DNA from: Owenia fusiformis
Lineage: Eukaryota > Annelida > Polychaeta > Sabellida > Oweniidae
Assembly (NCBI GenBank): GCA_903813345.2
Contig: CAIIXF020000001.1
Coordinates: 48,315,885 to 48,379,884 of the forward strand
Reading direction: 5' to 3'
DNA length: 64,000 bases
The notes beneath the pieces were generated by a model. That model was not told the DNA's origin. It worked only from the letters and a program-made list of their open reading frames with translations, and made no database searches. A program made the position numbers and the translations under genes. Of the stretch, positions 1-64,000 are shown piece by piece. Numbering within the stretch: the stretch's first letter is position 1; each line of letters begins with the position of its first letter.

Positions 1-462
1 CATAACTATTCCCGTTATAGAAAAGCTCCATCAACTAGGGACTATGAATGCACTGTCATCTGCATGTGTAGATTATGCACATTATAATTAAATGCTTGCT
101 TCCGTGTCATTGTAGTTGTAGTGTATTATAAACACGATCCTTTAAAGGGAGTCATGATTCTTTAAAGTGAGTCATTACATAAACAAGTTGATTATTTCAA
201 TGTTTTCATGATCAGTATAAGTTCAATGAACTTACAAAACGGTATATTTACGTAGGTGATAACGTATACAGTTGGATCTCCGTATAAAGATTTGCCTACA
301 TGTGTGTGGAACAATTGACCGCAAGCATTTTTTAAAATTAATTGGCTGAGTGGGAACAGTATCCAATCAAATACTTTAACCATCAATTTGAAACACCAAT
401 CAAACCAGTAGGTTCTAGCAATTCCTGGAAACGACCCATTCAGTAGCTCAACATATGACATA
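1..462. other. Left flank, no supported gene
   Basis: I see no gene that I can support here. A minus-strand open frame (461 down to 192) reads smoothly but has no clear splice sites or recognisable family, and its start codon abuts the MITE that follows. Confidence 0.5.
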
Positions 463-683
463 CAGGGTGTTTCATAACGAGCATCTCCAAAAAGTCAATT
501 TGAGAAGAGATGGGTCTATACCATATGTACTATATATGAGCCTATTTTATTCTAGACAAACACATTTGGATCAACTAAACATGCTACAATTCAAGAAAGT
601 ACAAATGGCATCCCTTTGACCTGTATTTATTACAGTCCGAGAAGATCTTTCCTGAGGAAAAGCTCACATTATGAAACACCTTG
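463..683. mobile_element. Mariner-like MITE with TA target duplication
   Basis: The left end CAGGGTGTTTCATAA and the right end TTATGAAACACCTTG are inverted copies with one mismatch. The element is bounded on both sides by TA (461-462 and 684-685). A CAGGGTG-type tip plus a TA duplication is usual for Tc1/mariner-class non-autonomous elements. It is 221 bases long with no coding capacity. Confidence 0.7.
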
Positions 684-816
684 TACGTTTACCTATAAGT
701 ATAAGTATACGTTATAAGTTGTACTTTCACTAGGTGCGAAATCTCTCTATTAGACAGTGTGACATGCTTATAGTATTCACATACCAAATATGAACAAAAT
801 TGCTCCACCACTTTTC

Positions 817-1563
817 AAACTAGATAACGGCAACTCTGCGGAGTAGCAAATCCCAACGAACAATATATCAATTACCGTATTCCAATCAATTATACTCATT
901 ACAGTGGTTAAAATTGAAAAAATTAGATTTTAGAATTGCGAATTCCTGCAAAGCAGCCATTCTGAATTTTCTGAGATACAAATCTGAAAAATAATACCAT
1001 AATTGTGATCTACTCCAAAATTCCTTCAATTTGAGTATAATATAGCCATACTTTGAAGGAATCGAAAAATTATTGCGAAATCATACATTAGACGGCCATT
1101 TTGAATTTTACGAGGCTCAAATCAGAAAAAAGATACAATATTTGCAATCTACTCTTAATTGCCTTTTATTTGAGTATAATAAAGCTATACTTCAGAAAGA
1201 TCTCAAAATTAGCGAAAATTTCTGTTTTCCCCCCATACACAGCCCCTGGTGGTCAGGATGAAAAACACGGAATAAATGTGAAATAGATAAATGTTGTGAA
1301 TATACTACCAAAATTTCAAACAATAGAATTAATTACTTTGGTTTAGAATGAAAAATTTATGATTTTTGCGAAAAAGTCCCGTCATTTTTTTTTTGCGTAA
1401 AACTATTCACCAATATACATCTTTCCACTAAATATGAAGAAAATCCGTCTACTAGTATTTGAGTTATCTTCCGGACAGACGGACGGACTGACTGACTGAC
1501 GGACAGATGGACGGACGGAGGGCTTCACTATATCCCTATCGAACTTCGTTCGTTGGGATAATA
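817..1563 (-). repeat. Interspersed repeat family A, near full-length copy
   Basis: This block is the reverse complement of 47111-47888 along almost its whole length. The copies share a stretch rich in GTCC/GTCT tetramers next to an ATCCCAACGAAC-type end, and a terminal segment that reads GGGATTTGCTAC then GTTATCTAGTT. Inside it lie short open frames that match between copies only because the DNA matches, so they are not genes. The short inverted ends suggest a DNA-transposon derivative. Confidence 0.75.
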
Positions 1564-1849
1564 ATAGCAAAAATCTTAAAATAGCATGCAAAGGCCGCCA
1601 TTTTTCAAGATGCCATATGCTTCTTCGATATCTACATTTCTAGTTTTATTAATGTCCTATTTAATTTTTTTACATATAAAACATATTGCTATTACAGTTT
1701 TACATATTGTACCTAAATTACTGTAAAATTGGCACTCAAATGGCCACCTTTAGCATGCTGCCGGCGAGTGGAGTCGCCCGTGCTTTACTATCCCGTGTGA
1801 CTGCCGGCGAATCCGGTCGACACAGTTTAAACTTTTAAAAACTTCACTT

Positions 1850-1914
1850 TTTCGCGCCATTCTTATTATCCAATAAGATTACATGTCTGATTCAGTGCCA
1901 TACGTGACTTCCGG
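1850..1914 (+). promoter_or_regulatory. Promoter-like cluster: E2F, CCAAT and ETS motifs
   Basis: TTTCGCGCC at 1850-1858 matches an E2F site, CCAAT lies at 1870-1874 and ACTTCCGG, an ETS site, at 1907-1914. The cluster is about 90-150 bases upstream of an ATGGCGG start context at 2006. It could drive the helicase/glycosyltransferase gene or belong to the surrounding transposon-like segment. Sites were read by eye; activity is inferred. Confidence 0.4.
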
Positions 1915-2005
1915 GTAACCTAGAAATGCGATGTTTTGAAGAAAAATTGTCAATTCAACAATTTAAAGGGTGTTTTAGCCGAGAAATGTGGAGGAATCAA
2001 ACAAA

Positions 2006-2104
2006 ATGGCGGCTAAATACGATCATAATGAAATTGTGGAGGATATGGACTGTGATTTTGAGCTCTTTAAGCTTTTGGAAACTGATAATAGACATCTAAA
2101 ATAG
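2006..2104 (+). CDS. Short acidic ORF of 32 codons, uncertain
   Basis: The ORF starts in an ATGGCGGC context and is rich in Asp and Glu. It stops at TAG before any clear splice donor. Downstream a second acidic stretch (DLDSDL) can be read in another frame. Acidic N-termini of this type occur in piggyBac-derived transposases, and the ORF sits between the 14-bp inverted repeats at 1747 and 2442. It may be a degenerate transposase start or an upstream ORF. I cannot connect it by splicing to the exon at 2796. Confidence 0.25.
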   Translation: MAAKYDHNEIVEDMDCDFELFKLLETDNRHLK

Positions 2105-2464
2105 AAACTAGAATATTTTCTGAACTGAAAAGTTGAATATTAGATCGCTGCAAATTCAGACTTGGATTCTGATCTGACACTGAGTCTTCCAAGGGGCGTA
2201 GCGGTGGTATCTGGAGGAGTATTCATAGTTTAGTATGCACAGTTGTGTTTATTTATTAAAAAAAAAAAAATGAGACATATATAATCACGGTAACAGACAT
2301 TGTATCTTCCTTTTGTAAAAATTTTATCCAGATTCATTCAGTAGTAATTGAGATATTTATCATAAGTCCAGTATATCATTTCCTTGCAAAATAAGTCAGT
2401 CACACACGATGAAATGGCCAAATTAAGTCAGCATGCTAAAGGTTAAGTGAGTGGCCATTTTGAA

Positions 2465-2766
2465 AATCGGCTTTCGAGCAGAACTTCTAGGGTATGTGTG
2501 TACAAAATATGAACAAAATCAGGCAAACGGTATTTGAGTTATTGCCCAGACAGACGGATGGACAGACATACGTACAGACATATATATGGACGGATATATG
2601 GGCGGACGGACGGAGGTGTTCCCTATATCCCTCCGAACTTCGTTTGTACATGCATCTTTTGGCAATACAATCTATGGTGGCCATATGATTTCTCGCAGTG
2701 TCGTCCGACACTCATTTGAAGTTCAATGGGATTTGCTACACCTTGGCGTTGCTATTATCTAGTTTT
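2465..2766. repeat. Family A repeat fragments just upstream of an exon
   Basis: A minus-oriented fragment with the GACGGACGG tetramer run (about 2490-2650) is followed by a plus-oriented end fragment reading GGGATTTGCTAC then TTATCTAGTT (2727-2763). The end fragment lies about 30 bases upstream of the splice acceptor of the exon at 2796. Confidence 0.6.
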
Positions 2767-2795
2767 AATATTGAATCTCTTGACTTACTTTCAAG

Positions 2796-3008
2796 GGTCA
2801 GAGTACAACAAAAATTCAACAACCTGCTACGACTCAAGCTGCTTCAGCAAAGTCTACAAATGTTGTACCATCTTTGGAAGCACTTAATAACCAACCTATT
2901 GCATCAAATTCTATTGGACAGACTTCTAACACTTTAATGCATGGTGGAACCAAGAGATCCCACGACAGCTCGGAGAACAGCATACATTCAGCTAAACAAG
3001 CAAAACAG
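2796..3008 (+). CDS. Upstream exon a of the helicase/TAGT gene
   Basis: This is a 213-base exon, phase 0 on both sides, bounded by a pyrimidine-rich acceptor (ctttcaag) and the donor CAG/gtaaaaatc. It encodes a low-complexity, Ser/Thr/Gln/Asn-rich segment that starts GQSTTK and ends AKQAKQ. It is closely related to the exon at 3323, and the preceding intron sequence is shared too, so the pair is a tandem duplication. The frame continues into exons 5426 and 8653 without a stop. No function is recognisable; a disordered N-terminal linker is likely. The exon that precedes it was not found. Confidence 0.65.
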
Positions 3009-3322
3009 GTAAAAATCATTAGTAAATTGAGAAACTTATCAATCCAGATAAAAAAGTACAAGTAGGTTCAGCACAGATATGTAAGCACAATGACCGAAGG
3101 ATTAAACATAAATTCTTGAGAAATACAGCACAAGGAACTACTTCAAGATCTTTCATCAATGATTAAGACATTTGTCCAATGTAAAAGAGATTTTCTCCCA
3201 AGATCTGAGTGTCTCAACGTAAATCTGCTGTCATGAAAACAAAATAAGTTTGATGGGATTTGCTACGCCTTGACATTCCTATTATCTAGTTTTAATATTA
3301 ATTTTCTTGATTTACTTTCAAG

Positions 3323-3457
3323 GGTCAGAGTACAACAAAGAAGCCTACAAAAATTCAACAAGCTGCAACGAAAGCAAAGTCTACAAATGTTGTACCATCT
3401 TTGGAAGCACATAACCACTTTACACAGAAGCTTCATGCAGCTAAACAAACAAAACAG
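3323..3457 (+). CDS. Upstream exon b, duplicate of exon a
   Basis: This is a 135-base phase 0-0 exon with the same acceptor (ctttcaag) and donor (CAG/gtaaaaatc) as the exon at 2796. It encodes GQSTTKKPTK, a shared KSTNVVPSLEA segment and a KQTKQ end. Compared with exon a it lacks a central block of about 26 residues. Both copies are preceded by the same TE-derived sequence (GGGATTTGCTAC to TTATCTAGTTT), so the duplication unit included the intron edge. They may be mutually exclusive or both included; both choices keep the frame. Confidence 0.65.
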
Positions 3458-5425
3458 GTAAAAATCATTTGTCAATTGAGAAGCTTATCAATCCACAGAA
3501 AACAAGACACAGAGTGAACAGAATCGCACCCTTGAATATAATACAGTTTTCATGACAAACAAGATTTTCAGAATGAAAATCTAAAATGACAGCCTAAGAT
3601 CTAAACTTTTAAACTTAGAAACATCCCTGAAAATTTTTGATGAATCCATGAAACGGTTTGCCTGGAAACCTGTAGACAAGCCTTGACAGACAAGATTTTA
3701 GGACAGAAAATCCAAAATGGCCAACATAACATTTATCCATTTTTACAATGCAAATAGTACATACATGTATGTCTTACAAGATTCAGCACATCTAGAAAAG
3801 AAATGTTCTACAAAATCTGAGATTCTCATAGAGAATCTGCTTTCATAAAGGTGTCAATACGGTACATCATCGAAAAAAATTGAATATCACAAAATTCAAG
3901 TTCAGGGGTATATATATATATATAATAGCCATTTTCAAGCGAAGAGCCCATATAATGACTATATTTCCACGTTCCCCTTCATTCCTAACACTATATGTAA
4001 CACATGTTTTGCGTGTTGATCTTTAAATATCACTACGCCAAGATAGGGACTCTTTTTTAGGTGAAATTCCTGCTTCATCGATAAAAAATTAATGAATAAA
4101 GTAGTTCAAGTTTAAGAGACTATACACTTCAAACTTTTTTCTAAGAATGGTACATTTAAAAAGTAGTTGCCCTAAACTTTACATCAAAGTAATAGGTGAG
4201 CTTTTGAACCAGGAGTCATAGGGGAGTTTTCTGTATTGATGTTGAACAAAAATAACTTAAAACGTGAATCTTATCTACAGAGGTTTTAAGCCAAATGGTC
4301 CAAAAGTGGATTTCACGAGACAGATGGACAAATCAATGTTAACTAAAATGGCCGAAAATAAAAAAATGGATATAATTTTTTGCCGATGTTTTATACAACT
4401 ACTCTTTACAGTGACATGGCTTTTAACAATGCAGGACACCTGAAATTACCTGTAAAGCTAGGAAATGGGCCAAAAGTGAATTTCGCAAGACAAAAATGGC
4501 GACCATTTTGAAGATAGGCAAGCTTTTGAACCAGGAGTCATAGGGGAGTTTTCTGTATTGATGTTTAACAAAAATAACTTAAAAAGGGAATCCTATCCAC
4601 AGAGGTTTTAAAGCAAATAGTCCAAAAGTGGATTTTGCGAGACAGATGGAGAAATCAATGTTAACTAAAATGGCTGAAAATAAAAAACGAATATAATTTT
4701 TTGCTGATTTTTTAACATCCATGCGAAGATTGAACAAAGGACACACTATTTCAATAATAAAATGACATATCTAATGTGCTACTTCAATGTTTTAGCATAT
4801 CAAAAATATTTTGCAACCTGAGTGATGTCATCGATGACATTTTTCTCTGAACCATTTTCATGTATTGATGAGTTCATTTCTCACTTATTTATGAACTGAT
4901 TTTCTTAATTTTTTCGGCAAAAAACATGTGAGTATGAATGCTATGACTTATCGCTTATTAAAAGATACGTGTAACCTCTAAAAGTTAGTTTTAAAGAAAT
5001 TCACGAATTTTCAAACAAAAGGTCCTTCAAAAACCACTTTTTGTAATTAAAATAAAAAGTTTCACATATCAGACTTTGATAACATTTGGTAAGACTACAA
5101 TATAAGCCAAAGTGGTTTAAACTTTATATGGGGACTTTAAGAGAATTTTTTATTTTGTAATAACCAGTCGGTCAATCCTCTTCCTATTGCAACTGGATAA
5201 TGATAACATCATAGTGATACAACAACATTTGTAAAAAATATGATCAAAATCTAATGTCTGGAACTTAAGCTATGCGGACACAGTACTGCATCCTTAAATG
5301 TCAATTACAGGTATCAAATCTCATAAATGTAGTTTTACTTTTCAGTGATGAAAATGTAATCAAAAATACATGTGCTGTATAATAAAAAAAGTGATCAAAT
5401 AATTTAATGCCATATATATTTACAG
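3458..5425. other. Intron with non-coding repeats
   Basis: No coding signal was seen here. The intron contains a short TA run (3910-3925) and a duplicated segment (separate entry). Several stretches resemble the generic AAAATGGCCACC-type dispersed repeats found elsewhere in the window. Confidence 0.6.
4195..4720 (+). repeat. Segmental tandem duplication, about 322-base offset
   Basis: A block of about 205 bases that starts near GAGCTTTTGAACCAGG (4199) recurs at about 4521 with few differences. It includes the landmarks AGTCATAGGGGAG and AATCAATGTTAAC. No frame is open across it. Confidence 0.7.
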
Positions 5426-5522
5426 CACAGCGATACAGTGACACAACCAAACAGTGAAGCAAGAGAGGCAAATACTAATGATTCAGCAAAAGAAAACAAG
5501 AGAGAAACTCAATTATCAAATG
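5426..5522 (+). CDS. Upstream exon c of the helicase/TAGT gene
   Basis: This is a 97-base exon with acceptor tttacag and donor AATG/gtaagag. It enters in phase 0 and leaves in phase 1; the exon at 8653 enters in the complementary phase, giving an alanine codon across the junction. The encoded 32 residues are polar (HSDTVTQPNSEAREAN and onward), like the two preceding exons. Together the exons add about 156 residues upstream of the methionine at 8673, so that methionine is probably internal. Confidence 0.6.
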
Positions 5523-5927
5523 GTAAGAGTTATATCATTAAATTTGGATGTTCGATTTATGTTTGCTAAGCGACCAATTCAAAAATTCAATGTTGTAGAG
5601 CTAACTATATTTTAAAAGGTACTCTTCCTGTTACCTATATATAACAAATGTTGAACATTGTGGCATTTTATGAGTTATCCAAACACAACAATAAGCCAAT
5701 GGTATTTCTCATTTTCTTTTGGACTATCATATTTTCCTTCATAAGGGGTTTATTAAAGTGAACGACTTTTGTGCTAGGTGTGGATCAGATACAATAATAA
5801 CATTACAAATGGGTTGGCATAAAAACCCTTGTTATCAGTACCATACTACCTAATGATGCATTTATAGTTTTGACAAAAAATTCATTCAGTTATGTAAGGT
5901 CTGTTGGAATGGGTTTCGAGATCTCAG

Positions 5928-6333
5928 CCCGGGGGGTTCACTCCAATATACCTCTTAATACCTATGTGCCGCGCCAAAGACCCCCCTTTTGAGTATTTTT
6001 CCATGTCAATTTCCTCTCAAGATTGAAAGTTTCCATGTATACTTCCTCTCACACTTATAGAAAGGAGTAAATTTCCTGAAATATTGGTACATTAACTACA
6101 AAATCCACGTTTTTGATGATTTGTCCCTGACTTCCCCAACTGATTTCACCAATTTATTAAATTTTTTTGTAGGAAAAGTGATTATTGACTTATATTAAAA
6201 AAGGCTCTCTCTTCGACAAATTTTCCATGTTTTTTTTCCTCTGAGATTGGCCAGGTTCCATGGTTTATGCCCTAAGCCAAAATTGTCTGGGCTGCACATA
6301 CCTACCCAAATTATTAAGAGTAAACCCCCCGGG
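5928..6333. mobile_element. hAT-like MITE with 8-bp target duplication
   Basis: The left tip CCCGGGGGGTTCACTC and the right tip GAGTAAACCCCCCGGG are inverted copies with one mismatch. The direct repeat GATCTCAG flanks both sides (5920-5927 and 6334-6341). An 8-bp duplication is typical of hAT transposons. The 406-base interior (ACCTATGTGCCGCG, poly-C) resembles the G-run MITE at 35918. Confidence 0.8.
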
Positions 6334-7585
6334 GATCTCAGTCACTTTCAGTTTTATTTCCTGGGATTTCACAGTGATTAGCGATGATTGACTGACTGAT
6401 TTTATAGTATTAATGAAGATTAATGCCTGATGATATTTTACTTCAATAATTTCGATCCATTTGTCATCAAAAATTGTATAAAACTTAAGAACTCTTATCC
6501 CGGATTACATACTGAGTTACTGGGCATTTTATAACACCAAGAAATAAAGTGAAGGGGGTGCCCATTGTGGTTGGGCAGTTTTTAGGGAGAATACGGTAGT
6601 TTCATCTATAGCAAAAATCAACTTTACATTCAGGAGATATATCAAACAACATTTTAGTCGTCCATCAATTATCATTTATACCCACCTTTTCCACTTTCAT
6701 CATATATGGCATAATTGATCAGATGGTGATAATATTTGAGACTGAATCATAGTACTGTTCATAATTTTATCACAGAACTTTTTAGAAAAAATTGTCAGGG
6801 TGGTGAACAATAAAATACAGCTCCCATCATTAGCGCCTGGGCATTTAACAAATCCAAAATACATCCTTCAGACCATTGTAATTTTAGCGCCAATATATGA
6901 AAGACGTCAAATATCCCCAGGAATTTCATGTATGGCAATTTTTCTTCCCAAGTATGGCTTATTCGCAAGATCAGAAAAAAGTATATGTAACATTATTTTT
7001 TTACAATAATGATATGGATTGTCATTGGAGAGTTTACAATACCATTGATAAAATGAAGCAAATATCTAACTAAACAATATTGAAGAAATACCCAGAGGAG
7101 CCCCTCGAATTGAAGGAAATGTTTCCCCAATTATCTTCATTATTTTCACTAGAAACTGTTGGATATTGATCTAGTTATACTTTATATTTATAATATAACA
7201 ACAGATCATTATTTTTCATATAAAGGACATGAGAATATGGAGAAATGTTAAAAAGAAACAAGAAAATTAAAGACATATGCAGAAAACCTACACAGCAGCT
7301 CTCTTGGTTAAATGCTAAAACAAAATTCTTAAACCTGAACATTTCCTACAATCATTCATTATACTATTTTGAGATAATATTGGTTTAGTATAGTATGGAA
7401 ATCACCCAATAAGAGATTTATCAGGAAAAATATACTGCAGACAAGGAAACAAATGTTTGAATTATGTGAAACCTACTGTAAATTTAAAAAAAAAGTTGAT
7501 TATTTGAACAGTTTACTTTCTTGGTATATCATATTGGGTATAGACATTTTTGATATTGGCACTGATTTGAAAATCACAATAGACA

Positions 7586-8012
7586 AGATGCGAGTAGAAA
7601 TGAGATTGATTTAAGTCATTAAATATTCAAAATTCAGTCAAAATGATGTCATATTTGAAATCTACATGTAAAAATACATCTAAAAATATGGTTTCGAAAA
7701 TTGATTTTCAACTTTGAAAATTTAATATTTTTTTGAAAATGTGACTTCTAGTTCGGGTTGATTCCCCATAGACCCCATATTACAAAATCACAAAAAGTGA
7801 AATATCTTTTCTTGTATTGGACATATAACATTTTCTTTTACTGGACATAGTTTAATTTGCATAACTATTCGATACATTAGGGCTATATGAAAATTGAACC
7901 ACTAAAACAGATGTAATTTAAGTTAAAGGGAACTTTCTACTATATACCCGCCATGCTATCTGACCCGAGCGAGCCACCTGGTGGTGAAACTGGTAACTAC
8001 CTACTCACATTT
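7586..8012 (+). mobile_element. MITE family B, copy 1 (AGATGCGAGTAG ends)
   Basis: This copy of about 430 bases recurs at 21253-21662 and 50727-51149. The left end reads AGATGCGAGTAG, and the right end is a weaker inverse (CTACTCACATTT here, CTACTTGCATCT in copy 2). Shared internal landmarks include GATTCCCCATAGA and GAGCCACCTGGTGG. No protein is encoded. Confidence 0.7.
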
Positions 8013-8652
8013 GCGTTATTAGCACAGACAGCAGCACAAAAGGATAGTTTCTAAATAGCAGAAAAATCAATGAAATCTAGTGCTGCCATCTTTTATTCAG
8101 CTTTTAACTTGGGCTAGAGTTCCATTCAGTTACATGCTAAAATCTTGGAAAAGTGGCTTAATTTCATGATTCATCAAACTGTGTTAGTTGAATCTGTATA
8201 AAACTTGAATGATATACCACATGATGACCCTGTTTATGTACATGTTGTGATTAAACATGCAAATGTTGATTAACATACAAGTAATCCATGGTTTTAAAGA
8301 ATTTTAGCATTGCATCTATGGAGATTTGGCCCAAGTTTTTTAAAATTGTCATAGAAAATTATTCAAATTACATAACTTTGTAAATCAAAGCTATTAAAGG
8401 AGAAAACAATGAAATGAATTCAAAAATGCCATTTAAAAGAAGGTAATGTAAGTCATTGGAGGTCTAATATGCAAGTCTCTTAAAATCTCACGAAAAACGA
8501 GATTTAGCGAGATTTCAAAAGCTATATGGAAACTATACTATTGTTTAAATCAAATAACTACCACCAAAATTCAAGGGGAGATCACTGTATATAGTAAGCA
8601 TACTAAATGTAGACCTTATCATGTTATCTTGAAATCATCTTTTATGTTTCAG

Positions 8653-11600
8653 CAATACCAGATAAAAAACAAATGGAGGCAAAACATGGAAAGCAAAAGA
8701 TTGTAGGTGAAAATATTTTTCACCTTTCCGATAGGACAGACGATTCTCATGAGAAAAAAGAAGAAAATGAATATGATAAAACTGATCAACAGACTGAAAC
8801 TAACTTTTATGAGCCAGTGGATTTATATCAAATGTCAAAAGAAATGCTAGACATTCATCCAGATGAAACGCAAGTAAGAAATTCCTATTTTCCCATTCAA
8901 GAGTTTCTGGCACAAGACATAATAAACAGAATTTCTCTCATACTCACAGAGTACAAATCAGAGAGAAACATAGATTCCGATACAATTCCAACTTCTTTAG
9001 ATGAGTTTGAAAGGTTTGATTTTCGTATATATACTGCAAGATATACAATGTTACGAGATCAAACTATAGCTAGGTTGTGTCAAAGGGAAATGGCTTGTTT
9101 TCCAGAGGAATCATACAACAATCCAAATGAGCTATATAATAAAGAGGGTAAAAAAAAGGTCAAGACATATGATATGAGTTTTGAGAAGGACTTTAATGAA
9201 TTCAAAAAACAAGCCGAGCAAAATCCTAAAATGCTCCACCTAGTTATTGCTGATGAAGCACACTGGGGATCAGATAAATCTACTGAAGAAGTAAGCCGTG
9301 CAAATGAAACATTTGTCAATTCTTGGAAAAATGATAAACATGGTAATGTCATTGTTCTTCAAGTTACAGCTACACCTTTCAACTTATTAAGTGATAACAC
9401 ACGACTTCCAAGCAAAAAGTACTGTGCAACTAGCATTGTCAACAATGAACTCATTTTGGTCCAGCAATTGGAAAAATCAAAACACTTAATGCAAGGCAAC
9501 AATATTGTGACTCAACTCGTTGGACCAAAAAATGATTTACACCATGTTAGATGGTCTGAAGCATTGAAACACCGCTTAGAGCAAGGTATAGTAGTCACTC
9601 TACAAATTCCCCAAAAGAAAAGTAAAGGTTCTTTTGATCAAGTTTGGCTTGAAGTTAGGAACAAAAAACTCTGTAAAAGCAAAGATTTGAAACCCAGTGA
9701 ACTTACCATACGAGGTGAAAATGGAATAGTTAAAGTGAGGCATGGGGGAAATATTCTAGCTGCCATAAAATATGGTAGTAGCACCCATTTAGAGTTTATT
9801 GATGAAAATGATTCAAACAGATTTAGCACAGAGTTTAACATCAAATTGGAATATGGAGAAGATGTGTTTCAATTGTCTACAAGAACAGAGACAGAACACA
9901 AAAACTTCATGAAATATTGCCCAAAAGAGGAGTGCATGATACTTGACAGAAAACCAGCTGAAAGTTATCAAGTATTGGGTGGTCTCAAGTTTGTGCAAGA
10001 CATCCATTACTTGATGGTGATTGGAATATGCAAGGCTTCACAGCTAGGGACCTTGAATACTAAAAACAAAAGGTATCTTTCCTTGACATTCTACTACAAC
10101 AGTATAAGAAACAAAGAGAAAGATGAGCAACTAATCAGATATGACAAAAACTTTTCTGATCTCTCTTCTGATCTCAGTAAGAACTCTGCAACACAAATAA
10201 ACACAAATCTGGATAGCCTTCTGGCTTCAGAATATGCTTTCTTCATACTAAGCAATGAAGGACTTCAGTCTTTAAAATTGCAAATTTCCTCACATCAGAG
10301 GGTCTCAATTCCCAAAACAATTTTTGAATCTTGGATTAAAAAAATCCATAAACTTCGAGAAGAGAGAACAACAACTTTTGCAAAAAATTTGGATGAGAAT
10401 CATGGGCAAAACCTGAAATTGATTTTTGAAGAAGTCAAAGATGCCTTGAAGAATATTCCACAAAGATCATTCAACAGTAATATATACATTAGACTCATGA
10501 AAAATATCATATATGGAGACGATTGTGAAATTGGTCCAGATTGTCCAGAAAAGCTTGAGAAAGATCAGTTGCTAGCTGCCTTTGATGTTTGTCTGAAAGA
10601 ATCCGAAACATTGAGAATAGTAGATGATTTGATTCAGGATCAAAGCGCTCTGAAAAGTGGGTTGAAGGGTAAAATGAAAATCATCAGGGCAACTGGTAAA
10701 AAAAATGGAGATAAAATTTATAAGATTTTGTGTCTAGCAAGAAAGGTAGCTGGTGGGACGGACAAAAACTACATGTTTGAGATTATTCGAGATTATTCCA
10801 ACTTCCAAATACGCGACATTAACAATGAAGATGACACTTCAGCACTTTATCGTATACGGCAAGTTTTACAGACCAATGACTGCCAACATGTAGATGAAAA
10901 TGAGGAATCAAGAGAAATGTGCCAGTGTAAGCGGTTGGAATATGAATCTAAATCGCTTGAATGCAAAAATTGTAAGCATAGACACAAATCAGTGACACAA
11001 TATTCTGACCTAGAAAATCTCCCATGTATTCTTATTCTAGTACAGAAAGGTAGAATGGGTGATACATTCCCTTCAAGTTTAAATACAATGGATTTGAGAC
11101 TACACTTTCAAGACTCAAAAAATCCACCCTACTTCAATGCAATAGTGCAGGAACTTGGAAGATTGTGTCGATACTCAGAAGAAATGCCACTCAATGAACT
11201 GCCATATGTGCTCATTGGAAAACATCTATATGAAAACTTTGAAAATTCTCTCGACTCAAGTGCTGTTTACTATGGATACATAGAGCAAAAGCCAAGCATG
11301 TTGGATCGCAGATTAAAAGCTGACAACAAAGCTGGTGGAAAAGGTGCTGATGTAGATAATGAAACAAAGCATTTTAACAGAATACTTCTGAGTGCAGAAC
11401 CACAAATAGGGAAGACCGGCACCTATCTAAAAGTAATTTCACTCATAAAAAAAATTATAAGACAAAATGTGAAACCACAAACCGCTTTGGAAGAATGTAC
11501 TGTAAGTGATGAGGAGCTCTCAGATGACAGTACTGACAATGAGAGTGGTGATGAAACAATTCCAGACTCGAAACAAGACAAATCAAAGTTCTGGCTTTAT

Positions 11601-13688
11601 CCACCTCGTAGGATGTTTAAGAAGGGGATACTTAAAGCAAAAATAAACTGCCAATCTAAGTATGACCCAATATATGGTCAATACAAACATGGAAAGGAGC
11701 CAACCAACAGATTTCTACCAAAATACACAAGAAAAGAAACAAATAAAAAAAGCAAAAAGAAGGGAAAAGAAACCAATGGTGAAAACCCATATAGACCAAT
11801 GACAAGGGTTCACACATGCCCAACATGTATGATTGAAGGACTCAACTCTCATGAAGTTGAAATAACAATCCAAGGTCAATGTACTTCAATATCAATACCA
11901 AACAGCAGATACTACCAAGCGAGAGTAATGAAAACACTCAATAAAAAATCATCCCCAGAAATACCAATGGATCCTCCCACTGGAAATGAGCTACAGTCTT
12001 GGATATTTACCCCGACCTATGGGAGAGCTACAACGGGATCTGTTAATTTCTGTGGGACCATGCGGCTCAAAGACAAATACAGAACCTCTTGTGAGTTCAT
12101 TCATGTGTTAGTTGTGAAACAAGAAGAGTATGAAGAATACTGCCTGAATTGGAGAACTACTCATGCCATCTTGAAGCTACCAAATAATATAGAAGATACT
12201 GATGTGCACAAAGGAGGAGTAGGATACAGCAGAAGGTTTATACAGCATTTTGCTGAGGAGTTCCACCTTGATACAATATTCATGATAGATGATAATCTTG
12301 CTGCATTTAAGGAGGTTAAGGAACAAGAAGGATTTTTGGAAAGGAATAATGGAACATTGAAAACAGAAAATATTCCTCTCTATGGAGTACTGAAACATCT
12401 AGAAAAAATTGGATCTGAAAATACCCTTGGGAAATCCACAGAAAACATTATATCAAGTTATTCTGGACCACTGTCGAAATATGGTATAGTTGGAATGATT
12501 AAGTTGAGAAAAGGCAGTCTCAGAGTGAAAAAACCATTCAAGCAAACACATGTACATTCTCTTGTCTTTGTAAATATAAAAGCACTTAAAGCAAAGGGTG
12601 TTAAGTACAGACCCTGGCCTGTGTTTGAAGACTTGAATATGAACAATGATGCTGATAAAGCGGGGCTAAATGTGGTGAAGTTTAGCAGATTCTTTATGGT
12701 GAAACGTAACCTGAAGTCTTGGATCAGTGAAATGTGTACTTACAACCTAGAAGACTTCAAGACAGATAACAGGCTCCCAATGGCTCAAGGATGGGATGAC
12801 AAACTTGTCAGATGGCTGAGATGCAACTCACGGCCAAACAAAATAATACAAGTCAAAACAAGAAGGAAACATGAAAATAACATCCATGAGACAAAGGTGG
12901 AATGTCTCATAAAGAAACTTGAAGGATACAAAACCCAGGATCATAATCAACAACAGATTTTGATCACAAATGTAGAAGGGTCATTGGTTGAAGAGACTAT
13001 GAAATATTCAATACTTGACAGGATAAAACCAGATGATAAATGTATCACAATGGTTTTGTTAACCTCTCAGGAAATGCAAATGTTTAGCAAAATACTGAAA
13101 GAATCAAAGTATGACTGCATAATAGTAAGTAGCCACAACATATCGGAATACAATGTTCCATGTGTTTTGTTACATATGCAAAATGCCAAGTATGAATGCA
13201 AAGAGGAGACAGATTTGTCACTAGATAATAGTGTTCAAATTGAAATTGACTCTACAGAGGTAATGAAGGTAGAAATGGACCCACAGACAGAAGAGGAGAC
13301 AGATTTGTCACTAGATAATAGTGTCCCAATTGAAATTGACTCTACAGAGGAACTGTCAAATGGCAGTAAGGAACAGCAAAGTGGGAAAATTAAAATGGAG
13401 GAAGAGATGGACATACAGCCAGATGGCAACTGGAGTCATTTTTTCTTTAAAAAAATGAAGGAAATAGAAGAAGAAAACGCAAGTTTGAAAAAAGAAAATG
13501 CTAAGCTAAAGGAGCATAAGTTGCCAGTAGTAGACAAGAACCACAAATATAGATGTAATGACTGTGGAAAAGAGATCATGAATTCATTCTTCCATTGCAC
13601 ACAGTGTGACGACTACGATATATGTGTTAAATGCATGACTACATCATCCCATCAACATCCTGTACTGTTTGTTCCTAAACCAAACTGA
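8653..13688 (+). CDS. GREB1-like circularly permuted SF2 helicase / TAGT glycosyltransferase / ZZ-finger protein (terminal exon)
   Basis: This 5,036-base exon follows the acceptor tatgtttcag and continues the frame of the exon at 5426. Residues below count from the internal Met at 8673 (1,671 aa). Helicase motifs run in permuted order: VIADEAHWG, motif II, DEAH 194-197; VTATPF, motif III, about 231-236; GRMGDTF, motif V-like, about 793; QELGRLCR, motif VI, 826-833; then SAEPQIGKT, Walker A, 907-915. A CxC/CxxC cluster (about 749-772) and HTCPTC (about 1047) may bind zinc. A glycosyltransferase-like domain follows, with TPTYGRA (1113), GVGYSRR (about 1187) and FMIDDN (DD at 1206-1207). Two copies of a 30-residue acidic repeat, a coiled coil (about 1596-1620) and a ZZ finger (about 1623-1665) close the protein. 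Permuted SF2 helicase followed by TAGT domain is the known layout of metazoan GREB1; the ZZ end is not part of GREB1 as I know it. Catalytic residues look intact. A nuclear role is inferred. Confidence 0.75.
13204..13353 (+). repeat. In-frame 90-base duplication in the acidic linker
   Basis: The segment that encodes EETDLSLDNSVQIEIDSTE at 13204 recurs exactly 90 bases later with one residue changed (Q to P). Near identity at DNA level points to a recent in-frame duplication. It lies between the glycosyltransferase-like domain and the coiled coil/ZZ finger. Confidence 0.85.
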
Positions 13689-14090
13689 AGTACAGAAGTT
13701 TTCTTCTATTGGCTATTGCCAGCAGTACAAACTATGTGTTCATAAAGAATTATTTTCATACAAAGCCTGTCATTATGGACAGGAACCCTAATTATCATTT
13801 GAATGCAAAGTGGAATCACAAGTGTACCACTACACAATATATATTTTTTGTGAAACTTGCATCATTGTCTGACATAAAGAACTCGCAATACTTAAATAAC
13901 TTCAGTGAGAATCATTATTTGACAAGATAAAACATAGATTTGTAAGAAAAGTGTAGATGCTGATTTCAATTTCATCAGCCTAACTGTAAGGATATAACTG
14001 CAATTTTTTACATTTTGAATGTCAAAAGTATGGAAAAAATTTTTTATTGATTTTATATTGATGAATATTTCCACATACTTAAGGAATAAA
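13689..14090 (+). other. Probable 3' UTR of the helicase/TAGT gene
   Basis: No further splice donor is evident after the TGA at 13686-13688. An AATAAA hexamer lies at 14085-14090 and is a plausible polyadenylation signal. Short open frames here have no coding character. Confidence 0.45.
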
Positions 14091-14636
14091 GATCAAATTT
14101 TTTTGATTTATGGAGCAATTTATGACTGAAAATTTTATTCTGCTCATCGTTAAAAGACGTCATTCTCGGATGCCCAAACGTGTCAGGAACACATAGATAC
14201 TCGAATGATCTTGACTGGACATCAGGGTGCAAAGAAATCATCATTTTTACTGAATGGCTTCACAAAAAAATAAACAGGGTTATAAACCACCTTAATTTCA
14301 TCTATTCATTGACCATAATATATTACTTAGTAGAGTTTCTCACTATTCTACCTATGGGTATTTATTTGAAAGAGAAGTATGAGGATGTCTTCTTGTGTTA
14401 GCAACAGCAAACATTAATCTCAGATGGATCAACATTCATGATATTGATTACATAATTATAAAATGTCACAAATAGAGTGATAATCCACTTTATCTTATCA
14501 ATTTCTAAGTTTATATTATTGGCCATCATGGGAACAATTTTGTAAATGGTTATTATAAGCAATTCTGAAAGAATATCATACCTTTTTGTTTTCCCGATTT
14601 CAGTCATAAATTACGTCAATATGGCGTGCAAACTTA

Positions 14637-14803
14637 AGTTGAGCACTTAATTAAGCTTAATTAGCTAGATACTAGTAAGCATAATTAGCTTAATAAGCTT
14701 AATTCGCTAGATTAGCTAAATAAGATACAACCATAATCTAGCTAATTAGTAAGATCACCTAATATAAAAACCTAATTAGCTTAATTAAGTGCATACTCAG
14801 TTC
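14637..14803. repeat. AT-rich foldback (AGCTTAATTAGCT)
   Basis: The left arm GAGCACTTAATTAAGCTTAA is matched in inverse by CTTAATTAAGTGCATACTC at the right. The interior is made of permuted AGCTTAATTAGC units, so the segment can fold in several registers. It has no coding content. Confidence 0.65.
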
Positions 14804-17317
14804 TCTGCTTATTAGTACAATTATTTTAAAAGATTAAGTGTGTAATACAGGGAGGGAAATAAAATAAAATAATCCTACCTTTCTATCAATGTGTCTTTCC
14901 CGGTTGGAAATTTAAAATGAATAGAATGTATTGTGGTATGTCATGTGACACATGTACCAATGAATCCAAAAGGATTGATCAATTTAAACTAAAACCCATT
15001 GGGGAGTGCCTACTTTGCACTGATCCCCCATTTGTGTAAACAGAAGACTCCCTTAGGCAATTGAAACAATAAAGCACATTATATTACATATAATGTTTAT
15101 TCATATAAGGCCCATTAGCCTTGGAAGTTGGAAAATCTATATTTTCTAACTAAATAAATACCTTTATGTGTTAGATGTTCATTTCAAAGTCCTTTTAAAT
15201 AAATATTTATGTAATATAAAACACTCAGTCGGTAAAATAGCAAGAAACTCTCAGAACTAAAACATAATATATAAGGCCTGAAAAGAAATTCAAACATTTA
15301 AATGTTCCAATGTACATTTACTCTCTATATAACATGTAATTACATTATGTAGTAAATTTGGTATTTGTGTATTTTGTCTAGTTATATTTCTCTAGCATGT
15401 TTTTATTTCGAAATGTTTTAGTTTGTATAACCATGCATTTTTAAGTGCTTTTATCACTATTCACACATAGTTATACATGTATAGGTACTTTATATCATGT
15501 TTTGGTCAACCAAAGCACAGTATTATATAGCCATTCTTTACTTTACAACATATGAATGGTTATATTGGTTTTGACCTGCATTTACCAAAATTGGTTATCT
15601 CATTAATTTCACAATTTTGAGGGCACATTTTTGCACTTCCCATGTAAACATTTATCTAACAAGCAGACTACTGTATTGTTAAAAATCAAAAGAAGGTATT
15701 CAAATAGTTCATTTCTTAATAGAATTTGCTGACCAAACTATGATTTTCCATCTTTAACAGAATATAACTCGTAGTATGTGGCAGGCGAAAATAAGAAATA
15801 GACTTAGAGCGAAACCATACACATTTGGAAGAGCCATCTAAAAACTGGTTCTAACTTGGCCAGCGAGTTGTCAAAATTACCTGCCTTCATGACAGGCTGC
15901 AGTTGAATTCTATTTCTTTTTAAAACACTATGTTTGCCATGTGTGACTAGGATTAATGCACAGTATTCAGGCTTTGTGTATGATACTTCTCATTGGTTTA
16001 TTGTTTGCTAACCGTAATACTCAGCTTACTGGCAAGGTTAAAAGAAAGCAACAATAAATGCTTTTATTATTATGAATATTTATATGGATTCTTTCTTCAT
16101 ATGTTTTATATACATGTACTATATAATATATTATATATATATGATTTATACAATTTTTATATGAACGATATTTGTGCACTCACCATATTAGATAAGATAT
16201 TTTGTATTGGTTTCAATTCCTCATAATCAAGTAAATGTTTTACATTTATCTACTACAATTTAAAAAATTATATATTTCTTGAAGTAAATATTTTATATGA
16301 TTTCTACAAGTATTTTATGATAAAGTTTTAGTGAAATAATGGTTGAGGTTGATAGTTACACATTCATCCTCATTTTATAATGATTTCTTTGATGTCTGTG
16401 TCATTGTTTAAATAATCACGTCTCAAATAGAAATTATTATAGAGAGAATTACGATATATTATTTGTATATTATTATTGATATGTGAAAATATTGATCAAC
16501 AATTATGTATAATCATTCAGTTTCTTTTTACATATTTTTGTGAAATATTAAATAAAAATTAAATAAAAGAAATTTAAAATGAATATTTGTTGTGTTCAAA
16601 TATTCAAGGGATCTTGGGGTAGAGGGTGTTCATTAGCAGATGAGTGAACCACATTCTGAAGAGAAAATATTTCCTCATTTGACTTTTAAAATCCCTCTTT
16701 CCTCATTACAGAATGAGAAACATGAGTGAATAATAAAACAAATGCTTCATTCTTACTTTAGAGAAGTACTTATATTATGTCATTTTCAAAAATACTTGTA
16801 AAATCTCCCTGAAGGAATGAAATATTTTTTATAAATAAAACACAAGGTTGATGAGCACCTTGTAATCTTGTATTTTAGCTATGATAATATTTGATCAGTT
16901 TCTGGAAAAAGTGAAAATGAGGCATAGGGGAAAGCTTCCACACAAAAATAATATAAAAACAAAAATAATTCCCAAATGTTGCAAAAGTCTTTTTGGCAAT
17001 ATAAACACCTATGATGTGACCTGTCATTATATTTGTTTTTTAAATTTTTTCTTGAATAGGGGTCTCATGACCTAAAGGTATTGCCCTATAAAATTTGCAT
17101 CAAATCTGATATGAATTGGTATTTGCATTATCAGACAATTGTGGTGACGAAAATTTCCATCTTAACTCTTATCATATATCCACAATGCATCTGCACATAA
17201 AATTCGAACCAAGTCTTGAAACTGGTATTTGAGTCATCAAAAAACATTATTTTTTATTAATTTGAATTCAGCAGTCATCTTAAAAATGTCTTCTTGAGCC
17301 ACACGGTGCAAACTTTG

Positions 17318-17485
17318 ACTGCTAATTTGAATTTTTGACCTACCAGATGTATAACAGAATAATGTAGCAACAGAAAGGCATTTTTGTTATGCTTTGAATA
17401 GAACAAGTTTGAAGAAAAACAGTGCAGTATAAGACTCACAATCCTGGACTTTGGAACATCTGGTAGGTCAAAATCCAAATTCACG
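17318..17485. repeat. Foldback repeat (GACCTACCAGATGT arms)
   Basis: TTTTTGACCTACCAGATGT (about 17332-17350) is inverted as ACATCTGGTAGGTCAAAA (about 17457-17474), with the similarity extended outward by about 10 bases. The loop is about 105 bases. It is probably a small MITE; no target duplication was identified. Confidence 0.6.
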
Positions 17486-18028
17486 ATCAAAGCTCGCACC
17501 ATGTGTAAGCAGAGTCCTTTGTTTTTAAGGCATCAGCATAAAAGAACCTAATCCATCAAATGGTATTTGAGTTATCAAATAGTTCATGTTTTATAATAAA
17601 AGGTCATTTGGAATATAGATCGGAGTGACCATATTGGAAATTCCTTCTATCTCAAGATAAATTGACAAAAAAGTAACATGAGTAACATGAACATTGCTTG
17701 CACCTTTACCAAGAAATATTTCATATTAACACGGTTACATTTTATACAAAATAATATACATAATATTAATAATATACATTATATACTTTCATTGGGATTA
17801 AGAATTCAAAATATCAAAAAGTTACTCCTTTAGTTTGTTGACCTGCACAGAATAATTAAATTAAGCCCTTTGAATGTGAATTTGTACCAATAGTTCAATA
17901 GCCAGTCATAAAGAAGAGAGATAGATGGACATGAGATTTACACATACTTTATCCCAATCAAACTTCCTTTGTTGGAATGACAATGGGGTTAGAATGACTA
18001 TGATTTCTAAATTCTTGTATTTACTTAC

Positions 18029-21000
18029 TAAGGTTTACAGTTGCTGTGTTAACGTAGGAAAGCATGGTGTACTGTAGAAACTGCATTGTAACATTTGACC
18101 AGTAAACACGTAGTGACAAAGATAGAGCCAGAAGCTGCAGGTAGTGCACAAGAAGTCGAACCTAAAAGCATAAAAGTAAATATAATCTTGCCAGCACCTA
18201 TGGCTTTTATGCACACTTGTATCAGTATGTAACAAGACACACAGTGATAAATATCACACTTTGAAGAGCAAACTGGCCACCATGCAATTTACCCAGCATT
18301 GCCAAAACCTAATCAGACCTTGGCACTAGTCTGCTCTTGCATCTGTAAACATTTCAAGTTGACAAGGTTAGCGGTTTTCCTGCAATTTTGATGACAAGAA
18401 TTTATTTGTAGTTTTTGAAGGTCAACGAAAGGTCAAATCTGAAATCTAAGGTCAGATTTGAACTTCTGAGACATTGTAGATGTTTTTAAAAAAAAAAATT
18501 GGTCAATTTGGAGCAAGTTGAAAAATTCAAAATGGCCGCCAAACTGAAAACTCAAAATGGCCACCATGTAATTCAGCCAGCATACCCAAAACCTAATCAG
18601 ATCTTGGCAATAGTCTGCTCTTGCATCTGTAAAAATTTCAAGTTGAACGGATAAGTGGTTTTCCTGGAATTTTGATGACAAGATTTGTTGAAAAATTCAA
18701 AATGGCCACCACGTAGTTTACCCAGCATGCCCTTAACCTAATCAGATCTTGGTACTAGTCTGCTCTTGCATCTGTAAAAATTTCAAGTTGAACAGGTAAG
18801 CAGTTATCCAGGAAAGGAGGGCGAGTTGTTTGTAGAATGAATCGGGGGATTTTTTTCATGAATTTCGCTTATGTTTTTCATCCAAAAAACATCAATACAC
18901 TTTAAAACATTTTGTTTACTTTAAGATTACACCATGTAATCCAAAAATATATTTCTCATTTTCAAAGATAATCCATGGATTAACACCCAGGTATTTTTAT
19001 TTTTCAATCTTCAGAGGGCTGGGAATCAATGATGCTCAACGCTTTTGAATACGATAAATGCTGTTTTAAATAGGTTTTACGTATGCCAATAATTTCTCAA
19101 ATTATGTAAGCTGAATGCATTCCTTAATCCCTAGAATGCCTATCATAATAACATTCTTTTGTCTTGGCCACTTAATATGTTTTGTTGCTGTCTGATCATC
19201 AAATCAAATTGTTGTTATTTAAAGATGTCAGTCAAATCTGGTGAAACAGCACAACATTTACCTAAATAGCACGAGTACATATTATGTAACTCATTCATAA
19301 TATTTCATGCATCAGGTATTAAGGCTTAGGGGATTAACTTTTACACATAAACTGAACTGACAGATGTGCACGCTTACATGTACAACTTCCAGGATTGTAA
19401 GAATTCAAAACTTGTTGATAGTAGATGGGTTAACTGCATTTTAGGGGGTCTGGACTTCAATCTATGATGCAAACGTTTCCTTTGACATGAGAGTACCTTA
19501 GGACCATAGAATCAAATTTATCCAAAGACACACGCCAGATGGCGCTTTATATTGGAAATATTCAAATTTTTCAAAATGGCCGCCAAAAATACAACGGAGA
19601 CAATATATTTTCTTCTATGCATACTATAATGATACGATTGGTGCCTAAATATACATTTTGTGGGTGAAGAATCAATATAATATGGGTTTGAGTCTTGAAA
19701 ATTAGGAATTTCCTCTTTATATCAAAAAATTATGCCTTTTTCAAAATGGCTGCCAAAGATGTAACAAAGATGATATCTTCACTTGTATGCATGCTACAAT
19801 AGTAAGATTGATGTCCAAGTATACATTAATGGGTGGTAGAATTCATTTGATAAGGTTTATAGTCTTTAGTGGGAATATAGTTCAGTGGGGATATAGTGAA
19901 GCCCTCCGTCCGTCAGTCTGTCAGTTCATTGTTTATCTTATTATGATTTTGCAATTATTGTCAGAATCCTTCAAAGTATGGCCATATGTACTCAATTAAA
20001 TTGAAGATGGTGTTAATTTTATGATTAATGCCTCAGAAAATTCAAAATGTCCCAGAGAAGGAGCTGATTAGCTATTACTTACTAGATATGTTGTCAAGGT
20101 ATGGTTACATTATATTAAGTTAGATCTCAATTTTTTATTGTCTAAATATAATTTTTTTTAGCATTGACTAAATGGTCACCAAAATGTTTAAATCAGCGGA
20201 AATTCTGATATTGTACTGTATGTCTATTAGTTATCTAACATTTTCACTTTTTATTGAAAATGTATGCCTTTTTCCAATGGCTGTGGAAAATATTACAAAA
20301 ATAGATCTAACAAGGGCTCTTAAACTTCTTCAAAAGTAGAATAGTTCGAAAGTGTAGTTTTGAATATCAATTAGCGATGACAGAAACTATGCTGAAAACA
20401 ATGGATAGCATGGGGGATGTGGTTTTCAACTTCAGTGCATTTCAAATACCGTCCACTTTTAAGTAATTGTTGATATAAAGTGAGACAACTTTTGATATGT
20501 TTTAATTGAGAAAAACAAGATCATCTTTTTACAAAATAAGCTTAACATTTTAAAAAAGTGCCAATAATATAATAATAATCCATAATTTTCCAGAAAGTTG
20601 TATTCATATTTTACAATCATGGGGACTTCACTTGGAATAAAACACATTGTTTTAATAATAAACACTGTATTTATAGTAGAAGTACTCATGGTGAAAGACA
20701 TATTGCCGTTTAAAATCTTAAAATCTTAATCTCTTAAATGTTGAAATGAGAAAATAAGAATATTTTTCTCAATATGACAATATTCGGTGCTGTATGTGTG
20801 TACATACATGTCTTTTTCAAAACGGTTGCCAATCAACAAGCTTAATAGTTTGTTGATTGGATTAGTGGAAGACTCGGAAAACAGAGACATCTTCCATGAT
20901 TTGGTCAGAGGAGATGAAGAGGGTTCTGCATTACTGTCATAATATGCAGCCCTTAAAATCTATCCCGATCTTCAAGATTTTCTCTCGCCAGAAGGTTTCT

Positions 21001-24000
21001 GGCCCTTTCTAACTATATGTACATATGTATGTCTGTCCTGCGTGGTTTCTATCTATCACATTTCTCTGTTATGTATGTTGCATTGCAACAACTACAGTTG
21101 CACTACCATTGCAGATGCATGTTGATTGGAAGTTATTAAAGAGACACTGGTCTTTCTGGTGAATTTGAGTATAATGAACATTGAAAGATAAATACACATT
21201 TGCTCTGTTAAGCCGAAAGCGATTATTTTTAAGACTCATAATCCAATTTGCTAGATGCGAGTAGTAACAATCTTTATTTTTGTCATTCAAAATTCAGTCT
21301 AACTGATGTTGAATTTGGAATCGTCATAAAAAAAGACATCAAGAAATGTGGTTTTGAAATGAGTCCATCAACTTTAGAATTAAATTTTCTTCAAAAAATG
21401 TGACATTTAGGTCAGGGAGATTCCCCATAGTCCCCATGTTGTAAAACACAAAAAGTAAAATATCTTTTCTTGTGTTGTGCAGATAATATTTTCTTTACCT
21501 GGAGATATTTTAATTTGTACAACTATCAGATACAAACTAGTAATATGAAATGTGAACCACCAAATAATATTCAAGTTTAAGGGAACTTTGTAATACTCTG
21601 CAATGTTATTTCACCCGAATTAACCACCTGGTGGGGAAAATAGTAACTACCTACTTGCATCTGCGTAATTAAATAGATTTTACATTCCCAAAAATGTAGA
21701 TTTTGAAGCCAATTTTATGAAATATTATGCCCAGAAGTAAAGAGACTTTTAGCAAAGATACAATTTTTGTTAGCAAAGATACAATCTTTGTTAGCAAAGG
21801 TACAATCTTTGTTAGCAAAGATACAAGCTTTGTTATATTTTCAGCTGCATATATTTCCAATATAAAGTGAAAACTATAATCTCACCAGACTTAATAAAAT
21901 TGATTCTCCTACCCCGTAGATATAAAATTTTGACACCAATCGTATCAGTGTAGCATGCACTGATTTGAAGATATCATCATTGTTATATTTCTGGTGGCCA
22001 TTTTTAAAAGCGCATAATTTCCTTTAAAGTGAAAATTCTTATTATGAAAGACCTATTTAAATGGATTCTACAACCCAATATTATGTATACTTTGACACCA
22101 CTCTTATCATTGTAGGATGCTTAGAAGCGAAGATATCTACTTTGTTATATTTCTGGCATCCATTTTGAAAAATGCATATATTTTGAATATAAGTGCAAGT
22201 GATGAATTTACAAGACTTGAAACCTAATTAAATAGATTCTACAACTACATTAATGTATTTTTTGACACCACTCTTATAATTGTAGCATGCACAGAAGCAA
22301 AACTATTGTCTCTGATGCATTTTGGCGGCCATTTTGAAAAATGTGTATATTTCCAATATAAAGCGCCATCTAGCTTGTGTCTTTGGATAAATTTGTTTCT
22401 ATTGCCCTAAGGTAAGTCCATGCCAAAGGGGACATTTTGTAAGGTAAGATATCTTAATTTGTAAGTATTCGTAAGTCAAGATATCTTCTTTGTTATATTT
22501 CTGGCAGTCATTTTGAAAAACGCGTATATTTTGAATATAAAGTGGAAGTTCTTAATTTTCAAGACTCAAGATCTAATAAAATAGATTCTTCGACTACATC
22601 GCTGTATTTTTTGACACCAATCTTTTAATTGTAGCACGTACAGAATCAAAGATATTGTCTCTGATGAATTTTTGGCGGCCATTTTGAAAAATGTGTATAT
22701 TTCCAATATAAAGCGCCATCTAGCTTGTGTCTTTGGATAAATTTATTTCTATTGCCCTAAGGTACTTCCATGCCAAAGGGGACATTTGCATCATACAATG
22801 AAGTCCAAATGTAGTTAACCCATCTACTAATTTTCCTGAATGTGACATCGAGATATTATTGCATTTATGAGTGGTAAAACATGAAAAAAAGCATTTTCAT
22901 TTAAAATTAGCATATGATTTGAATTGATGCCAAGAAATGTATTAGTTAACTGTATCCGTTTTACATCCATTGCAGTTGGCTACATTATAAGACAAGGCAT
23001 TCACATGCAAAATGTCAACACCTGCCATTTGTTACAGACACCAACTGCCAAACACCAACTGCCAAATGATAAACACCAACCACTGAACACCGTCCACAAA
23101 AAAGTTTGAGACCATAACAATATGTCACCACTTGTGGTGGTGACATAAAAATGATCATGGAAAATTGTATTTTTTTAAAAAAGTAGGAACTTCTGAGGTT
23201 ATTAGAAAATTGGAAGATAAGGAAGGATTCTGGCTGGGAAGGATATTAGGGTTATAAATTGCAATGAAACTAAAACAAAACATTCTTTTTCTCAAATATC
23301 ACAGTGTATATTCAAATCACAAATACGATATCATACAATTACAATAAGGGTCTAGTGCACTTTCCATTATGATATCCCCATGAACAAAATGAATCATTTT
23401 TAGGTGTAACATAAAGAATTCAATGTCACATAATACTGTGGAAAATATTTGGGCGTTTGGACCCACATGGGCTGAGGTTGAGGTCATTTAGTTCAGCAAG
23501 GGTGTATTGACTTGCCATTGAATGGGCTCCATTGACTTAACATGTGGATATCATCAATTCCAATAGAGGCCATTGGTTTCTATTGATTTTCACAAAAATA
23601 CCTAAAATACACTATGACCTGAATCGATTGCAAATTAAATAATTTCACAGTATGACACAAATGGTATATCACATCAGATGTGCAAATATAAAGTTTGCAA
23701 TCGATTCAGGTCATACTTCAAATTAAAAGATTATACATTTTTTCCATCATTTTTTCCTACAAAATGGCTATAGAAAAATGCTTCAAAAGCAACTTTTATA
23801 CTAATGAAATCCCATACAACTTTCTAAATCCAAAGATTATACTGTTATGTTTCATTAATTAATAACATATTTGGATAATATGTTAGGATGTGTAGGATGC
23901 AAATGGATTTTGACAGACACAAAAAGACTTCTTGGTTTGGCATCTCTACCCCTGTACACTTTATGATTGAATATTGGCCCTAATAAGTGGCCCTTTCATC

Positions 24001-27000
24001 AATACAGTGCTGAATATAGGTCAACAAGATACTAGTGTACATATAAATATAATAATACCTATAGCTAGGTCTGAATATTAAACTCCAGCCAAATACACGG
24101 GTAGTATCTAAAGCCCCGTTATGATTTAGAAGTCGCGAGCAAGTTCCCGCTGAAATCGCGAGCAATTAAAAGAAAAGAAGGGTTATCTTTTGTTTACTTA
24201 AATTGTATGTTGTACAAAGCGTTTTCATTTAATTTTACTCAATTATTACATGGTATTGATACTAAAGAGCAACTGCTGCAAAAAAGTATCACGAGCTGAT
24301 GTTCTGAGTTTCGTTATTTGATAATTGGAGAGAGAATGTATCATCTTGAATCTTTATCTATATATTTCTATATTTTATAGCTGAAGAAGGTCATTGCCCT
24401 TCAGTTGATATGGTCATAGTAATATGAAATGAAGGTATTGTGAGTTTCACTTCCTAAAGTTTCACAAAAAAGTATATATTCAAACTTTACCATATTCCTC
24501 AAGGCCCCGCTTCTACCATGAGCAATAAACTAAAGATCCCGCTGAAAACATGAGGAGGCCCCGCTGAAAACATGAGGAGGTCCCGCTGAAATCAGGAGCA
24601 AGTGGCTCTCCAAAATGTATTGAAGACCGATTTGACTTTTCAAATCTGTCACAACTGTAGCCAACGTAATAGATATATTAATTATTGATACTCTACACAG
24701 CACATGTATATCATATATCATTATCATCGTTATTATTGGTTCGAGCACCCCCCCCGCCCTTACCAAAAGCTGGCTACGAGCATGATTCAAACAAAACCGT
24801 TTCACTAGTAGTATTTCGACCTGACTCCATCGAGAAATTTACCAAGAGAAGATTTAAATCCATTCCACGACTTTTGACAAGTTTCAAAAAACTCGTTCTT
24901 CTTTGTATGCAATACGCAATACATATTTATATTTTACTGAAGTTACATTACACTATAATTCAGTATATCACTACCTTAGACGAATCAGCAGCAATGGCGC
25001 ACACGTTTAAAAAGGCAATTTATGGATCCACTGCTACATGTTAGTAACAAAGGAGTACCAGCGTTCTTAAATCAAAAATGCATGATGTTATTTTATTATC
25101 TCGAAGTACGCATCATACATTTCCGATTATAAGTCCAAAATAGTAATAATCAAATAATTTCATCATGAACAATTAATCGTAGGTTCTGTTAAACGTACGT
25201 GTTACGCGGTAAACAAGATACAAATATATGTCATATTCTGCAACAAATATGCCATATTCACTTGCGGTGTATGACAGATTCAGCTAATACCCACTAATCA
25301 AAGAGAACGTTATACGGAAGTACGCAATTGTCAATTGCATCGATTGAACGAACGACAGTACAGTGCATCAACTATTAATGCAGAAGTATCACTCAGCAAT
25401 CTCACGTGATAAACTTACTCAATAAATCCAGGATTGATATATAATTACTCAAAGCACTGACTATATTGGTAATCCAAGATAGTTTAACATGTACCTGTAG
25501 AGTCGATTCTCGCTACCAATCAAATCAACGCTTTCTCTATCACGTTTTCACCTGCTTTATATGTCATTTTCACCTGCGGTATATGGCAAATTCCGCAAGT
25601 GACTATCAGGTATTCACTGAAATCAATGTATCGCATATTCACTGCGGAATATCGCATACTCACCTGCGGAACATGCCATATACTGCAGGTGAGTATGGCA
25701 TATTCACCCGTATCACAAATACCGCACAACCATGAATGTATGCCATATTCCGCGTAACATCGTACGTGTTACGCGGAATATGGAATATATTCATGGTTGC
25801 GTGGTATTTGCGATACGGGTGAATATGCCATATTCAACTGCGGTATATGGCGTATCCCGCAGGTGAGTACGGCATATTCCGCATTGAATATGTGATACAT
25901 TGATTTCAGTAAATACCTGATGCTGACCTGCAGAATATGTCATACTCATTTGCAGAATATGCCATACACCGCAGGTGAGTATGCCATGCACCGCAGGTGA
26001 ATATATTTGTTCTGGAATATGATATATATTTGTATCGTCTTTACCGCGTCACAATATGTCCAGGAAAACGGCTTATGCAGGACATACGATTTACATGTCC
26101 CGGATCCTCGTTTGAGCGAGACATATGAAAAATATTTTTGCCCGGATATGGAATATATTCCGGTTGCTATGTCCCTGAAACCTTATCAGGTATGGAAAAC
26201 AAATCATTATCTAAATAAATATTTAAAAACAAAAACTTGAATGTTATTGTTCAATTATAAAAGTAGAACCTGAATTATCATGGAGACTTTGTGGTTCTCC
26301 TTTCTCTCTAAATTTCATCTTCTTGCAACTTGGGGTGTCTTTGTTTAATACAAGGCTTATTTCCCTGCTTCCATTAAGTTGTCTTGAAATGATATCCATC
26401 TTTATCCCATACATTTTGGTAAGGATGCAATTCTATAAAATGTCTGACGAAATCTCTGGTGACTTGAAGTTGCAATAGAAACATTTGAAACGTGGCCCTA
26501 GAATGAAACAGTATATATACAGTAATTTTTAGAAATACTTAACTTGGTCTTCGCATACGTTTATGTGAAGAACCTCAATATCTTATGTGATAGTAATGAA
26601 GCTTTCCTCGTGATCGAAGCGGGTACTCGTGAATTCTGCTCCTGGTTTCAGCGGGACCTCCTCATGTTTTCAGCGGGGCTTCCTCATAATTTCAGCGGGG
26701 CCACTGGAACACCTTCAACGATGTATTTCACCCCCCACAGTGGATGTTTTTTTAAACTAACTTATCAATACATACAATGTTGATCCAATATTCATAATGA
26801 GGTATGTATATCGTAGTTCTTATCTCTATTTTAACGATAAAAGTAATATGTTAACAGTAAATTATGCAAACGTGCATATTAACGCCCGTTTCTTCCATGT
26901 CAATAAAAATAGTTATCTAACATGTCATTGTTTGTGTAGATATACCTGTTCTGAAAGTATACCTAAGGTATCAAGGAACAGTAATGCGTATTCTTACCTT

Positions 27001-30000
27001 TTTGGTACATATTTCCAGATAAATTAAATAAAAAGTACTTTGCTCGTGATTTCAGCGGGAACTTGCTCGCGACTTTTGAATCATGACGGGGCTTTGGATA
27101 CTACCCGTGAAATAGAGCCACCACAATATTTCAACCTTTGTAACCCTTGCAAAAAGATTTTCTTGCAATAAAAATGTAAAAATAGCTTAGGGTACTTGTA
27201 AGCCAATTTGATTTTAAGGTAGACATGTCTCGATATTTTTCAATAATTTTCATGATTATAAATACCGATAATCAATGAAAGGGACAATATTTTCACATTT
27301 GTAATTGTATGTGTATGCATGGTCCATGTGTATGTTACCATAATTCTTTATATCCACTTAAAATGTAAAAAATTTTGCCCAATTTATAAATATCAGATAA
27401 TTTATTCATCACCAAAATTAGTAAAAATTATCAACATGCAGAACTACCTTAAAGAGTTTAATCTCTCACTCAGTCACAATCATGTCAACCAAAACTGTAC
27501 TCGTGTTACATAATATAGGATTATACAGCTTACCATACGTGTGCAATCTATATAGCATCCACACTGACATCTTTACAGAATCATATATAATTTTTGAATA
27601 TAAACTCAACCCAATAAGGCGAGTACTAAAGAATTTACTTACCTGCCATCTAAAAATCTGCTTGGAACTACCATTGGATTACCATTGGATTCCTCCAAGA
27701 GAATATTCTAGGGCGCATTCAGCTTACATAATTTGAGAAATTAATGGCATACGTAAAACCTATTTAAAACAGCATTTATCATATTCAAAAGCGTTGAGCA
27801 TCAATGATTCCCAGCCCTCTGAAGTTTGAAAAATAAAAATACCTGGGTGTTAATCCATGGATTATCTTTGAAAACGAGAAATATATTTTTGGATTACATG
27901 GTGTAATCTTAAAGTAAACAAAATGTTTTAAAGTGTATTGATGTTTTTTGGATGAAAAACATAAGCGAAATTCATGAAAAAAATCCCCCGATTCATTCTA
28001 CAAACAACTCGCCCTCCTTTGATGACAAGATTGTTTATGTGCCGCCCGCCCGCACGCCAGCAAGCCCGTACGCCCGTACGCCCGCTCAACAGCACAAGAC
28101 GACGACAATATAGCACTTTTTCAAAGTGCGATAAAAATGTGTAATAAGTGTCAATTGATGAACAGATTCATTACACACATAAATATGCCTACAACATAGA
28201 AGGAAGACAATGATAACACTTCCAAAATTAATTTCAAAATCATATCTTTTTAAAATGCAATGTATGCATAAATCCGAACAGTTAAAACAAGGTTTTTGGT
28301 CAGTTTTTACAAAAATTAGCAACCCTTTTGAGTTGAGGTCATTTTAGAAATTCCCAAATCATGTGGAAACCTTCCATTTTTATGGAGCATTATGTCTGTC
28401 ATTTTAAATTGAGGGTCAATTTGAATCAACACCCAATTTTTAACAAGGCATTAAAATGTCACCACCTAGTTGCTCACAATATTATTGTAGATGATTTTGA
28501 AAAAAATGGTCAATTTGAAGCAAGTTGAAAAAAGACATTTTTTGACCCTGAAAAGGTCAATAAAGGTGGAATCTAAAATCTAAAGTCAGATTTGAACTTC
28601 TGAGAACTAGTAGAAGATTTTGACAAAAATGTTCAATTTGTAGCAAGTTGAAAAATACCTTTTTGACCTTGAGAAGGTCATTGAAGGTCAAATCTATAGT
28701 CAGATTTGAACTTTTGAGAACTTCTAGTTGATTTTGAAAATAATTGATCAATTTGAAGCAAGTTGAAAAATACCTTTTTGACTTTTTCGACCTTGAGAAG
28801 GCCAATGAAGATCAGATTTGAACTTCTGATAACTTGTAGATGATTTTGAAAAAAAATTGTCAAATTGTCAATTTGGAGCAAGTTGAAAAAAGGTGATCAC
28901 TGACCACCAGCAGCCGTAAAAGAAAACGGAGACCATAACAAGGTGGTCACATAAAAACCTTCAAAAGAGGAACTTTTAAATTATTTTTCTCTTTTCTTAC
29001 ATACCAGGGGTTTCTTCTACACATCTGAATGTGTTGAAATTCAAACTATGAAAAAATTTAATTTTGGTTACCCTTTGGGAAAATGACATGGGCTATGTGA
29101 TTTTCAACTTTATCAGTTCCCATACCCAGTGCTTTCAGTAGGTTTGTCTAAGAGTGCGTCCCTGAGATGGATTGATTTTCAAAAAGTGAGTTCCATGAAA
29201 AAAGGTTCCGGGAATTCAAAGTCACATTTTTACACTGAACGAAAAAATTGATGAAAAGTTTCTAACCATATTTGTTATTTATCGGCCTAAATCAGCATTC
29301 TACAAATGTCTAGAAGGTCACTAAATGATACAGGTACCTTCACTTGAAAGAGATAACTTATATTCAACCATTAAATACACTTTTCCTTTCATATTTCGAA
29401 GCAATTTGCACTTGGGGCAATCTCCACGAGGTTCCATTTATTAGTTCTGTTTCATGCGCATGCGCAACAAATCCAGTAATTTGATTAGTTAAAATCATTA
29501 AGACGCATGCGCGATTATTTATCGTGGTCAATCATAGGACTTGTACAGATTACCGCTCGGTACTGTAGCAACTGCTTAGTGATTGCCCTATCACAGGCCT
29601 CGTACTATTTCGATCGTAAATCAACTTCCGGAAAAGAAACGTTGAAAGAAAATATCGTATTTCTTTTAGAAACACAATATCCTTAGTTTATTAAGCGGAT
29701 TTTGACCAAATAAAAGACTAAAGATAAGATATTTTTCCGAGTCTATTAATTTTGTTAATAAAAACACAGGACTTTGCGTCCAAGGGACAGATCATTTTAT
29801 TTTTTTGGTGTCCCTTCATCAAAATCCGAGTCCTCCTAATGTTAAGGTCTCATGGAAGTTAACAGGAAATGACAAAACAAAAAATGACAAAGCCATGCTG
29901 GATTTTGAAAATTTTTTGAACCAAGATAACAGAGTTCTGTTTGGACCTCCAGTCAGTTTAACTAGTTCCACATATCATTTACATGACCAGGAACACAATT

Positions 30001-33000
30001 GAAATGGTCAGAATGACCATAAACATGATAAAATAACCTTTTTAGCCCTCTGAAGATGTGGCTGAAAAATAGCTAAAAGTAGGTGCTCAGGAAAGGTCAA
30101 TGAACAGAATCTTTTGATTTTTTCAGAATATGTGTCCAATATATTGCTCTAAATGACACAATCTTTGAAATTTTAAAAAATCGTCTGAAACAATAATGGC
30201 TGTAGTAAAAAGGAAAATAGATCGATTTTCAATTCAGTTTTTTTCAATTTTTTCTTTTTCTAAGAATGATATCAAATTTTTTTGAATTGTATCATTTAGA
30301 GCAATATATTGGGCACATTTTCTGAAAAAGTCAAAATATTCTGTTCAGTGACCTTTCCTGAGCACCTACTCTTAGCTATTTTTTAGTCACATTTTCAGAG
30401 GGCTGAAAAGGTTATTCTATCATATTTATGGTCATTCTGACCATTTAAACTGTGTTCCTGGTCATGTAAATGATATGTGGAACTAGTTAAACTGACTGGA
30501 GGTCCAAACAGAACTCTGTTATCTTGGTTCAAAAAATTTTCAAAATCCAGCATGGCTTTGTCATTTTTTGTTTTGTCACTTCCTGTTAACTTCCATGAGA
30601 CCTTAAGGATGCGTACTAAAAGCCCTGCATACCATACTTTAATATGTGTTTCTTTCTTAATACATAGCTCAATATTTCCTAGAACTAGCAATTGTACTCT
30701 TCCTGTGGTATTTAATAAATGAAATAAATCATATAAGATTATGCCAATTATGGGAACTGTATGAGGATATCCAAATGAGCATATACATCATATTTATTTG
30801 TTTCCCAGTTTGGCTTACATAATTTATACTTTGAGACACTTTGTAACATCAATAATAAATGTAACTAACAAAATACCATTTTTTAAATATCTTAGCTTGT
30901 GATAAGACATACACCCACTAGGGTGTCATTATCACTGATATGTATATATGTTTATATGATTTTAATAAATAAAAAAATTTTAAAAAGGGACATACAAAAA
31001 GGTAAGTAAACAAGGCATTTGTTACAGATGCCAACCACTGAACACCAAATACCAGCCGTCGTCCACAAAAATTGGACAACACTTGTGGTGGTGACATAAC
31101 AATAGAAAGTGAGCAAAGCAAAGTAAAGTATACAAAGTTCTCCCAAGGTTTTTTTCTCACGTGTCAAGTGTAAAAATTCTCATAATTTCTCGCCAATAAA
31201 GTTGGTAAAAATTTGACAAATTCTCATAATTTCTCACATTTCCAAAACAGTATGTATGTTTTCAAAATCTGAAGTGGGTGCAGCATCCATTTGCTTTATA
31301 CTTGGGAGAACACTGGATATATGTCCATGCCTTACCTTGATACCAATGGATGTTGTGAAGCCTTTGCAGACAGAAGGTATAAGAACTATTACAAGCAGAG
31401 TTCCCAATCCTATTGCTCCCCAAGGAATCATCATACACTCAATACACCTGCTACCAACACGGTGGAACCCTAAATAATAACATAGTTGGTATAAACATCA
31501 TTGTTGTATCTAGACAAGCACCACAAATATAAAAGTTGATCAGGCAGGAAAATTCTTAAATATTATAAATATAACAGAATTTTTTGTTTTTCCGTAAAAA
31601 ATACCAAACTCCCGTACCGTTTTCTCCCGTAAAAACTCCCGTACCGTATTTCTACTAAAATCTCCTGTAATTTTTTTTAAAAATATGGCCGTAAAATCTC
31701 CCGTATTTTTGCTGAAATCTCCCGTAAAATCTCCGTATTCTGGTATAACTCCTGTAAAATCTCCCGTATTCTTGGTATAACTCCCGTAAAATCTCCCGTT
31801 TTCTGGTATAACTCCCGTAAAATCTCCCGTATTCAGATTCAAAATCTAGAGTAAAAATTCTAGTTTTTTCAGAAATCTACCGTAGAAACTAGTTTTTTCA
31901 AAATCGACCGTAAAAACTCCCGTTTTTCCGAAATCTACTGTAAAAACTCCCGTTCTTTCAAAATCTACCTTAAAAACTCCTGTTTTTTCAAAATCTAAAA
32001 TAAAAACTCCCGTTTTTTCAGAAATCTACCGTAAAAACTCCCGTTTTTTCAAAATCTACCGTAAAAACTCCAGTTTTTTCAGAAATCTACCTTAAAAACT
32101 CCTATTTTTCAGAAATCTACCGTAAAAACTCCAGTTTTTTCAGAATTTACTGTAAAAACTCTCGTTTTTTTCAGAAATCTACCGTAAAAACTCCCGTTTT
32201 TTCAGAATCTACCGTAAAAACTCCCGTTTTTTCAGAATCTACCGTAAAAACTCCCGTTTTTCAGAATCTACCGCAAAAACTCCCGTTTTTTCTGAAATCT
32301 TCCATAAAAAAGTCATGTTTTTTAAAATTTACCGCGAAAAATACCTTTTTTAAAAAATCTCCCGTAAAAACTCCTGTTATTTCAAAATCTCCCGTAAAAA
32401 CTCCCGTACTTTCAAAATTTACCGCAAAAACTCCAGTTTCAAAATCTACCGTAAAAACTCCAGTTTTTTTCAAAATCTAGAGTAAAAACTCCTGTTTTTC
32501 AGAAATCTACCGTAAAAACTAGTTTTTTCAAAATCGACCATAAAAACTCCAGTTTTTCCGAAATCTACCGTAAAAACTCCAGTTCTTTCAAAATCTACCT
32601 TAAAAACTCCCGTTTTTTCAAAATCTAAAGTAAAAACTCCCGTTTTTTCAGAAATCTACCGTAAAAACTCTCGTTTTTTCAAAATCTACCGTAAAAACTT
32701 CCGTTTTTTCAGAAATCTACCTTAAAAACTCCTATTTTCAGAAATCTACCGTAAAAACTCCAGTTTTTTCAGAATTTACCGTAAAAACTCTCGTTTTTTC
32801 AGAAATCTACCGTAAAAATTCCCGTTTTTCAGAATCTACCGCAAAAACTCACGTTTTTTCTGAAATCTTCCGTAAAAAAGTCATGTTTTTTAAAATTTAC
32901 CGCGAAAAATACCTTTTTTAAAAAATCTCCCGTAAAAACTCCTGTTATTTCAAAATCTCCCGTAAAAACTCCCGTACTTTCAAAATTTACCGCAAAAACT

Positions 33001-34710
33001 CCCGTTTTTTTAAATCTCCCGTAAAAACTACCGTTTTTTCAAAAATCTCCTGTAAAAACTCCCGCAAAAACTACCGGATTTTGAAAAAAACTCCCATTAA
33101 AGTACCGCAATTTTTTTTAAATCTCCCGAAAATTTTTCATTTTAGGTTGGCAAGTCTGTATAATGCAAAGTCTGCTTCACTTTCACCCTATGGAGACTAT
33201 GTGTACATAAGACACTTGCTGCAGATAACATGATTGATGCAGAATGTATTAAACCTCCAACACATAGTTTTTGAAATTGAAGTTTTTATATTATATTATC
33301 ATTCTCAGCCTTCATACAGTATTGATGGAGCTACCCCTTAACACATACAGCAAATAACACTGAACAAACTTGGAACTACGTGTAAAATAAGTTGATATGA
33401 GGTATTAGCAATATCATATCCCAATCCTAGGATTATGTATCGATATATGGGTTTGACATATGTAGGAAAAAGGTTTAAAGGCCCCATGTAAAGTTTGAAA
33501 ATATAGTTTAACCTTTCAAATATTACTTTCCAAAACTAAAATTTTAAAGCATTTTAAAAAGTGTGTGATGTCAGGATAATATGCTGTGATGTCAATCAGG
33601 TGGCAAAAAATGTTTTCAAAAAATTGTTAATCTTTTTTCTTGTGCAAATAATTTCTAATAATGCTGAACTTTCAAAATAAAGCAATATTGCCTGTGGGTT
33701 ACATTATTGCATGCAATAATCTGCAGCTGCCCAGGCTTGTACTTTTAAGAACAAGGCACAGGGTGAACAATATTGTACCAGTGTGTGCAAGATGGCCGCC
33801 GAAAAGTTAATCAGCTCTGGAACTTCTTACAATGTAACATGTGTGAAAATCCGTCATGTGGTTTTCCCTGAATCGTGATAACAAGAAAAGTGAGACGATG
33901 CCCGTCAAGCTGACGACAATATTGTACCTTTTTTTAGGTATGATAAAAACTATGACTAAATAAGCGCACGGCAAATGGCCGATATATAAAATTCTTGTTT
34001 AGTAACTTACCATTATGTTCAAGTGGATCTCCATATTCATCGAGGGTGACTTCATGTTTCTCTAGACAACGTTCACACATTGCACCTGTGCTAGGTTTTC
34101 TACATGTGTTGTTAAGGATGCAGTCATTAGGAAACATACATGTGTTACACAGATGAACATGTGTATCTGAAATGATATTATTCAAAGGTTATCATAAATG
34201 GTTGGTATATAGATTCCTTTAAACTATTACTTTTTTTTAAAAACAGGTCAATCACTAGCCTTGCCCGAGTCGGTATTTTTTGCTTTTCTGATCTTGAATT
34301 ATTACTGCCTTGTACAATCTAATACATCTCCGCTGATATTATAAGTTAATCAGCAGTTTCGAGATTTCCATAATTCCTACACTGGCAGGGGTATCGCGAA
34401 ACCGCATTGATTGACAGATCGCACGACTTGTGACATCAGGCTGATTGACCAATGAAAACATTTTCAGGTTTACCCTCATAAGCAAAGCAAACTACCCGTC
34501 TACGACTTGAAATTCAATGATCTGATCGAGTATTTTTTCAGTCTTCACAGTTACAATAGAAAATGGTTGACAAAGAAACTCACCTCCATGTATGTCTGTA
34601 AAGTTAGAATTGGGGTCACATTTTATTCCAATAGATAGTTTTTCATGGCCATCAGCTGCATGAAGAAAACAGATGACTGCTACCGTCCCTAGTATCCAGG
34701 ATTGCAACAT
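18029..34710 (-). CDS. Secreted-start, cysteine-rich, membrane-spanning protein (partial, 4 exons)
   Basis: Exons on the minus strand are 34710-34584, 34166-34011, 31469-31336 and 18161-18029. Donors are GAG/gtgagt, ATG/gtaagt, AAG/gtaagg and TTA/gtaagt, and phases agree at each junction. Exon 1 starts with a signal peptide (MLQSWILGTVAVICFLHA). Exon 2 has eight cysteines in a CxxC-rich pattern (CNTC, then MCERC). Exon 3 has CIEC, then a hydrophobic segment IGLGTLLVIVLIPSVC. Exon 4 reads VRLLVHYLQLLALSLSL and is hydrophobic. The layout resembles the invertebrate and choanoflagellate family with ephrin-receptor-like cysteine repeats and several membrane helices; this is recognition by eye. No stop codon was reached, so more exons are expected to the left of 18029. 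The 13-kb intron between exons 3 and 4 is packed with transposons. Function is unknown. Confidence 0.6.
18298..18812 (+). repeat. Three copies of an about 100-base repeat
   Basis: A unit that contains CCTAATCAGA, CTAGTCTGCTCTTGCATC and TTTCAAGTTGA occurs at about 18298, 18588 and 18726. Between the copies lies sequence related to 28550-28900 (CAATTTGGAGCAAGTTGAAA). No frame is open through it. Confidence 0.7.
18816..19095 (+). repeat. Repeat family C, plus copy
   Basis: This block of about 280 bases is nearly identical to the reverse complement of 27750-28020. Shared landmarks include GAATCGGGGGATTTTT, ATAATCCATGGATTAAC and GAGGGCTGGGAATC. It has no coding potential. Confidence 0.8.
19868..20060 (+). 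repeat. Family A repeat fragment
   Basis: It contains GGGGATATAGTGAAGCCCTCCGTCCGTC, given here only as the family landmark GATATAGTGAAGCCC, and a following segment like the AATTGAAG portion of the full copies at 817 and 47111. It is truncated at both ends. Confidence 0.5.
21253..21662 (+). mobile_element. MITE family B, copy 2
   Basis: It starts AGATGCGAGTAG and ends CTACTTGCATCT, the clearest inverted ends of the three copies. The internal sequence matches 7586-8012 and 50727-51149 throughout, including GATTCCCCATAG and CACCTGGTGG. Confidence 0.75.
21748..21838 (+). repeat. Minisatellite of about 21 bases with palindromic core
   Basis: Four units of TTAGCAAAGATACAATCTTTG run in tandem with few changes. 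Each unit holds the imperfect palindrome CAAAGATACAATCTTTG. The minus-strand frame is open only because of the repeat. Confidence 0.8.
23020..23150 (+). repeat. Dispersed repeat family E (ACCACTGAACACC / GTGGTGACAT)
   Basis: The segment holds repeated CCAACTGCCAAACACC units, then GTCCACAAAAAAG and CACTTGTGGTGGTGACATAA. Related copies lie at 31018-31100 (+), 57620-57735 (-) and 60354-60425 (-). The last landmark is itself a short palindrome. Confidence 0.65.
23613..23715. repeat. Perfect 22-bp inverted repeat
   Basis: Bases 23613-23634 (TATGACCTGAATCGATTG and onward) are the exact reverse complement of 23694-23715. The loop is 59 bases. No coding context was seen. It may be a small foldback element or a structured transcript segment. 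Confidence 0.8.
24096..27109. mobile_element. 3-kb non-autonomous DNA transposon with TIRs, 5-bp TSD and nested palindrome
   Basis: The left end CACGGGTAGTATC and its inverse at 27097-27109 are the tips of TIRs of about 70 bases with a few mismatches. AAATA flanks both sides (24091-24095, 27110-27114). Subterminal arrays carry CCCGCTGAAA four times on the left (24145, 24539, 24559, 24584) and its inverse TTTCAGCGGG four times on the right (about 26647, 26669, 26690, 27049). The centre (about 25190-26010) is a second palindrome around 25757, built of repeated CAGGTGAATATGCCATA-like units. No transposase reading frame was recognised, so mobilisation would need a helper. A CAC start with a 5-bp duplication is reminiscent of Transib-class elements, but this is inference. 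Confidence 0.8.
25555..25990. repeat. Central hairpin inside the 3-kb element
   Basis: CATATTCCGCGTAAC and GTTACGCGGAATATG lie a few bases apart around 25757. Arms of roughly 200 bases extend outward with CGGTATATGGC, TATTCACCTGCGG and related units. Open frames appear on both strands because of this symmetry and are not genes. Confidence 0.75.
27750..28020 (-). repeat. Repeat family C, minus copy
   Basis: This is the inverse of 18816-19095 with very few differences. The two copies sit about 8.9 kb apart in opposite orientation, and each has the CAAGTTGAAA repeat on its CTCGCCCTCC side. Confidence 0.8.
28550..28900 (-). repeat. Tandem repeat, about 110-base units (CAAGTTGAAA)
   Basis: Four diverged units hold CAGATTTGAACTTCTGA, GATGATTTTGAAAA and GAAGCAAGTTGAAA. 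One related unit is at 18430-18530. Minus-strand frames look alike between units because of the repeat and are not independent genes. Confidence 0.7.
29455..29520. promoter_or_regulatory. NRF1-like palindromes
   Basis: TGCGCATGCGCA at 29455-29466 is a perfect NRF1-type palindrome, and GACGCATGCGCG lies about 35 bases downstream. An ETS-type ACTTCCGG follows at about 29622. This looks like a promoter, yet no gene start was identified nearby. Confidence 0.4.
29842..30606. mobile_element. TTAA-flanked foldback element
   Basis: Arms of roughly 350 bases are inverted copies. The outer ends are TTAAGGTCTCATGGAAG on the left and CTTCCATGAGACCTTAA on the right. TTAA at both tips could be a piggyBac- or Kolobok-type target duplication. 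Inner landmarks are GGTGCTCAGGAAAGG and its inverse. The two similar open frames inside are one sequence read in both directions. Confidence 0.75.
31018..31100 (+). repeat. Family E repeat copy
   Basis: It holds ACCACTGAACACC, CGTCCACAAAAATTGG and CACTTGTGGTGGTGACATAA, as in the copy at 23020. It lies in the large intron of the minus-strand gene. Confidence 0.6.
31545..33135. repeat. 1.6-kb minisatellite of CTCCCGTAAAA-type units
   Basis: About 50 units of roughly 28-31 bases occur, with consensus GAAATCTACCGTAAAAACTCC followed by a CGTTTTTTC run (shown in two parts). Variants alternate CTCCC, CTCCA and CTACC. A higher-order block recurs: AAATCGACC at 31901 and 32531, and the rare GTCATGTTTTTTAAAA unit at about 32313 and 32879. 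Minus-strand frames through it give TGVFTVDF-like repeats that are by-products. It lies inside the intron between exons 2 and 3 of the minus-strand gene. Confidence 0.9.
33136..34010. other. Remainder of an intron of the minus-strand gene
   Basis: No exon or clear repeat stands out. A GATGGCCGCC motif near 33790 is typical of the dispersed repeats in this window. Confidence 0.45.
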
Positions 34711-35412
34711 TATAGTCTAACAACCTAGAAAATATACAATAGAAAATTGTTTTGGCTTATATTACAAGCCAATGACGTGTGCATTAATGATTAACTTTCC
34801 TGTTATCTCAAAATCTGCTTGGAACTATACTATTGGATTACTATGGGAAATTCCTCAAAGAGAAAATTCTTGGGATTAAGGAAGGGGGACTAGAGGGCTC
34901 CCCAAGAGGGGGCAGTGAGGTCGCATTAGTCACTTTTAAATTTTCAAAATTGTATGTCACATTTAAAATTTACTTATCATATTTTGTCAGTTTTATTCCT
35001 TTTTAGTCAGTCAAAGAATTTAATGCAACAAATGGTTTGTTATGTTCCATTTTTTGATTACATTTACTTGCATATATTTACATTCAGAACAAATTTTCTA
35101 TTTTTGCATGGGGTTTCAACCTTTATTGAAAGCCCATGATTTTTGTCAATTCTCAAAACACTTGTCAGTCAGATGAGTGTTCAAAATTGTCACATGAACA
35201 GTGGGAGACTTAAATAAACCTCAACCATCAAAAGTTATCACAATGAGCTAAATTCTAAGTTTCATGTCTCAAACTCGCCCAAGCGGTAGAAAAATAATTC
35301 CCGTTCACTTTAAGTAGCACAATAAATGAATCCAAAGCTTCATACCTGCAAATGATGGATAAATTCCTACCAAATCAAACACGTGATTTCATGGATCTCC
35401 ATGTTTGTGATC

Positions 35413-35541
35413 CAAGGAGGATTGACTCCCAGAATGCAACATCAGTTCACCTTATTTACTCGTGACAGGTTTCAAAATGGCAGAACGGCATTTTGAAAGC
35501 TGTCACGTGTCATGTTGTATTCTGGGAGCCAATCCTCCTTG
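35413..35541. repeat. Near-perfect hairpin of 129 bases
   Basis: CAAGGAGGATTG and CCCAGAATGCAACAT on the left are matched by ATGTTGTATTCTGGG and CAATCCTCCTTG on the right. An inner stem (GTGACAGGTTTCAAAATG with its inverse) closes the loop. It is a probable MITE in the 5' intron of the minus-strand gene. Confidence 0.75.
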
Positions 35542-36557
35542 CGGCGTAATCGGGCTCCAAAATCACCTCAACATTTGAAGAGTCGCCATTAACATGTGAA
35601 TATCACTTCAAATTTTTAAGTTCTTATTTGTCATTATGGACCCAAATTCCACTATATTTGTACGTTTCGGGACGGAGAAAATAGAGCACTCAATTCACTG
35701 AGGTAAGAATTTATGACATGTGTGACAGAATGTCTTTTTCAAAGTGTTAGTAATTATTTATGTTCACCACTTTAAGGATATATTTGTCACATTTGTTCGT
35801 TTCTAAATACCCCAAAGTCACATTTATAGGGGCCAGGTCGCCTTATCACATCCCCCTTGAGGAGCCCCAACAAGGCTAGAGCATGATCTTATGATGATGA
35901 ACTCTCACTGACTCACTCCAGGAGGGGGGGTACTGCCATATATTGGCTATATGGGGATGTGCCGGTAAAGTGGGTCACGTTTTGGCCAAAAAATCCCTAG
36001 ATGTGGGTCCCATTTAGAAGAAAAAAACTAGATCTGGGTATGGGTCCCATTTTGATGAAAAAATCCCTAGAACACGATGGGTCCTAAAACTGGGTCCTGT
36101 TTGAAAAAAATCGCCGGAAGTGGGTCTTGTTTTTTAAAAATTAGTCTACCTTGAAGTGGGTCTTTTTTTGAAAGAAAACCCCTAGATGTGGGTCAATTTT
36201 TTGAGAAAAAATTCCTAGATCAGATGTGGGTAGATATTTTCAGTCCTGGCGGCACCCTAGACTGTATCCTTCGTCTGAATAAATATTCAGACTGTAAGTC
36301 ACCTATTGTAAAATGTGGTGTTGTATAAATGTTACAAATAAGTTTGTTTAATGATAAAATGATTACCTTATAAAGAACTTACAGTGCTGATATATAATAA
36401 TTAAGGGTGCGTTTTCAAACTAAACAGAGTGCTCCTATCAAAATGAATTTGCCTACATACCCCTGGGACTCTAATCTGATAGATAGAATGCACAAATAAA
36501 ACAAAAGTTTTGCTATTATAGGTAAAAAGTTCTCTTGAAATTTCGGAGTGATTTTAC

Positions 36558-36600
36558 CTGTTAATTCTGTCCATGGTCCGCCATTTTTGCGGAAGTTACA
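36558..36600 (-). other. Candidate 5' UTR exon of the minus-strand gene
   Basis: On the minus strand an ATGGCGG context (ATG at 36584) is followed by a 7-codon upstream ORF (MADHGQN) and the donor AACAG/gtaaaatc at 36558. It could splice to the acceptor ttttctag at 34725, 14 bases upstream of the signal-peptide ATG. The upstream limit of the exon is unknown. Confidence 0.4.
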
Positions 36601-37292
36601 CTGAAACGCAAACTCCATGAAACGAAACGAAATCACTAGAAAAAACATGGCACACATTGTGCGCATGTGCAGCAAAGTTTAGACCAATCAGATTATTTGA
36701 TTATTTTGCGCACATGAATTATTTGCTTCTGAGCACTTACAAGCTTACCACAATAAACAAACCTGGCAGAGACTACCCTTAGCCTACTCCATTTTGGCGA
36801 AATTTCAGCTCAAACTCGTGACAAATGCATTATACATACGCTGGTGTGAAGCCTTGGAGACACTCATTTTGGTAAATATGATTTATGGGGTATACTTTTC
36901 TGCAGTTTGTGGGAGTTTGGAACATTAAATGTTAAAATTCAAGAAAATATGCCAATTAAACGACTGATCAATTAATATATACCAGCACTGTACATTATTA
37001 TTTTTTCGTATATTGTCCTCTTACTGAAGATATTCATAAAATGTACAGACGCTTTTTGTAGCGAAGCCATTGATTAGGTCAAGCCATTTTGGCAATGCCA
37101 ATTCTCACGATAAACGAGATTTAGCCAGTGACGTCAGTCTATTTGTAAACAATAACACGTGGAGCGGACGGAGCAACATTACGGAAGCGTATTGATAAAT
37201 TCCATTTCTGCGGGAATTTATTAGATCTAGTCATTTATTATCATTATCCCGATTAATTTTCTTCATTTATAGTAAATAGAGCGGAAATATTC
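36600..37292. promoter_or_regulatory. Bidirectional promoter region between two head-to-head genes
   Basis: The region holds an NRF1-like site TGCGCATGTGCA (36660-36671) and a perfect CRE palindrome TGACGTCA (37129-37136), with CpG-containing sequence around 37150-37190. It separates the putative first exon of the minus-strand gene from the first coding exon of the LRR gene. Regulatory use is inferred from motifs and layout only. Confidence 0.5.
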
Positions 37293-40200
37293 ATGAAGAA
37301 GGCCGAGGTAATCAAGTGGTCATGTGTTGTCAAAGTTCAAAAAATTTCCATATCTCGTTTGGATCTCGTGAACTCAAACGTCCTTGACATTGATTTCGCG
37401 ATCTACTTATGAACACATCCTGAAGTTTTGGTGAGTCTGAACATTTCATTATTTTATATCAACTTGTACCCGCCTTATACAAATATTTTTGCTTCTAGTT
37501 TAAGATGAACATCTCTTCAACATATTCACCAATTTTCAAGGTGAACATTCTTGTAATAAACGAGAAATTAATGTGCAAAAAATATCACCGCGATTTCCAC
37601 AGGAAATATATCAATCATAACAGACCGAATATTATATTCGGTCTGTTGGATACATACTAGGCGGCACCCCCCTGAACGGACCTCTGCCAGATTACCTCTT
37701 CTTCAGTGGTGTCTAGGCTCAATAAATATACCCATTTATCCTTTGAGCCTAAGCTTACTACCAATAATGGGAGCTGGATCTGGCTCCGGATCTGTGCCCG
37801 CCCGTGTACAAAAAATTGACCAGTACCCCCCCCCCCCCCCCGGGACTCACTAAAACTGTGAACACTTACTTTTTCTATGGGATATAAAGTTCAAGTAGAA
37901 ACAGATACTTACAATTTCTAACCTATGTAAGGACTCTATAAAAGATCACCGTAAAGGAGAAATTGATAAAAACAGCAAAATAGTGCTTTTCAATTTTGTG
38001 TATGGCCTCGTTCTGAACTATCAGTAAGGCGGATGAATCTAAAAATAGTTCCTTTCTTTCCTTAATTATTTTCATTCACATCGTTGGCCATGACAACATT
38101 TTTTAAAAACATCAATCAAATTAATTTGATTTACCTTATTTGGGAACATATCTGAACAATCTTTGCGCAGGAATAGTAAAACAACATCTTGAAACTATAT
38201 TCAATAGCCCAAGAACATTTGTTTACATCCGGTGTTCTTTGGCACTAAAAAGTCATGAAATATGCGAATAACTGCACAGGTTTGATACGTTATTTTCTGA
38301 GTATATTGGATTTTATCATATTTAGCAATTCCTTCATATATTGTTTTAATTTTAGGTGATTCGCTCTCGAGCCAAAAAGGCACTACATTCAGTAGAGTAT
38401 CTCGATATAAGCAATCTTGAAATTGGTAAGTTTCCTCATTTATCATTTCTTGTTCATAAGCAATTTTAGCAGGGCCTAAATAAGGCTAATGGAATATAAG
38501 TTATAACAAGACTGAGACCTCTCTAAGGATAATAAACGCTTTAATCAGAAAATCAATGTAATCCAGAAAGTAAGTACAGTTTCTGGTGCCTGTCATCATC
38601 ATCATCATTTAGAAGATACATGTACATGATTCGATCAATTTTACTGATCACTAGCCTATATCGCAGTCTAGTACAAAAAAGTTAAAAAATGAACATCAAC
38701 AACAAGTTCATGAACTTAAAACAGTGTTAGGTAATAAAAAGCTAAAACAATCAGTTAAAAGACAATATAAGATTAAGGCATTAGTGAGCCTTACTAAATG
38801 TATATTTGCACATAGCCATCATTTAGATTGATCATCAATCAGGAAGAAGCTAGTGCCTATAATGATTGAATCCAGGAGAGCCGGGGCAAAAGCTGTCCTC
38901 AATGGTGACAAGTTGTACATAAATAATGTCTTGTACACTGGTCCACTAACACCACCAAGTGCAAATATGCAAATTGCACCAAGTGCAAGTTCATCATTTA
39001 CACCACCAGGTGCAAACAAGTCAGTTGCACCAAGTGCAAGTTCACCTACTATACAGGGTCCTAGTGCACTCACATTAACTGATCAACTCTAGTAATGTTC
39101 ATTCTATTTGTATGACTCTAACTAGGATGTAAACTTTGACTACAAATGGTACATCCCAAACATTTTTCTGCAACCAGAAACTTTTTGGCAATTGTCCATT
39201 GCCTATGATTATAAGGTGGACAATCCTAACACTGAGTTATTTTTACATTGCAACCTAGTATATTCACTCCATGCTATATTATTACAATATTGCAATATTG
39301 ACATTGAGTTGAGTGGTTTTTGTTTTGTTTTTTTTGTGAAAATGAATCACAGTGAATTTGCTTGGAGAACCCTTAAAACTTGATAATAAAGTGTCTTTAC
39401 AAGGACCTTACAATTAAATTGTCTGTGATATTGTTATAGGAAAGACTGTATTTTTCTCATTTCTACATGAATTCAAATTATTGTTCATATTGTAAATTTG
39501 TTATGATAAACAGGAATTTGATGGATGTTCAGAGTTTGTTTTTTTCTTTCTTTGAGTGAATTTGGTAAACAGACAAATTGGTTGTTAGGGCCTTATATGG
39601 AAGTGTGATCTGAATATTGGGCTTTATTAATGACCCTTGCCTAAAATGTAAGGTATCAAATAGTCATGTTTCTTTCAAAATAATGATTTTGGGAGAGGGA
39701 AATTAAATTTTGTATATAATCACTTTTCTATCATCAAATTATTCGTGCATGGTTTGATATCAGTAATGAAATATTTACTAATGAACTATATTTAAACCTG
39801 TCACATATTACATATTATATTATAGCAATTAGAATTTGAAAATTTCTCAGGAGCTAGAAATTCACTATTGCCTATGATCACTTATACACTTTTGGTTCTA
39901 CGTGGTGGTGAGTTGTGGATGAACTTTGTGTATATATCCTCTTATGGTTGAGTCAAATGCTGATGTATGGAAGGAATTGCCATTTTTTGATGTAATTGAT
40001 GAAAATCAATTTCTTGAAATTGTCCCCCATGGAAATTTGATGGAAATGTTTGAAAATAGAATCTTCAATCCAACATTAGAAAACTTAACAATTGCTGAAG
40101 AAGCAAATACTTTATTCAATGACAATGTGAATGAAGGGATTTTAAATTGCAATTATAGAACATTAAATCAACTTGAATCAATATTAAATACAAATGCAAA

Positions 40201-43200
40201 TCATGATTTCTCTATAATTCACTTCAACACTCGTAGCCTTCCCAGTAAAGTAAATGATATTAGATTATTTCTTGCTCAAATGGCTAAAAATTTACCGAAA
40301 GTGATTGTCTTGTCTGAAACATGGCTGCAAGATGGTACAGAAAGTACATACAATCCACTATTTTCAAATTACAATGCTTTTTATCGTTCTAGGAAAGACA
40401 AACAAGGTGGTGGTGTAGCTATTTTTACCTTAAAAAATATTAATGTCAAGTCCAGATCAGATCTAAAGTTTGATGATGTTAATTGTGATTCCCTATCAGT
40501 AGAAATATTAAATAATTCTTCAAAAAACATTTTAATTACTGCCATTTATAAACCACCACAAATAGACATAAATGAATTCAATATCAACTTAAAGGCTTTC
40601 ATGACTAAAGTAGACGAGTCTAAGAAGTTATCAGTTTTGGCTGGGGATTTCAACATTGACCTTTTTAAGCATGAATTACATGACCCCACTAAAGACTTCT
40701 TGAACTTGCTTTATTCATTTAACCACCATCCCCTTATTTACCGTCCAACTAGAGTAACATCCCACTCTGCTACACTAATTGATAATATTTTTACTAATAT
40801 AAATAACATAAAGCATGGTGATGTAATAATTATGGACATATCTGATCATTTTCCTCTATTTGCATTAACTAGTACTGTATTGAGGAAGTCCACAAGCAAA
40901 GAAATTTCATATAGAATTTTTGATAAGCGGAGTATTGGAAATTTCAAACAAAAGTTGAGTGTTTTAAACTGGGATATTTTGCAAACTACCGATGATGTAA
41001 ATGATTGCTTCGAAATATTTTCAGATATTTTTCAAAACATATACAATGAATCTTTTCCTCTTAAATTAAAGAAAGTGAAACTTTTTGTTGATACTTCTAA
41101 GCCATGGATTACAAATGGGATTATCACATCAGCCAAGCAAAAAAATAATCTTTATCGTAAATTTATGAAGACCCCTAGTGAAGAAAATGAAAGAAACTAT
41201 AAAATATATAAAGCAAGGTTCAGAGCTATTTTGAGAGCTGTAGAAAAAACCCACTATCGGAATCAATTTGAAACTGCATCTGGAAATATTAAACAAACCT
41301 GGAATATTATCTCTGACATTTTAAATAGAAAAAAACTTCATACAGTGGTTCAAAACGAATTTCTGGTCGATGGTATTGCAGTAAATGATAAAAAGTTGAT
41401 TGCCAATAAATTCAACTCATTTTTTTCTTCAATTGGATTAAAATTAAGTTCTAAAATTCCAGAGTCAAACAGAACACCAAATGAATATATTAGTAATATG
41501 GGACATTTTGAAAATAGATTTCACTTAACACCAGTTGATGAAACAGAATTGTCATTATTAATACAAACTTTGAAAGATAAGGCAGCATCTCTTGATAATA
41601 TTAAACCGATTATTGTAAAACATGCTAAAAATGAACTTATACAGCCTTTACTTTTGATATTCAATAAATCCTTTCAACAGGGAATTTTCCCGGATAAACT
41701 CAAAATAGCTAAGGTAACACCAATTTTCAAAAAAGGACAAAAAGACAATTTCTCAAACTATAGACCAATTTCAGTCTTGCCAGTTTTTTCTAAACTTCTA
41801 GAAAAACTTATTAACTTCAGGCTCTGTAATTTTATCACAGAAAATGAAATATTATATATTCATCAGTATGGCTTTCAGAAAAATGTCTCTACCTTTATGG
41901 CAATCTTAACTTTTGTTGAAAACATACGACATGCGCTGGAGAACAATGAATATTCACTTGGTATTTTTTTAGACTTGTCTAAAGCCTTTGACACTATTAA
42001 TCATAAAATCCTTCTAGATAAATTAAATTTTTATGGAATTCAAGGGTCTGAACTATCTCTTTTTAAATCATATCTAAAAGATCGAACGCAAATTGTATCA
42101 TATAACAATATTGACTCTGATCTACAAAGTATATCATGCGGTGTGCCACAGGGCTCAGTCCTTGGGCCGACATTATTCATATTATATGTAAATGACATGT
42201 TTAAGGTTTCCAATATTCTAAAAAGCGTAATATTTGCTGACGACACTAATTTGTTGGCCTCAGATAAATATTTGAAATCTCTAATAGAAAAGGTTAATAA
42301 TGAACTTGATCTTATGGACGATTGGTTCAAAGCAAATAAATTGTCAATAAACTATTCTAAAACAAAATTTATCTTGTTCAATAAACAGAAACGACAAATC
42401 TTTAGAGATATTAAAATTGATATGTCCGGGAAACAAATTGAAAGAGTAAAATCTATCAACTTTTTAGGTGTCATTGTTGATGAACATATTACCTGGAAAG
42501 AACATATTAAACATATAGAAGCAAAAATATCCAGAACAATTGGTCTCTTATATAAGATTCGCCACCTATTGAATAAAACAAGTCTTTTGGCAATCTATAA
42601 TTCCCTGATATACTCACATATAAATTACTGTAATTTAATATGGGGTGGCCATAGCAATGCTCATACAAATGAGCTGCATTCCCTACTTCTATTTCAAAAG
42701 AGATTCCTTCGAATATTAGACAACCAGCCAAGAATGGCACATTCAGCACCTCTCTTTAAAAAGTACAACATTTTACCTGTAAACCAGGTGTATGAATTTA
42801 ATGTTTCGAATTTTGTCTATTGTTGTATTTACCAGGAACCTGTTTATTCGAAACTATATAATGATTATTTTAATCAAAATGAATATTTTCACAATTATCC
42901 TACCAGAAGAAGTCATGATTTACATGCTAGGGCTTACAAAACAAAAATAGGGTTATATTCAATCAAAGTACAGGGTCCAAGAATCTGGAATTCTATCTCA
43001 GATCATGTCAGATTTTTGCCTTCTTTACTTCAATTTAAAATGACTAGAAAGAAAAACTTAATTGCTGAAATATAATTATATATTGTCACCTCATCTACCT
43101 TTCCATCCATACATTTTTCCTAAACCGAAATAGAGTTAACACAATTGGCAGCCACAACCCACCACCACTAGCCATAAGTTAGATGCATACATATGCTATC

Positions 43201-46200
43201 AATATGTATAGTTATTATTGAATTTTTCATTTTTGTCACTAAAACAACTTCATACACTTGTTAAAGTGTCAGTTGATGTATAATTTATGTATCATAGTTT
43301 GACAATAAAGTATGTAACTAACTAAAAAGATGGCTATGTGCAAATATAGTAAAGTGAGCCCTTTGACTATACTTGAACTGGTCTAAGCTCTCTGACAATA
43401 CACTGCTGTCAGGGAGTATATTCCACTCAGGTATTGTGCATGGGAAAAGGAATGGAGCATTGCATCTCAGGGGCGTAGCCAGCTTTCAGTCAGGGGGGGT
43501 GCGATCGCCGAAAATTTTTCAGTTTTCGGTCAGGGGGGGGGTGCGATTTTGCCATAAGCAACACAAAAATTTCAGATTTCTTTTGAATTTTACAAAAATT
43601 GATGCAACTTCCTTCAAAATTGAGCTAGAAGCTTCAAATAAAAAGCATTTTAAAGCTCTTTTCTACCTCTATCCAATGGTCATATTTTCAAAGGTTATGG
43701 GGGGGGTGCGATCGCACCCCCCCCTGGCTACGCCCATGCATCTTACTAGAGTGAAGTAGGCCATCTGCTTTGTATGGCGTGGGGCCTTCCACAGGTGTCT
43801 TCTCAGCATGCCAAGAAGCTGGTTGCTCTTAGATATGGACTTGTCTATGTGCTGTCTCCATTTGAGGTTGTCTTGTAAGGTAACACCAAGGTAGCTAGCA
43901 AATGGTATATGCTCCAATGTGTGTCCATTCATTTCATAGATTTTGGGATTCAACTTGGCAGTCCATTTGTCAGGATGAAACTTCATCAGCCAAGTTTTCT
44001 CCCATTCTACAGCTGCTTTTAGGTCTTCTTGCAGTAGAGTGGCATCTTGTGGTGTCTTTAGTTCTCTGTAAATGATGCTCTCATCAGCAAATAATCGGAG
44101 GGTTGTATGCTGTAGAGCATCTGGGAGGTTGTTGATATCATGGGCTATATCTCATAGGCACACAATTTAACTTTTAATGTTACTTTATCGACATGAATAA
44201 GCTAAAATGTTTTACTCCTGCCCTGCTTGCTGATATACTGATGAGTGCATACACGATACCCGTCAGCTGGTACTCATTATCCCACTTTGATTTCCAGTTT
44301 TATTTTTGACCTGGTAGATCTAGGTATCTGTCATTTCAATTTGGAGGCTTGTTTTCTCATTTGTATTATCTCAACTATCTAACAAGGGTCATCACTTTAT
44401 TAACCAAATCAAAATATAAATATACAATTATTTTGACAAGGTTTACACTGTCAAGAAACACATTTGAAAAGAGAATTTCCTATAAAAATTGTATGTAATA
44501 TTAGAATTCGGAGAAAGGTAAAAGGTAGAAAAGTTTAAACATTGTTTATAAATGTCATAATCATGAGTTCAGCTTATGTTACACAAATACTCTTCACTAG
44601 AACTAATTTATAAGTATACTGTAGTAAGTAATGCCTCAACAATGTCTGCTACTGCTCTAAGATATCCAAGCTTTCATTTATGTACTCATAGCTGCCATTG
44701 AAAAGCTGAAAGCATGTCCAAAATTACAAAGCCTGTGGCTAAAGGGAAACAACATAGATTGTGTGGAGCGATTAGATTCCTGCCCACACCTTTGGTACCT
44801 GGACTTGTCACATAACAAGGTAATGATTTACACTGACTACAGGAGTATGTCCCCATGTTTTGTCAAAAATTTTTAGTTCTTATCGTCTCCCTCTGTTGTG
44901 TAAATATTACTAAAATGAAGCATCATCTTGAAGAGTGTGTGATTATAGATTTGTAAACTTTCCAAACTGTACGTGTAATCTGTATTCAATTAACAAAACT
45001 GCAAATAAGTTGCCTTGTTGCATTTATTTAATTGCTAAAAGTATGTAGTTAATTTTAGGTGAGGAATCTAGAAGGATTATCCAAGTTTGTTGCCCTTGGA
45101 ACCTTGATATTATCAAACAATGAAATTCCTTGGCGAGAACTGGCACATTTACGCCATATGCATATTTTACATCTCAGTCTCCATGGCAACCCAGAGTTGG
45201 AAAAAGATCCATATTGTAAGTACATGTATATTAAATGTCATTTCCTTGACTAAATTACTCTTTTTAGAGAATGTAGAGTTTTACTTGGGATCAGAGGTGT
45301 AATAGGGCCCAAAATTATAGATGTTAATTTTATGTACATGTATTATTATAACTAGGTAATCTGTGTACTTGGTCATTGGATGAGCTATAAATTTTTTAAG
45401 TTTTGGATAAAAGCTATGATGTGAGATGAAATGATATTGAATAAGAATCTAGATATGATAGTTCATTTATTATATTAATCATATTCAGCATGCATGTTTT
45501 TGACAGTTTCATAGTTGTGATATAGTTGTCATTGTCATTCAAAACCTTTTTGACATTTATGTATGTACACCATATGGAATTAATAAATACATATATTTGA
45601 AAATTCTTCACTCATTGACTTTACTCATTGCTCTTTATACTTGATGTATTTTTATGCTTCAGATCGTATCCATGTAATTGATTGCCTTTCAAACATCTGG
45701 ATGCTGGATGGAAGGATTATTACATGTAAGTAGCCTAAATGCTTTTTGTCTCACGTGGTGAGTGTATAGAATCACCCTCTCATCCATCAGTTATCCATCA
45801 AGAATTTTTGGAAATAATGAAAACTGCCATTCATCATTCACTCTTCATTTAAAAAGTTAATATATCCTGGAAAGTTCTATTAGTACATAGTCTGATTTTC
45901 ACAATATGAATGATAACATAAAACAATTTACAATGTACAGTACATGCATATCTATAATCAATCACATGTATTATTAAGTATTTTTGGATTAATTCAATGT
46001 TGAATGCTCATGACAAACATCATCAAAAAATGTACTGCAAACATGTTTCTATTATTTCAGCTGCGGAGCGTCATCAAGTTGAACAGTTCTTTAATGATAC
46101 AGCTCTGTCTGCCCATCCTGTGGTATGTATATGAATATAATACACTGTACAGCTATTTCTGTCAACCCTGTGGCAGACATGACGTGAAATGTTACTCTTA

Positions 46201-47164
46201 GCTTTTTTCTTGAAAAAGTGCAATAAGAAATATAATTGGATCAAGTTGATTTACTCTTAATTTTTTGTATATTGTTATCCCATAGAACGAAAATTGTAGG
46301 GAACACCTTCATCTGCCCATACATCTGTACATACGTCCATCCGTATGTCTGTCCGGGTGATAACTCAAATACCATTGACCTGATTTTGTTCATATTTTGT
46401 AAACATATGCCATATGAGGGTAGAAGTTTAGCTCGACAGCCAATTTTCAAAATGACTGCTTGTTTAAAAATGATGGGCATTTTAGTGCTGATTTTACAGT
46501 AACGTAGGTCAATATATAAAACTGTAGTACATGGGCGTAGTGCCCAGTACCCCTGGTATGCACAGGCGTACCAGTTGGTTGCAAAAACACTCGAAATACA
46601 ACCAAAGTTCAAAATTTAAAGAAGAATTTTGTAATTTTGCTGTTCCATGGGATTTGCTACCCTTTGGCGTTGCTGTTATCTAGTTGTATACCATTACTTA
46701 TAATATCAACACAAGATATGCATCATCATCATTATTGTTAGCAACTAATAACGCATAACATATTTTCAAAATCCTCCTTCAACATGTACCTTTACTGGTT
46801 TGACTAATAACAGCCTAAGTTATTTGATTGACCATCAAAATAAAGTTCCAACTATTTTTCACTTATTAAAATGATTTTTATTATGTTTTCAGGCAACCAC
46901 TTATACTTATACTTCTTAGAATGAATATTTGAGATTTTGAATGTTAATAAGCTATCTGATTTATTGTGAAATTATAAATGGGCTTTTTTAAAAATGTGCA
47001 TAGTAATATTTTGAAATCCATAAGCTAAATATGATATCCTATGACTTTCTAGGGCTATCATTTTTTATGCACTTGTGGATATCACTCATCTTTGCTTTCT
47101 CACCACAGTTATTATCCCAACGAACAAAGTTCGTTAGGGATATAGTGAAGCCCTCCGTCTGTCC

Positions 47165-47199
<35 letters not shown>

Positions 47200-50100
47200 C
47201 GTCTGTCCGGAAGATAACTCAAATACTAGTTGACAGATTTTCTTCATATTTAGTGGAAAGATGTATATTGGTGAATAGTTTTACGCAAAAAAAAAATTTC
47301 AAGATGGCCGCCGCTTTAAAAATGACGGGACTTTTTCGCAAAAATCATAAATTTTTCATTCTAAACCAAAGTAATTAATATTATTGTTTGAAATTTTGGT
47401 AGTGTATTCACAACATTTATCTATTTCACATATATTCCGTGTTTTTCATCCTGACCCCCAGGGGCCATGTATGGGGGGACAGGAAAACAGATATTTTCGC
47501 TAATTTTTAGATCTTTCTGAAGTATAGCTTTATTATACTCAAATGAAAGGCAGTTAAAAGTAGATTGCAAATATTGTATCTTTTTTCTGATTCGAGCCTC
47601 GTAAAATTCAAAATGGCCGTCTAATGTACGATTTCGCAATAATTTTTCGATCCCTTCAAAGTATGGCTATATTATACTCAAATTGAAGGAATTTTGGAGT
47701 AGATCACAATTATGGTTTCAGATTTGTACCTCAGAAAATTCAAAATGGCTGCTTTGCAGGAATTTGCAATTCTAAAATCTAATTTTTTCATTTTCAACCA
47801 AAGTAATGAGTAAAATTGATTGGAATTCGGTAATTGATATTTTGTTCGTTGGGATTTGCTACTCCGCGGAGTTGCCGTTATCTAGTTTATGGAGATGGTT
47901 GATACCCCCTTATATTTCACATGTACCTTTAACATATAATTCATTGTGATATTCCATAGCTTAATAGTCCCAATTTTACAAGTCATGTGGTTAATGACAT
48001 GTGGATATGTTGTGTTGCTTATATTTTTCAGAGACACAAACTGCCCAGAGAACCATTTGTTCCCTCCAGTCATAAACTTATCTCTGTTAATGGTGTTCAT
48101 GGGGCAAAGGTATGGAAAGCTTCAGTATTTTATGATATAAACACAAAAATTGAATTTAAATTGAAATGTTACATTACATGAAGTGTATTAGTATGATATT
48201 TGTGTCTTGAATAAATGTTTATATCCATTTAATGGGAGTCCAAACTGGTAATTTGCACCATTTGACCATGCTCTTACTTTTGCCTCATTTTTTCAAAAAA
48301 TATAAGGAATAACCATGTAAGCCTACTAGTCTATACTGAATGGTGCCATTTTGGAATATTGCACTCACAATAACATAATAAGTCATACCTTAATATTTAA
48401 AATTAGAAATCTTTATCCCTGATCATACAGAGCTAGAGTAAAATAAAGCGTTTGCATTTTTATGTTTTATGCAAAAATATTATTTATCACAGATGCATTT
48501 CTGAACAATTTAAATTCCATTTCAGGCATCAACTATGTTCCGCTTTTTCCCTGTGAATGGTGCTTTAAATCAGGGTACGTTTATCAGTTTTGATAAAACC
48601 GTTACAATAATCACTTGTTAACTTTGGTTCTGAAATTCTTAAAATTATTGAATCAAGATGTGATCTTAGCCGATGTTAGCAATCATTGCTTCACCAGGTT
48701 TGTTTCAGATGAACTTAACGAAGGAAAGGCTAATAATTTGTGTTTGATAACCAATTTGATGAAGAGATCTGAATTCCTTATGATTCTTACATGACCCACC
48801 CTACAGAGTTTTTTTTATAGATACAGATACCAGAAGGATCCTATATCTCTGTAGGAATTTCCAGGAAGATGCAATATTAGAGCAGAGTTACACAAAACGG
48901 TAAATTCTTACCTTATGGATTACTCACACAGAATGACCCAAAAACTGGATCACAGATAATCTCAAATTACTTGACTCTGTGTCACTTTGTGCATCACAGT
49001 AAAATAGACTAATTTACCAAAAAAATTCTAACAGTATATTGGAAATTGTGGATTCGTAATGTAACTTCAAAGGTTAGGTTAAATTTTATGTACCATTACA
49101 TTTTTTTTTTTATTAATTTTTAAATCAAGCTGGCTTGGTAAACGCTCATAGAACTCACATTTCTTAAAGTTCAAAAACTTTCAGACTCCCCATGCACTTT
49201 CCTTATAAATAATATACTATAAATAGAACAGGAAAATATAAAGCCAGGTACACATTTTGTATATCGCAGACAATGAAGAAAGTAATGAAATATAATTGTC
49301 CATGTAATGTAATTGATTTCAGAAAACTTCCAATTTTGGAGCATTGTCCATCATTTCTGGAAGAATTGGTTGAGCACCGACTGATAGAGAGGGAAGCTTG
49401 CAATATGCTCCTACTTTTCCTTGTGGTACGTTTTTTATTTGGAAATTGATTCATAATCTTGGGATTTACAGAACATTTGTGGTCCACAACAGAGTGCAGT
49501 TAGTCTCATTTACTGGTCTAATGTCTTACAGGAATAGGACATTTGTTATAAAGGGATTTTCAGTATGGTTGCTCAATTCAAAATGGCCACTCTATTTCAT
49601 GAAAAATGTAATATTGTTGGTTTAAATGTTAAAACCTGATGCTTTAGGACCATTAGACCTCTTGTCAAGAAAATATTCTCAAGATGACCACTTCACTGAA
49701 TTCAAAAATGCCACCATTTTTCATAAAAAATATCATCCTGAATTTGGACGGAGGGGGAGTAGGCGATTTCTGCAAAAAGTATTCAACAGATCTGGAAGAT
49801 TTATTTTTTAATCAGAAAGTTTACTACTGAATTGCTGAATGAATAGGCACATGGTATGGTAAAAAATGTTACGTCTTCTAGGATTTTTTTTGAACTGATA
49901 CGCTTCTAAGATATGAGATCTATTAAGAAAGGCGCAATGCAACCAAAATACACATGTGTCAATGTTTTTGCTATAAATCAAGCAACAATGGTCTACACGA
50001 CCTATCTTAAATACTTGTAAGTGACGTCATCATAACAAAATTAATGCCATTGCCTTTTTTTATAGATCTTATATCTTAGAAGCGTATCAGTTCAAAAATA

Positions 50101-53100
50101 ATCCTAGAAGACCTAACATATTTTACCATACCGTGTGCTTATTCATTTAGCAATTCAATCGTAAATTTTCTCTTTAAAAACTGCTCTGCTCATGGAGGAA
50201 TTTTCAAGATGGCTGCTTAATTCAAAATGGCCACCATATGTAAATTCATATGATTTCACTACTCAAAATTCAATGCAAAAACAATTATACCAAAAGAATC
50301 TTTGTAGTATTCAACTGATCAGAAGAGTGACATGTTTTTGATTTTTTGTTTCTTTTTTTCTTAGATATGTAGAGTACTTTATTGTTTTATTGCTGTTTTC
50401 AGGCCTCACTTGAGTTTGCTTTACCTGCCAGCCTTGTACAAAGTACCCTTCAGACATCCAAACTTGCAGTGGTTGGGTAAGTTCATTCACATTTGTAATA
50501 CTGAACTTCAAATATAACATTTAGATCATGATAATGTTTCTTGTTCTGTGGTAAACCCTGATTTCTTGTGAACTTTTATTTTGTAATGGTATTTTGTCAT
50601 ACAACACATGCTCTTTTACTAATTTTTGTACACCATTGCACAGAGGTGAGTTGAGTTTTAAAGTCACGAAATAAAACTCTTGAAAGAGAAATCCTTTCTT
50701 TGTCTAAACTAAGTCTTACATAGACTAGATGCGAGTAGATTTAATCTTGATTTACGTCATTAAATATTCAGAGTTCAGTCAAAGTGATATCATATTTGAA
50801 ATCTACAAGTAAAAATACATCTGGTAATATGGTTACAGAAATTGTTTATCATCTTTGAAAATTTATTTTTTTTGAAAATGTAATTTCTAGTTCGGGGAGA
50901 TTCCCCATAGAGCCCATGTTATAAAATCAGAAAAAGTTAAATATCTTTTCTTGTAATGGACAGATAATATTTTCTTTAACTGGACATATTTTAATTTGCA
51001 TAACTATTAGATACATAAGGGTGATATGAAAATTGAACTGCTAAAACAGATGAATATTAAGTTAAAGGGAACTTTCTCCTATACCCGATATGCTATCTGA
51101 CCCGAATGAGCCACCTAGTGGTGAAACTGGTAACTACCTACTGGAATCTGAGTCATTGTTCCATCAATACAGAGTACTTTAGAGTTCAGAAAAAATGCCT
51201 CTCTTCGTTTCACTTTTCAAAGCTACATGCAGGTTACATTTAGTTTTTTTTGGATGTCTATTTAATGAGATGAGGGCCCTGCATCCCATTCTTAATCAAT
51301 ATGATTCATATTGTCTCATTGTAGGAGAGTATATACCATGGACTTATTTATGTTGCCCCGTGATATGCGTTGTCAGGTTGCTTCCATTCTCCTTAGCGCA
51401 GTGAAGGTAGACAGAGACATAGGACAGGTATGTATTTATAAGAAATAAATAATTATAGGCCATTTAATATGGTGAAATTCAGCATGAGTTGGACAGAATG
51501 TCGTACAAAGCACAAACTGATGGTGAATGCATTTGTACTGACATTCTGTCCAATGAGTTTAGAATTTCACCATATTGAATGGCCTCTCATTATTTATTCT
51601 GATTCAAACATAAAAATGAAAAACCTGATCAATTTTTTTTCTATTTTCCTCGTGAATTTTTTATGAGGATTTTATTTTTCTCAAGAAATTAGAAACATGT
51701 TGTTGTAACTGATGTGAACCATCAGTGTTAAATGTCATTATTTGTATTGAACAATGTCAATCTCTTTCATTTAATTCTATTTTGTTGTTTTTCATGAGGT
51801 TCGATTTAATTTAATTTATATATGATTTCCTCCAATCAATTCTCAATCCTTGCCTTGTTATCTCATTTTTGAATTTTTCACATTGCTCAATTACGTCCAA
51901 TTGATTTAAAACTTTTGATTTTCAAATGAAAACACTGACATTGTTAGTATTCACTTAATTCTAAAACATCTGATTTCAGGAAGGAGGGTTATATGATAGA
52001 CTGTATTTAGCACTGTATCATTCAGTGTCACAATTGATGAGTCTAGGTCATTCAGATAACACTTGCAAATCACCCACCAAAGTAAAACCCACTCCAGTGT
52101 AAGTACAAACTTAATGCAGGCTGTTCAATATGTTAAAGCAAACATTTTACACTTTTCAAGCAAAGAGATTTGATCTTCAGCAGTATTAGAAATGGGAACT
52201 TGTCAATGACTTAGAAATCATACAAACTAATAATATTAGTGCTATGAGGACTATGAATATTTGAACATATTTTAGAGATTGTTTTTACTGATTTGTTTTG
52301 ATTTAGGAAATTAAAAAGTCAAGTCACCTTATATAAAGGCTAATAGATGCGGACTAAAATATTGACCTAATATAAATTATCGAAAAACCAAAACATTTTG
52401 TGTAACTTACAAAGTTTACGCCAGTGATCTGTTCCTTTTAACCACATTTTTGAACCAACATGTTCAGCAGCCCATCATACACATATACTTGTACATGTAC
52501 TTTGTTTTACAGAAATTAATATTAATAGTTTTGTCAGATAAACTCAAATGATTATCCTGAATGAAATAAAGTCAGAACTGTGGGACTTTTTCAAATATAA
52601 TCATGACATGGAATAATGAGAGTAAAATATTGTAAATTTCTCTGCAACAATTTGTTCTAAATGAATTAACTGTCAATGTGCTATGTAGTTCCTTTGAATC
52701 ACCCATATCAGTTTGTGTTACTTGAACTTGAGCTGGCTTATTATTTGTTTCTTGTTCTTATTCCAGACTAAAGGAATCCAAGTGCCTAATAGCATCCGAA
52801 GTAGTACAACTAATGTGTATTGTAGCATCATTCTTTGAATGCTGCCTTCAAGATGTGGGTAAGTTTTATTTTGAAAAATATCATGGTACATGTACCAGTA
52901 TATTGTGGGTTCCACAGCCTCTTCAAGTTTTATTTTGAAAATTATCATGGTACATGTACCAGTATATTGTGGATTCCACAGCCTCTTCAAGTTTTATTTT
53001 GAAAAGTATCATGGTACATGTACCAGTATATTGTGGGTTCCACAGCCTCTTCAAGTTTTATTTTGAAAAATATCATGGTACATGTACCAGTATATTGTGG

Positions 53101-56100
53101 GCTCCACAGCCTCTTCAAGTTTTATTTTGAAAAGTATCATGGTACATGTACCAGTATATTGTGGGCTCCACAGCCTCTTCAAGTTTTATTTTGAAAAGTA
53201 TCATGGTACATGTACCAGTATATTGTGGGCTCCACAGCCTCTTCAAGTTTTATTTTGAAAAGTATCATGGTACATGTACCAGTATATTGTGGGTTCCACA
53301 GCCTCTTCAAGTTTTATTTTGAAAAGTATCATGGTACATGTACCAGTATATTGTGGGCTCCACAGCCTCTTTAAGTTTTATTTTGAAAAGTATCATGGTA
53401 CATGTACCAGTATATTGTGGGCTCCACAGCCTCTTCGAGTTTTATTTTGAAAAGTATCATGGTACATGTACCAGTATATTGTGGGTTCCACAGCCTCTTC
53501 GAGTTTTATTTTGAAAAGTATCATGGTACATGTACCAGTATATTGTGGGCTCCACAGCCTCTTCAAGTTTTATTTTGAAAAGTATCATGGTACATGTACC
53601 AGTATATTGTGGGCTCCACAGCCTCTTCAAGTTTTATTTTGAAAAGTATCATGGTACATGTACCAGTATATTGTGGGCTCCACAGCCTCTTCAAGTTTTA
53701 TTTTGAAAAGTATCATGGTACATGTACCAGTATATTGTGGGCTCCACAGCCTCTTCAAGTTTTATTTTGAAAAGTATCATGGTACATGTACCAGTATATT
53801 GTGGGCTCCACAGCCTCTTCAAGTTTTATTTTGAAAAGTATCATGGTACATGTTTAATGTGGGTTCCACAGTCTCTTCTGTCTTAGGAAGAGAGGAGAGC
53901 CACACACAAGCGTTAGATGAAGAGGAACTTTAATAAACCATAATGTTACTACAGTACAGACTATTTCACAATGTATTATGAATGTGGTACATGTACTTGG
54001 ATTGATAAATTGTGATAATAATTGATACAATAGTATATGTCTGTGAAAAGTTGTTCAAATATGAAAATATCAAAGTGGAAAGCAATAAAGATAGACATGT
54101 ATACAAATACGATATATTGTGTAAAATTGTTTTATTTAAAAGAAAATATGAAAAATAATCTTGAGAAGGTGCAATGTATTGACACAGGCTGGTATCGAAA
54201 GATTTGTCCGCTGTGAAGGAGCATGCTATTTTTCATAAAAACACTAAGAATGCTTCACGATTTATTTTTTAACTCATATGTTTCGTTATATCAAAGATAA
54301 TTACTTACTCCATGCAATGGATATATCATTTGCGTGTAACCTTCACTTCTGTTTGAAGTCCAATAACGCTAGGAGTAAAATCTATTGAACACGGCGCCAG
54401 AGTATCAAACTCTAAAATGTACCATTTCTTTTTTAACTTTTTAATGGCATGATATAGTGACACGATAATTTTAACATATGTTTTAAGCATAACTCTGAAT
54501 GTATTAATGAGATATTAATGCATTGGGTCTTTTTAATTTTTTAAATAAAAAATAATATTAATATTTTTTGTCCGCTGTGACGGAGCATTTTCACAGTTCA
54601 CATTTGCAACTGCTCCGTCACAGCGGACAAAAAAATTAAACATTATTTTTTATAAAAGAATTAAAAAGACCAAATACATCAACATCTCATTTATACCTTC
54701 ATAGTTATGCTGAAACCATGTGTAAATATTATCGTGTCACTATATCGTGCCATTAGAAAGTTAAACAAGAAATGGTACATTTTGAAGTATGATACTCCGG
54801 CGCCATTTTCAATAGCTTTTCTTCCCAGCGTAATTGGACTTCAAACAGAAGTGAAAGTTACCCGCAAATGATATATCCATTGCATGGAGTAAGTAATTTT
54901 GTATGGTATAACGAAACATATGAGTTAAAAAATAAATCGTGAAGTATTCTTAGTGTTTTTACGAAAAATAGCATGCTCCGTCACAGCGGACAAATATTTC
55001 GATACCAGCCTGTGATTGATGGTGGTGAATTTCTCTATTTAGAGAAGTTAAAAAGAAAGCCACTATAAATTTTACATAATGAATTTGCAATGCTGTATTT
55101 TGACATGTTTTAGGTTTAAAACATTTAGTTACCGTGGCAACTGGTGATGCAGAAATAATTGAGAAATTAGCTGCTCTGATGGACAAAGTCAGCAATAAGG
55201 GGGTAGGTAGACATTGTATATATTATACTTCATTTTAGAAAAAAAGCTCATTTAATCAAAAAGAAAGTTTTATTAAAGATAGCAATATATTTTTGAAAAC
55301 AATAATTCTGTTGAATGGTAAGACGTTCAATAAAAATTAGGTTTTAGCAAACTTTATACTAAACAATAATTCTCCTAAAATTGATTGACCTTAAAATCGT
55401 ATCTAATAAAGATTACCAAAATTCCAATTACGTATTATTTTAGAAGATAAGGTTTAGTAATATATTGGTGTTTGATTTACTTTATTGTGTCAACAGGAAG
55501 AAGGTGGTCCTGCACTTGAACTTGTAGCAGAGTTTCTGCTATCTGCTATACAAGCACATGCTTTCAATGTGATCAACAAGAACTTTAAGATCCCCCAGAC
55601 TTCTTCCTATGTACTCAAGGTTAGTGTTAGCTTAGGGCCAAAAGTTAGTAATGACAATTCATGCAATGTTAAACTGAAGCTAAACCAAGAAGTAATGGCT
55701 TATTTGGTAAATAGTATTTGGCTTTTAAAGACTGTTAAAATTGTAATACTCTTATACCTTTGTCAGGTGGTGACATGTTATTTTAATGCCTTGTTTTTAT
55801 GTACTTATGAATAGTCTGTTAAAGCCCCAAGATAAATATCTGTCCCATCTTAATTCTGTTTAATTTTTTCTTTCCTTTTGTCTAATGTGTGTTTTATGAA
55901 GGGGTATACAAGGGATGATGACAACTCTGAAGTAAAGAAATCTGGATAAAAGATGACACTTTATAATTTTTTTATTTTATTTTTAGACCAGTAGAGCATT
56001 GCCAAAACGTCCACAGTCTTCTCCTCTTTACAAAGCAAACTTTCACGCTGTTGGCAGAAAGACTCCCGATGACCGACCAATCAGGATACAGAGTGCCAAA

Positions 56101-59100
56101 GTTAGGAATCCAGAAAAAATGCATACGCCTGGTCTGTACATATTTTGGACAGTTTTTTTAATATGAGGGTTACCTAAAAGTGGATTGTCAAAAGATTTTT
56201 AGAAGATTTAATGTTAGGCAAAATTTATTTGTGTGCACAATAATGCCATGTCTCAGGTCTTGGCCATTGGAATGACTTATTGTTTTAATATATCTTATTT
56301 TTCAGCACTTGGAGACAGTGTTTTACTAAGTGCCCAGTCAGTTGGGAAAATAATTTCTCTTCCCGAATGTGACATTGCTCTTGTTCAGTTGACAGATATA
56401 CCAGGTATGATATTGTATAGCAGATATGATTATATGATATAGCTTAAATGTGTGCTGTCCATGGCCATTTACATTTTTACTGACATACAGAAGAATGCTA
56501 TGTCTGAAATGTGAATGCTTTTCACATCTCAGGTTTTGAAGGTCCCATTGTCTCTCAACAATTAAATTTTAGAAACTATGTATTGAATTGCATGTTATCA
56601 TAATGACTGTGTATTGAATTGCATGTTATCATAATGACTGTGTATTGAATTGCATGTTACCATAATGACTTTGTATTGAATTGCATGTTATCATAATGAC
56701 TATGTCTTGAATTGCATGTTATCATAATGACTATGTATTGAATTGCATGTTATCATAATGACTGTGTATTGAATAGCATTTTATTATAGTGACTGTTTAT
56801 TGAATCAAATTTTATCATAGTGACTGTGTATTGAATCAAATTTTATCATAGTGACTGTGTATTGAAATGCATGTTGTCATAATGACTGTGTGTTGAATCT
56901 AATTTTATCATAGTGACTGTGTATTGAATGGCATGTTGTCATAGTGACTCTGTATTGAATTGAATGTTATCACAGTGACTGTGTATTGAATCAGATTTTA
57001 TCATAGTGACTGTGTATCGAATAGTGTTTTATCATAGTGACTGTGTATTGAATGGCATGTTGTCATAGTGACTCTGTATTGAATTGAATGTTATCATATT
57101 GATGTTTATTCCATTGCATGTTTTTTGCTTTATATCCTCTTATAGTACCAAATGGTGGTGTTGTTAATAAAAGCAAATCAGAAGATGATCACTACACATA
57201 TGTTAACATGAAACAATGCTACTGGGAGAATTATTCCAGCATGTGGAGACCTAAGGGAACAATAGGAGACAGGTATATAGGTCTATTTTGCTCATTGATT
57301 AAGTTAATCAGTGTTTCACTGAATGGTTCACAACACAAAAAGACTGTGACGTGAGCTTGGATGTCCATGTACTAGTGTTCAAACATGCTATACATTACCA
57401 GTAGCTGTCTTGAATTAAGACATTAATAAGTAATACAAACAAACATATGCATGTGCATGCTAGATTCAAAAGTCTTCTTGTGTTTCCTTTTCTTTCTCAC
57501 CTATGAACAATACTTAAGATGGATCTGATGCTGACCTGTTTATTTTTGCTTGTGGAATGTAAAGCTGTTCTGTTGTAAAGCTTGCTTGCATGGAAATAAA
57601 ATTGTTAATATGCATGCTGTCTCGTTTTATATCACCACCACGAGTGGTGACATTGTTATAGTCTCCAACTTTTTTGTGGACAGTGGTTGGTGATTGGCAT
57701 TCAGTGTCTGTTACAAATGCCACATGGTGATGTTTTGCATGTTGAAAGCCTTGTTACACTACAGAATGAGAGGGATTATAGGGCACCAAGTCTTGATGCT
57801 CTCATACTCAACAAAAAAGTACATCACACCATCATACTGTTCATTATTAACAATACCATAAAACATGTTTTGGTAGGGTCACTGCACAGTATGGTGAAGA
57901 AGGGGAGGATGGTCATCAGGAAAGTAAACCCAGTCAGGGTAAGATGTTGGTTGATGGCCACAGCCCACTTAGAAAACAGGTATGGTTCAGTTGCAGATTA
58001 TACAGCCTTTAACTGAGAATGACAACTGTGTTTTAAGTAAATTATTACGACGTTAAAACATATTTTAAAGCCACTGATTTTTCATAACTGATGTTAGGTG
58101 TTAGATCTTAGCGTCTGCAACAATTCATCATTTTTTATAGAACTTATTTAGACATTACAAATAAAACAAACACTAAACATAGTGAACTTGTTTATAGCAT
58201 CATAAGTCAGCTAAACTGCTATTTTTGCATACACTTATTGATTCACTTTTAGCGAGATGCTACTGTGAAGTCTGTATCCTCGCAACTAAAGGTGAAACAC
58301 AAGCTAAAGCTGACAGGTAGAACTTCTAGTGACCCGCACAGAGAGGTAGAACACCCTGGTGCCCCTGATACAAGCCCAAGGGAAATTAGTAGCCAGGAGA
58401 TTGTCCAAGGATTGTTGGATATTTGTATAAATGAAGCAGTAGGAAATTCAGAGGAAAATACTTCACATAATCTAGAGGTAGATCAATAAATTTCATCCAA
58501 GCCCAAGAAAATATAGAAAATAGGTCAACTTTTGAAAACTTAACAATTAATTCAATGGACAATATTTAAAACTTTGCACTCATCAACATTTGCAAATTCC
58601 TAAACTTTGGTATATAGAAAAACTGCTAAGTTGACCAGTGATCCATTAAATTCATATAAGTGAACTTCTGTAATTGGAATACCTCCTACAAATAAAACCC
58701 ACTTTGGAAGTTCCCAATGATGTTCCACTTACACAGGTTTAAATCTATTTCAATTGCAGGTGAAATCAAGTGAACACCCCTCTATTGTGAAAGACTATGA
58801 GACTCCTTCAAATCCTACAAATGACACTGTTCCGCAGACATCCCCAGAATCACCCAGTGCATACCCAAAGTCAAAATCCCCTTTGTTGAATGACTCTAGA
58901 CCTGGGAGTGCAAACAACCCTATCCAGGTACCATCTATGGATAAGCTGAACATTGAGGATTCACTGAGTGAGGGAATACCCGATGAGAAGGTGGATAGAT
59001 GGCTGGCAAGGCATAGGAAGAGGCTATTGAATGGTTCAACACAATCTGGGACTAGGGCCAGCAGTGCAGCAACTTCACGTAATAAGTAAGTTTAATATTG

Positions 59101-61996
59101 GAAAGATCTGAGTAATGAATGGTATAATCTTGATTTTCATTAATGTTCTTGTTTTTTTGTATACCATAAACTTCCTGATAAACTAGCTGTTAAGCATAAA
59201 CTGGAAAAAGTATTGTATATACACATATACAGGTATCAAAAAAGTATGGCAAAACATGAGCTAAAGAGAATATCATTTGAATAAAAACTCCTTAGAATGT
59301 GAGGAAAACTTCATATAATTCTTCTCTGCAAAAATTATAGATACTGGCTGTGCCCATGGTTATGTAGCTGAAACCAATTGATATTTTAAGAGAATGAAAA
59401 ACAAAAAATAATCATACATTTTCAGAACCAAAACAAGAATTCGACCCTTCAGTGCTGTTGATGCCTACCAATTTACTCTGACTCATCCGGCCAAGAAGCT
59501 AGATGATACTGCATATAGGTCAGCCTATCAGAATACTCGAACTGATGCATGGCGACAAAGTGCCTCCGACAATATGGAAAGAGTGTCTTTCACTGGTATG
59601 TGTATCTCCTTGATTACTGAGTAAAATCTTTCAGTGGTTATGCATATGAAATAAACCATTTTTCAAAACCCCCATTATGCAGGGGGAATAACCCCAGGGT
59701 TCAAAGAAGACATATGTCTAACATGTAAATCTGTATTGAGAAGACATATCATCCTGATTGGTCAAATCGACAGACAAGCAATGGCGGTTTCAAAATTTTC
59801 GAAACACGCTTCGAATAATATGTTAATTTCTGGCGTTTTGATTGATATCGCAAGAGACTAAATTATATCTGTTAAATCTTAAGCTCTGGGGCTTTTCTCC
59901 CTCTTCCCATTATGTTAATCAATAGAATGTTATTTAGTATGAATTAAGAAATATAGACCGAAGAGCAGGGCTACTATTTTCGAATACACCCCGCAGGGCT
60001 TGGCACAAACGTTTTCCGAACGAAGGGAGTGAGGGGTTCGAAAGTTTTTGTGCCTAGCCCTAAGGGGTATATTCAAAAATAGTAGCTCTGCTCTGAGGTC
60101 TATATTACGATTCAAACATGAAAACTCACCAGAATATTGCAAAATCGTCAATTTCGATGTCCATTTCCACTTTTTTCATTTTTACTTCCGGTTGAGCTTT
60201 TTCACTGAACGAAACCAGGTGAAACATTGACTTTGTTCACAGTTTATAAAAGCCGTGAATACAGTCATGTTCGAATAACGAATAACTACCACTTTGAACA
60301 AACATTAAGATAGCTCTGGAATGCAGAATATTATTTATAGTCATGAACTTTTTTGTGGACGATGTTCAGTGATTGACGTTCGGTGGTCAGCATCTGTAAC
60401 AAATGTAAGGTGGTGACATTTTTGTTAAAACCACATTTTTTATATCTTAAGTTGAGAAAACTTGTGCATTATGGATGTTTATGAAACATTTGATTATTGA
60501 ACGATTCATGAAATTACAGATGAAGTTCATGCTCCTGATCATCAGGATAACACTTATGCTCACAATCAGAGGAAAAAACAGGAAAAATCTGTGCTCCATG
60601 TTCGGAAGGGTGACACATGGCTAGCAGCAGGACGTAATTTATACTTTGAAGAAGTTATGTCACGTCCGTATGTGACACACACCCCAGGCTGGAAACAGGA
60701 ATTGATTGACAAGCAACGGTCACGCCCCAAATCTGCTGCAGCTCAACGTTCATACAGGTTTGTATTCCTAATCTCCACTGTGATCATTTTTGTTGATAGC
60801 ATTGTACACAGGGCTCTCACCAGGCTTTTAGACTGTGGCGCAGCACCACACTCTAGTTAGCTCCCACCACACCCTACTGGTAAATCATGATTGTTTCCAC
60901 AGTCTAAACTTGACTGAATATACAATACTAGCATGAAAAAAGGATAAAATATTTATAAATATGATTTATCATGATTGAACCGTAATGCTGAAGATGTTTG
61001 CACCACACCCTAAATATTTCCTGCTGAGAGCCCTGGTACATGTACCTTAGAGATTTATTTTCTGTCTTTTGTTTAACAATTCCTATGCTAGGGGGTCTTG
61101 TGAAAAAGTCACTCTACCTTGGTGGGAATTGAATCCAAAACCTCCCAGTTATGTCAATAGAAATCTGAATTTTCATATAATGTCATGTGCATTTGTATTT
61201 ATTATTATTTTCAGTCGAGCAACAATTCCACACATCATGACACCATCTTCTATGATTTATGACGGCTATACAGGTAAGGAGAGAACCGATGCTCCGCAAC
61301 CAAAGATGGCCAAGCTAAATTCCAATTTTTCTTTAGGTTTAGGGTTGGGGTTTAGGGTTGAAGTATCTTCAGCCATCTTTGGTTGCAAACCGCAAAATCT
61401 TTACCCATACAGGTAAATGTTACTGAACATTACAAAGAAAGTACAAACAGCTTAGGTTTGTAAAGTATGCAATAGAGTTATGAATAAGACCCTAGTTTAT
61501 GGTATTCCAGCACCTGCACTTGTAGAATAGTTGTATTTGAATAATTGATTTATGGCCTGTTTAATACATGGTAGTTTTATTTTAGATCTATACCCATATG
61601 TTCATGCAGACTGTTTAGTGGAAGAAAGATATAGCAGCATCATGTAGAAATGTTCTTGTTATAAATTAGAATGTGGGCTATTGAAAGAATCTGACTTGAT
61701 TTAAATGCCCACTCTAAATGCTATGGAAAGCACAAATTGAAAATGGTGCAAATATCAAGATAGCCTTGCTATCCTGTATCCAATTTGCATTTTGATGAAT
61801 CTCTATTACCCTAATCATTCTTCAAATATTGCCCTGTGTTTCAGATCTCTATGACTTTAAGACAGATATGCCAGATATAAGTGACTATAATCAGCCAATA
61901 ACATACCCGGTACGTCAACTTGGGCAGACTCGGAATCACCACTGTAACAGCCCCCGGGCAGGATACGGCAGTCCTCGGTCAGCGGCAGAAATGTAA
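37293..61996 (+). CDS. Large LRR protein with basic RPxSA-rich tail, about 27 coding exons
   Basis: Exons: 37293-37307, 38356-38425, 44692-44819, 45059-45215, 45663-45725, 46061-46122, 48032-48109, 48526-48574, 48821-48899, 49323-49425, 50403-50476, 51325-51427, 51980-52098, 52767-52858, 55114-55202, 55497-55619, 55987-56131, 56306-56404, 57146-57272, 57765-57818, 57877-57979, 58253-58477, 58760-59085, 59426-59595, 60520-60757, 61215-61273, 61845-61996. All junctions are GT-AG and phases sum to 1,034 codons including TAA. The N-terminus (about 1-145) has four to five LRRs (YLDISNLEI, SLWLKGNNI, YLDLSHNKV, TLILSNNEI) and an LRRcap-like end (DPYYRIHVIDCL, WMLDGRI). A helical middle follows (EFALPASLVQSTL, ASFFECCLQDVG). 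The tail is basic with RPQSS, RPGSA, RPFSA and RPKSAAA motifs and ends SPRSAAEM. I do not recognise the family; a scaffold or ciliary role is a guess. The 15-base first exon and exon 57765 are the weakest calls. Confidence 0.7.
38853..39092 (+). CDS. ORF1 C-terminal-like fragment of the LINE
   Basis: The 79-codon frame has a basic start (ESRRAGAKAVLNGDKLYINN) followed by a Pro/Ser/Ala-rich repeat (PSANMQIAPSASS, PGANKSVAPSASS). The DKLYINN-type motif is a common feature at the C-terminus of LINE ORF1 proteins in invertebrates, from memory of such sequences. The upstream coiled-coil part seems lost or displaced: a KLKNEHQQQVHELK-like segment can be read at about 38680-38720 in another frame. 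Confidence 0.4.
   Translation: MPIMIESRRAGAKAVLNGDKLYINNVLYTGPLTPPSANMQIAPSASSSFTPPGANKSVAPSASSPTIQGPSALTLTDQL
39926..43075 (+). CDS. LINE ORF2: AP-like endonuclease and reverse transcriptase
   Basis: The 1,049-codon ORF encodes the protein for target-primed reverse transcription. The endonuclease domain (about 95-315) shows IIHFNTRSL, LSETWL, LAGDFNIDL and SDHFPL, the usual catalytic signatures. The RT domain (about 590-830) shows ITPIFKKG-like KVTPIFKKG, NYRPISVLP, LDLSKAFDTINH, GVPQGSVLGP and the catalytic FADD (about 770). The C-terminus ends with RIWNSISDHVRFLPSLLQFK, typical of Jockey/CR1-group LINEs. No in-frame stop or frameshift is seen. The clade within the Jockey/CR1 group cannot be fixed without a tree. 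Confidence 0.9.
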   Translation: MCIYPLMVESNADVWKELPFFDVIDENQFLEIVPHGNLMEMFENRIFNPTLENLTIAEEANTLFNDNVNEGILNCNYRTLNQLESILNTNANHDFSIIHFNTRSLPSKVNDIRLFLAQMAKNLPKVIVLSETWLQDGTESTYNPLFSNYNAFYRSRKDKQGGGVAIFTLKNINVKSRSDLKFDDVNCDSLSVEILNNSSKNILITAIYKPPQIDINEFNINLKAFMTKVDESKKLSVLAGDFNIDLFKHELHDPTKDFLNLLYSFNHHPLIYRPTRVTSHSATLIDNIFTNINNIKHGDVIIMDISDHFPLFALTSTVLRKSTSKEISYRIFDKRSIGNFKQKLSVLNWDILQTTDDVNDCFEIFSDIFQNIYNESFPLKLKKVKLFVDTSKPWITNGIITSAKQKNNLYRKFMKTPSEENERNYKIYKARFRAILRAVEKTHYRNQFETASGNIKQTWNIISDILNRKKLHTVVQNEFLVDGIAVNDKKLIANKFNSFFSSIGLKLSSKIPESNRTPNEYISNMGHFENRFHLTPVDETELSLLIQTLKDKAASLDNIKPIIVKHAKNELIQPLLLIFNKSFQQGIFPDKLKIAKVTPIFKKGQKDNFSNYRPISVLPVFSKLLEKLINFRLCNFITENEILYIHQYGFQKNVSTFMAILTFVENIRHALENNEYSLGIFLDLSKAFDTINHKILLDKLNFYGIQGSELSLFKSYLKDRTQIVSYNNIDSDLQSISCGVPQGSVLGPTLFILYVNDMFKVSNILKSVIFADDTNLLASDKYLKSLIEKVNNELDLMDDWFKANKLSINYSKTKFILFNKQKRQIFRDIKIDMSGKQIERVKSINFLGVIVDEHITWKEHIKHIEAKISRTIGLLYKIRHLLNKTSLLAIYNSLIYSHINYCNLIWGGHSNAHTNELHSLLLFQKRFLRILDNQPRMAHSAPLFKKYNILPVNQVYEFNVSNFVYCCIYQEPVYSKLYNDYFNQNEYFHNYPTRRSHDLHARAYKTKIGLYSIKVQGPRIWNSISDHVRFLPSLLQFKMTRKKNLIAEI
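43328..44152 (-). pseudogene. Truncated antisense LINE, C-terminal RT half
   Basis: On the minus strand the frame from 44150 reads AHDINNLPDALQ, then LFADESIIYREL (the FADD box is changed to FADE), SYLGVTLQDNLKW and RRHLWKAPRHTKQMAY. It is interrupted by a MITE at 43737-43470 and resumes with EWNILPDSSVLSESLDQFK. It differs clearly from the intact LINE next to it. Its last 20 bases (GATGGCTATGTGCAAATATA at 43329) are inverted at 38801-38820, so a second small piece of this family lies on the other side of the intact LINE. Confidence 0.75.
43470..43737. mobile_element. hAT-like MITE inside the antisense LINE
   Basis: The left end GGGGCGTAGCCAG and the right end CTGGCTACGCCCAT are inverted. 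The flanks GCATCTCA (43462-43469) and GCATCTTA (43738-43745) form an 8-bp duplication with one change. It interrupts the antisense LINE frame, so it is younger than that LINE copy. The interior has G and C runs (GGGGGGGTGCGATCGC). Confidence 0.75.
46270..46691 (+). repeat. Family A repeat, short complete copy
   Basis: It starts near TTATCCCATAGAACG, holds the CGTCCATCCGTATGTCTGTC run and GATAACTCAAATACC, and ends GGGATTTGCTAC to TTATCTAGTTG. It is about 420 bases, shorter than the copy at 47111, with the middle diverged. Confidence 0.65.
47111..47888 (+). repeat. Family A repeat, full copy
   Basis: It is the inverse of 817-1563 with high similarity. The left end ATCCCAACGAAC is inverted near the right end as GTTCGTTGGGAT, and an extra tail (TTGCTACTCCGCGGAG to TTATCTAGTTT) follows. 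It lies in an LRR-gene intron, about 145 bases upstream of the exon at 48032. Confidence 0.75.
49811..50172. repeat. Foldback element in LRR-gene intron
   Basis: Outer arms (GAATTGCTGAATGAATAG and its inverse CATTTAGCAATTC) and inner arms (ACTGATACGCTTCTAAGATA with its inverse) pair over about 130 bases each side. The loop is about 90 bases. No host exon is touched. Confidence 0.75.
50727..51149 (+). mobile_element. MITE family B, copy 3
   Basis: It starts AGATGCGAGTAG and matches copies at 7586 and 21253 through to GGTAACTACCTACTGG. It sits in an LRR-gene intron. Confidence 0.7.
51457..51585. repeat. Short foldback MITE just after a splice donor
   Basis: AGGCCATTTAATATGGTGAA and TTGGACAGAATGTC on the left pair with GACATTCTGTCCAA and TTCACCATATTGAATGGCCT on the right. 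It begins about 30 bases after the donor of exon 51325-51427. Confidence 0.75.
52860..53872 (+). repeat. 64-bp minisatellite, about 16 copies, starting at a splice donor
   Basis: The landmark CCACAGCCT recurs every 64 bases, ending at 52920, 52984, 53048 and so on to 53816, followed by one degraded unit. Each unit contains the perfect 14-bp palindrome TGGTACATGTACCA. The first unit starts inside the intron's donor (gtaagttttatttt) of exon 52767-52858. Variation between units is slight (GGGTTCC/GGGCTCC, AAAT/AAGT). Confidence 0.95.
54183..55014. mobile_element. 832-bp foldback transposon with 5-bp TSD
   Basis: Two inverted arms of about 410 bases fill almost the whole element. The tips are CACAGGCTGGTATCGAAA on both sides and the target duplication is ATTGA (54178-54182, 55015-55019). 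The motif TTTGTCCGCTGTGACGGAGC, with slight changes, occurs four times: near both outer ends and on both sides of the centre (about 54600). The tip resembles that of the 3-kb element at 24096 (CACGGGTAGTATC). It is non-coding and lies in an LRR-gene intron. Confidence 0.9.
56575..57110 (+). repeat. 31-bp minisatellite, about 17 copies
   Basis: The unit TGTGTATTGAATTGCATG followed by TTATCATAATGAC repeats with a period of 31 bases; later units diverge (GGCATGTTGTCATAG, TCAAATTTTATCATAG). It lies just before the exon at 57146. Confidence 0.9.
57620..57735 (-). repeat. Family E repeat copy next to an LRR-gene exon
   Basis: It is the inverse of the copy at 23020 (ACCACGAGTGGTGACATTG, TTTTTTGTGGACAGTGG). 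It ends about 30 bases upstream of the small exon at 57765-57818. Confidence 0.6.
59951..60106. repeat. Hairpin in LRR-gene intron
   Basis: TATAGACC, AGAGCAGGGCTACTATTTT and CAGGGCTTGGCACAAA on the left pair with TTTTTGTGCCTAGCCCT, AAAATAGTAGCTCTGCTCT and GGTCTATA on the right. The loop is about 30 bases around CGAACGAAGGGAGTG. It is probably a small MITE. Confidence 0.7.
60354..60425 (-). repeat. Family E repeat copy
   Basis: TTTTTTGTGGACGATGTTCA and AAGGTGGTGACATTTTTG match the inverse of the copy at 23020. It lies about 95 bases upstream of the exon at 60520. Confidence 0.55.
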
Positions 61997-62587
61997 TACT
62001 TTCTAGCATCAATTCAGCTTGTTGGGTTATAGACAGAGGAGGATTTTACCCATGATTCATTGGAGTTCTTTTTACTAATCAGTCATTGAAGATATCATGG
62101 GGTTTAAATTTAAAGGGATTAACCAAAACTAAATGCTATAACATGTACACTAGTTTGCTTATGATAACATTCAAAAGTGCTTCAAAAGCTTTTTAATTCG
62201 ATCGTTTTTCAATATATAAAATGATGACAAAATATTTTGGGATAATGGGAAATAATTTTATCTTTTAGGCAACTAACTGTTATATAATGTACTTCAATTT
62301 TCCTTAATAGCAAGACTATTTGATGCTTATTAGTTTTTCATCTGACCAAGGACTATCTACATTCAGGGGTCTGGTGTAGACATAACAATGTGTATTTTCT
62401 GTGGTGTTCTATTTGGCATTCTCCATGTGCAGATCTTGTGTTGGAAGCACACATTGAAATAACTGGAGAAAGACATTAGTGTGACTGCTTAAAATGTAGT
62501 TGTAATAGATGCATAACTCTACCATTGAATATTTTGAATCTGTTAACATTAGCACTTTCTGGCAGTAGTCGTGTATTTATATGTTAC

Positions 62588-62861
62588 AAGTGCCTTTAAT
62601 GTCAATTATTTTAGTCTGCTACCTTTGACACATTTATAAACATCATTGTATTGTATGTTAATATTATTAGTATGTTGTGTTTGTCTAACATAGCACTGCA
62701 CTGGCAATATTATTATTTGTGCTCCATTTACTAGTACAGTATGTGGAACAAGTGCATTTTATGTTAATCATTTTAGTCTGCTACCACTGACACATTTATA
62801 AACATCATTGTATTACATGTTAATATTGTAGTATGTTTTATTTGTCTAACATAGCACTCGG
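62588..62861 (+). repeat. Duplicated about 110-base block in 3' flank
   Basis: A block that includes TTTTAGTCTGCTACC, ACACATTTATAAACATCATT and TTGTCTAACATAGCACT occurs at about 62588-62697 and again at about 62751-62861. Confidence 0.8.
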
Positions 62862-63367
62862 ATTTTGACTTGAAAGACTTTATGTAAAATAGAATGAAAA
62901 TGACACAACCAATATTTCTAATTTTGTTGGAACATTCTCAATTGTTGTGTGCTTTATAGGATTTTAGAGAAAGGGATAGGGATCTTTTTGTTTTGTTTCC
63001 ATTTTATTTCAATCCAGATGCAAATGATTTCTTGCAAAAGACCTCTGTTTTAATACATTTCGGTTGGCAATCATCCAATCATTTCAGATATAACATGTAA
63101 TATGAAAATGTGTTCAATCCTTATATGATTGTTTAAATTTCAAAAAGAAAAAAGGCTTTTACCATTTTACACTAAATGAGGCCATATCATGCTAGATTTT
63201 TGTCACTTTTTGGTGTTCGTTTTGAGATGACTTGGAAAAAGCTGAATAAAGTACCAGGAGGGTGAGTTTTTGTAGTTTGTTTGTTGGATGTTTCTGAAGT
63301 TAGTAGAATGAGACCAGTAAACATGAGCTGGCTCAGGGGCTTAGCCAGGTGGAAAAATAAAAATAGA

Positions 63368-63436
63368 TGAGGCAAATGTAAAAAGGTGAGGCAATTGTAA
63401 ATAGGTGAGGCAATTGTAAATAGGTGAGGCAAATTA
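63368..63436 (+). repeat. 21-bp minisatellite, about 3-4 copies
   Basis: GTGAGGCAATTGTAAATAG repeats with a period of 21 bases. Minus-strand frames reading LPHLF-like repeats come from it. Confidence 0.8.
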
Positions 63437-64000
63437 AGGTATAATACTACCATTGGACTTCATTTTCACAATTTGAGTTTTAAAAATTTGACGAGGCAAT
63501 TGCCTCTCCTGCCTCATGCCTGGCTTTGCCACTGCTAGCTTGTAAAGGTTGTATTCTCTAGCTTTACATCTACACATAAATTATTTTGCATGTATTATAT
63601 AGATGTACCAGGTATGCCTGTAATAATTACATTAGAATAGGAACATTAATTGACAGAAATGATTTTTACTCATAAAAGCAATTTTCTTTATTTTAAATTA
63701 TGATTATAATATTATATCATAACTAGCATTTTTATGTTAATCTTAAAGATAATAATATAGTTGATTAAATACCAATATTTTCATGACAAGAATCTCGCAA
63801 AAATGATAATGTATTATTTTTAAGATGTATTTTTGTTTTAAGCGTACAGTCCTTTTTGGTTCTAAAAGGGTTGCAACATAAAGTTTTGAATTCATTGTGA
63901 TCTAAAATAACAAAATGGATAATCATACATGTCATTATTTTTATTTAAATTTTCAGGAGCAATAGTTTTCATGGAGCGACATGTAACGATTGTCTAGACA

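Follow-up and report, generated by a model that had tools for sequence, protein, structure and literature searches.

The link between the TAGT glycosyltransferases and GREB1 posed the question of whether animal DNA bases are glycosylated and of what the transferase of GREB1 acts on (prediction quoted in PMC4111573). A locus of the annelid Owenia fusiformis raises this question again. It is found in a stretch of 64,000 nucleotides (contig CAIIXF020000001.1; hereafter the window), in which a GREB1-like permuted helicase, a TAGT glycosyltransferase and a ZZ finger had been predicted to be fused.

Open reading frame and gene model

The main frame is initiated by an ATG, is uninterrupted and contains 1671 codons for 1671 amino acids (Table 1). 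The only other frame of at least 250 amino acids starting with ATG, GTG or TTG in the whole window is a retrotransposon ORF. None of 300 neutral simulations of the CDS at a dS of 0.365 remained free of stop codons; the open frame is therefore not due to chance. All four copies of the gene (see below) have acceptor-like sites, in the same phase, close to where the main frame begins, and in the copy C6 this site is located within the open frame, 3' of the first ATG. Position 8653, where the original prediction placed the start, is the first base past the site of the window copy. This acceptor suggests that at least one exon precedes the frame beginning at position 8673, and the upstream exons could contain N-terminal domains.

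Table 1. Positions in the window of the features of the cpSF2-TAGT-ZZ gene (residue numbers refer to the 1671-residue protein).
Feature	Position	Strand	Basis
Putative 3' splice acceptor, TTTCAG at 8647-8652, 5' of the ATG	8633..8652	+	Same-phase counterparts, 4/4 copies
GREB1-like cpSF2-TAGT-ZZ protein, open frame of 1671 codons	8673..13688	+	ORF call, Pfam
Circularly permuted SF2 helicase, first of two stretches, covering residues 71-835 and profile positions 2-429 of 716	8883..11177	+	PF20692
Helicase motif II, DEAH (194-197), invariant in 4/4 copies	9252..9263	+	Copy comparison
Helicase motif III, TATP (232-235), A-T-P invariant in 4/4 copies	9366..9377	+	Copy comparison
Cys/His cluster C750, C752, C764, C767, H769, H771, invariant in 4/4 copies	10920..10985	+	Within helicase
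Helicase motif VI, QELGRLCR (826-833); Q826, L828, G829-R833 invariant in 4/4 copies	11148..11171	+	Copy comparison
Helicase motif I (Walker A), EPQIGKTG (909-916), C-terminal to motif VI	11397..11420	+	PF20692 second stretch, permutation test
TAGT glycosyltransferase domain, residues 1111-1345	12003..12707	+	PF20691 3.2e-18; phrog_842 1.4e-6
TPTYGR motif (1113-1118); P1114, R1118 unchanged in 14 viral TAGT rows	12009..12026	+	Alignment
GGVGYSRR motif (1181-1188); R1187 unchanged in 14 viral TAGT rows	12213..12236	+	Alignment
IDDN motif (1205-1208), DxD-like; D1206, D1207 unchanged in 14 viral TAGT rows	12285..12296	+	Alignment
F-E-D (1318-1320), conserved ED pair of TAGT; E1319, D1320 invariant	12624..12632	+	Alignment
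Probable short coiled coil ahead of ZZ, ~1590-1615	13440..13517	+	By eye
ZZ-type zinc finger, residues 1623-1662	13539..13658	+	PF00569 2.2e-9

Domain content

The Pfam HMM search recovered the three predicted families, all above their cut-offs: cpSF2-GREB1 (PF20692; E-value 9.9e-83, 279.4 bits against 26.2, split in two stretches), TAGT (PF20691; 3.2e-18, 66.8 bits against 27.5), localized C-terminal to the helicase, and ZZ (2.2e-9, 37.4 bits against 21.4). Every motif listed in the original prediction was located (as DEAH, TATP, QELGRLCR, IGKTG, TPTYGR, GGVGYSRR, IDDN and the C-terminal ZZ). The families GREB1_N, GREB1_2nd and GREB1_C were not detected in the protein by a Pfam search with E-values up to 1, and for this reason the protein is called GREB1-like and is not claimed to be a GREB1 ortholog. 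Genome-wide, these three profiles gave no match, but control profiles were equally silent.

The second stretch of the PF20692 match corresponds to profile positions 659-708, and positions ~430-658 are unmatched. The order of the helicase motifs is permuted, with DEAH at residue 194, TATP at 232, QELGRLCR at 826 and only then IGKTG at 912-916 (GKT at 913-915). The ordinary SF2 profile ResIII scored 22.9 bits, 27.0 bits once the late Walker A segment was moved ahead of the N-terminal piece, and 22.2 bits when that segment was shuffled (a single shuffle). The circular permutation that had been proposed is thus borne out, motif I following motif VI and the score rising for the genuine segment but not for its shuffled version. 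Motifs I, II, III and VI are complete in the four copies, and by these motifs we identify the domain as an SF2 motor with the full set of ATPase motifs. The invariant Cys/His cluster of the helicase is a possible zinc site. Neither a helicase nor a glycosyltransferase was among the PDB sequences listed by searches with two alignment profiles (E-values up to 1 and up to 10).

The TAGT domain also matches phrog_842, the family of phage beta-glucosyl-HMC-alpha-glucosyltransferases in PHROGs (1.4e-6). Ten residues (I1111, P1114, R1118, Y1156, R1187, D1206, D1207, E1319, D1320 and W1350) are invariant in the 15 rows of the alignment, 14 of which are viral, and in the four copies. Three positions constant in all 14 viral rows are changed here: D is replaced by N1322 (T in the copy C11), Q by D1326, and G by a gap. 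The TAGT score is above the curated cut-off in the four copies (56.7-66.8 bits), the best stretch in C12 and C6 being limited to roughly the N-terminal half of the profile. A model of the glycosyltransferase part was obtained with AF2 from the 15 rows (pLDDT 48.6, pTM 0.55; a single-sequence prediction gave a pLDDT of 30.6). With Foldseek, its best match, and the sole one at an E-value of 0.001 or below, was GlcNAc-transferase I (9.3e-4). Comparison with CHSY3-CHPF gave a VIA Z of 10.4 and 3.7 A across 168 residues, and nucleotidyltransferases sharing a GT-A-type core scored similarly; the model being weak, it supports the fold class only. The prediction of a TAGT or GT-A fold for residues 1100-1450 agrees with these results, as residues 1111-1345 match TAGT and the model, of modest quality, falls on GT-A enzymes. 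Judging from its sequence, the TAGT part is of the GT-A type, with conserved acidic and basic residues.

Gene copies, ZZ finger and origin

At least four loci with a long frame of the cpSF2-TAGT type are present in the genome (the window copy, C12, C11 and C6), on four contigs. The most distant copy displays only 42% identity, yet its motifs are complete, and DEAH, ATP, LGRLCR, PQIGKTG, DDN and FEDL are found in all four. Between the three close copies the dN/dS is 0.28-0.40, and the copies are under purifying selection. The ZZ finger is intact in two copies, broken in one and absent from one. Its ten Cys and His residues are common to the window copy and C12 (neutral P of 0.00025), and with the Pfam match this intact second locus indicates that the predicted ZZ fusion is real. 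No account of a cpSF2-TAGT-ZZ fusion was found in a limited literature search.

The possibility of a transposon cargo was rejected: no common element ends were detected in the 20 kb around C12, C11 and C6 and in the initial 24 kb of the window, and homology outside the frame is limited to tandem repeats and to small dispersed fragments, the longest of about 570 bp. That the fused protein came from viruses or bacteria was likewise rejected, no relative having been detected in viral contigs or genome contigs by protein and alignment-based scans. The whole protein had no tblastn match in phages and plasmids and no match in PADLOC; PHROGs yielded the glycosyltransferase match and one other, weak, and NCBIfam three weak matches far under the cut-off. 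These origin searches are short-ranged for a protein so divergent.

DNA-modification context

Exons of TET and of DNA methylase are present in the host genome, the TET matches being on a different contig from the window copy, and CpG is depleted (0.49 in the window, 0.27 in the CDS). Together these point to the presence of 5mC in the host and of a pathway leading to 5hmC. The phage family matched by the TAGT domain acts on hydroxymethylcytosine in DNA (PMC13216743, PMC13390438). In the viral TAGT loci, a TET-like frame is located upstream in 19 of 25 and is in the same frame in one (L035). This neighbourhood is partly built in, because the scan was seeded with a TAGT that itself adjoins TET; of the 19 TET-positive loci, 17 share 62% identity or more with the seed-type sequence, and TET was not matched in any of L036-L040, the five most distant loci.

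Proposed function

We tentatively favour, with a probability of about 0.4, an ATP-driven chromatin glycosyltransferase whose preferred substrate would be TET-made hydroxymethylcytosine. The protein would be a nuclear, GREB1-like chromatin enzyme, anchored by its ZZ finger either to a partner or to a histone tail. Its motor would spend ATP to travel along or open the DNA, and the TAGT domain, with a UDP-sugar as donor, would glycosylate a hydroxymethylated pyrimidine of that DNA, the likeliest being 5hmC from the host TET. Such an enzyme would be the single-chain counterpart of the phage TET and TAGT gene pair. This reading is supported by the identity of the domains, by the permuted and complete motifs of the four copies, by the ten TAGT residues shared with the viral rows, by the DNA-hmC-directed phage family and the viral TET-like frames, and by the host TET and DNA-methylase exons, the CpG depletion and the purifying selection. 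It is weakened by the three changed viral positions and the partly seed-built TET neighbourhood, by the ZZ finger missing or broken in two of the four copies, by the low pLDDT of the model, by reports that human GREB1 is protein-directed, and by a review (PMC11065753) in which metazoan JGT homologs are described as predicted to be inactive and base J as apparently absent from metazoa. The wider proposal of an animal DNA hypermodification, where the product of 5mC oxidation by TET would receive a sugar from a family of histone-reading, ATP-driven helicase-glycosyltransferases, we regard as rather doubtful.

It is quite possible that the TAGT domain instead O-GlcNAcylates nuclear proteins, the motor serving to position the enzyme on chromatin, and protein substrates or H3 tails being selected through the ZZ finger. 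GlcNAc-transferase I, which tops the Foldseek list, acts on glycoproteins, and the best solved relatives of the ZZ finger are those of P35G2.11c and CBP/p300. Human GREB1 is itself reported to O-GlcNAcylate the oestrogen receptor ER-alpha (PMC10908778, PMC12645433). Against this, the closest of the annotated sequence families is one of DNA-base transferases, and protein glycosylation has no obvious need for an intact DNA motor.

We consider it unlikely that at least one enzyme domain is inactive and that the protein is a chromatin cofactor, as suggested for the vertebrate GREB1 helicase. The predicted inactivity of metazoan JGT homologs (PMC11065753) and the three changed TAGT positions speak for it, but the motor and transferase motifs are kept in the four copies down to 42% identity and the helicase dN/dS is 0.18-0.31 in the three close copies. 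That the loci are recent mobile or retroposed copies and the ZZ tail the accident of a single insertion is very improbable: there are four loci on four contigs with one long frame each, and a non-LTR retroelement adjoins C11 and another lies 26 kb from the window copy, but the loci share no element ends in the 20-24 kb examined for each, the conserved acceptor favours an ordinary spliced gene, and two loci have an undamaged ZZ finger that retains all of its ten Cys and His.

If the glycosylation of DNA is confirmed, an animal genome would contain a sugar-bearing base. For the questions of DNA-base glycosylation in animals and of the substrate of the GREB1 transferase, the Owenia genome is a better test bed than vertebrate GREB1, because it has at least four copies with intact motor motifs and core transferase residues, plus TET and DNA-methylase exons. 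The ZZ fusion offers a handle on the targeting of such an enzyme.

Comparison with known systems

As in vertebrate GREB1, a permuted SF2 helicase is followed by TAGT (Pfam; PMC6163654). The Owenia protein differs by its extra ZZ tail, by its single long frame and by GREB1_N, GREB1_2nd and GREB1_C, which were not found in it. Its helicase motifs are complete; for the vertebrate helicase, a lack of catalytic activity is described (PMC6163654), which makes vertebrate GREB1 the poorer test bed. The ZZ finger is closest, among solved chains, to those of CBP/p300 and the fission-yeast P35G2.11c (E-values of 1e-7 to 6e-4; p62 and HERC2 are weaker, at about 0.05), whose partner domains differ. With the phage T6-type glucosyltransferases, the Owenia domain shares the family PF20691, the ten invariant residues and the GT-A type (PMC13216743). 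The two phage TAGT proteins compared (252 and 278 amino acids) are free-standing, beside a TET-like or hydroxymethylase gene, whereas in Owenia a helicase and a ZZ finger are joined to the domain, which differs at three near-invariant viral positions. The kinetoplastid base J system (JBP1/2 and JGT) likewise combines oxidation of a pyrimidine methyl with a subsequent glucosyltransferase step; there, JBP2 fuses an SNF2 motor to the oxidase (PMC11065753), whereas in Owenia the motor is fused to the glycosyltransferase.

Gene structure and domain organisation

The window is part of contig C1, in an assembly of 498 Mb and 525 contigs. The original prediction placed at 8653-13688 a GREB1-like permuted helicase and a glycosyltransferase fused to a ZZ finger. 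Its motifs were found at the expected positions of a stop-free frame, and both the GREB1-like helicase (cpSF2-GREB1, PF20692) and the TAGT glycosyltransferase (PF20691) exceed the curated Pfam cut-offs, as does the ZZ finger (PF00569). The start at 8653 comes directly after TTTCAG (8647-8652). In all four copies of the gene, a similar acceptor-like motif occurs at the equivalent site and in the same phase, close to where the main frame begins, which makes one or more upstream exons likely. A repetitive frame of 457 amino acids lies upstream of the copy on contig C12. Short sequences related to it precede the window copy and terminate in the donor-like CAG/GTAAAA. The frame and its relatives may be upstream exons of this gene, although the phase does not fit directly.

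Features of the window, of the protein (residue numbers of the window protein) and of related loci
Feature	Location	Strand	Description
Main frame	8673-13688	+	1671 aa
cpSF2-GREB1	residues 71-835, plus a second stretch		above curated Pfam cut-off
TAGT	residues 1111-1345		above curated Pfam cut-off
ZZ	residues 1623-1662		above curated Pfam cut-off
Relatives of the C12 upstream frame	2784-3062, 3313-3484		short, donor-like end
C12 upstream frame	L007:471-1844		457 aa, repetitive
C11 ZZ remnant	L008:5560-6100		decayed
Viral TET/JBP-TAGT protein	L035:529-2241		one protein
Viral TAGT-like frames	L036:1501-2211, 2208-2951		in tandem
Non-LTR retrotransposon frame	39923-43075	+	endonuclease and reverse transcriptase domains
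Tandem array	31784-33064		30-bp unit x 42.5
Tandem array	52861-53853		64-bp unit x 15.5, 98% matches
Tandem array	56575-57122		31-bp unit x 17.7

Gene copies and selection on the ZZ tail

At least four loci score above the cpSF2-GREB1 and TAGT cut-offs, on contigs C1 (the window gene), C12, C11 and C6. The identity to the window copy is 78-79% for C12, 74-82% for C11 (over its pieces) and 42-43% for C6. The predicted fusion of the ZZ to helicase and TAGT holds in the window protein, and the finger is also intact in C12. The C11 frame stops just ahead of the ZZ, of which a recognisable remnant persists downstream, and the C6 copy has a different C-terminal tail with no ZZ match. Most simply, the finger would already have been present in the common ancestor of the C1, C12 and C11 copies; the tail is no artefact of the assembly. 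Over the finger region, C1 and C12 share all ten Cys/His and 30 of 43 residues (P = 0.00025 and 0.0021, respectively, in a neutral simulation with dS 0.357). The dN/dS of this pair is 0.31 overall (helicase 0.225, glycosyltransferase part 0.29, ZZ 0.535); overall values are 0.28 for C12-C11 and 0.40 for C1-C11, and synonymous sites are saturated in comparisons with C6. The ZZ ratio and the simulation together indicate a constraint on the finger that is weaker but real.

The permuted helicase

The helicase motifs follow the order II (194), III (232), VI (826) and I (912), motif I being held by the second cpSF2-GREB1 stretch (profile 659-708). The N-terminal piece alone matches the ordinary SF2 profile ResIII over positions 65-163 of 164 (22.9 bits), the motif I part being unmatched. 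The score rises to 27.0 bits when residues 895-950 are placed before this piece, against 22.2 bits when they are shuffled (one shuffle). This modest gain points in the direction expected from circular permutation, as had been proposed. The motifs DEAH, A-T-P, LGRLCR and PQIGKTG are kept in all four copies.

The glycosyltransferase and its viral relatives

Residues 1111-1323 match the PHROGs family beta-glucosyl-HMC-alpha-glucosyltransferase (1.4e-6). With tblastn, the glycosyltransferase part retrieved 11 phage records, none significant; several are tail or tape-measure proteins and thus chance matches. The best (E 0.7) is a gene of Nonlabens phage P12024L annotated as beta-glucosyl-HMC-alpha-glucosyltransferase. 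The record at E 3 comes from Aeromonas phage PS49, with unannotated neighbour genes, and that at E 6 from a T-even-like phage where the flanking genes are annotated as pyrimidine hydroxymethylase and T4 beta-glucosyltransferase. Both the P12024L protein (4.2e-21) and the T-even-like one (5.2e-7) exceed the Pfam TAGT cut-off. The gene preceding the P12024L TAGT is a Tet_JBP (5.9e-27).

A viral scan seeded from these proteins gave 25 loci, 22 of which match the P12024L TAGT by phmmer and three by tblastn only, over 83 residues. A TET-like frame lies upstream on the same strand in 19 of the 25, a count limited by the fact that the seed itself adjoins a TET, that 17 of these loci share 62% identity or more with the confirming sequence and that some contigs are near-identical. 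The link reaches distant members only through L034 (43%) and L035 (33%), the latter joining both domains in one protein; no TET match was detected at the five most distant loci (L036-L040), and L033 is cut off upstream. The two different TAGT-like frames of L036 are preceded by a frame that is ParB-like by eye.

The window protein was aligned with 14 viral rows, which represent 13 of the 25 loci. Ten residues are identical in the 15 rows and in the four copies (I1111, P1114, R1118, Y1156, R1187, D1206, D1207, E1319, D1320 and W1350). Against this agreement, three features kept in all 14 viral rows differ here (D to N1322, T in C11; Q to D1326; a G in a gap).

For this part, the suggested structure prediction gave, from the same alignment, a modest AlphaFold2 (AF2) model (pLDDT 48.6, pTM 0.55). 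With Foldseek against the PDB, GlcNAc-transferase I is the best and sole match at E <= 0.001 (9.3e-4), and the best 50 rows are mostly GT-A enzymes, plus nucleotidyltransferases and ATPase subunits. VIA-align places CHSY3-CHPF first (Z 10.4 and rmsd 3.7 A over 168 residues), closely followed by mannosylglycerate synthase and IspD-type nucleotidyltransferases; models with no clear match often reach a best Z of 7 to 8. The model thus supports the GT-A fold class, but neither a donor nor an acceptor. TAGT proteins take the first two ranks in BFVD, ahead of a beta-glucosyl-HMC-alpha-glucosyltransferase, an agreement partly built in because viral TAGT rows entered the model.

Probable DNA methylation in the host

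The genome contains two DNA-methylase matches on contig C6 and three TET/JBP matches on contig C9, one with internal stops, as expected where a six-frame match overruns an exon edge. CpG has an observed/expected ratio of 0.49 over the whole window and of 0.27 within the gene, with GpC at 1.00 and 0.87. This pattern is typical of CpG methylation in the germline. Taken together, the host probably has 5mC and a route to 5hmC.

Putative function and comparison with GREB1

Sequence analysis shows a single chain, under selection, that combines a predicted motor, a transferase and a finger. The ZZ would serve for docking, the helicase motor would act on DNA and the TAGT domain would transfer a sugar. 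DNA is tentatively favoured as the substrate (probability about 0.4) because of the phage relatives of the TAGT family. PMC13216743 describes the T6 TAGT as a GT-A enzyme adding glucose onto already glucosylated hydroxymethylcytosine, and PMC13390438 concurs on its likely role. A protein substrate, somewhat less probable, is favoured by a report, quoted in both PMC10908778 and PMC12645433, that human GREB1 O-GlcNAcylates the oestrogen receptor. A scaffold role is unlikely. A review (PMC11065753) considers metazoan JGT homologs as predicted inactive and base J as apparently absent from metazoa.

Among the matches listed in the open-licence literature, neither a GREB1-ZZ fusion nor a study of an invertebrate GREB1-like enzyme was found. 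In joining cpSF2 to TAGT, the window protein is of the known GREB1 kind. However, GREB1_N, GREB1_2nd and GREB1_C were not found in it, and further differences from GREB1 are a complete helicase motif set, several long-frame genes and the ZZ tail. Since the vertebrate GREB1 helicase is described in PMC6163654 as presumably nucleic-acid binding and non-catalytic, the intact motor motifs represent a real difference.
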